24,406 nt of DNA from a virus. Location of the stretch: IMG/VR virus record IMGVR_UViG_3300010883_005856, positions 1 through 24,406 of that record; one strand, written 5' to 3'. The position numbers were made by a program, and so were the translations under genes. Positions 1 to 24,406 of this stretch are shown here, in pieces (within the stretch, counting starts at the first letter, position 1; every line of letters begins with the position of its first letter). The notes beneath the pieces are model-generated. The model searched no databases, was not told where the DNA came from, and saw only the letters and a list, made by a program, of their open reading frames with translations.

Positions 1-122
1 TAGCTGAAGCGGCACCTGTGGCACCAGCAGTAGAAACTGCTCCTGTAGCTGAAGCACCAAAAGCAACAGGATCAAAAGCAGAAGATATACTTGCAATGAT
101 CCGTTCAAGACAGTCGTCTTAA
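1..122 (+). CDS. C-terminal end of an unidentified protein (5' end outside window)
   Basis: An open frame runs in from the left edge (first full codon at 3) and stops with TAA at 120-122. The visible 39 residues are an Ala/Pro/Val-rich linker (repeated APVA-like units) followed by a short, probably helical tail ending in DILAMIRSRQSS. A low-complexity linker plus a short terminal peptide is typical of a protein that tethers partners through its tail. In T4-like phages the ssDNA-binding protein gp32 has such a tail and acts with UvsX, which is encoded about 3.3 kb downstream. The acidic character of the T4 gp32 tail is missing here, so gp32 is only a guess. A hairpin follows the stop codon. 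Confidence 0.6.
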   Translation, partial: AEAAPVAPAVETAPVAEAPKATGSKAEDILAMIRSRQSS

Positions 123-132
123 TAGATTAGAT

Positions 133-161
133 TATCGGGCGTTGGTAACATCGCCCTGATA
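133..161 (+). terminator. Stem-loop after the first gene, possible weak terminator or mRNA-stabilising hairpin
   Basis: TATC + GGGCG (133-141) pairs with CGCCC (152-156) and GATA (158-161), with one bulged T at 157 and a 10-nt loop. The stem is GC-rich in an AT-rich background and sits between a stop codon at 122 and the next start at 171. There is no run of T after it, so intrinsic termination is uncertain. It could instead protect the 3' end of the upstream mRNA or attenuate read-through into the dehydrogenase gene. Confidence 0.5.
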
Positions 162-170
162 ACTACTGAT

Positions 171-716
171 ATGAAGATAGCAATTACAGGACACAGTGCA
201 GGCATAGGTCAGGCACTAGCAAAACAATACGAAAATCGTGGTCATGAGATTGTAGGTCTCAGTAAACGACACGGCGATAATATACGAAATATTCCAAAGA
301 TTATAGAAAAAATTAAAGATTGTGACATGTTCATTAACAATGCACAAAGCGGATACGCACAAACAGAATTATTATTTGAAATATGTAAAATTTGGAGAGA
401 TATTCCTAACAAACATATTATTAATATATCAACTATGATGACACTTAATCCTACAGTAGACGAAGCATCAATGATTGAATATAAAAATCAAAAACAAGCA
501 CTGGAATCTGCTCATTGGGAACTAGCACACAAACAATGGTGGCCACAAATGGTATTAGTTAAACCTGGAGAAGTTAAGACAGGAGAATGGAGCGGTCCTA
601 AAGCAGTAGATGTTGATAAGTGGGCAGAAAAAGTTGTCGATACCTTAGAAAGAATTGATCCAGCAATGAAAGTGTATGAGTTAAGTTTAGGGGTTGATTA
701 TACTAATGGATCCTAA
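171..716 (+). CDS. Short-chain dehydrogenase/reductase (SDR) family protein
   Basis: The 181-aa product begins with a Rossmann nucleotide-binding motif, TGHSAGIG at residues 6-13, matching the SDR pattern TGxxxGIG. NNA near residues 56-58 matches the conserved NNAG-type motif. Ser87 (in NISTMM) with Tyr104 and Lys108 (YKNQK) matches the catalytic Ser-Tyr-x3-Lys set, so the protein is probably an active NAD(P)H-dependent oxidoreductase. It is shorter than the usual ~250 aa, consistent with a compact phage version. The substrate is unknown; sugar or nucleotide-sugar chemistry is plausible because glycan-type genes follow. Its end overlaps the next start by 11 nt, so it is probably co-transcribed with the radical SAM gene. 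Confidence 0.85.
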   Translation: MKIAITGHSAGIGQALAKQYENRGHEIVGLSKRHGDNIRNIPKIIEKIKDCDMFINNAQSGYAQTELLFEICKIWRDIPNKHIINISTMMTLNPTVDEASMIEYKNQKQALESAHWELAHKQWWPQMVLVKPGEVKTGEWSGPKAVDVDKWAEKVVDTLERIDPAMKVYELSLGVDYTNGS

Positions 717-1854
717 AGAATATTTAACTAACAAAAAGTTTTGTCCTATACCTTGGACAGGATTTATGTATTTCCCAGGCGGAGATGTACTAAACTGTAT
801 ACGTAGTCAACAACCTATAGGAAATTTAAAAGATAATTCAATACACGATATATTGAAAGAGAATACAAAGACTAAACAGAACATGCTTGACCAGAAAGAC
901 GGAATAGGGTGTAATGTATGTTATGACCTCGAAGGTGACAAGAAAGGTTATGACATGATCAGTGATCGTATCTTTTATCTTAAAGAATTAAAGACTGTTA
1001 ACAATACACTGTATGATCAAGTGGATAATTTTGATCTGCACACGATAGATATACGTTGGTCAAATGTGTGCAATCATGCTTGTGTATATTGTGGACCTGA
1101 ATATTCTAGTAAATGGGCAACTGAACTAAAGATTAAAGTAGCAGAACCTACACCGGAGCGTGTAGCAGAACTTAAGAAGTTAGTGTTTGATAATGCACAT
1201 CAACTTAAACATGTTTATATGGCAGGCGGCGAACCTTTGCTAATGAAAGAAAACTTAGAGTTATTAGAAATACTTCTGAAAAAGAATCCTGATGTCAATT
1301 TGCGAATTAATACAAATCTCAGTAAAACAGGAACAAAAGTATTTGATAAAATTATGGAGTTTAAAAATGTACATTGGACTGTTAGTATTGATACAATTGA
1401 AGAACAGTTTGAATACATACGTTACGGTGGTGTATGGAAAGACTTTAATGAAAACTTATTACAGTTAGTTGGAAAAGGACACAAAGTAAGTTTTAATATG
1501 TTATGGTATGCTATGAATTTTAAATCAATATTTGACACTGTTGACTATCTTAAAGAACTAGGATATCATAATAATAGTTTTATAATAGGCCCGTTGCTTG
1601 GTCCTGATTGGCAAGATGTTAGACAGTTATCAGATAACGTCTTAGAGGAACTAACAGTAGAACTCAATGACAGGATTAAAAAACAACCAGGATTTCTATT
1701 AGAAGATAGTTATCAGAATATGTTAACACACTTAACACACCCATTTAAACGTGATGTAGAAGCATTAGAAATTAATTTAAACATGTTAGATATGCGTAGA
1801 GGACTAGATAGTAGATTAGTATTTCCGGAGATGTATAAATGTTTACCAAACTAG
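706..1854 (+). CDS. Radical SAM protein with N-terminal twitch-like domain (copy 1)
   Basis: The radical SAM cluster motif CNHACVYC (CX3CX2C) lies at residues 122-129, followed by GGEP, the usual SAM-amino-group motif. Ahead of it is a small domain with Cys13, Cys31, Cys69 and Cys72 (C...C...CxxC) and an IGN-type motif, as in SPASM/twitch domains that hold an auxiliary Fe-S cluster; here it is N-terminal instead of C-terminal. This matches the phage and marine twitch radical SAM family. The reaction is unknown. I chose ATG 706 over TTG 694 because AGGGG at 689-693 is well spaced only for 706. The protein is 382 aa. It overlaps the SDR gene by 11 nt and the sulfotransferase-like gene by 16 nt. 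Confidence 0.9.
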   Translation: MDPKEYLTNKKFCPIPWTGFMYFPGGDVLNCIRSQQPIGNLKDNSIHDILKENTKTKQNMLDQKDGIGCNVCYDLEGDKKGYDMISDRIFYLKELKTVNNTLYDQVDNFDLHTIDIRWSNVCNHACVYCGPEYSSKWATELKIKVAEPTPERVAELKKLVFDNAHQLKHVYMAGGEPLLMKENLELLEILLKKNPDVNLRINTNLSKTGTKVFDKIMEFKNVHWTVSIDTIEEQFEYIRYGGVWKDFNENLLQLVGKGHKVSFNMLWYAMNFKSIFDTVDYLKELGYHNNSFIIGPLLGPDWQDVRQLSDNVLEELTVELNDRIKKQPGFLLEDSYQNMLTHLTHPFKRDVEALEINLNMLDMRRGLDSRLVFPEMYKCLPN

Positions 1855-2462
1855 ACGACATATTATTTCCAAACAAAGTTGAGGTCATTGACTACAACGG
1901 CAAATACATTTACCCTATTTTTAAAAATGCAAGCTCAAGCCTATTAGAATATGCAAAAGATAATAGTTATAAAGTTATTTTTAATGAGCAAATAAGAAAA
2001 TTAAACACCATTGAAGTTTTTATTCGAGAGCCCAAAGAAAGATACGTTAGTGGGGTATCTACATATTTGTTTAATAATAGTTTAGATATTACTGCAATAA
2101 CACCTGGTATATTTTTAGATAGACATTACTTGCCACAATTACATTGGTTAATAAATTTAATGAGATATATGGATGCTGATAGTAAAATACATTTTCATAG
2201 CTTGGAAATGATTAAAGAATTTACTCCATTACAAATAATGCCTGAGAAAGTTAATATAACAGATACCAGCATAGCCGACCATCAAGAATTAGAGATGTAT
2301 ATGAGATTAGACAATTTAATACTTAATCAACTAACAGGGCAAAGTTGGACACCTAATCAGATAATGACACATCTAATGACACAAGACCCAATGGCCTATT
2401 TTACAGTTATTGGTAAAACACAAAAACTAGCAGAGGTAACACATGTTTTGCCCACGCCTTGA
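1839..2462 (+). CDS. Sulfotransferase-like protein
   Basis: The 207-aa product carries two hallmarks of PAPS-dependent sulfotransferases. A 5'-phosphosulfate-loop-like segment, PIFKNASSS, lies at residues 26-34 with Lys29 available for PAPS. A 3'-phosphate-binding segment, IREPKERYVSGVSTYL, lies at 62-77 with Arg63, Arg68 and Ser71 in the R-x-P-x2-R-x2-S pattern. The C-terminal half is divergent, so the acceptor cannot be predicted; carbohydrate sulfotransferases (Sulfotransfer_2 type) are the nearest model I can name. No signal peptide or membrane segment is seen, so it should act in the cytoplasm. It lies between two radical SAM genes and overlaps both (16 and 20 nt), which suggests one pathway. 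Confidence 0.75.
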   Translation: MFTKLDDILFPNKVEVIDYNGKYIYPIFKNASSSLLEYAKDNSYKVIFNEQIRKLNTIEVFIREPKERYVSGVSTYLFNNSLDITAITPGIFLDRHYLPQLHWLINLMRYMDADSKIHFHSLEMIKEFTPLQIMPEKVNITDTSIADHQELEMYMRLDNLILNQLTGQSWTPNQIMTHLMTQDPMAYFTVIGKTQKLAEVTHVLPTP

Positions 2463-3465
2463 TCACTTTGCTCGATTAAATGAAGATAGTACAGTCAGTC
2501 GTTGCGGGCATATGGTAAATGCCCCTCGTTTTACTTCGTATAAAGAAATGGAAGACAGTGACTGGGCAAAACAGATAAAAGACACTGAAGAATGGCCTGC
2601 TGAATGCCAACGATGTCAGACAACTGAATTAGCGTCAGGAACCAGTATTCGAATTGATAGTATACGCAGAGACAAGCTGTTAAAGACATTCAAAGATGAC
2701 TATCTCATTATAGGTGGTGTCTTAGACAACGTATGCAACTCAGCATGCCAGTTTTGCTACTCTGGGCTGTCAACGACTATCGGAAAATTAGAAAAGAAGG
2801 TGATTAAATTAGAAAACGTAACAGCATTTGATAGTCTGCCAAAGGATCGCATTGTTGAATTAGATATTAACGGTGGAGAACCTAGCTATAGTAAGAACTA
2901 TGCTCGACTGTTAGACAACTTACCACCAAATGTTAAGGTAGTTAGAATAAACACCAACGGAACAACAGTAATTAAACAGATAGAAAAACTACTAGAACGT
3001 AAGATAAAAGTCATAGTAACATTAAGTTTTGACGGTACTACACAAGTACATGAGTATGCTCGCTTTCCAATTAAGTGGACAAAATGGGATCAGGTTGTTA
3101 GAAAGTATAAACACTTGGCAGACAACCATAAAAATTTAGAACTTGGCTTTTGGAGTACGCTAAACGTTTATACTATTAACGACTTAGAAAATATGTTAAG
3201 GTACGCAGATCAAGTAGGAATTCCTTTTAGTTACGGAGTACTTGAATACCCCGAACAAATGAATATAAAGTACGAAAATGAGTTTACCAAACAGGCACGC
3301 AAAAAATTTGAGAAATCGGACATATTGTTACTCAAACAACTTGCACCTTTGGTTGCATCAAGTTATAATAATACAAACGAACTAGTAGAGTTTATAACTA
3401 AGCAAGATCAAGTACGAAAAATTAGTTATAAAGACTACTACACAGATATAAATTTAGGAGAATAG
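2443..3465 (+). CDS. Radical SAM protein with N-terminal twitch-like domain (copy 2)
   Basis: The 340-aa enzyme has CNSACQFC (CX3CX2C) at residues 98-105 and GGEP further on. The first 60 residues hold Cys3, Cys21, Cys55 and Cys58, the same C...C...CxxC arrangement as in copies 1 and 3, so an auxiliary Fe-S cluster is likely. Cys3 is almost at the N-terminus, so the start at ATG 2443 leaves little room for a later start. It overlaps the sulfotransferase-like gene by 20 nt and ends 1 nt before uvsX; the uvsX Shine-Dalgarno AGGAG (3456-3460) lies inside its last codons. The substrate is unknown. Sequence divergence from the other two copies suggests separate substrates and not redundancy. Confidence 0.9.
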   Translation: MFCPRLDHFARLNEDSTVSRCGHMVNAPRFTSYKEMEDSDWAKQIKDTEEWPAECQRCQTTELASGTSIRIDSIRRDKLLKTFKDDYLIIGGVLDNVCNSACQFCYSGLSTTIGKLEKKVIKLENVTAFDSLPKDRIVELDINGGEPSYSKNYARLLDNLPPNVKVVRINTNGTTVIKQIEKLLERKIKVIVTLSFDGTTQVHEYARFPIKWTKWDQVVRKYKHLADNHKNLELGFWSTLNVYTINDLENMLRYADQVGIPFSYGVLEYPEQMNIKYENEFTKQARKKFEKSDILLLKQLAPLVASSYNNTNELVEFITKQDQVRKISYKDYYTDINLGE

Positions 3466-3466
3466 C

Positions 3467-4591
3467 ATGGCCAAACCCTTTGACGCAAGTAAATTTAGAA
3501 AAAGCATTACTAAAAGCATTCCAGGAATGAGTTTAGGATTCAATGACCCAACAGATTGGGTTTCAACAGGTAACTATGCCTTAAACTATTTGATTAGTGG
3601 TGACTTTACTAAAGGCATTCCGTTAGGTAAGGTAACAGTGTTTGCTGGAGAGTCTGGAGCAGGTAAGAGTTACATCTGTTCAGGTAACATTGTTAAAAAT
3701 GCACAAGATCAAGGTATATTTGTTATCTTGATTGACAGTGAGAATGCACTTGATGAGAAATGGCTACATGCCTTAGGTGTTGACACAACAGAAGAGAAAC
3801 TACTTAAATTGAACATGGCCATGATCGATGACGTAGCTAAAACTATTTCTGAATTTGTAAAAGAATATAGAGACATGCCAGCTGAAAATAGAGCTAAGGT
3901 ATTATTTGTTATTGATTCGTTAGGTATGTTACTAACTCCTACAGACGTTAACCAGTTTGAAGCAGGTGATATGAAAGGTGATATGGGTCGTAAACCTAAA
4001 GCATTAACATCACTAGTACGTAATACTGTTAACATGATCGGTGCACTTAATATTGGGATAGTATGTACTAATCACACATACGCTTCACAAGATATGTTTG
4101 ATCCAGATGATAAAATATCAGGTGGACAAGGTTTTATTTACGCATCAAGTATTGTAGTTGCTATGAAGAAACTTAAACTGAAAGAAGACGAAGGCGGCAA
4201 TAAGATATCTGATGTTAGAGGTATTAGGGCTGGGTGTAAGGTAATGAAAACACGTTATGCAAAACCATTCGAAGGTGTACAAGTTAAAATTCCTTATTCA
4301 ACAGGTATGAGCCCTTACAGTGGACTAGTTGACATGGCTGAAAAAGCAGGCTTGCTAGTTAAAGACGGCAACAGATTACGCTTTGGTGTTGCTGATAGTG
4401 CTGACGAAATTAAAATGTTTCGTAAAGCCTGGGAACTAAACGAAGATGGCTGTCTAGATAAGATTATGGCAAGTTACGGAAAGATAGCAGAAGAGATAAG
4501 TATTGAAGAAATAGAAACTATGGACGATACTGCTGTTGAACAACAAGCACCAGATACCGTAGTTAAATCTTCAACTACAAAGGAAAAATAA
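3467..4591 (+). CDS. uvsX: UvsX, RecA-like recombination protein
   Basis: The 374-aa RecA-fold strand-exchange protein is the T4 UvsX type. Walker A GESGAGKS is at residues 61-68, Walker B is VLFVIDSLGML, and there are clear UvsX signatures: NHTYASQDMF, a GGQG segment and the C-terminal PYSGLVDMAEKAGLLVK, close to T4 PYSGLLDMALELGFVVK. It forms ATP-dependent filaments on ssDNA and drives recombination-dependent replication and repair in the infected cell. A good Shine-Dalgarno, AGGAG at 3456-3460, supports ATG 3467. The tail is rich in acidic and Thr/Ser residues. Genes for a small acidic protein and a UvsY-like candidate follow within 1.6 kb, which fits a recombination module interrupted by a radical SAM gene. 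Confidence 0.97.
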   Translation: MAKPFDASKFRKSITKSIPGMSLGFNDPTDWVSTGNYALNYLISGDFTKGIPLGKVTVFAGESGAGKSYICSGNIVKNAQDQGIFVILIDSENALDEKWLHALGVDTTEEKLLKLNMAMIDDVAKTISEFVKEYRDMPAENRAKVLFVIDSLGMLLTPTDVNQFEAGDMKGDMGRKPKALTSLVRNTVNMIGALNIGIVCTNHTYASQDMFDPDDKISGGQGFIYASSIVVAMKKLKLKEDEGGNKISDVRGIRAGCKVMKTRYAKPFEGVQVKIPYSTGMSPYSGLVDMAEKAGLLVKDGNRLRFGVADSADEIKMFRKAWELNEDGCLDKIMASYGKIAEEISIEEIETMDDTAVEQQAPDTVVKSSTTKEK

Positions 4592-4592
4592 T

Positions 4593-4865
4593 ATGTCAGA
4601 ATCATTAGTATCAGCCGCTGAAGTATGGTTAGCTGTTAAAGATCATGTCTCAGATGAAAAACAAGCCGCAATGGATGTTGTTAATGCACTAATTGACAAC
4701 CTAGGTGTTGATGGTGAAGCCATTAAATCTAGTGATCTTGGTCAGGATAAAGATATCAAACATGCGTTGTCAGCCTATGTGTTAGATGAGGTAGAGGAAG
4801 ACGACGGTTTAGACACTTGGGGCGATGAACAAGACGACAGCGATGAAGAAGAAGACGATTACTAA
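4593..4865 (+). CDS. Small acidic protein of unknown function, downstream of uvsX
   Basis: The 90-aa protein follows uvsX by 1 nt, with Shine-Dalgarno AAGGA near 4580-4584, and abuts the next start at 4866 without a gap. Residues 1-50 look like an ordinary folded helical segment. The last ~25 residues are dominated by Asp and Glu (EEDDGLDTWGDEQDD and onward to EEEDDY). Such acidic tails in phage proteins often mimic DNA or bind basic partners; a role in handling UvsX or ssDNA-binding protein is possible from position. A peptide-precursor role for the adjacent radical SAM enzyme was considered and is not supported by any recognisable leader/core arrangement. I do not recognise the family. Confidence 0.8.
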   Translation: MSESLVSAAEVWLAVKDHVSDEKQAAMDVVNALIDNLGVDGEAIKSSDLGQDKDIKHALSAYVLDEVEEDDGLDTWGDEQDDSDEEEDDY

Positions 4866-6140
4866 ATGGAAAAAAAGTATTTTCCAATTAAAACAGCCAC
4901 TGCGTGTCTAGCAAAATGGTCATTTAGTAAAATAGCACTACATTTGGGGGTAACTTCTAGCTGTCATAGAGTAATTAATCATAAATTTGACCTAGAAACT
5001 TTTAACTTTCATAATACTCCGGAAAAAATAGAACAAAGAGAAACAATGTTACAAGGCGAGTGGCCTGATGGCAAACCTAACCCTGCAATTGAAACTACAT
5101 GTAAGCAGTATTGTGGAAAATTTGAAAAGAATAGCGGTGCGAGTGACAGACAGTTCTTTAACAGCCTACCTAATTTGTATCCCGATGAGCTCGACGATGA
5201 CCCAACACTAACTCAAGTAGATCCAACAATATTAGAAGTTTATATAGATAATACTTGTAATTTAAAATGTGTTTACTGTGTCCCTGAATTAAGTTCTGGA
5301 ATAGATACAGAAATGAAAAAGTTTGGACGCTTTGAAAAACATAATTTAGTATTAGAAAGTAAATTTAAACATCCAGATAATTTTAGTCATATTCAAGAAA
5401 AGTTTTGGGAATGGATGCACCTTAATGTACATAAATTGAAAAGACTACAACTGTTAGGAGGCGAGCCATTCTATCAAAAACAGTTTGATCAATATTTAGA
5501 GCTGTTTGAAACTATTCCTTGTCCTAATCTAGAACTTGAAATAGTTAGTAATCTAATGATAAAACCAGCTAAGTTAAAAGGCTATATGGAACGTGTAAAG
5601 AAACTAATAGCTGAGAAGAAGCTGGGTAGATTAGACATGCACTGTTCGATTGATTGTTGGGGACCACAACAAGAGTTTACCAGATATGGAATAGAGTTGG
5701 TACAATGGGAAGAAAACTTTAAATATCTAATCAGTGAACGATGGATTAAATTAAATATCAATGGAACTATCTCGGTATTAACAATTAAAACAATACCGGG
5801 GTTACTCAAAAAATTAAAAGAGTGGTCTAAGGATAGAAAAATAGAACACTATTTTACACAAGTTTTTTTTCCAGACTACATGGCTCCTGACATATTAGGC
5901 GCAGATGAATTTAGCAACGATTTTAAAACTATTTTAAATCTTATGGAAACAGACAGTTATCATGGTCCTAGTGCAAAAGAGCATTTTACTGCTATAACAA
6001 ATAATGTCAAAAACAGTAGACTTGATAAACAAAAGGTGTTACAATTATTAACATACCTTGATGAATTAGATAGACGCAGGGGCACAGATTGGAAACTGTT
6101 ATTTCCATGGTTAGAGGAGTATAGAAATGTGGTACAATAA
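4866..6140 (+). CDS. Radical SAM protein with N-terminal twitch-like domain (copy 3)
   Basis: At 424 aa this is the longest of the three radical SAM enzymes. CNLKCVYC (CX3CX2C) is at residues 131-138, GGEP follows, and HCSIDCWG resembles the later core strand of this family. The N-terminal domain holds Cys14, Cys33, Cys79 and Cys83; the last pair is spaced Cx3C instead of CxxC as in the other copies. The end resembles copy 1 strongly (DxRRGxDWxLLFPE-like closing segment), which indicates common descent. It is inserted between the small acidic gene (0-nt gap) and the UvsY-like gene (14-nt overlap), so it is translated as part of the recombination operon. The substrate is unknown. Confidence 0.9.
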   Translation: MEKKYFPIKTATACLAKWSFSKIALHLGVTSSCHRVINHKFDLETFNFHNTPEKIEQRETMLQGEWPDGKPNPAIETTCKQYCGKFEKNSGASDRQFFNSLPNLYPDELDDDPTLTQVDPTILEVYIDNTCNLKCVYCVPELSSGIDTEMKKFGRFEKHNLVLESKFKHPDNFSHIQEKFWEWMHLNVHKLKRLQLLGGEPFYQKQFDQYLELFETIPCPNLELEIVSNLMIKPAKLKGYMERVKKLIAEKKLGRLDMHCSIDCWGPQQEFTRYGIELVQWEENFKYLISERWIKLNINGTISVLTIKTIPGLLKKLKEWSKDRKIEHYFTQVFFPDYMAPDILGADEFSNDFKTILNLMETDSYHGPSAKEHFTAITNNVKNSRLDKQKVLQLLTYLDELDRRRGTDWKLLFPWLEEYRNVVQ

Positions 6141-6579
6141 GGTAGTTGAAAACATTGGTAACTTACCAGACTTCCTAATGCACTATCGGAATGAATTACT
6201 AGGTGCCAAAAAAGATGTTAGTATCTACGGTTATGTAGAACGTAATATAGCAGACTTGCCAGGTATTACAGAACATCGTTTCCATCAACTACAAGAAATA
6301 GAAGCAGTATTAAATTTCTTAAACATACAATTGCGTAAGATTCGACGCAAGCACTTTCAAAAATATCTAGAAGCATATCAACGAGCATTAACAAGTCGTG
6401 ATGCTGAAAAATATGTAGACGGTGAAGATGAAGTTATCGAATATGAAACACTAATTAATGATATTGCTTTACTTAGGAACCAATGGTTAGGGATAATGAA
6501 AGGACTTGAAAGCAAAAACTTTATGTTAGGGCATGTGGTTAGATTGAGAGCAAGTGGAATGGAAGACATACAACTATAA
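6127..6579 (+). CDS. UvsY-like conserved phage protein (candidate recombination mediator)
   Basis: The 150-aa protein is mostly helical, with a basic central stretch (QLRKIRRKHFQKYLEAYQRAL), then a region ending NQWLGIMKGLESKNFMLGHV and VRLRASGMED. The closing pattern (aromatic-x-G-I-x-x-x-L, then RG-like turn, then V/I-x-x-L/M-R) resembles the end of T4 UvsY (137 aa), the mediator that loads UvsX on gp32-covered ssDNA. The size and the location 1.5 kb from uvsX fit. Marine T4-like phages also carry conserved proteins of this type without assigned function, so UvsY identity is a hypothesis. It overlaps the radical SAM gene by 14 nt and shares a TAATG junction with the next gene. Confidence 0.85.
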   Translation: MWYNKVVENIGNLPDFLMHYRNELLGAKKDVSIYGYVERNIADLPGITEHRFHQLQEIEAVLNFLNIQLRKIRRKHFQKYLEAYQRALTSRDAEKYVDGEDEVIEYETLINDIALLRNQWLGIMKGLESKNFMLGHVVRLRASGMEDIQL

Positions 6580-7337
6580 TGTTTGGATCCCCACAAGAAA
6601 GTCACCTTCACTCACGTGAAGTATTAGATGTTATAGAATCCTTTTATGAGTTTATGATATCTGTTGGTACCGTTGCTGATATGGGCGGAGGCACAGGCCT
6701 AGATGCAGAATGGTGGGCCAATAGAAAAACAGACCCTGAGGTTGAATCTTCTGGCATTGCCCAACCGTTGAATATCAAAAGTTTTGTAATTGATGACGGA
6801 GACCAATTCAATGTTAAACACGATAATGTTACTCACTTAACATTAGATATGGAAAGCACTGGATTAGATCCAGACCAGTATGACGTTATTACTAGCCATA
6901 ATAGTTTTCAGTACGCAATTAATCCTATGGCCACATTACGCCATTGGTGGGAATTAGCTAATCCAAATGGTATGCTAATACTACAAGTACCACAAACTAC
7001 AAATATCAAATATAATAAACATGATATTTCAAATTTAAATAATGAATACCACCATTACACTTTAGTTAACCTAATACATATGCTTGCATGCAATGGATGG
7101 GACTGCAAATCAGGAATGTTTAATAAAGGGCTACGTGATCCCTGGATTAAGGCAATAGTTTATAAAGGTAAAGTACCACCACAAAATCCTCGTACTACTT
7201 CCTGGAGAGACTTAGTTGAACTAGATCTATTACCCGACTCGGCTGTGAATAGTATTAATCGATGGGGATATGTTAAACAAGAAGATTTAGTGTTGGAATG
7301 GTTTGCCGGCCACAACAACTCATATAATACTCACTGA
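6579..7337 (+). CDS. Class I SAM-dependent methyltransferase
   Basis: The 252-aa product has motif I VADMGGGTGLDAEWW near residues 31-45 (SAM-binding GxGxG-type loop), an acidic strand-2 region with several Asp (VIDDGDQF), and the post-motif sequence DQYDVITSHNSFQYAINP with a later strand GMLILQVPQTT. This is the standard Rossmann methyltransferase order. No target-recognition domain or NPPY/DPPY motif is visible, so a DNA N6-adenine or N4-cytosine methyltransferase is unlikely; a small-molecule, sugar or peptide substrate fits better. It starts within the TAATG junction with the UvsY-like gene and is the last gene before the late promoter at 7351, so it probably closes the first operon. Confidence 0.82.
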   Translation: MFGSPQESHLHSREVLDVIESFYEFMISVGTVADMGGGTGLDAEWWANRKTDPEVESSGIAQPLNIKSFVIDDGDQFNVKHDNVTHLTLDMESTGLDPDQYDVITSHNSFQYAINPMATLRHWWELANPNGMLILQVPQTTNIKYNKHDISNLNNEYHHYTLVNLIHMLACNGWDCKSGMFNKGLRDPWIKAIVYKGKVPPQNPRTTSWRDLVELDLLPDSAVNSINRWGYVKQEDLVLEWFAGHNNSYNTH

Positions 7338-7349
7338 ATAAACTACCCA

Positions 7350-7357
7350 GATAAATA
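7350..7357 (+). promoter_or_regulatory. T4-type late promoter candidate for the glycan block
   Basis: GATAAATA sits in the 47-nt gap between the methyltransferase stop (7337) and the GT8-like start (7385). It matches the T4-like late promoter core (TATAAATA) at seven of eight bases. The 27-nt space to ATG leaves room for a short leader with AAGG at 7374-7377. The same core with the same preceding G occurs at 14287 and 22949 ahead of virion-like genes. Confidence 0.7.
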
Positions 7358-7384
7358 CCTATATTAAAAATATAAGGTACTACA

Positions 7385-8080
7385 ATGAATTCAACACCAA
7401 TTTTTATAGGGTATGATCCAAGAGAAGCAATAGCATACCATGTATGCTCAAACAGTATAATTAGACACGCAACTAGCCCTGTATCCTTAAATCCTCTGGC
7501 AATCAATTTGCTTAAAGGATACAAAGAAGAACACACAGACGGTTCTAATCATTTTATCTATTCAAGGTTCCTAGTTCCTCATGTTATGAATTATCAAGGT
7601 TGGGCAATTTATATTGACGGCGATATGATTGTTAAAGATGACATAGAAGAACTATGGAACATGCGTGATGAATCTAAAGCAGTAATGGTAGTCAAACATA
7701 ATTATAAAACTAGAATGAAGTACAAGTATCTAGGATCAAAGAATGAAGATTACCCTCGTAAAAATTGGAGTTCTGTAATACTATGGAATTGCAGTCATCC
7801 TGACAATCAACAGATTACCCCAGACTTTATTAAAAATCATAAAGGCAGTTACTTACATAGATTTAATTGGTTACAAGATGATCAAGTAGGGGAACTTCCT
7901 AAAATTTGGAACTGGTTACCTGATGAATACGATCCTAATCCAGATGCTAAATTGTTACACTATACGTTAGGTACTCCTTGCTTTCACGAGTTTGCAGATA
8001 CTCACCAGGCCAATGATTGGCATCAAGAAAGATTGTTTACAGAATATTGTCAACAACGAGTAGACCTATTAGGTGATTAA
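7385..8080 (+). CDS. GT8-like glycosyltransferase (GT-A fold)
   Basis: The 231-aa protein resembles family 8 glycosyltransferases. It has an opening strand PIFIGYDPREAIAYHV, a conserved YSRFLVP segment, the metal-binding DxD motif as DGD at residues 78-80 (IYIDGDMIV), and a C-terminal HYTLGTPC segment equivalent to the HxxGxxKPW-type metal/nucleotide motif. It should transfer a sugar from a nucleotide sugar using Mn2+ in the cytoplasm. It is the first gene behind the late promoter at 7351-7357 and overlaps the next gene by 8 nt. Donor and acceptor are not predictable. The late promoter argues for a role near assembly, for example decorating a virion protein. Confidence 0.85.
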   Translation: MNSTPIFIGYDPREAIAYHVCSNSIIRHATSPVSLNPLAINLLKGYKEEHTDGSNHFIYSRFLVPHVMNYQGWAIYIDGDMIVKDDIEELWNMRDESKAVMVVKHNYKTRMKYKYLGSKNEDYPRKNWSSVILWNCSHPDNQQITPDFIKNHKGSYLHRFNWLQDDQVGELPKIWNWLPDEYDPNPDAKLLHYTLGTPCFHEFADTHQANDWHQERLFTEYCQQRVDLLGD

Positions 8081-8948
8081 TCCCAACGACATACTCTGTG
8101 TTAATAGAAAGAAGAATGATCAACCACCTAGAAATCATCACAAACTAGAAACAACAGCCATGTATAACTTTGCTCTAGGCTGTGACGGAACACCGATTAG
8201 TTGGGAAGAAGCACGTGACTATCATGACAATACAATAATATTGTATGGCGCACAAATGATTAAAGCAGTTAAGCACTGCTGGGCAAACAATATTAACTTC
8301 TTCTATATTGACAACTGTTATATAGGCAATGTACAAAATAAAAAACAATATCATCGTGTAATACAAAATCATGTACATGACCTCCGTCCGATTATTGAAA
8401 GACCAAGAGATCGACTGCAATCAGTTATATGGTTTATAGAATGGATACGAAGTAAAAGTGATCGTAAAGCTAACATGGTTAAACCATCTCTATTACAACC
8501 TAAGCCATTTGCTCCGGGACGTAGTATACTAGTTGCACCACCTAGCCCAAAAAGTTTTACATTGTGGGACATTGATCAAGAACAGTGGATTGAAGAAACT
8601 GTAAATGAAATAAAAAAACATACCGATCGACCTATTAGGATTAGATTAAAGCGGGCTAGAGATGAAAGATTTGCTGAGAACACAATGGAAGAAGATCTTA
8701 AAGAATGTCATTGTTTAGTTACATATAATTCAGTGTCTGCATTAGAGGCATTAATAAACGGCAAGCCAGCATTTACATTAGGACCTAATGCCGCACATCA
8801 TCTTTGTTATGATGACCTAGCTAAAATAGAAAATCCATACATACCACACAGTGACGAAGTTGATGCACTTCTTAGGCATTTAAGTTACAGTCAGTTTACA
8901 AGAAAAGAAATGGCAAGTGGAGCCGCTTGGGACATATTAAATGGCTAA
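8073..8948 (+). CDS. GT-B-like polysaccharide biosynthesis family protein (paralog 1)
   Basis: The 291-aa protein belongs to a family repeated four times in this block. The shared C-terminal half reads: strand RSILVAPPSP, a W-x8-I-x2-HTDRPIRIR segment, a DL-x2-CHCLVTYNSVSALEALINGKPAF segment, then HLSYSQFT-x2-E-x2-SG. The NSVSALEAL and HP/R-type motifs resemble the nucleotide-binding half of GT-B enzymes such as capsule (KpsC/KpsS-type) transferases. In this copy the expected RxHP is RLKR, so catalysis may be altered. I chose the GTG start at 8073, which overlaps the GT8-like gene by 8 nt; a later ATG (8160) is possible but would remove conserved-looking residues. Confidence 0.8.
   Translation: MINPNDILCVNRKKNDQPPRNHHKLETTAMYNFALGCDGTPISWEEARDYHDNTIILYGAQMIKAVKHCWANNINFFYIDNCYIGNVQNKKQYHRVIQNHVHDLRPIIERPRDRLQSVIWFIEWIRSKSDRKANMVKPSLLQPKPFAPGRSILVAPPSPKSFTLWDIDQEQWIEETVNEIKKHTDRPIRIRLKRARDERFAENTMEEDLKECHCLVTYNSVSALEALINGKPAFTLGPNAAHHLCYDDLAKIENPYIPHSDEVDALLRHLSYSQFTRKEMASGAAWDILNG
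8878..8899 (+). repeat. 22-nt imperfect repeat marking tandem gene duplication (copy 1)
   Basis: This stretch encodes LSYSQFT in paralog 1 and matches positions 10001-10022 in paralog 2 at 20 of 22 bases, including synonymous positions. Similarity at silent sites suggests a fairly recent duplication or gene conversion between the two neighbours. Confidence 0.6.
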
Positions 8949-10080
8949 CTATACTATTATTAATGATGATGAATTAGCTGATTTTGTTGCAGGGGAATTA
9001 ATAGCTAAGAGGTTCAGTCAAGGTCCACACTGGCATTTCTGTCAGAAAGTATATACCCAACACTTTAATGGAACTAAATTAGCAACCGAAAAAAGGATTA
9101 ACAAAGCTGTCATAGCAGATATAACTAAATGGCGCAAGCTAATAAAATTAGAAGTACGATCAATATGGAAATTTAAAAAACGAAAGTTAGTTGGATTTGT
9201 TTTAGATAATTTAGATAAAATATGTAGTGCGTACGGTAATGGCAATGTGCAGAAAGGTAGGAGACTATTATTAAACCAATATCTAAAATCTACAACCAAC
9301 ACCCACATGAAGAAATTGTCAGCTGGTATATTTGAAAACAGTAAATTTCGTAATCCTGATACGTATAGTCACCCAGAACAAGACTGTTTAATTAGGAATA
9401 TTTTAAACAATGAAGAGCTGTTACACAATAAAATAACAAACAATTTTCCACTGTGGTTTATAGACTCAGGATATACCAACTTTGTCAGAGACAGTGAAAG
9501 TAAAGAATGGCATAGGTTATGTCGTAACGATATTCATACAGACTTACCTAAACGTACATTTCCAATGGACCGACTGTTAAAAATGATTTTGGATAATCGA
9601 AACAGGCTCGACGGATTTCAATTCCCACGGTACTGGAGAGATGGTGGCGACACAATATTAATAATACCTCCTAGTCAACATATTTGTGCTGTGTACGGAT
9701 TACATCAGACAAAATGGATAGCTGAACAACAGAAAAAATTAAAAACACTTACTAATAAAAATATTGTTGTAAGAGAAAAGACTGGTAGTAGATCAAATCG
9801 AACTAGTTTGTATAGAGACTTACTTGCTGACCAATCAATTTATTGTGTAGTTGGGCACAGTTCAAATGCGTTAACTGAATCAGTGTGGGCAGGTGTACCT
9901 ATAATTACATTAGGCAAGCATGTAACAAATCCTGTCAGTAGAAGCAGTTTAGATAAGATCAATAACCTGTATAGAGATGATATAAGTCAATGGCTATGCT
10001 ATTTAAGTTATAGTCAATTTACGTCCGACGAGTTATTAAACGGAACTGCTAAAAAAATATTGGAGATATGGCATGTATGA
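8941..10080 (+). CDS. GT-B-like polysaccharide biosynthesis family protein (paralog 2)
   Basis: At 379 aa this is the largest of the four paralogs. Its C-terminal half keeps the family order: strand DTILIIPPSQ, a W-x-A segment, NIVVREKTGSRSN in place of the RxHP motif, CVVGHSSNALTESVWAGVPIIT, then YLSYSQFTSDELLNG. The N-terminal ~200 residues are unlike the other copies, basic and rich in Lys/Arg, perhaps an added acceptor-binding domain. The start overlaps the previous gene by 8 nt and the end overlaps the next gene by 8 nt. The family is inferred to be GT-B-like, but no single residue proves the reaction, and loss of RxHP in this copy may mean a non-catalytic role. Confidence 0.82.
   Translation: MANYTIINDDELADFVAGELIAKRFSQGPHWHFCQKVYTQHFNGTKLATEKRINKAVIADITKWRKLIKLEVRSIWKFKKRKLVGFVLDNLDKICSAYGNGNVQKGRRLLLNQYLKSTTNTHMKKLSAGIFENSKFRNPDTYSHPEQDCLIRNILNNEELLHNKITNNFPLWFIDSGYTNFVRDSESKEWHRLCRNDIHTDLPKRTFPMDRLLKMILDNRNRLDGFQFPRYWRDGGDTILIIPPSQHICAVYGLHQTKWIAEQQKKLKTLTNKNIVVREKTGSRSNRTSLYRDLLADQSIYCVVGHSSNALTESVWAGVPIITLGKHVTNPVSRSSLDKINNLYRDDISQWLCYLSYSQFTSDELLNGTAKKILEIWHV
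10001..10022 (+). repeat. 22-nt imperfect repeat marking tandem gene duplication (copy 2)
   Basis: This is the partner of 8878-8899, in the matching codons of paralog 2, with two mismatches (C/T and G/A transitions). Confidence 0.6.
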
Positions 10081-10987
10081 TGTAGTTGTATATCTCTCAA
10101 GTTTGCCTAGAATAGCGGACCACGATCGCAAAGCACAAATACTAAAAGCATTTGCTGAAGGGTGTCAGCGAGCAGGTGCTAGTACATTTATCCAGACGGA
10201 ACGTGAAGTTATTCCAGGCCGCCTTGGTGTGTTTATCGGGTGGTATGGACAAACATTTTCTGGACCGCATATACATTTGCGTAAAGCAGTAATAGATTGG
10301 GCAAAAAATAATAGACAGCATTGCATGCCTATAGACGGGTCGTGTTTTAAGTTTGTTGACCCTAATAGTCAATATGTTCGTTATAGTCTTGATGGTGTCT
10401 ATTACAATGAAAATGAATATGCCAATAAAGGCAGTATCAATCAAAAGTGGAATCAAATCAGACATGATCTACGCATGCCTGGAATGAAACCGTGGAGGGA
10501 AAACGGTACTGGCAGTCATATTTTAATTTGTTTACAGCGTGACGGTGGTTGGAATATGAAGGGTGCTGATTTAGATCAATGGTTAGCAAATTCAATTGCT
10601 TCGATTAGAAAACACACAGAACTGCCTATTTTAATTAGACCTCACCCTAAACGCAAGTGTGATATTACACAGTACTTACAACAAGTAAACGTGTATGAAA
10701 GTATAAAAGGTGGATCACTACAGCAGGATCTTGAAGGAGCTCATGCTAGCGTGTTTTATAATTCATCAAGCTCTGTTGCTAGTATTTTAGCTGGCGTCCC
10801 TGTATTTGTGGCCGATGAAGATGCTGTAACTTGGGCAGTAGCAAATCATAACATTGACAATATAATGTCTCCAGAGTATCCAGAACGTAGCCAATGGTTA
10901 TATGATTTAGCCGCGTGCCATTGGAGTGATAGTGAACTTCTTAATGGAAGTGTTTGGAAACACTTTAAACCTTACTTGGCAGACTGA
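10073..10987 (+). CDS. GT-B-like polysaccharide biosynthesis family protein (paralog 3)
   Basis: The 304-aa protein is the most complete-looking member of the family. The N-terminal half has GVFIGWYGQ, a PIDGSCFKF segment and YVRYSLDGV. The C-terminal half has HILICLQRDGGWNM, a WL-x5-I-x2-HTELPILIRPHPKRK segment with an intact RPHP motif, a DLEGAHASVFYNSSSSVASILAGVPVFV segment and a closing SQWLYDL...SELLNG. RPHP and YNSS with a small-residue loop fit nucleotide-sugar binding in GT-B capsule-type transferases. It overlaps the previous gene by 8 nt and its last 16 nt overlap, tail to tail, the end of the leftward gene at 10972-11217. It is cytoplasmic with no membrane segment; the donor sugar is unknown. 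Confidence 0.82.
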   Translation: MYDVVVYLSSLPRIADHDRKAQILKAFAEGCQRAGASTFIQTEREVIPGRLGVFIGWYGQTFSGPHIHLRKAVIDWAKNNRQHCMPIDGSCFKFVDPNSQYVRYSLDGVYYNENEYANKGSINQKWNQIRHDLRMPGMKPWRENGTGSHILICLQRDGGWNMKGADLDQWLANSIASIRKHTELPILIRPHPKRKCDITQYLQQVNVYESIKGGSLQQDLEGAHASVFYNSSSSVASILAGVPVFVADEDAVTWAVANHNIDNIMSPEYPERSQWLYDLAACHWSDSELLNGSVWKHFKPYLAD

Positions 10988-11217
10988 ACCATTTCTAATA
11001 GTTTTTCGTGTGTGTAACAACCAGAATAACTAGAGTACACCTGTCCAGAACTTTGAGTTATTTCGTCTATATTCCATTGATGAAATTGTGTAGTTAACAA
11101 GGCATATATGTTGCAGGTGTATTCAGTTTTAAACTCCATGATATAAAGTTCAGGTACGCATACACTAGTCAGACTAATGCAGGTACCTAACGCATAACCC
11201 CAGAGACCTAAACCCAA
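10972..11217 (-). CDS. Small protein of unknown function
   Basis: The frame runs leftward from TTG 11217, overlapping the FkbM gene end by 10 nt, to TAA at 10974-10972. Codon choice in the C-terminal ~55 codons resembles neighbouring phage genes, and the sequence (EFKTEYTCNIYALLTTQF, then QWNIDEITQ, then THEKLLEMVQ) looks like a real small folded protein. The first ~27 residues are hydrophobic and Cys-containing and could be a membrane or signal-like segment, or could be non-coding if translation starts at the internal ATG at residue 27. I do not recognise the family. Coupling with the FkbM gene and a tail-to-tail overlap of 16 nt with paralog 3 are the main context. Confidence 0.5.
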   Translation of the reverse strand: MGLGLWGYALGTCISLTSVCVPELYIMEFKTEYTCNIYALLTTQFHQWNIDEITQSSGQVYSSYSGCYTHEKLLEMVQSAK

Positions 11218-11855
11218 CCTAGTACAATGTCGTTACGAACACGACACAGTTCTCGAGCACCCCATCTGGTTAAATGACCTAATGCTTCGTATTTGGAATA
11301 AAATCCTACATCAGGATGGCCTTTTTGTTCAATGACCATTATGGGTTTATATTTTTTAAATGTTTCTTCACCGCCCAATAGGATATTTTCCTCATAGCCT
11401 TCGCAATCTACTTTGCAGTAGTCAAACTTGGGTAAGTCTAAATCGTCTATCTTAAACATATCTATAGTACCGTCACCCATTGTGGTAACATCTACGTGAC
11501 TATGACCTGTGTTCTCAGGTGTAATAACCATGTTAATTTTAGTAGTTTCGTTGCCTAACGCATGAGCACGCATATCAACTTTAGTCATGTCAACATTCTT
11601 TTCATAACACGCACGAAAGTCAGCAACGGGCTCAAACGCTATAACTTGTTCAAACTGTTCAGCCATGTCACGACTCCATAAGCCTACATTGGCACCTATA
11701 TCCAACGCTAGACCTTTGTGTTGCACAAACTCAAATGACTTAGTTCTAACGGGTTCTTGGTAAACAGGTAGCCCGCCTTTTCTGATATTTTTAGTTAACA
11801 TGCCAACAAAATGGGTGTCGTAATCCGGAAACCACCAACCGTGTTCTTGATACAT
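11208..11855 (-). CDS. FkbM-family methyltransferase
   Basis: The 215-aa SAM-dependent methyltransferase is of the FkbM type. Motif I is ALDIGANVGLWS (DIGANVG at residues 52-58), followed by VIAFEPVADF, where the Glu of the FEP motif contacts SAM. The family signature FDYCKVDCEGYEENIL lies at about 145-160, and MVIEQKGH follows. FkbM proteins usually O-methylate sugars or polyketide hydroxyls, and phage copies are commonly linked to glycosyltransferases, as here. It starts in a TAATG junction directly after the leftward glycosyltransferase, so the two are translationally coupled behind the late promoter at 12727-12733. Likely role: capping or modifying a sugar made by this block. Confidence 0.92.
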   Translation of the reverse strand: MYQEHGWWFPDYDTHFVGMLTKNIRKGGLPVYQEPVRTKSFEFVQHKGLALDIGANVGLWSRDMAEQFEQVIAFEPVADFRACYEKNVDMTKVDMRAHALGNETTKINMVITPENTGHSHVDVTTMGDGTIDMFKIDDLDLPKFDYCKVDCEGYEENILLGGEETFKKYKPIMVIEQKGHPDVGFYSKYEALGHLTRWGARELCRVRNDIVLGWV

Positions 11856-12709
11856 TATTCATTCTCCTTAATAGATGCCCAATACGGATGGTCAGTGTGT
11901 ACACCTTGATCTCTCTTGCGACTGTGTCCTTCTTTCTTACGTTTACCTTTAACATGATCTAGGTATTGTCCAAGAGCACTATTAACAAAGGTATGGCCAG
12001 CAAAGCCTTTACCATCTGGAGCAGGATTTAAATTATAAAATTCATTTTTAGGATTTTCTCTGTATCGTTTCCAGATAGTGCTCCATACATAACTGTCATG
12101 ATACTCTTTTAAGTCAAACAATAGGTCATCTGTATACTGCTGGACAAATTCATTTATAAACAGTCTAGTGTTAGGATGTCTTAAATTGTACCCTACCCAC
12201 CCACATTCTGGATGATATTTGTCACCTCTCCCTAGATATGTAATCATAGCGTTGAACGGCGATATTGATCCCATAAATTCTACAGGTACAGGAGTATGTG
12301 TAAGCGTGTCAGCGTCGCACCATACTAGCCAATCAGTGTCTACAATAGTTTTTACTGCTAGCTGTGTAGCAAATACTTTATAACAAAAACGAACAGCGTC
12401 CCATTTAAATTGTTTACGTGGATCCTGTGTTTCAACATCTTTACCGTGTGCTCGAAGATTATTTTTGTGTCGTTCAACGAAATCTCTACATTCTTTACTT
12501 GCGGCAAGTAGGTCAACTACACGAACGTTTTCTTTAGTAGTTGTTGGACTACAGTTTTCGGTGTACACAACAAGATCAATTTGCTCTGGCCAATACTTTT
12601 CAAAAGTATCAATCATCCTCTGTCCGTATTGTTGCATACCTTCTTTGTGGAATGTTGTTATTAGAGTATATTTCAAATTTTTCACCTTGTCCTTCAAAAC
12701 AGGATACAT
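11855..12709 (-). CDS. Glycosyltransferase-like protein (GT-A type)
   Basis: The 284-aa protein begins with a typical nucleotide-sugar-binding strand (YTLITTFHKEGM), contains the conserved basic helix around RKQFKWDAVRF and a metal-binding DxD motif, WLVWCDADT at about residues 128-136, then ECGWVGYNLRHPNTR and HDSYVW segments seen in GT-A enzymes. Its C-terminus is strongly basic (KGKRKKEGHSRKRDQ) before HTDHPYW. The product should bind a nucleotide sugar and Mn2+. It is the first leftward gene of an operon with FkbM and the small protein, driven by a late-type promoter 17 nt upstream of its start. Donor and acceptor are unknown; modification of a virion component is the favoured inference. 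Confidence 0.82.
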   Translation of the reverse strand: MYPVLKDKVKNLKYTLITTFHKEGMQQYGQRMIDTFEKYWPEQIDLVVYTENCSPTTTKENVRVVDLLAASKECRDFVERHKNNLRAHGKDVETQDPRKQFKWDAVRFCYKVFATQLAVKTIVDTDWLVWCDADTLTHTPVPVEFMGSISPFNAMITYLGRGDKYHPECGWVGYNLRHPNTRLFINEFVQQYTDDLLFDLKEYHDSYVWSTIWKRYRENPKNEFYNLNPAPDGKGFAGHTFVNSALGQYLDHVKGKRKKEGHSRKRDQGVHTDHPYWASIKENE

Positions 12710-12726
12710 AGTATTATATTAGCATA

Positions 12727-12733
12727 TATTTAT
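12727..12733 (-). promoter_or_regulatory. T4-type late promoter candidate for the leftward glycan operon
   Basis: On the minus strand the 27-nt gap between divergent genes reads AATAAATATATGC, with the core ATAAATA at 12733-12727. The leftward glycosyltransferase start is at 12709, giving about 17 nt between core and ATG. No equally good promoter was found for the rightward gene at 12737. Confidence 0.6.
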
Positions 12734-12736
12734 TCG

Positions 12737-13555
12737 ATGAAAACACTGACACATTTTTCTGCACACACTTCACTAAACTCAAAACCAGTCATGTCTGCGT
12801 TTTTGGCAAGTGCTAGCAAGCATTTTAAGGTTGTAGAAAATGATATGTCTGCTGACTGTGCTGTCATATGGTCATGTTTGTGGGCAGGACGTATGGCCCC
12901 TAACAAAGAAATATATAAACACTTTCGTAGTCAAGGTAAGCCTGTAATTATTATTGAAGTAGGTGCCCTTAAACGAAATATTACCTGGAAGATAAGTGTT
13001 AATAATATTACAACTCAAGGCTATTATGGACATCAGGAAAAGTTAGATTATAACAGGCCCAAACAATTAGGGTTAGTACTAAAAACACAGTTAAAAAATA
13101 ATGGAAAAATATTAATAGCGGCACAGCATCATAAAAGCCATCAACTGGCTAACCTAAACAGTCAAGAAGACTGGATTAATCAACAGATTAAAACGATACA
13201 AGATCAAACAGATAGAGATATAGTAGTGCGTAGTCATCCTAGATCACCGTTAACTATTCCTAGCCAACAACCTCGCAAGCTAGAAGGAACATATGATGAC
13301 TTTGATTTTGATACCGACTACTATTGTGTAGTTAATTACTCAAGTGGTCCTGGCATACAAGCCGCTATTAAAGGAACACCAATAATAACTAGTGAATATA
13401 GCCTAGCATATCCGATAAGTAACAACATTAACAAACTGCGCCGCCTAAAGAATAAAGCTACAGAACAATGGCTAACAGAAATAGCTCACACTGAGTATCT
13501 ACTAGAAGAAATAGAAGATGGTCGTTGGATATCAAGATTGGAATTAGCATTATGA
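12737..13555 (+). CDS. GT-B-like polysaccharide biosynthesis family protein (paralog 4)
   Basis: The 272-aa protein is the fourth member of the family at 8073-10987, separated from the others by the leftward operon. It shows the family order: strand GKILIAAQHH, a DWI-x6-I segment, QTDRDIVVRSHPRSP with an intact RSHP motif, YYCVVNYSSGPGIQAAIKGTPIIT, and a closing EQWLTEIAHTEYLLEEIEDG. NYSSGPGIQAA matches the GT-B Ser/Gly phosphate-binding loop. It probably transfers a sugar or sugar-phosphate in the cytoplasm. The stop overlaps the next start in an ATGA junction, so translation is coupled to the following GT8-like gene. I found no clear promoter for it in the 27-nt divergent gap. Confidence 0.82.
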   Translation: MKTLTHFSAHTSLNSKPVMSAFLASASKHFKVVENDMSADCAVIWSCLWAGRMAPNKEIYKHFRSQGKPVIIIEVGALKRNITWKISVNNITTQGYYGHQEKLDYNRPKQLGLVLKTQLKNNGKILIAAQHHKSHQLANLNSQEDWINQQIKTIQDQTDRDIVVRSHPRSPLTIPSQQPRKLEGTYDDFDFDTDYYCVVNYSSGPGIQAAIKGTPIITSEYSLAYPISNNINKLRRLKNKATEQWLTEIAHTEYLLEEIEDGRWISRLELAL

Positions 13556-14295
13556 AACAGGTAGATGACTATATGGAAAATGGTATAGACTGTGGTTGTG
13601 TATTACACGGTGCATACTATACCTTAGACTATGCTAAGAAATTAGAAGCTGGTCTACGTAGGAACTTTAGTTGTCCTATACGTTTTCACATATGGACTGA
13701 AAAAGCTAGAGAAGTACCTAAAGGGTGGCACAAACACGCTCTTAAAGACCTAGGGGTTACAGGACCTAAGAAATCCTGGTGGTACAAGACACAATTGTTT
13801 AGAAACAAAGATTTTCAGGGTAGACTGTTTTATTTTGATTTAGACATTGTGGTAGCAGGCAATCTAGACTGGATGCTGAGGTTAGGTAACGAGCAATTTT
13901 GGGCAGTTAGAGATTTTCGCTATCTTTGGAAAAAAAACAAATGGAGTATAAATAGTAGCGTAATGGTATTTAATACCAATGAATATTCTGATTTATGGAA
14001 AAAGTTCAAACGTAATCATCATGCAATTATGACACAGTATAACGGTGATCAAGACTTTGTAGATGCAGAAGTACCAGAAAGTAAAAAGCGTTGGTTAGAC
14101 CAAACCCAGGTAAAAAGTTATAGATGGGAAGTAATGGATGGGGGCATGGACTTTGTTTATCGCAACTATCCAAATAGAGGTAAAGACCGAAGCCACATTT
14201 TTAAAGATTTAAGTATAATTGTGTTTCATGGAGTACCAAATCCACATGAAATTGACGATAAAGAAGTCCTACCCCATTGGCAACTGGATAAATAA
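13552..14295 (+). CDS. GT8-like glycosyltransferase
   Basis: The 247-aa protein starts at ATG 13552 in an ATGA overlap with the previous stop; an upstream TTG at 13525 is less likely. It has the GT-A features: an early strand CGCVLHGAYYTLDYAKKL, WTEKAREVP, a KSWWYKTQLF segment, the metal-binding DLD at residues 96-98 (LFYFDLDIVV), SINSSVMVFN, DQDFV and a C-terminal FHGVPNPHE with the metal/phosphate-contacting His. This pattern is frequent in phage and marine glycosyltransferases related to family 8. The last bases of the gene contain the late promoter core ATAAATA (14288-14294) for the virion-like gene downstream, so this gene ends the second glycan transcription unit. Confidence 0.87.
   Translation: MKQVDDYMENGIDCGCVLHGAYYTLDYAKKLEAGLRRNFSCPIRFHIWTEKAREVPKGWHKHALKDLGVTGPKKSWWYKTQLFRNKDFQGRLFYFDLDIVVAGNLDWMLRLGNEQFWAVRDFRYLWKKNKWSINSSVMVFNTNEYSDLWKKFKRNHHAIMTQYNGDQDFVDAEVPESKKRWLDQTQVKSYRWEVMDGGMDFVYRNYPNRGKDRSHIFKDLSIIVFHGVPNPHEIDDKEVLPHWQLDK
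14288..14294 (+). promoter_or_regulatory. T4-type late promoter candidate, overlapping the upstream stop codon
   Basis: ATAAATA, preceded by G as at 7350 and 22949, spans the last codons and the first bases of the TAA stop (14293-14295) of the GT8-like gene. It lies 26 nt before ATG 14321, with a Shine-Dalgarno-like GGAG at 14307-14310. Confidence 0.7.
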
Positions 14296-14320
14296 CTGTA
14301 ACAATTGGAGAACATAGCAC

Positions 14321-14971
14321 ATGGCTAACAGAACATTTAAAGTATACGGACAAGCATACGCATCAGCAGGTGATGTAACCGCTGTGTTAACCGTAGGCGG
14401 AGTAGAAGTATTTAACAGTGCAGTCAATGACTCCACAACAGTTAGAGACGGACAACCAACAGCAACTAATCACTTGTTTTCATTCACATTAGATGAAGCA
14501 ACAACAGGTAACCTAGCATACTCACTTACTGCAACAGGTGGTGAACTTTGCCTAGGAAAAACAGAATATAACGGTGCTAAAATTGCTAAAATATCAGCTG
14601 ATTGGATTACATCAAATATACCAGACGAAACTAATGTATCAGCAGAGGCACAAACACACCTTGCAACAGAGTTAGGTGAAACTGCATTAGGCACAGATCT
14701 TTACAATGCCTTAGTAGCTGGATCAGTTACACACGCATCAGATGCACAAAGGGCAACAATAGTCGAAGCATTAATGCAACCTAGCTGGACTACGTATGTT
14801 GAATCAGATGACACACGTGTAACTGCACAGGTTGACGGTGTAGATATGGTTGACTGGGATGATGACACAGTTAACAAAGTAAATTGGCCAATTCTTGAAG
14901 ATGGACAAGTATTTACATGTACATGGAATCATACTCCTGATTCATACATAAACCCAAATATGTATTCATAA
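14321..14971 (+). CDS. Probable virion structural protein
   Basis: The 216-aa product is rich in Thr, Ala, Val and Asn with short alternating beta-type stretches (RTFKVYGQAYA, VTAVLTVGGVEVFN, HLFSFTLDEAT, LAYSLTATGG). It lacks catalytic motifs and is low in Lys, features common in phage fibre, decoration or adhesin proteins. It stands alone between a late promoter (14288-14294) and a strong terminator (14994-15020), so it is a one-gene late transcription unit, as expected for an abundant virion component. I do not recognise the exact family. The adjacent glycosyltransferases make it a candidate acceptor for the sugar made by this block, which is inference only. Confidence 0.72.
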   Translation: MANRTFKVYGQAYASAGDVTAVLTVGGVEVFNSAVNDSTTVRDGQPTATNHLFSFTLDEATTGNLAYSLTATGGELCLGKTEYNGAKIAKISADWITSNIPDETNVSAEAQTHLATELGETALGTDLYNALVAGSVTHASDAQRATIVEALMQPSWTTYVESDDTRVTAQVDGVDMVDWDDDTVNKVNWPILEDGQVFTCTWNHTPDSYINPNMYS

Positions 14972-14993
14972 TTAAGTAATCAGGTAATAATTC

Positions 14994-15020
14994 AAAAACC
15001 CCACACTACGTGGGGTTTTT
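14994..15020. terminator. Bidirectional intrinsic terminator between convergent genes
   Basis: AAAAACCCCAC (14994-15004) pairs perfectly over 11 bp with GTGGGGTTTTT (15010-15020) around a 5-nt ACTAC loop. The stem ends in A5 on one side and T5 on the other, so it can terminate both the rightward virion-like gene (ends 14971) and the leftward gene at 15006-15971. The leftward stop codon (15008-15006) lies in the loop, so the hairpin encodes the last residues of that protein. Confidence 0.92.
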
Positions 15021-15971
15021 GTTGACCAGTGTTTCTAGATAAAATTGTTTATTATAAAGGCTGATTGTGTGAGCTTGTTTGATCACAGCTTGGTATTCAT
15101 CACTAGTCAGTGATAGAATGTTATTGATAGTTTCTTGCATTGCTTTCCAACGTTGAGGCCCTGTATAGTGATCATATGTTTCATCCCAACACGAGCTCCA
15201 CGTTTTAAATCCTAGCTGTCTTAAGTTGTGCAGATAATCTTTTGGTCCATACACTATCATAGGTTTACGACCAAGCAACGGTCGAGTAGTTTTTTCTGTA
15301 GCAAAAAATGTAGTGCCCATCGTCCAGGTTTCAGCTACTATCTCAATGTCAAAGTTATTATAATAATTTAATAAACTAAATTGTGGGCCTAGATATTGGT
15401 CTTTCTTGTATTGATCTAACACTGTCCTAGAATCTAAACTAGGTATATTAAAAGAACTGGCCCAGTCGCTAAATTCTTCGGGATCATCAACCCAACTGTC
15501 AAACATAGTTTTGTCTAAAATATCATAATTATATTTTTCATCATTCATTGAACTTAACAAACAATCTTGTTTTTGTAGCCAATATAGTATACTAAGTCTG
15601 GGAATATTTTTCCTCCCAATGAAACATCCTAGTTTGTGATGACCGACGTTAATCGAATCAATTGATAGTGTTTTATATTTCTTAACTGATTCTTGCCACC
15701 AATGGTTAAGAGTTTTCCATTTATTAATATTAGTATACAAGTTAGTTTTTTCTTCAAGATTCATAGAATCCAATCTTATAGTATACGGATCACGTTTGTG
15801 TATTCTAACATGATTGTCAATCAATTTAATAACATTACTATGAAATAGACTAGGACCTTCGTTATCTGAAGATATTAGAACAGTCTGATCTAAGTTATTC
15901 TCTAAAAAAGTTGTTAGTTCATTAGAATTTAATAACTGATCATCATGGATTGATAATTTGAACATTTTCAT
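15006..15971 (-). CDS. Glycosyltransferase-like protein, GT10 (fucosyltransferase)-like C-terminus
   Basis: The 321-aa protein has a divergent, charged N-terminal half and a C-terminal motif block IVAETWTMGTTFFATEKTTRP, then LLGRKPMIVYGP, LHNLRQLGFKTWSS. The order (E-T-W..., TEK, G-x-P, then LGFKTW) resembles the nucleotide-sugar-binding core of family 10 fucosyltransferases and the paralog at 21572-22591. No membrane anchor is present. The gene ends inside the bidirectional terminator: its last codons (KNPT and stop) are the 3' arm and loop of the hairpin. A late-type promoter variant lies 5 nt before the start. It probably belongs to the late glycan set despite lying outside the main block. 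Confidence 0.72.
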   Translation of the reverse strand: MKMFKLSIHDDQLLNSNELTTFLENNLDQTVLISSDNEGPSLFHSNVIKLIDNHVRIHKRDPYTIRLDSMNLEEKTNLYTNINKWKTLNHWWQESVKKYKTLSIDSINVGHHKLGCFIGRKNIPRLSILYWLQKQDCLLSSMNDEKYNYDILDKTMFDSWVDDPEEFSDWASSFNIPSLDSRTVLDQYKKDQYLGPQFSLLNYYNNFDIEIVAETWTMGTTFFATEKTTRPLLGRKPMIVYGPKDYLHNLRQLGFKTWSSCWDETYDHYTGPQRWKAMQETINNILSLTSDEYQAVIKQAHTISLYNKQFYLETLVNKNPT

Positions 15972-15976
15972 ACGAG

Positions 15977-15983
15977 TATTTAC
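15977..15983 (-). promoter_or_regulatory. Late promoter variant directly at the start codon of the leftward gene
   Basis: The minus strand reads AGTAAATACTCGTATG, with GTAAATA (15983-15977) five nt before ATG 15971. It differs from the late core by one base, and the following ACTC matches the plus-strand late promoter at 22950 (ATAAATACTCTATATG). If used, the mRNA would start essentially at the ATG. Confidence 0.45.
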
Positions 15984-15996
15984 TACTATATTTTGG

Positions 15997-16025
15997 TTGA
16001 CTAATAATTTATAATTTGTTATAAT
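15997..16025 (+). promoter_or_regulatory. Sigma70-type early promoter (leaderless)
   Basis: TTGACT (15997-16002), a 17-bp spacer and a perfect TATAAT (16020-16025). The predicted start is seven bases after the -10 box, at 16032, exactly the A of the ATG of the small downstream gene. Confidence 0.85.
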
Positions 16026-16031
16026 GTTTAC

Positions 16032-16220
16032 ATGGCATATAATTATAACTTAGAAAAAGTCAATGCAGATTTATATGATGATATAGATCAGCTAGCCCTA
16101 GACGCATCAGGAATGTTTGAACAAAAGCTACAGGAGTTAGGTATTGCATTACCAGATGATGAACTTGAACAATTATACGATTCAATGAGAACGTTAGCAT
16201 TAAATTCGGTTGACCAATAA
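16032..16220 (+). CDS. Small acidic early protein of unknown function
   Basis: The 62-aa protein is acidic and helical (EQKLQELGIALPDDELEQLY). It has the shape of small early phage proteins that bind and redirect host machinery, but I recognise no family. A consensus-like sigma70 promoter ends 6 nt before its ATG, so its mRNA should be leaderless, and no Shine-Dalgarno is present. It precedes a second strong promoter that reads its last codons. Timing and promoter strength suggest expression immediately after infection. Coding status rests on the promoter, the intact frame and normal phage codon use. Confidence 0.75.
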   Translation: MAYNYNLEKVNADLYDDIDQLALDASGMFEQKLQELGIALPDDELEQLYDSMRTLALNSVDQ

Positions 16221-16238
16221 ATCCAAAACTGCTATAAT
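16210..16238 (+). promoter_or_regulatory. Sigma70-type early promoter for the AAA ATPase gene
   Basis: TTGACC (16210-16215), a 17-bp spacer and TATAAT (16233-16238). Transcription should start near 16245, giving a 32-38 nt leader with a G-rich ribosome-binding site (GGGGG, 16270-16274). The -35 overlaps the last codons of the small acidic gene. Confidence 0.88.
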
Positions 16239-16282
16239 AGTATTTGAAAGTTAGGAATTAATCATTTACGGGGGTAATGAAT

Positions 16283-17089
16283 ATGGTAGCTAAAACTATA
16301 AAATTCAAAAAAGAAACAGATGAGCAAATCATCGAGCGTATTGGCAAACGTTTTACTATATTAGATGACATGACTAAAGCCGCAATTTGTGGTGATATAA
16401 GAGCAATGATCGTTGTAGGCCCTCCAGGGGTTGGTAAGTCATATGGTGTTGAAAAACAATTAGAAAAAGCAAGTATGTTTACAGAAGTTGCATCAAGACC
16501 TAAACAATATGATGTTGTTAAGGGTGCAATGAGTGCCATTGGTTTATACTGTAAACTATTCAACTACAAAGAAAAAGACAACGTGCTAGTGTTTGATGAT
16601 TGTGACTCAATACTACAAGATGAGTTATCATTAAACATTCTTAAAGCGGCGTTGGATTCAAAGAAAACAAGAAAGATTTGTTGGAACACTGATTCATACA
16701 AGTTACGTAATGAAGGTGTACCTGATACGTTTAACTTTGAAGGGTCAGCTATTTTTATTACTAACTTAAAGTTTGAAAATGTTAAAAGTAAAAAACTACA
16801 AGATCATTTAGAAGCAATACAATCTAGATGCCATTACTTAGATCTTACACTTGACACTGAAAGAGATAAACTATTACGTATCAAACAGATTGCAGGTACT
16901 GGTGCTCTGTTTCAAGACTATGATTTTAATGGTCACGAGCAAGAAGAAATGTTAAACTTTTTACAAGACAATGCAACTATGGTAAATGAACTTAGTTTAC
17001 GTATGGCACTTAAGATTGCCGATCTTAGAAAAGTATCTAATACAAATTGGCAAGAACTAGCAAGAGCAACCTGCATGAAGCGAAGATAA
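16283..17089 (+). CDS. AAA-family ATPase
   Basis: Walker A GPPGVGKS is at about residues 46-53, Walker B VLVFDDCD at about 101-108, sensor 1 is in SAIFITNLKF, and a possible arginine finger lies in QSRCHYLDL. It is 268 aa from ATG 16283, which is 8 nt after GGGGG; ATG 16277 (two residues longer) is too close to that site. The protein is shorter than T4 gp44 and lacks its clamp-loader signatures, so I call it a general AAA+ ATPase of the kind carried by many marine T4-like phages, with unknown remodelling target. It has its own early promoter and is followed by a terminator, so it is a single-gene unit. Confidence 0.85.
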   Translation: MVAKTIKFKKETDEQIIERIGKRFTILDDMTKAAICGDIRAMIVVGPPGVGKSYGVEKQLEKASMFTEVASRPKQYDVVKGAMSAIGLYCKLFNYKEKDNVLVFDDCDSILQDELSLNILKAALDSKKTRKICWNTDSYKLRNEGVPDTFNFEGSAIFITNLKFENVKSKKLQDHLEAIQSRCHYLDLTLDTERDKLLRIKQIAGTGALFQDYDFNGHEQEEMLNFLQDNATMVNELSLRMALKIADLRKVSNTNWQELARATCMKRR

Positions 17090-17109
17090 TTTGTTCGTTT
17101 CGTGTTCAT

Positions 17110-17136
17110 AAAGGGTGTTGATGGTTGACACCCTTT
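17110..17136 (+). terminator. Terminator hairpin that contains the -35 box of the next promoter
   Basis: AAAGGGTGT (17110-17118) pairs perfectly with ACACCCTTT (17128-17136) over 9 bp with a 9-nt loop, followed by CCCCTTTT (17137-17144). It lies 21 nt after the AAA ATPase stop. The -35 hexamer TTGACA (17125-17130) of the uvsW promoter is partly in the loop and partly in the 3' arm. Confidence 0.75.
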
Positions 17137-17153
17137 CCCCTTTTATATATACT
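17125..17153 (+). promoter_or_regulatory. Sigma70-type early promoter of uvsW
   Basis: Perfect -35 TTGACA (17125-17130), 17-bp spacer, -10 TATACT (17148-17153). The expected start is about 17160, next to the uvsW ATG at 17161, so the mRNA is probably leaderless. A TATAAT at 17155-17160 exists but would need a 24-bp spacer. Confidence 0.8.
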
Positions 17154-17160
17154 ATATAAT

Positions 17161-18618
17161 ATGAAGCAAGCATTATTACACATTAAAGATGAAGTCAACG
17201 TAAAAATTGAAGGACTTGAACTGGATGTCCGCAAGAAGCTAGTTGACATGTTCAAGTTTGAAGTTCCAGGTGCACGATACATGCCCGCAGTTCGGTTGGG
17301 CAGATGGGACGGAAAGGTTGGGTATTTTCAGCTAGGAGGTAGTACCTATATCAATTTGTTAGATGAGATATTACCGGTACTTGAACAATATAACTATGAG
17401 GTCGATCTTGAAGATTACAGGGACTACGAAAGAACGTTTAAGTTTACTCAGGTCAAAGAAGATAGTTATAGCCATTTAGTCTGGGATCCAACACATCCAA
17501 TAGCAGGACAACCAATAATGCTTAGAGATTATCAAGTTGAGATAATTAATAAGTTTTTATCTAACCCGCAATGCTTACAAGAAATAGCAACAGGTGCTGG
17601 TAAGACCTTAATCACAGCAGTGCTAAGTCATAGTTGTGAACAGCACGGTCGTACAATAGTTATAGTACCAAACAAAAGTTTAGTTACACAAACAGAAGCT
17701 GATTACATCAACATGGGATTAGATGTTGGTGTGTACTTTGGCGACCGTAAAGAGTTTGGAAAGACACATACTATATGTACATGGCAAAGTCTAAACATTT
17801 TGCTTAAAGGATCAAAAGCACATGCTGTAGATATCACAATTGATGAGTTCCTACAAGATGTTGTCTGTGTTATGGTTGACGAAGTACACATGGCCAAAGC
17901 AGATGCATTAAAAACTTTGTTAACGGGAGTTATGTCTCAGGTACCAATTCGTTGGGGACTAACTGGAACGATACCTAAAGAAGCATATGAACGTATGAGC
18001 TTACGTTGTTCAATAGGCGATGTTATAGGTAAACTGTCAGCAAACGAATTACAACAGGAAGGGGTGCTTGCTAACTGTCATGTAAATGTAGTGCAGTTAG
18101 TTGATCATGCAGAATATACTTCGTATCAGGATGAACTTAAATATCTATTAGAGACCAAAGACCGTATGAAGTATATGGCTGACCTAATTACTAAGATTAG
18201 AGCAAGTGGGAATACTCTGGTGCTAGTGGATAGAATTGCTCCAGGTCAGGCGTTAACTGAACTAATTAAAGATGCAGTGTTTGTATCAGGGGCTACTAAA
18301 GCCAAAGACCGAAAGGATGAGTATGATGAAATTGCAACAATGGACAGTAAAGTTATTATTGCCACTTATGGCGTTGCCGCTGTGGGTATTAATATCCCTC
18401 GTATTTTCAATCTTGTTCTTGTTGAACCTGGCAAGAGCTTTGTTAGAGTCATACAAAGTATAGGTAGGGGAATTAGAAAAGCAGAAGACAAAGACTTTGT
18501 GCAGATATGGGATATAACATCAACATGTAAGTTTGCCAAACGACATTTAACACAACGTAAGAAGTTCTATAGAGAAGCGAACTATCCGTTTGAAGTTGAA
18601 AAAATAGAATGGAAATAG
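17161..18618 (+). CDS. uvsW: UvsW, SF2 DNA/RNA helicase
   Basis: The 485-aa T4 UvsW-type helicase has an N-terminal domain with RWDGKVGYF (the UvsW DNA-binding fold), helicase motif I ATGAGKT at residues 143-149, motif II DEVH at 240-243, motif III GLTGTIPK, motif V region ATYGVAAVGIN and motif VI QSIGRGIRK at 432-440. It unwinds D-loops, R-loops and branched DNA and helps move T4 replication from origin-driven to recombination-driven forks. Translation begins at ATG 17161; an in-frame TTG at 17125 is the -35 box itself and cannot be the start. It overlaps nothing upstream, and the next promoter begins 3 nt after its stop. Confidence 0.97.
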   Translation: MKQALLHIKDEVNVKIEGLELDVRKKLVDMFKFEVPGARYMPAVRLGRWDGKVGYFQLGGSTYINLLDEILPVLEQYNYEVDLEDYRDYERTFKFTQVKEDSYSHLVWDPTHPIAGQPIMLRDYQVEIINKFLSNPQCLQEIATGAGKTLITAVLSHSCEQHGRTIVIVPNKSLVTQTEADYINMGLDVGVYFGDRKEFGKTHTICTWQSLNILLKGSKAHAVDITIDEFLQDVVCVMVDEVHMAKADALKTLLTGVMSQVPIRWGLTGTIPKEAYERMSLRCSIGDVIGKLSANELQQEGVLANCHVNVVQLVDHAEYTSYQDELKYLLETKDRMKYMADLITKIRASGNTLVLVDRIAPGQALTELIKDAVFVSGATKAKDRKDEYDEIATMDSKVIIATYGVAAVGINIPRIFNLVLVEPGKSFVRVIQSIGRGIRKAEDKDFVQIWDITSTCKFAKRHLTQRKKFYREANYPFEVEKIEWK

Positions 18619-18621
18619 TTC

Positions 18622-18650
18622 TTGACAAACACGCCACAGCAACTTATAAT
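18622..18650 (+). promoter_or_regulatory. Consensus sigma70 early promoter after uvsW
   Basis: TTGACA (18622-18627), a 17-bp spacer and TATAAT (18645-18650), both perfect. Transcription should start near 18657, three bases before ATG 18660. This promoter rules out the earlier in-frame ATG at 18609 for this transcript. Confidence 0.93.
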
Positions 18651-18659
18651 AAGGGTACT

Positions 18660-19160
18660 ATGCAAATACTTACATTAGAAAACACAAAGTACGATCTAGA
18701 CACACTGCCTGACGAAATAGATGATATGCGTTTTAGCATATTAGATAACAGTGATCCAAGTAATCCAGATTATCATTGGATACCGTTAATCTTCTTAGAG
18801 AGTTTTAATAGCCCAGCATTGGTATTAAAGATAGGTGAGCATACTATTAAGATGCCTGTAGATTGGCAAATATTAATTGGTGAACCAGATGTGGGTGATC
18901 TAGAAGTATTACCACTAACGTCAATTAATGATCGAGGGTTTAGAGCATTTCAGTTTAATAGTTTAACAGACTTTAGACCAAGTTTCCTAGACATAGAAAT
19001 TGTAGATGTCTATCAAGATGTTTCGTGGTACTCACCAAAATTAAAAAATGGGCAGTTACTAGCAATACCTTTAGAGGACGGGCCTACTCCTAAATGTTGT
19101 TATTTTGTCAAAGACATAAGTCGTAACTGTGAGATTGTTAATTACACTTTATCATTCTAA
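18660..19160 (+). CDS. Conserved-type phage protein of unknown function
   Basis: The 166-aa protein starts at ATG 18660, directly behind the consensus promoter, giving an almost leaderless mRNA with no Shine-Dalgarno. It is acidic and mixed alpha/beta, with strands VLKIGEHTIKMPVDWQILIG and FLDIEIVDVYQDVSW and the closing KCCYFVKDISRNCEIVNYTL. I recognise no catalytic motif. The position after uvsW, heading a run of four conserved-looking genes, suggests an early replication or takeover role. It ends in a TAATG junction with the next gene. An upstream ATG at 18609 would add 17 residues that overlap the -35 box and is rejected. Confidence 0.82.
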   Translation: MQILTLENTKYDLDTLPDEIDDMRFSILDNSDPSNPDYHWIPLIFLESFNSPALVLKIGEHTIKMPVDWQILIGEPDVGDLEVLPLTSINDRGFRAFQFNSLTDFRPSFLDIEIVDVYQDVSWYSPKLKNGQLLAIPLEDGPTPKCCYFVKDISRNCEIVNYTLSF

Positions 19161-19636
19161 TGGCAAATAATAGTTCACCTTTATACATTGGCAATGAAAT
19201 GGCGGCCTTTGATCGTAAAGACAGAGACTACTATGACAAGTTTACTGACGAAGAAAAGAAACAGTTCTCAACATACCTGATGTTACGTTATGGTGCAAGT
19301 GTTGGCGGAGCTGAAGACTTACAAGCATATTACTTAATGGCAACTAACAAGTTTGTAAACAAGTACTTCTTTGACTTAAACAAGCACACAAAACTACAAT
19401 GGTTGATGTGTACAGCAGTTAGTCCTAACATGGGCAAACAGTTTCACTATTGGCTTGCGGCCAAAAAGAAAGAAGGTAAGTCAACTAACAAAATAAGAAA
19501 AGTAGTAGCAGAATTGTTTCCAAACATGAAGTCAGACGAGATGGATATGTTTTTAGAAATGAATACAGTTAAAGAAATTAAACAATACGTTAAAGAGTTA
19601 GGATGGGATGACAAGCGAATTAAAGCAGACTTTTAA
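19160..19636 (+). CDS. Conserved-type phage protein; possible gp62-like clamp-loader small subunit
   Basis: The 158-aa helical, Lys-rich protein begins in the TAATG junction. The middle segment FVNKYFFDLNKHTKLQWLM, then GKQFHYWLAAKKKEGK, then a basic helical tail ending LGWDDKRIKADF, resembles in outline T4 gp62 (187 aa), where VNALSQFPE..., an F/Y-x-YL segment and a basic KRYGKWAK stretch occur in the same order. The identity is too low to be sure by eye. The clamp-loader large subunit gp44 is not seen in the window, so the alternative is an uncharacterised replication accessory protein. Its last 29 nt overlap the start of the zinc-finger gene. Confidence 0.83.
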   Translation: MANNSSPLYIGNEMAAFDRKDRDYYDKFTDEEKKQFSTYLMLRYGASVGGAEDLQAYYLMATNKFVNKYFFDLNKHTKLQWLMCTAVSPNMGKQFHYWLAAKKKEGKSTNKIRKVVAELFPNMKSDEMDMFLEMNTVKEIKQYVKELGWDDKRIKADF

Positions 19637-20300
19637 ATGTAAGTATTGTGATCGTGAGTTTCGTAAAGAAACTACGCTAGCAGTGCATGTCTGCGAGCAA
19701 AGGAAACGCTTTCAGCATAAGAATGACCCAGCAAGTCGAACAGCATTTCAAAGTTACTTAAAGTTTTATGAAACTACTCAAGGATCAGCAAAGACAAAAA
19801 CGTTTGATGCCTTTGCAACATCAGCATACTATAAAGCATTTATTAAGTTTGCTAATTATTGTGTAAATTCTCGTGTTGTTAATTCAGTTAGATTTACTGA
19901 ATGGTTGCTGAAAAACAATAAACGTATAGACTATTGGGGCAGTGACAAGATGTATGACGAATTCTTAAAGGAATATATCTTTAGAGAAAATGCCACAGAC
20001 GCATTAACCAGAGCATTAGAAACATCAATGGATTGGGCAGAAGAAGTTAACTCACCAAGTGAAGACTTTTTAAGATATGGAAATACTAACAAACTTTGTC
20101 ATTATATAGTTACTGGCAGAGTAACAGGATGGATTATATTTAATTGCCCAACAGGACATGACCTATTAGAGAACCTAAATCAAGAACAGTTAGCTATTGT
20201 TTATGAATTTATTAATCCTGACCGTTGGTCAAAATTATTAAAAGATTATCCAGGTGATACTGAATATGTTAAGGAAATGTTAAAACAAGCAGGATGGTAA
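19608..20300 (+). CDS. Zinc-finger protein of unknown function
   Basis: The 230-aa protein has an N-terminal zinc-binding motif FKCKYCDREFRKETTLAVHVC: CxxC (about residues 11 and 14), then H-x-C after a 12-residue loop, a C2HC-type finger that likely binds DNA, RNA or protein. The rest is helical with conserved-looking aromatic clusters (WGSDKMYDEFLKEYIF, VTGWIIFNCPTGHDLL) and a final LKQAGW. It overlaps the gene before it by 29 nt. The stop TGG TAA lies in the sequence AGGATGGTAAAA, which recurs exactly at the end of the next gene, marking a probable cassette junction. Related finger proteins occur in marine T4-like phages without assigned function. Confidence 0.85.
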   Translation: MTSELKQTFKCKYCDREFRKETTLAVHVCEQRKRFQHKNDPASRTAFQSYLKFYETTQGSAKTKTFDAFATSAYYKAFIKFANYCVNSRVVNSVRFTEWLLKNNKRIDYWGSDKMYDEFLKEYIFRENATDALTRALETSMDWAEEVNSPSEDFLRYGNTNKLCHYIVTGRVTGWIIFNCPTGHDLLENLNQEQLAIVYEFINPDRWSKLLKDYPGDTEYVKEMLKQAGW

Positions 20301-20302
20301 AA
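20291..20302 (+). repeat. 12-bp direct repeat flanking the SGNH gene (left copy)
   Basis: AGGATGGTAAAA spans the stop of the zinc-finger gene and the start of the SGNH gene. An exact copy lies at 21010-21021, 719 bp away, at the SGNH stop and the next start. The SGNH gene is therefore exactly bounded by identical stop/start junctions. Confidence 0.8.
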
Positions 20303-21019
20303 AAAAAAATGAAATTAACAGTATTAGGTGACAGTTATGTTACTCCAGGAGTTTGTGTTGACCCTAAAGATAGTTTTTGGGGGTTGCTTGCTAAAGATCT
20401 AAGTATCGCAACAATAGATAATTATGCAACATCGGCATTTAGTTTAGATAGCATAATACATATCCTGTTAAACGAAGACATTGATTTTAGTCAAAGTTAT
20501 TTTATTATAGGGATTCCGCCTATTATGCGTGAAGCATATTATTCAGAGGAGATAGGACATACATTAACGCTGAAAACTTTTAATGATTTTGAGAAAAAAG
20601 CAACGCCAATTAGTTGCTTAGAAAATGTTGATAACATACAGTTTCATGATAGGTATGATAATGATTACACAAAAGTTAATGTTTTTAGCTCTGAATGGCG
20701 TGAGGTGCAAGTAATAGAAAAAATATATCTAATACATCAATTCTTATTGTCCAACCACGCTAAGTTTGTTATACTAAATTTAAGTGTTCCTTTTGTGTAT
20801 CAAGATATGTGGCCAGCGGGCAAAGAAATTATAAAGAAAGTTTACAACCTTAAAGAGTGTAATCTTTTTGAAGACACTTATCAAAGCGTTAATGAAAAAG
20901 ATGGAATTAAACCAGCTGACTTTGATGAATATAAATGGATGGGGCATCACGGACCTGAGGGCAATCTGAATTATTATAATAAAGTAGTAAAACCATTGGT
21001 AACTAATTTAGGATGGTAA
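20294..21019 (+). CDS. SGNH-hydrolase-like protein (inserted cassette candidate)
   Basis: The 241-aa protein shows block I TVLGDSYVTPG with GDSY at residues 12-15 (nucleophile Ser14), and a possible block V MGHHGPEGNLNYY with the catalytic His near residue 225. The remaining SGNH blocks (Gly, Asn) are not clear, so the fold is likely but activity is less certain. Family members act on acetyl or other ester groups of sugars. The start overlaps the previous stop by 7 nt (ATGGTAA), and an A11 run follows at 20299-20309; a second start at ATG 20309 would be beyond the run. It is flanked by 12-bp direct repeats, consistent with a moron insertion. Confidence 0.72.
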   Translation: MVKKKMKLTVLGDSYVTPGVCVDPKDSFWGLLAKDLSIATIDNYATSAFSLDSIIHILLNEDIDFSQSYFIIGIPPIMREAYYSEEIGHTLTLKTFNDFEKKATPISCLENVDNIQFHDRYDNDYTKVNVFSSEWREVQVIEKIYLIHQFLLSNHAKFVILNLSVPFVYQDMWPAGKEIIKKVYNLKECNLFEDTYQSVNEKDGIKPADFDEYKWMGHHGPEGNLNYYNKVVKPLVTNLGW

Positions 21020-21021
21020 AA
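21010..21021 (+). repeat. 12-bp direct repeat flanking the SGNH gene (right copy)
   Basis: AGGATGGTAAAA is identical to 20291-20302, again overlapping a TGG TAA stop with an ATGGTAA start. Confidence 0.8.
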
Positions 21022-21600
21022 TTTAATACAGACGTTGATATTGACTTCGCTGATCGCGATGATATACTTAAATTAATTAAGCACACTTCTGCAATGCAGA
21101 ATAATGATCAGGGCATGCGTAAACATAACTCAGGAGTGTATGTAACAGACATTCCTTATAACCCATTGACAGACACAGCATCAATTGATTACCATTCAGC
21201 TGAAGAACGAGGTTATTTTAAGATTGATTTCCTTAACGTCAATGTTTACAAGTTGATTAAAGATCAGGCACACTATAACGAGCTGTTAGCAAAGGAAACA
21301 CCTTGGCATAGATTAAAAGATAAAACATTCTTTGAGCAAGTAATACACATTGGTAATCATTATGATCTAGTAGGTGATTTAGCACTAGATACAATACCAC
21401 GTATGGCGATGTTTCTGGCTCTGATAAGACCCGCAAAAAGATATTTAATAGGTAAAATCTGGGCAGATATAAGTAAAGACATATGGACTAAAACAGACGA
21501 ACAATACTTCTTTAAGAAGTCGCATGCAGTAAGTTACGCAGTGTTGGTAACATTACATATGAAATTACTAGATGAAAATTTACATACACGAGAGCAGTAA
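21013..21600 (+). CDS. Conserved phage protein of unknown function
   Basis: The 195-aa mixed alpha/beta protein has conserved-looking blocks: NSGVYVTDIPYNPLTDTASIDY, then GYFKIDFLNVNVYKLI, then PRMAMFLALIRPAKRYLIGKIW, and a closing KKSHAVSYAVLVTLHMKLL. I recall similar proteins in marine T4-like phages without assigned function, but I cannot name a family. It starts in the ATGGTAA overlap with the SGNH gene and overlaps the next gene by 29 nt. If the SGNH gene is an insertion, this gene was originally the direct neighbour of the zinc-finger gene. Confidence 0.85.
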   Translation: MVKFNTDVDIDFADRDDILKLIKHTSAMQNNDQGMRKHNSGVYVTDIPYNPLTDTASIDYHSAEERGYFKIDFLNVNVYKLIKDQAHYNELLAKETPWHRLKDKTFFEQVIHIGNHYDLVGDLALDTIPRMAMFLALIRPAKRYLIGKIWADISKDIWTKTDEQYFFKKSHAVSYAVLVTLHMKLLDENLHTREQ

Positions 21601-22591
21601 ACTCAGAGACTTTTATTCACGAGCTGACCATTATTCAACAGCAGAACTACCCAACCTCCCCAAAGACGCAATAAAAATAATACCAGTAGCTACCTACTGT
21701 AAAGATAGTTCCGCACACATAGATTATATTAAGAATACTAGCGAACATGTTGTGTTAGAAAATTGCATAGAAGGCTCTAGCACGCTTATTAGACACCTTG
21801 ATAATGACGGTTTGTTAAAGCTAGCATTAGATAAAAAGTTTAGCGTTATTTGCTCAGGAGAAATGCCTGAGCAAATGAATTCATTAAATATTGAATATAT
21901 GATGTGGCTAACTGGTAACGCTAATCAAGACATCAAACATCTTATGATACGCCAGTACGATCGCCCTTATACATTTTTATTTCTTAATAACAGGATAAGA
22001 ACGCACAGGAGCAGATTAATTAAAGAGCTACTTGAGCCAGGACTACTTGATAATGCGTTATGGTCAAATATTAATATGGATGACTCAAAAGCAATTCATG
22101 GAAATAAATTACCAGCAGAGTATGATCAACAGACTGGTAAAAATCTAATAGACTGGGACACCTGGGCCGCCGGACCTGTTATAATTAATCAATATACTGA
22201 TACATACTTTTCAGTGTTTGCTGAAAGTACTGTGTTGCATAGATATAGTTTAATATCTGAAAAAACTTGGAAGCCGATTATAGCAGGTCACCCTTTCTTG
22301 GCATTAGCTAGTGCTAATCATTACAAACGATTAAAAGAATTAGGATTTAAAACATTTGATGGTATTATCAGAGAAGACTTTGCAGGCATGAATAGATGGC
22401 AGGACAGCGGTACTTGGATAGTAACGGAAATAAAAAGATTATTAAGTTTAGACCTTGATCAATTTGTACGAGACTGTCAACCAATATTAGATTATAACAT
22501 TGAACACTTTTGGAAGTTATGGAGCAATTACGGAACAGACACTAGCGATCAGATTGATCTATTTCTTACTCAACTCGACGAACAAGTGTAA
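21572..22591 (+). CDS. Glycosyltransferase-like protein (paralog of the gene at 15006-15971)
   Basis: The 339-aa protein carries in its C-terminal half the block SVFAESTVLHRYSLISEKTWKP, then IIAGHPFLALASANHYKRLKELGFKTFDG, close in order to that of the leftward gene at 15006-15971 (E-T..., TEK, G-x-P, LGFKTW). This resembles the nucleotide-sugar-binding core of GT10-like enzymes, so sugar transfer is the likely activity. The N-terminal half is unrelated to that of its paralog. It begins inside the previous gene (29-nt overlap) and its last 26 nt overlap tail to tail with the leftward gene at 22566-22943. No promoter was seen directly ahead, so it is probably read from the 18622 promoter. Confidence 0.8.
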   Translation: MKIYIHESSKLRDFYSRADHYSTAELPNLPKDAIKIIPVATYCKDSSAHIDYIKNTSEHVVLENCIEGSSTLIRHLDNDGLLKLALDKKFSVICSGEMPEQMNSLNIEYMMWLTGNANQDIKHLMIRQYDRPYTFLFLNNRIRTHRSRLIKELLEPGLLDNALWSNINMDDSKAIHGNKLPAEYDQQTGKNLIDWDTWAAGPVIINQYTDTYFSVFAESTVLHRYSLISEKTWKPIIAGHPFLALASANHYKRLKELGFKTFDGIIREDFAGMNRWQDSGTWIVTEIKRLLSLDLDQFVRDCQPILDYNIEHFWKLWSNYGTDTSDQIDLFLTQLDEQV

Positions 22592-22943
22592 TTGATTTTT
22601 TCTTAGTACGTTTCTTTGCTAAATCACTTAAACTAATACTTGGGCCTAATAGTATTACTAAATCTTTATTAATAAATGTGTGTAAGTAAGGTTTAAATAT
22701 TGACCATTCTTTTCTAAGGAATATGTTAATTGGTATTGAGCGATTTGATTCCCACCACCAGACATTAGCAAGTTCTAAGAACCGTTGTTTTAATTCTAAA
22801 TCTACAATTCTGCCAAAGTCATAGAGAGTAGTAACAGTAGTGTCGCGATTTTGCATAATACCAACGTACTCGGCACCAGCATAACTGACTACTGTAACAA
22901 ATGGATACTTGTCTGATAACTCTTTAAAGAATTCATTACTCAT
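22566..22943 (-). CDS. Conserved phage protein of unknown function
   Basis: The 125-aa protein reads leftward. Its blocks YPFVTVVSYAGAEYVGIMQN, TTLYDFGRI, WWWESNRSIPINIFL and the basic tail LAKKRTKKKSITLVRRVE resemble a small protein I recall as conserved in marine T4-like phages, function unknown. A perfect T4 late promoter (TATAAATA, minus strand 22988-22981) lies about 37 nt before its ATG, so it should be late. The last 26 nt overlap tail to tail with the rightward glycosyltransferase-like gene, so transcripts from the two strands would be complementary at their 3' ends. The basic tail may contact nucleic acid. Confidence 0.85.
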   Translation of the reverse strand: MSNEFFKELSDKYPFVTVVSYAGAEYVGIMQNRDTTVTTLYDFGRIVDLELKQRFLELANVWWWESNRSIPINIFLRKEWSIFKPYLHTFINKDLVILLGPSISLSDLAKKRTKKKSITLVRRVE

Positions 22944-22949
22944 TGACTG

Positions 22950-22956
22950 ATAAATA
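22950..22956 (+). promoter_or_regulatory. T4-type late promoter, leaderless
   Basis: ATAAATA preceded by G, with only CTCTAT (6 nt) before ATG 22963, so the predicted transcript starts at or next to the start codon. It faces the minus-strand late promoter at 22988-22981. Confidence 0.7.
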
Positions 22957-22962
22957 CTCTAT

Positions 22963-23718
22963 ATGTTTACAACTCAAGTCTATTTATATAAGCAAAAACA
23001 CCAAGTGGTATTACGAGATACCACTCAGGCTCTAACATCAGTGAGGTACAATCCCGTGTATGCAAAAAAACTAAAATTACACAAAGGCACAGACAACGTC
23101 TTAGTGTTTACATTTGTTAATCAGGACCAAAAACCTGTTAATAATTCCACAGCAACCTTTACATTTAGGTTAATCAATGGTGAAGGCAGTGATCTAATTC
23201 TTGCTAAAACTATGGATGCCATTGACGCTACTAAAGGTACTGCATCGGTTACAGTAACTGAGCAGGATTTAGATTCAATAGATATACAAACGGCACACTA
23301 TACAATTGAACGCAGTCTTTCAACTAGTGCATTAAATGATGCAGTATTTGTTGATGACAACCTTGGAGGTAGAGGTGTTGTTGATATTGTTAATTCAATT
23401 ATGCCGACACACACCCAAAGTACAACAGTTACAATTCCAAGTTTCAATGATGTCGCAGGTATTACTACTCATTACTCAAGCGAATGGAATGGTACCAATG
23501 ATGTTCAATCACTACAATACAAACCTAGTGCATTTACTGGAGACATTCAAGTTGAAGGTGCAACAGCAGATGATAATTTATGGTATAACATAGGGTCGGG
23601 GATTTCTTTGTCGGCATCTAGCTCAACCGGATATATAACTGTATCAGGTTACCATCCGTATCTTAGGTTACGCATAGAAGAAACAAGTGGTAGCATATCA
23701 GAAATTAAAATAAGATAG
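22963..23718 (+). CDS. Virion structural protein, BppU-like N-terminal domain
   Basis: The 251-aa protein is beta-rich and Thr/Ser/Val-rich. Residues ~35-115 (GTDNVLVFTFVNQDQKPV, STATFTFRLINGEG, TKGTASVTVTEQDL, QTAHYTIERSL) follow the Ig-like pattern of N-terminal domains of baseplate upper proteins (BppU type), which plug receptor-binding proteins into the baseplate. The C-terminal half (QVEGATADDNLWYNIGSG, YHPYLRLRIEETSGSIS) looks like a beta-sandwich tip. A late promoter immediately upstream fits a virion role. The TAG stop at 23716-23718 overlaps the AGG of the next ribosome-binding site. Confidence 0.78.
   Translation: MFTTQVYLYKQKHQVVLRDTTQALTSVRYNPVYAKKLKLHKGTDNVLVFTFVNQDQKPVNNSTATFTFRLINGEGSDLILAKTMDAIDATKGTASVTVTEQDLDSIDIQTAHYTIERSLSTSALNDAVFVDDNLGGRGVVDIVNSIMPTHTQSTTVTIPSFNDVAGITTHYSSEWNGTNDVQSLQYKPSAFTGDIQVEGATADDNLWYNIGSGISLSASSSTGYITVSGYHPYLRLRIEETSGSISEIKIR
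22981..22988 (-). promoter_or_regulatory. Perfect T4 late promoter for the leftward conserved gene
   Basis: The minus strand reads TATAAATA at 22988-22981, an exact match to the T4 late consensus. It lies inside codons 7-9 of the rightward virion gene and about 37 nt before the leftward ATG (22943). Confidence 0.75.
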
Positions 23719-23725
23719 GCACTAT

Positions 23726-24406
23726 TTGAACAAAATCAAAAAAATCGTTGGATTCGGTGACAGCTGGATTTACGGTGACGAACTATTAGATCCTACACTA
23801 GCTAAACAAGATAAAGAAGCACACTCTTGTTGGACTCAAAATGTAGACTACAGAGAAACTAACTGTTTCTTAGGTCAATTAGGTCAGCACTATGCTGTCC
23901 CTGTTGAAAACTTTGGCATACCAGGTGGTAGCTTACAAAGTGCTATGTGGACTTTTCTTTGGTGGTTACGACACGAACCAAATCCAGAAGAATGTTTAGT
24001 ATTACACGGTACAACAGACAATGATCGTTTTAGTTTATTTGATCCTGAGCATGTACATTATTCAAATGATCCTGTTTGGAATAAATTTATCCATTCAGCG
24101 TGGGTAGAATATGGTAGCAGTGTTATTCCTGAACACTTTCGAGATGTAGGTAAAAAGTTAATCGCGTATAGTGATTGTGAAGAACTACGTCAATACAACT
24201 ATGAACAAGCTGTTGGATTATTTGATGGTAAGAGTGCTAGATTAAACATACCAATGCTACAATTCCATATTATGCCACCAGTTACTCCTGTAGATGTTCC
24301 TACATTGTTATGGCCTGAGCGTAATTACTGTAGTTGGATAGTAAGACATCCTGAGAAAGAATTAGTTACATGTCCGGGAGGACACCCCAATGAAATTGGT
24401 CACAAA
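23726..24406 (+). CDS. SGNH-hydrolase-like protein (3' end outside window)
   Basis: An open frame of 227 codons runs to the right edge without a stop. It starts at TTG 23726, 6 nt after AGG (23717-23719). Block I is IVGFGDSWIYGDEL (GDSW, nucleophile Ser), a GIPGGSLQSA segment fits block II (Gly), HGTTDNDRF fits block III (Asn), and GGHPNEIGH near the window end fits block V (catalytic His). This is a clearer SGNH pattern than the gene at 20294. Such enzymes remove or add acetyl-type groups on sugars, and phage versions may trim host surface glycans. It follows the BppU-like gene by 7 nt, so it should be in the same late transcript. Confidence 0.82.
   Translation, partial: MNKIKKIVGFGDSWIYGDELLDPTLAKQDKEAHSCWTQNVDYRETNCFLGQLGQHYAVPVENFGIPGGSLQSAMWTFLWWLRHEPNPEECLVLHGTTDNDRFSLFDPEHVHYSNDPVWNKFIHSAWVEYGSSVIPEHFRDVGKKLIAYSDCEELRQYNYEQAVGLFDGKSARLNIPMLQFHIMPPVTPVDVPTLLWPERNYCSWIVRHPEKELVTCPGGHPNEIGHK

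Follow-up and report, generated by a model that had tools for sequence, protein, structure and literature searches.

The DNA analyzed here, a 24.4 kb fragment (24,406 nt, called the window as a whole), comes from an uncultured jumbo phage related to Rak2, XaC1 and Phosso. Between uvsY and uvsW it carries a glycan island that a large clade of uncultured T4-related jumbo phages has at this same position, and the question it raises is what its enzymes decorate. The backbone ssb-uvsX-uvsW-polymerase III-like-virion protein-primase-DnaB is common to the window, XaC1 and Phosso, and Rak2-like jumbo phages and the sister XacN1/XaC1/Phosso lineages (CBB, GAP32, Atu_ph07) have the same backbone and the same ATAAATA motif before structural genes. 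XaC1 and Phosso differ from the window clade in lacking the island in the stretches read between recA and helicase, and at the DNA level the sole match among isolated phages was that of recA to XaC1. Four syntenic relatives (G001, G003, G004, and G005) were compared, G003 being a contig of 132 kb. The Moraphages were set aside as members of the same lineage, as the main text describing them (PMC12619734) gives no UvsX and little shared machinery.

The island is composed of a GT8 glycosyltransferase (GT), several enzymes of Kdo-transferase fold, an FkbM methyltransferase, further GTs and a late beta-sandwich protein encoded from position 14321; transmembrane segments were found in none of the block proteins, all of which are soluble. 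The rightward operon opens with the GT8 gene (7385-8080, +; PF01501, E 3e-10, 40.5 bits against a cut-off of 24.3), in which the DxD motif reads DGD at 78. It is followed by three paralogous GT-like genes at 8073-8948 (+; GTG start, no KxHP motif), 8941-10080 (+) and 10073-10987 (+), with a fourth paralogue at 12737-13555 (+). The AlphaFold model of the 8941 product has the modified GT-B fold of the retaining Kdo transferases GT99 (WbbB), GT107 (KpsC) and GT140 (KrkA), and lies nearest to KpsC and WbbB (Foldseek probability 1.0; VIA-align Z 9.0-9.8, with KpsC at 9.8 and WbbB at 9.1), its N-terminal part being weak. The (K/R)xHP CMP-binding motif is present as RPHP in the 10073 product and RSHP in the 12737 product, and is kept by 59/63 and 29/29 of their homologues, respectively, against 0/75 for 8941 and 0/9 for 8073. 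In contrast to the three Kdo-transferase families, the QxxxD nucleophile motif is not conserved in place (20-60 aa before the HP motif it was found in none of the window proteins, and in 18/63 and 4/29 of the homologues), the 8073 and 8941 families lack the HP motif and there is no sequence-level match; a PDB sequence search with the 8073 product likewise returned nothing. The leftward operon begins with a gene at 11855-12709 (-), conserved in the four syntenic contigs, whose product is inferred to be glycosyltransferase-like from a DxD motif (DAD132), with no family match. The FkbM-family methyltransferase gene follows (11208-11855, -; PF05050, E 4e-14, 53.5 bits; TIGR01444, 79.9 bits; both above cut-off), its product being the sole match in an NCBIfam scan of the block, and the operon ends in a small and doubtful ORF (10972-11217, -) with a 55% identical counterpart in G003 and G004 only. 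Downstream of 12737 lies a glycosyltransferase gene with a DLD motif (13552-14295, +), a distant relative of P1 PmgQ and P7 HdmD by tblastn (phrog_1962, E 5e-20). The product of 15006-15971 (-), a paralogue of 21572-22591 (about 25% identity), matches nothing in Pfam, NCBIfam or PDB sequences, and is probably glycosyltransferase-like, judging from a C-terminal motif that we take to be GT10-like. In other contigs genes for GT25, a UDP-GlcNAc 2-epimerase and a polysaccharide dehydratase join the island, additions which suit envelope sugars as well.

When these genes are expressed was addressed through their promoters. Placement identifies ATAAATA as the clade's late-promoter core: five of its six copies in the window are followed within 40 nt by a start codon on the same strand, compared to 8.5% for the other 20 7-mers of composition A5T2 (p 2.4e-5). 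The same placement is seen for 37/51 copies in XaC1 (p 7e-22) and 27/35 in G003 (p 5e-22), where the motif marks virion genes and so calibrates the late cores; ATAAATA has also been published before structural genes of CBB and GAP32 (PMC5259590). The full T4 octamer TATAAATA was rejected as the search motif and ATAAATA taken instead, since it shows 2 copies in the window where 4.3 are expected, and hence no enrichment; the signal lies in where ATAAATA is placed. One octamer, at 13947 (+), falls inside conserved GT coding sequence (WSINSS) and was treated as chance.

The original prediction had placed late-type cores ahead of 7351, 12733, and 14321, and all three were found, conserved in the four syntenic relatives and non-randomly placed. 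The GT8 operon is preceded by GATAAATA (7350-7357, +) and the leftward GT/FkbM operon by AATAAATA (12727-12734, -) in a conserved ATAAATATATGCTAATATAA context, while a second GATAAATA (14287-14294, +) stands ahead of 14321, overlapping the stop codon of the preceding gene, and is matched by ATAAATA upstream of 17/20 distinct 14321 homologues (17/19 in the comparison across genes given next). Outside the block, a further GATAAATA (22949-22956, +) kept in the four syntenic contigs precedes 22963-23718, and TATAAATA (22981-22988, -) precedes the leftward gene 22566-22943; across homologues these two genes carry the core in 6/7 and 11/11 cases, against 0/53 for UvsX, 0/22 for UvsW, 0/21 for AAA and 1/64 for UvsY. 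Dozens of contigs show late cores in front of the same operons. At GT8-operon heads the count for ATAAATA is 41/61, an undercount given that the start of the longest ORF can overrun the true start, and at cytidylyltransferase operon heads corrected for this overrun it is 16/27, with most of the remainder showing GTAAATA. A variant core had been proposed for the gene at 15971, and GTAAATA is indeed located there (15976-15982, -), 5 nt before the ATG of 15006-15971, and is kept in four syntenic contigs; we accept it as a real variant on the basis of a peak in related loci, where it lies exactly 5 nt before the ATG in 13/24 cases. The proposal that the block is under late promoters held for most operons, with the exception of the rightward pair 12737-14295, which has no recognizable late core (1/29 and 0/28 homologues). 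These comparisons, along with the gp55-like sigma described below, strongly support late control of the block.

The window cores share with T4 late transcription (gp55/gp33/gp45, TATAAATA at -13 to -6) both the core sequence and a gp55-like late sigma, which was found in 7/8 long relatives including the syntenic G003, the window being only a fragment. As in T4, the core is non-randomly placed just 5' of late genes; here the first base of the octamer is free, the GTAAATA variant occurs, and many starts lie exactly 5 nt past the core. A relaxed first T is also known from RB49, KVP40, and S-PM2 (PMC1524935). A start codon exactly 5 nt after the core would result in a leaderless mRNA, and late mRNAs of this clade, as far as the spacing indicates, appear leaderless. 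XaC1 is different in this respect, as its late starts lie at least 12 nt from the core and none at 5 nt.

The product of 14321 (14321-14971, +) had been regarded as virion-like with its own late promoter. The promoter part was borne out, while the virion part comes from late promoter, conserved place and beta-sandwich fold, which make the protein a candidate virion component and a candidate carrier or binder of the glycan. Its predicted model (pLDDT 86) is weakly CBM60-like: the best PDB match is vCBM60 (Z 6.6, rmsd 3.0, 96 aligned residues), followed by a second CBM60 entry (Z 6.3), and only these two stand well above the rest, although a Z below 8 can reflect a common arrangement. The predicted beta-sandwich is reminiscent of CBM60, a calcium-dependent carbohydrate-binding module, but 14321 has no sequence match to it and carries a helical insertion at 93-151. 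Foldseek against viral models gave nothing under E 0.001 (the best being an uncultured phage protein and an SGNH-domain protein), and no match was found among isolated phages. In related contigs 14321-type genes always lie within the island, and the order GT13552, late core, 14321-type gene is seen in about 20/29 cases. The other late gene, 22963-23718 (+; phrog_1084), encodes a virion structural protein according to the annotation of its positional equivalent in XaC1 and Phosso, with a weak LtfC-like beta-sandwich domain (PF23926, E 5e-4, below cut-off).

The reading that fits best is that the island glycosylates virion proteins, to which we give a probability of about one half. The island operons would be switched on late from T4-type promoters, with ATAAATA as core and GTAAATA as its variant. 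Host RNA polymerase would recognize these with the help of a phage gp55-like sigma, whose gene is present in relatives and whose use here we infer. Soluble cytoplasmic transferases (GT8, the Kdo-transferase-like paralogues with a partly kept CMP-binding motif, and further GT-A-like enzymes) would then build a short glycan, the FkbM O-methyltransferase would finish it by methylation, and the product would be attached to proteins of the particle under assembly. The late beta-sandwich protein, encoded directly behind a GT gene throughout the clade, comes first among the candidates for carrying or binding it. To our knowledge, reports of glycosylated virions in phages are rare. Precedent comes from XacN1: two or more virion glycoproteins and two GTs are reported for it (PMC5852040), and ATAAATA stands 21 nt ahead of its ORF327-ORF328(GT9) operon, though the XacN1 GTs and those of the island core are not orthologous. 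In mycobacteriophages, too, capsid or tail proteins are the presumed targets of phage GTs (Freeman et al., 2023, as cited in PMC12619734), as proposed for the island. The island differs from both systems in being multi-enzyme, with Kdo-transferase-like enzymes, a methyltransferase and T4-type late promoters, and its target is a predicted one. That late timing favors virion glycosylation was supported in part: timing alone cannot pick the target, late envelope change being equally compatible. It should be noted that LPS/capsule-like enzyme folds and the lack of a recognized late core at 12737-14295 were counted against the virion reading. A more specific version is speculative and rather improbable as a whole: with Kdo-transferase-like enzymes of its own, the clade would build an LPS-like O-methylated glycan on a late particle protein dedicated to it (the 14321 family), so that virions wear a phage-made sugar coat that varies by strain, and the late mRNAs behind this coat would be leaderless. 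If the island does decorate particles, variable sugar coats encoded by the phages themselves would be a feature of a large, widespread clade of uncultured giant phages, with consequences for adsorption, environmental stability and recognition. The comparative late-promoter test also offers a simple means of telling virion-directed sugar genes in metagenomes apart from those expressed early and directed at host or DNA.

The most serious alternative, possible but less likely than the virion reading, is that the host envelope is remodelled late. Here the transferases would decorate LPS or capsule precursors of the host with Kdo-like, hexose or O-methyl groups and mask receptors, which would keep progeny from being caught on debris and would block superinfection. 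The predicted fold nearest KpsC/WbbB/KrkA, the (K/R)xHP motif in two of four paralogues and the combination of GT8/GT25/FkbM with nucleotide-sugar genes, typical of LPS loci, all suit it; such enzymes act as soluble peripheral proteins, hence the absence of membrane segments is compatible, as are late promoters. Against it, the lipid-carrier priming and flippase families PF02397, PF00953, and PF01943 are absent from the 8 long relatives, contigs that are possibly incomplete, and the CMP-Kdo/nonulosonate synthesis families PF02348 and PF03102 were not found either. Late instead of early expression would leave little time for superinfection exclusion, and the coupling to the non-enzymatic late gene 14321 is unexplained unless 14321 binds the glycan. 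Such binding is central to a doubtful alternative, an accessory cassette in which 14321 would be a lectin-like receptor-binding virion protein and the enzymes would make or modify the sugar it binds, not one on the particles. The resemblance to calcium-dependent, xylan-binding CBM60 and the linkage to GT13552 point in this direction, against which stands the caution attached to Z values under 8.

Hypermodification of DNA is less convincing still. Phage GTs that modify DNA exist, and hydroxymethylated bases need the thymidylate-synthase family. In this scenario modified bases in replicating DNA would receive sugars from the transferases, as happens in T4 and as reported for metagenomic phages, and the surrounding recombination genes are in keeping with it, as is a review statement on phage GTs acting on DNA (PMC12619734). 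Late promoters at the island operons, LPS-type folds and FkbM O-methylation speak against it, and base glycosylation is made unlikely by the absence of PF00303 (thymidylate-synthase/hydroxymethylase) from 7/8 long relatives, bearing in mind that these contigs are possibly incomplete. That the late cores are themselves chance matches in AT-rich DNA, as the lack of enrichment of the whole octamer might suggest, is highly improbable in view of the placement statistics, the conservation and the exact 5-nt spacing across independent contigs. Promoters of a contrasting, sigma70 type are also conserved in the window: TTGACT-17-TATAAT (15997-16025, +) before h16032, 6 nt before the ATG, and TTGACC-17-TATAAT (16210-16238, +) before the AAA ATPase gene at 16277-17089.

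In IMG/VR the stretch is a linear record of 24,406 bases, and its backbone runs from the end of a gp32-like gene through UvsX, UvsY, UvsW, and a DnaE-like polymerase gene to a small leftward gene and a virion structural protein. This is the gene order of Xanthomonas phage XaC1 and Sinorhizobium phage Phosso, jumbo phages close to the Rak2 group, but in both of these the stretch from recA to the helicase is without sugar genes, whereas in the window the glycan-synthesis block sits there. Four IMG/VR contigs (G001, G003, G004, and G005; protein identity 55-93%) share this block with its gene order, and a search with GT8 matched at least about 600 viral stretches. The island position is constant in the contigs examined: UvsX, UvsY, an optional methyltransferase, a late core, an optional nucleotidyltransferase-mannose-6-phosphate isomerase fusion, and GT8 are followed by paralogous transferases, the leftward operon, homologues of the 12737 and 13552 genes, a late core, the 14321 gene, AAA, and UvsW. 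Cargo varies (GT25, GT2, UDP-GlcNAc 2-epimerase, dehydratase), and in about 20 of 29 cases the 13552 homologue is directly followed by a late core and a 14321-type gene. From gene content and order we read the island as a probable sugar cassette whose contents can be exchanged and whose late output gene stays fixed. In the fusion (L055:9237-9998 and counterparts), which heads the operon in many relatives, a cytidylyltransferase-like domain is joined to the C-terminal domain of mannose-6-phosphate isomerase. Interleaved with uvsX and uvsY (171-3465 and 4866-6140) are three radical-SAM genes, one of which matches SPASM weakly, a short-chain dehydrogenase-like gene, and 1839-2462; they are missing at that place in G003 and G004 and are thus separate mobile cargo.

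The heptamer ATAAATA occurs six times on the two strands of the window, and five of these copies are followed within 40 nt by a start codon on their own strand; among the other twenty 7-mers of equal composition the share is 8.5% (p 2.4e-5). For calibration the annotated XaC1 genome (349 kb) was scanned; 37 of its 51 copies lie upstream of starts (p near 1e-21), and among the 61 genes annotated as virion, tail, baseplate, head, or adjacent structural, 26 have one between -29 and -63. For G003, a syntenic relative of 132 kb, the figure is 27 of 35 (p near 1e-21), with portal, sheath, tube, neck, and baseplate counterparts among the genes so preceded. As ATAAATA was also found ahead of structural genes in phage CBB, with late use predicted (PMC5259590), the label of late-type promoter core is justified. 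A gp55-like sigma was found in seven of eight long relatives (132-344 kb), and gp55 would read these cores, with the genes expressed late.

The cores predicted at GT8 (7351), the leftward GT/FkbM operon (12733), and 14321 proved to be real: together with those of the genes at 22566 and 22963 they persist in each of the four syntenic contigs while the spacer around them changes, and their placement is non-random. Across all gathered loci ATAAATA stands in the start region of 17 of 19 distinct 14321 homologues, 11/11 for 22566, 6/7 for 22963, 18/69 for GT8, and 12/43 for the 11855 family (leftward gene 11855-12709), and of none of the UvsX (53), UvsW (22), AAA (21), or polymerase (13) genes and one of 64 UvsY genes. 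GT8 is often not first in its operon; counted by operon head, the core is present in 41/61. Cytidylyltransferase heads carry ATAAATA in 16/27 and, in most others, GTAAATA at the same spacing, and in island-bearing loci GTAAATA lies exactly 5 nt before ATG in 13/24 cases, which together settle the question of the variant core at 15971 (leftward gene 15006-15971) in its favor. No late core was recognised ahead of the rightward pair 12737-13555 and 13552-14295; the original prediction of a block under late promoters thus holds by sequence for three of the four transcription units. By contrast, perfect, conserved sigma70-type promoters (TTGACT/C-17-TATAAT) precede 16032 and 16277.

The T4 late octamer occupies -13 to -6 (PMC1524935), so that a start codon 5 nt past the core begins at +1. 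Of 128 distances from ATAAATA to ATG in island-bearing loci, 52 are exactly 5 nt, with about one per position elsewhere, and unlike these phages XaC1 has no such distance. Late mRNAs of the island-bearing clade, many GT8 operons among them, are apparently leaderless, a putative clade trait. In the window such an arrangement is seen at 15971 (N5) and 22963 (N6), and GT8 and 14321 have ordinary leaders. Ahead of 16032 a sigma70 counterpart of the arrangement is found (TATAAT-N6-ATG).

The GT8 and FkbM products score above curated family cut-offs and the 13552 product matches a glycosyltransferase PHROG; the latter (13552-14295) also has distant similarity to P1 PmgQ and P7 HdmD, labelled as putative morphogenetic functions. 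The 8073, 8941, 10073, and 12737 products are four paralogues that gave no family match. For the 8941 product, a model with mean pLDDT 77 and a weak part up to residue 90 matched KrkA, KpsC, and WbbB in Foldseek at probability 1.0, with Kdo transferases above all other matches, and VIA-align gave Z 9.0-9.8 to KpsC/WbbB. Sialyl- and Kdo transferases have a (K/R)xHP CMP-binding motif in common (PMC12887879), which 59/63 of the 10073 homologues and 29/29 of those of 12737 retain and which the 8073 and 8941 families have lost; a motif check did not find the QxxxD nucleophile motif in place. The four are predicted GT-B sugar transferases of the sialyl-/Kdo-transferase superfamily, not to be filed as GT99, GT107, or GT140. 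Hydrophobic segments of membrane-spanning length are absent from all proteins of the block. The 14321 product (14321..14971, + strand; mean pLDDT 86) is modeled as a beta-sandwich with a helical insertion, its best solved structures being calcium-dependent CBM60 modules (weak match, Z 6.6 and 6.3).

Late timing was originally taken to point to glycosylation of virion proteins; it is a poor fit for DNA, as argued then, but is equally compatible with late envelope change. We put virion proteins as the target of the island at about 0.5. The strongest outside support comes from XacN1, of the same wider clade, whose authors report two GTs along with no fewer than two glycoproteins of the virion (PMC5852040); there ATAAATA, rare in a genome of 49% GC, is found 21 nt ahead of ORF327, and the end of ORF327 overlaps ORF328, a GT9 gene. 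Late envelope modification, which the timing suits just as well, seems somewhat less likely; PF02397, PF00953, and PF01943 are absent from the long relatives (132-344 kb), which is supportive only, since contig completeness is not established. DNA is poorly served by late timing, and PF00303 is absent from seven of the eight long relatives, with the same limit on its weight. Observed directly were the cores and their statistics, conservation, gene families above cut-off, synteny, and absences within the contigs searched; we infer use of the cores by gp55, late timing, the acceptor, the sugar products, and the virion location of 14321.

Ahead of UvsW (17105-17150) a GGGTGT...ACACCC hairpin followed by T-rich sequence contains TTGACA and is kept in G003 and G004; promoter and terminator appear to overlap. 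Two ORFs (20294-21019 and 23728-end) have SGNH/GDSL-like N-termini as read by eye; the first gave no Pfam match and is not present in relatives, and the second comes after virion gene 22963 (22963..23718, + strand). In G001 UvsW is broken by a Hint/intein N-part with a terminal stop, an endonuclease ORF of its own (TnsA-like fold, NUMOD3), and an intein C-part fused to the remaining UvsW in a different frame; the arrangement resembles a split intein whose halves flank a homing endonuclease. In G005 a gene for a 678-aa molybdopterin oxidoreductase (PF00384, PF04879, PF01568), a very unusual cargo for a phage replication block, lies between the homologues of the AAA gene at 16277 and UvsW.

Follow-up and report, generated by a model that had tools for sequence, protein, structure and literature searches.

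Two designs of sigma70-type promoter, one of them predicted to be leaderless, in a clade of uncultured T4-like jumbo phages

The cI mRNA of phage lambda is the classic leaderless mRNA of a phage. It is named in PMC9031893, and it stands for one repressor gene of a temperate phage, whereas the promoter design described here recurs at many genes. The Thermus phage phiYS40 makes leaderless middle and late mRNAs that are nonetheless translated, reportedly together with raised IF2 and lowered IF3 (PMC3594737); in Deinococcus-Thermus, a −10 element a few bp 5′ of the ORF drives leaderless mRNA, and a −35 element is not needed (PMC12340547); Caulobacter crescentus has 375 leaderless mRNAs, reportedly translated with about the same efficiency as those with a leader (PMC4117421), and Sinorhizobium meliloti has 171 (PMC3616915).

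The locus described here resembles phiYS40 in that a phage has leaderless mRNAs at many genes, here predicted from sequence, and departs from it in its host-sigma70-like promoters, its setting in T4-like jumbo phages and the conserved leadered, Shine–Dalgarno (SD)-bearing genes that lie alongside. As in Deinococcus-Thermus, the −10 element lies a few bp before the ORF, but all four sites here also have a near-consensus −35, and they belong to a phage clade instead of a cell. With a predicted transcription start (+1) at the first base of the ATG and with leadered genes in the majority, the layout recalls Caulobacter and Sinorhizobium, although those sets are bacterial and experimentally mapped, unlike the predicted phage set. 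Leaderless phage mRNAs are already known from phiYS40; we found no report of a clade-wide two-mode layout.

The window, by which we mean the whole stretch of DNA analysed, comprises positions 1 to 24,406 (one strand) of the IMG/VR record IMGVR_UViG_3300010883_005856 and is a 24 kb piece of an uncultured phage, kin to T4-like jumbo phages. Megablast of its right half against named phages returned zero matches, and relatives were therefore taken at the protein level; an Rfam search of the window returned nothing. The features of the locus are as follows.

15997–16025, + strand: sigma70-type promoter, TTGACT-17-TATAAT; gap of 6 nt to the ATG at 16032; predicted +1 on the A of the ATG
16032–16220, + strand: 62-aa ORF (g16032), predicted leaderless, without a family match; found in 5 viral contigs, 87–100% identical
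16210–16238, + strand: sigma70-type promoter, TTGACC-17-TATAAT, leadered; −35 inside the last codons of the 16032 ORF
16283–17089, + strand: ATPase, PHROG_1250; the ORF is listed from 16277, but 16283, with GGGGG upstream, is the preferred start
17110–17136, + strand: terminator-like hairpin; its 3′ half holds the −35 of the uvsW promoter; sequence kept in contigs L231 and L238
17125–17153, + strand: sigma70-type promoter, TTGACA-17-TATACT; gap of 7 nt to the ATG at 17161
17161–18618, + strand: uvsW helicase, predicted leaderless (0–1 nt leader); Pfam UvsW_N, ResIII and Helicase_C
18622–18650, + strand: sigma70-type promoter, TTGACA-17-TATAAT, 12/12 consensus matches; gap of 9 nt to the ATG at 18660
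18651–18656, + strand: AAGGGT, a weak SD-like stretch between the −10 and the ATG at 18660
18660–19160, + strand: PHROG_11279 gene (g18660), function unassigned; start from the family alignment, predicted leader of ~3 nt

A sequence-only reading of this DNA had described promoters ending 6, 7 and 9 nt before the ATGs at 16032, 17161 and 18660, and we recovered these sites and gaps; by the rule that transcription starts 7 nt past the −10, the predicted +1 falls at 0, −1 and −3 relative to the ATG, as that reading had it. All four window promoters combine 11–12 of 12 consensus matches with a 17 bp spacer, and they are the top-scoring four of the 58 promoter-like sites between 12 and 24 kb. A second TATAAT (17155–17160) abuts the uvsW ATG and is absent as such from L231 and L238. 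Judging by codon differences, ortholog starts and the family alignment, the three starts, all of them ATG, are real: g16032 differs between the window and L231 by 15 synonymous and 8 nonsynonymous codons, orthologs of uvsW begin at the position of ATG 17161, and the PHROG_11279 alignment opens at the 18660 Met rather than at 18609, where the longer ORF begins. For the ATPase, the leadered start is probably 16283 rather than 16277, with an SD duplex of −10.0 kcal/mol at 16283.

We propose, with a probability of roughly 0.7, that the sigma70-type promoters of this clade come in two designs, leadered with an SD site and leaderless. In the first, a leader of ~20–40 nt or longer would carry the SD site. 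In the second, a −10 hexamer ~6 nt before the start codon would let RNA polymerase start on the A of the ATG or 1–3 nt off, and ribosomes would begin on such mRNAs by binding the 5′-terminal AUG directly. In the window, 16032, uvsW and 18660 would follow the second design and the ATPase the first. The earlier proposal of leaderless mRNAs at all three genes gains, as a leaderless or near-leaderless geometry, from the conservation and the two-mode distances reported below.

Promoter-to-start distances pooled over the window and nine related contigs form two modes, a sharp one at 6 nt (27 cases), which places the +1 on the A of the ATG, and a broad one at 20–39 nt (122 cases), with 15 cases in total at 10–16 nt. 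Whereas most middle and late mRNAs of phiYS40 are leaderless, the pooled contigs hold 52 cases at 5–9 nt versus the 122 at 20–39 nt. The 6-nt layout exceeds chance in the related contigs: 200 permuted-hexamer controls gave 1.76 cases on average and at most 8, against 26 real ones. Permuted hexamers yield fewer sites than the real pair (a mean of 363 vs. 662), and the per-site enrichment at 6 nt is therefore about eightfold, not fifteenfold. Of the 37 perfect 12/12 sites, 8 lie exactly 6 nt from such a start. Taken by itself, the window has 4 cases at 5–9 nt against a maximum of 2 in 60 permuted controls, and 1 case at exactly 6 nt against a permuted maximum of 2; contig G001 alone has 3 at 6 nt (permuted maximum of 5, not significant), and the isolate 121Q has 10 at 5–9 nt (permuted maximum of 9), only 1 of them at 6 nt. 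Chance or compositional hexamer matches in A+T-rich upstream DNA would agree with the total of promoter-like sites at 12–24 kb, which is not in excess of shuffled sequence (58 vs. 50.9, sd 6.9), but the position-specific excess over the 200 controls and the retention of the sites in diverged orthologs make this explanation extremely improbable.

Conservation was scored at 79 uvsW and 79 g18660 starts using a matrix trained on 119 leadered promoters alone. Dropped from the scoring were L024 (match begins at residue 12) and L076 (too little upstream DNA) for uvsW, and L013 and L038 for g18660; the loci are partly non-independent, with uvsW identical within the pairs L004/L005, L015/L016, L056/L058 and L067/L072. 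A promoter 6–9 nt before the start was found at 22 of the uvsW starts and 38 of the g18660 starts, in the latter gene at exactly 6 nt in 32 of the 38; leadered promoters numbered 4 and 5, and none was detected at 53 and 36, respectively. Since 53 of 79 uvsW starts have no detected promoter, uvsW cannot depend on the arrangement. On the uvsW tree, parsimony requires at least 15 state changes for uvsW and at least 9 for g18660, and in G018, a relative whose uvsW is 96% identical, another gene takes the promoter's place. Promoter-to-ATG spacing in relatives had been named beforehand as a check, and the gaps (6, 7 and 9 nt) persist in L231 and L238 although the spacers vary: the −10, GTTTAC and ATG of the 16032 promoter are unchanged in L231 beside a diverged spacer, and in L238 the uvsW gap stays at 7 nt and the g18660 promoter has a spacer of 18 with a gap still of 9 nt. 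Start-adjacent promoters at uvsW or the 18660-type gene were absent from all eight jumbo-phage isolates examined and, on inspection by eye, from nine phage-like loci binned with unrelated organisms.

The predicted leaderless mode is gene-specific, and the earlier remark that the region as a whole does not share it holds: the fourth promoter of the window is of the leadered kind, and so are the promoters at 32 of 37 scored starts of the neighbouring ATPase (20 rows skipped). Because the start of the ATPase was set at whichever candidate ATG had the strongest SD, the median SD energy of this gene (−7.4) is biased. Promoter-like sites adjacent to an internal ATPase ATG in L038, L047, L059, L068 and L072 were set aside because in four of these five contigs the same letters also encode a stretch common to other orthologs. 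Besides uvsW, a UvdE endonuclease and an exonuclease are among the predicted leaderless genes.

The claim that none of the three genes has an SD site stood at 16032 (+1.0 kcal/mol) and uvsW (+3.6 kcal/mol) and holds only in part at 18660, where AAGGGT gives −4.0 kcal/mol; L001 and L002 read AGGAGT at this position (−6.8 kcal/mol). AAGGGT lies 5′ of the predicted +1 (18657), and its use would therefore be confined to read-through transcripts; in the window, it may help those coming from uvsW. SD sites would be absent from the transcripts of all three genes as delimited by the predicted +1. Sites of −4.5 kcal/mol or stronger were found at 6/38 leaderless, 19/36 promoterless and 4/5 leadered g18660 starts, and at 1/22 leaderless and 14/53 promoterless uvsW starts. 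The four leadered uvsW starts likewise have no such site (0/4), an observation that counts against the two-design model.

Translation may instead proceed mainly from longer read-through or upstream-initiated RNA, with the start-adjacent promoters minor and their closeness to the ATG a product of crowding in short gaps. Many orthologous starts are indeed promoterless, a good part of them with an SD site, 18660 keeps an AAGGGT or AGGAGT that only longer transcripts would contain, and the gap after uvsW, 31–41 nt in 26 of the 38 leaderless g18660 cases, fits a promoter and little else. Crowding alone, however, leaves the concentration at 6 nt (32/38 for g18660) and the trough at 10–16 nt unexplained, and hairpins satisfying a strict terminator rule, which would cut read-through, lie upstream of 9/22 leaderless uvsW starts versus 2/53 promoterless ones; we consider this explanation unlikely. 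The hairpin of the window is not listed under the stricter rule. At uvsW, the upstream terminator often runs directly into the −35. Under the two-design reading, the layout most likely reflects compactness combined with independent expression, as the 31–41 nt gaps and the terminators adjoining the −35 suggest.

Early expression from these promoters is plausible, given their host-sigma70-like sites, and a late sigma factor in relatives fits: a T4-type one is encoded in three of five related contigs searched (G001, G002 and G020). Leaderless early mRNAs, as the sequence-only reading suggested, might alter the competition of these genes for ribosomes. The late sigma factor would also suit a reading in which the sites are phage promoters of the late or middle class and not host sigma70 promoters, in which case the genes would not be early, and uvsW is a late gene in T4. 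The conserved pattern, however, includes a −35 near TTGACA at 16–18 bp, which is not expected of T4-type late promoters, and we judge this reading improbable.

IF3 discriminates against leaderless starts. It is conceivable, if quite doubtful, that the leaderless set forms a second translation channel, adopted where the phage brings no IF3 of its own. Both IF3 domains were found in seven of eight isolates searched (Phosso, Atu_ph07, 121Q, Vibrio 2.275.O, XaC1, BF and Munch), and neither domain was found in the leaderless-rich G001 (328 kb) and G002 (343 kb) or in the fragments G003, G004 and G020. PA5oct lacks the IF3 domains and, at uvsW and the 18660-type gene alike, any start-adjacent promoter, which counts against the IF3 reading; IF3_C was matched in all three bins with distant relatives (G022–G024), phage and cellular contigs taken together. 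As few as one or two evolutionary events may underlie the pattern, and contigs may be incomplete. With UvdE, the exonuclease and uvsW among the predicted leaderless genes, such a channel might sustain the translation of repair genes at times of limited SD-dependent initiation. Help from a phage initiator tRNA does not explain the pattern in general, given the tRNA content of the contigs: G002 has one tRNA-Met with an initiator-like C1–A72 mismatch and without the GGG/CCC stem, G001 has three tRNA genes, none for Met, and no tRNA genes were found in G003, G004 (140 kb read) and G020.

If the two-design reading is true, promoter position alone would set, gene by gene, whether a message takes the SD route or the 5′-terminal AUG route, and an uncultured jumbo-phage group would have kept this choice across long divergence. 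The clade would then offer a natural comparative system for the persistence of leaderless messages and would improve start-site annotation in these phage genomes. The purpose of leaderless mRNAs would become a testable question, in phages with or without an IF3 of their own.

The three promoters that the sequence-only reading had placed directly before start codons, together with a fourth that it described as leadered, were all located in the window, each with a spacer of exactly 17 bp:

15997-16025, start-adjacent promoter, before the ATG at 16032 of a 62-aa ORF (g16032)
17125-17153, start-adjacent promoter, before the ATG at 17161 of uvsW
18622-18650, start-adjacent promoter, before the ATG at 18660 of a PHROG_11279 gene (g18660)
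16210-16238, leadered promoter, before an ATPase gene (PHROG_1250, listed start 16277)

These four promoters rank 1-4 among 58 promoter-like sites at 12-24 kb of the window; since this total is not above that of shuffled sequences (50.9, sd 6.9), what is informative is limited to the top-scoring matches and where they lie. With transcription +1 taken at 7 nt after the -10, the claimed start points of 0, -1 and -3 relative to the ATG were reproduced. The observation is sound with one correction, to the statement that none of the three has a Shine-Dalgarno (SD) sequence: a weak SD-like AAGGGT lies between the -10 and the ATG at 18660.

The uvsW ATG at 17161 coincides with the start point of its orthologs. 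A longer ORF is possible for g18660 from 18609; PHROG_11279 begins at the 18660 Met, from which most orthologs also align. No relative of g16032 was present among the loci first collected; because it is carried by five viral contigs and differs between the window and the related locus L231 by 15 synonymous and 8 nonsynonymous codons, it behaves as a gene. The ATPase probably starts at 16283, after GGGGG, and the final codons of the 62-aa ORF (16210-16220) double as the -35 of its promoter. UvsX- and UvsY-like genes occupy the left half of the window, where three genes with radical-SAM-domain matches (694-6137) lie around the former and before the latter.

The window is a virus record of 24,406 bases. 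Its uvsW resembles those of Sinorhizobium phage Phosso (55% identity), Agrobacterium phage Atu_ph07 (51%) and PA5oct-like Pseudomonas phages (50-51%), all with genomes of ~285-490 kb. Among the matches listed, at least 80 IMG/VR contigs carry a uvsW 71-85% identical, and closer relatives (62-aa ORF 87-100%, uvsW 94-98% identical) were reached via g16032. One close relative (loci L231 and L238) retains the window's -10-to-ATG gaps of 6, 7 and 9 nt in diverged DNA, with changed spacer letters and, at 18660, a changed spacer length. Conservation of spacing in relatives, a check proposed with the original claim, supports the leaderless geometry.

The DNA upstream of orthologous starts, window included, was scanned with a matrix built from 119 leadered promoters of related contigs, at a threshold passed by 5% of shuffled sequences anywhere in 60 positions. 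The best site lay 6-9 nt before the start in 22 of 79 scored uvsW starts (12 at 6, 8 at 7), with 4 leadered and 53 without a detected promoter; for g18660 the figures were 38 of 79 (32 at exactly 6 nt), 5 and 36. SD pairing of ≤ -4.5 kcal/mol was found at g18660 in 6/38 leaderless, 19/36 promoterless and 4/5 leadered cases, a clear contrast that is weaker at uvsW (1/22, 14/53 and 0/4, respectively). On the uvsW protein tree, the layout requires at least 15 state changes for uvsW and at least 9 for g18660. A fully supported clade of 39 rows holds 30 g18660 and 17 uvsW genes scored as leaderless; the window and the two rows nearest to it have this state at both genes. Inspection by eye revealed no start-adjacent promoter at either gene in Phosso, Atu_ph07, PA5oct, 121Q, Vibrio 2.275.O, XaC1, BF or Munch; Atu_ph07 uvsW and PA5oct g18660 have a promoter-like site ~25-30 nt upstream instead.

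The promoter is dispensable at uvsW: it is absent from a relative (G018) with a 96% identical uvsW, where a gene for a 678-aa molybdopterin oxidoreductase (L240:10275-12311) directly precedes uvsW and overlaps its start by 4 nt. In another, near-identical relative (G019, L242:12448-15263), uvsW is interrupted by intein-like halves. The N piece has a Hint match and a sub-cutoff Intein_splicing match, and an endonuclease ORF of its own (TnsA-like N, NUMOD3) stands between the halves; we take this to resemble a "fractured gene" split intein.

Distances were also counted from each sigma70-like site (≥10/12) to the nearest ATG downstream that begins a reading frame of 50 codons or more. When the window was pooled with nine related contigs, 27 sites lay at 6 nt, 52 at 5-9 nt, 15 in all at 10-16 nt and 122 at 20-39 nt, with a peak at 30-32 nt. 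Against 200 pairs of permuted hexamers, with the window excluded and every qualifying ATG counted, the nine contigs had 26 sites at 6 nt (permuted mean 1.76, max 8) and 48 at 5-9 nt (mean 8.0, max 20); since the permuted pairs match at 363 sites against 662 for the real pair, the per-site enrichment is ~eightfold. A qualifying start lies at exactly 6 nt from 8 of 37 perfect 12/12 sites.

With 60 permuted pairs per genome, 6-nt counts (permuted max) were 7 (3) in the 343-kb contig G002, 5 (2) and 7 (1) in the fragments G003 and G004, and 4 (2) in the small contigs; the 328-kb contig G001, at 3 (5), is not significant alone, and the window alone has 1 (2). Named relatives gave 0 (PA5oct), 1 (Atu_ph07, 400/490 kb scanned), 1 (121Q) and 2 (Phosso, 400/469 kb scanned; permuted max 3), and no site at 5-9 nt occurred in the 50 kb scanned from T4 or in the 50 kb from HTVC008M. 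The 121Q count at 5-9 nt, 10 where the permuted max is 9, speaks against a clean contrast, but a single one of the 10 remains at 11/12.

The mode is gene-specific, in keeping with the claim that the leaderless layout is not general in the region: of 37 scored ATPase starts, 32 have a promoter 30-67 nt upstream and 5 have none detected, and the best site is never at 4-9 nt. The ATPase start was picked by its SD, so SD strength is not independent evidence here. In 5 of the 37, a site lies 4-9 nt from some other in-frame ATG; in L047, L059, L068 and L072 such a promoter-like site falls within the gene and adjoins an internal ATG. It would yield a leaderless short form, or may instead be a coding coincidence. 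Other genes predicted to be leaderless encode a UvdE endonuclease (Pfam match in G002, endonuclease PHROG in G003, similar N-terminus in G004), gamma-glutamyl cyclotransferase (G004 and the related G005), and DnaJ and an exonuclease (G001); several more in related contigs have no family match.

The distance from the uvsW stop to the next ATG is 31-41 nt in 26 of the 38 leaderless g18660 cases, about the size of a promoter plus a 6-nt discriminator; 11 of the others exceed 600 nt and one is 7 nt. Of 22 uvsW genes predicted to be leaderless, 9 follow a strict terminator hairpin; its T tract extends into the -35, which begins 3-5 nt past the stem. Such hairpins occur in 2/53 without a promoter and 0/4 leadered. 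In the window, a terminator-like hairpin, also present in L231 and L238, includes the uvsW -35 in its 3' half. Gap sizes and hairpins thus indicate a tight, end-to-end arrangement of terminator, promoter and start codon, and this compactness is a likely reason for the start-adjacent design. Close relatives of g18660 retain AAGGGT or AGGAGT between the -10 and the ATG; being upstream of the predicted +1 (18657), it can aid only transcripts reading through from uvsW, so that one start may have two uses, from its own promoter and by read-through.

We infer an early timing for these genes. Genes for a T4-type late sigma factor are present in G001, G002, the fragment G020 and all four isolates searched; a search of the fragments G003 and G004 found none. 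G002 also carries 31 tRNA genes and a permuted betaproteobacterial-type tmRNA (tag ANDEVYALAA; L115, L116), a hint of a betaproteobacterial host for that contig only. Initiator tRNAs have a C1-A72 mismatch and three G-C pairs in the anticodon stem; a phage tRNA-Met at L116:4409-4483 has an initiator-like mismatch without the three pairs.

IF3 discriminates against leaderless starts. Both IF3 domains are encoded by seven of eight isolates searched (Phosso, Atu_ph07, 121Q, Vibrio 2.275.O, XaC1, BF and Munch), PA5oct being the exception; neither was found in the leaderless-rich contigs G001 and G002 or in the fragments G003, G004 and G020, and a search of G005 for the C domain alone gave no match. 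PA5oct, T4 and HTVC008M have neither an IF3_C match nor, in the parts scanned, a 6-nt peak, so any relation is at best one-way. The pattern may reflect one or two events, and we treat it as a lead without adopting it as the explanation.

Leaderless phage mRNAs as such are already known: most middle and late phiYS40 transcripts are described as leaderless, with IF2/IF3 shifted (PMC3594737), and phage transcripts are often leaderless according to the AR9 paper, which gives AR9 leaders of 26-491 nt (PMC5312081). Leaderless mRNAs are reported to be used by Alphaproteobacteria (PMC4117421, PMC3616915), and a -10 adjoining the ORF is presented as a common design in Deinococcus-Thermus (PMC12340547). 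No report of the layout in T4-like jumbo phages was among the matches listed in open-licence literature, which is weak evidence of absence, and the main text of a 2026 jumbo-phage review does not contain the word "leaderless".

Overall, leaderless transcription is the best explanation of the start-adjacent promoters as predicted from DNA, and the predicted layout belongs to a phage clade rather than to this window. We hypothesize that it would alter how these genes compete for ribosomes.
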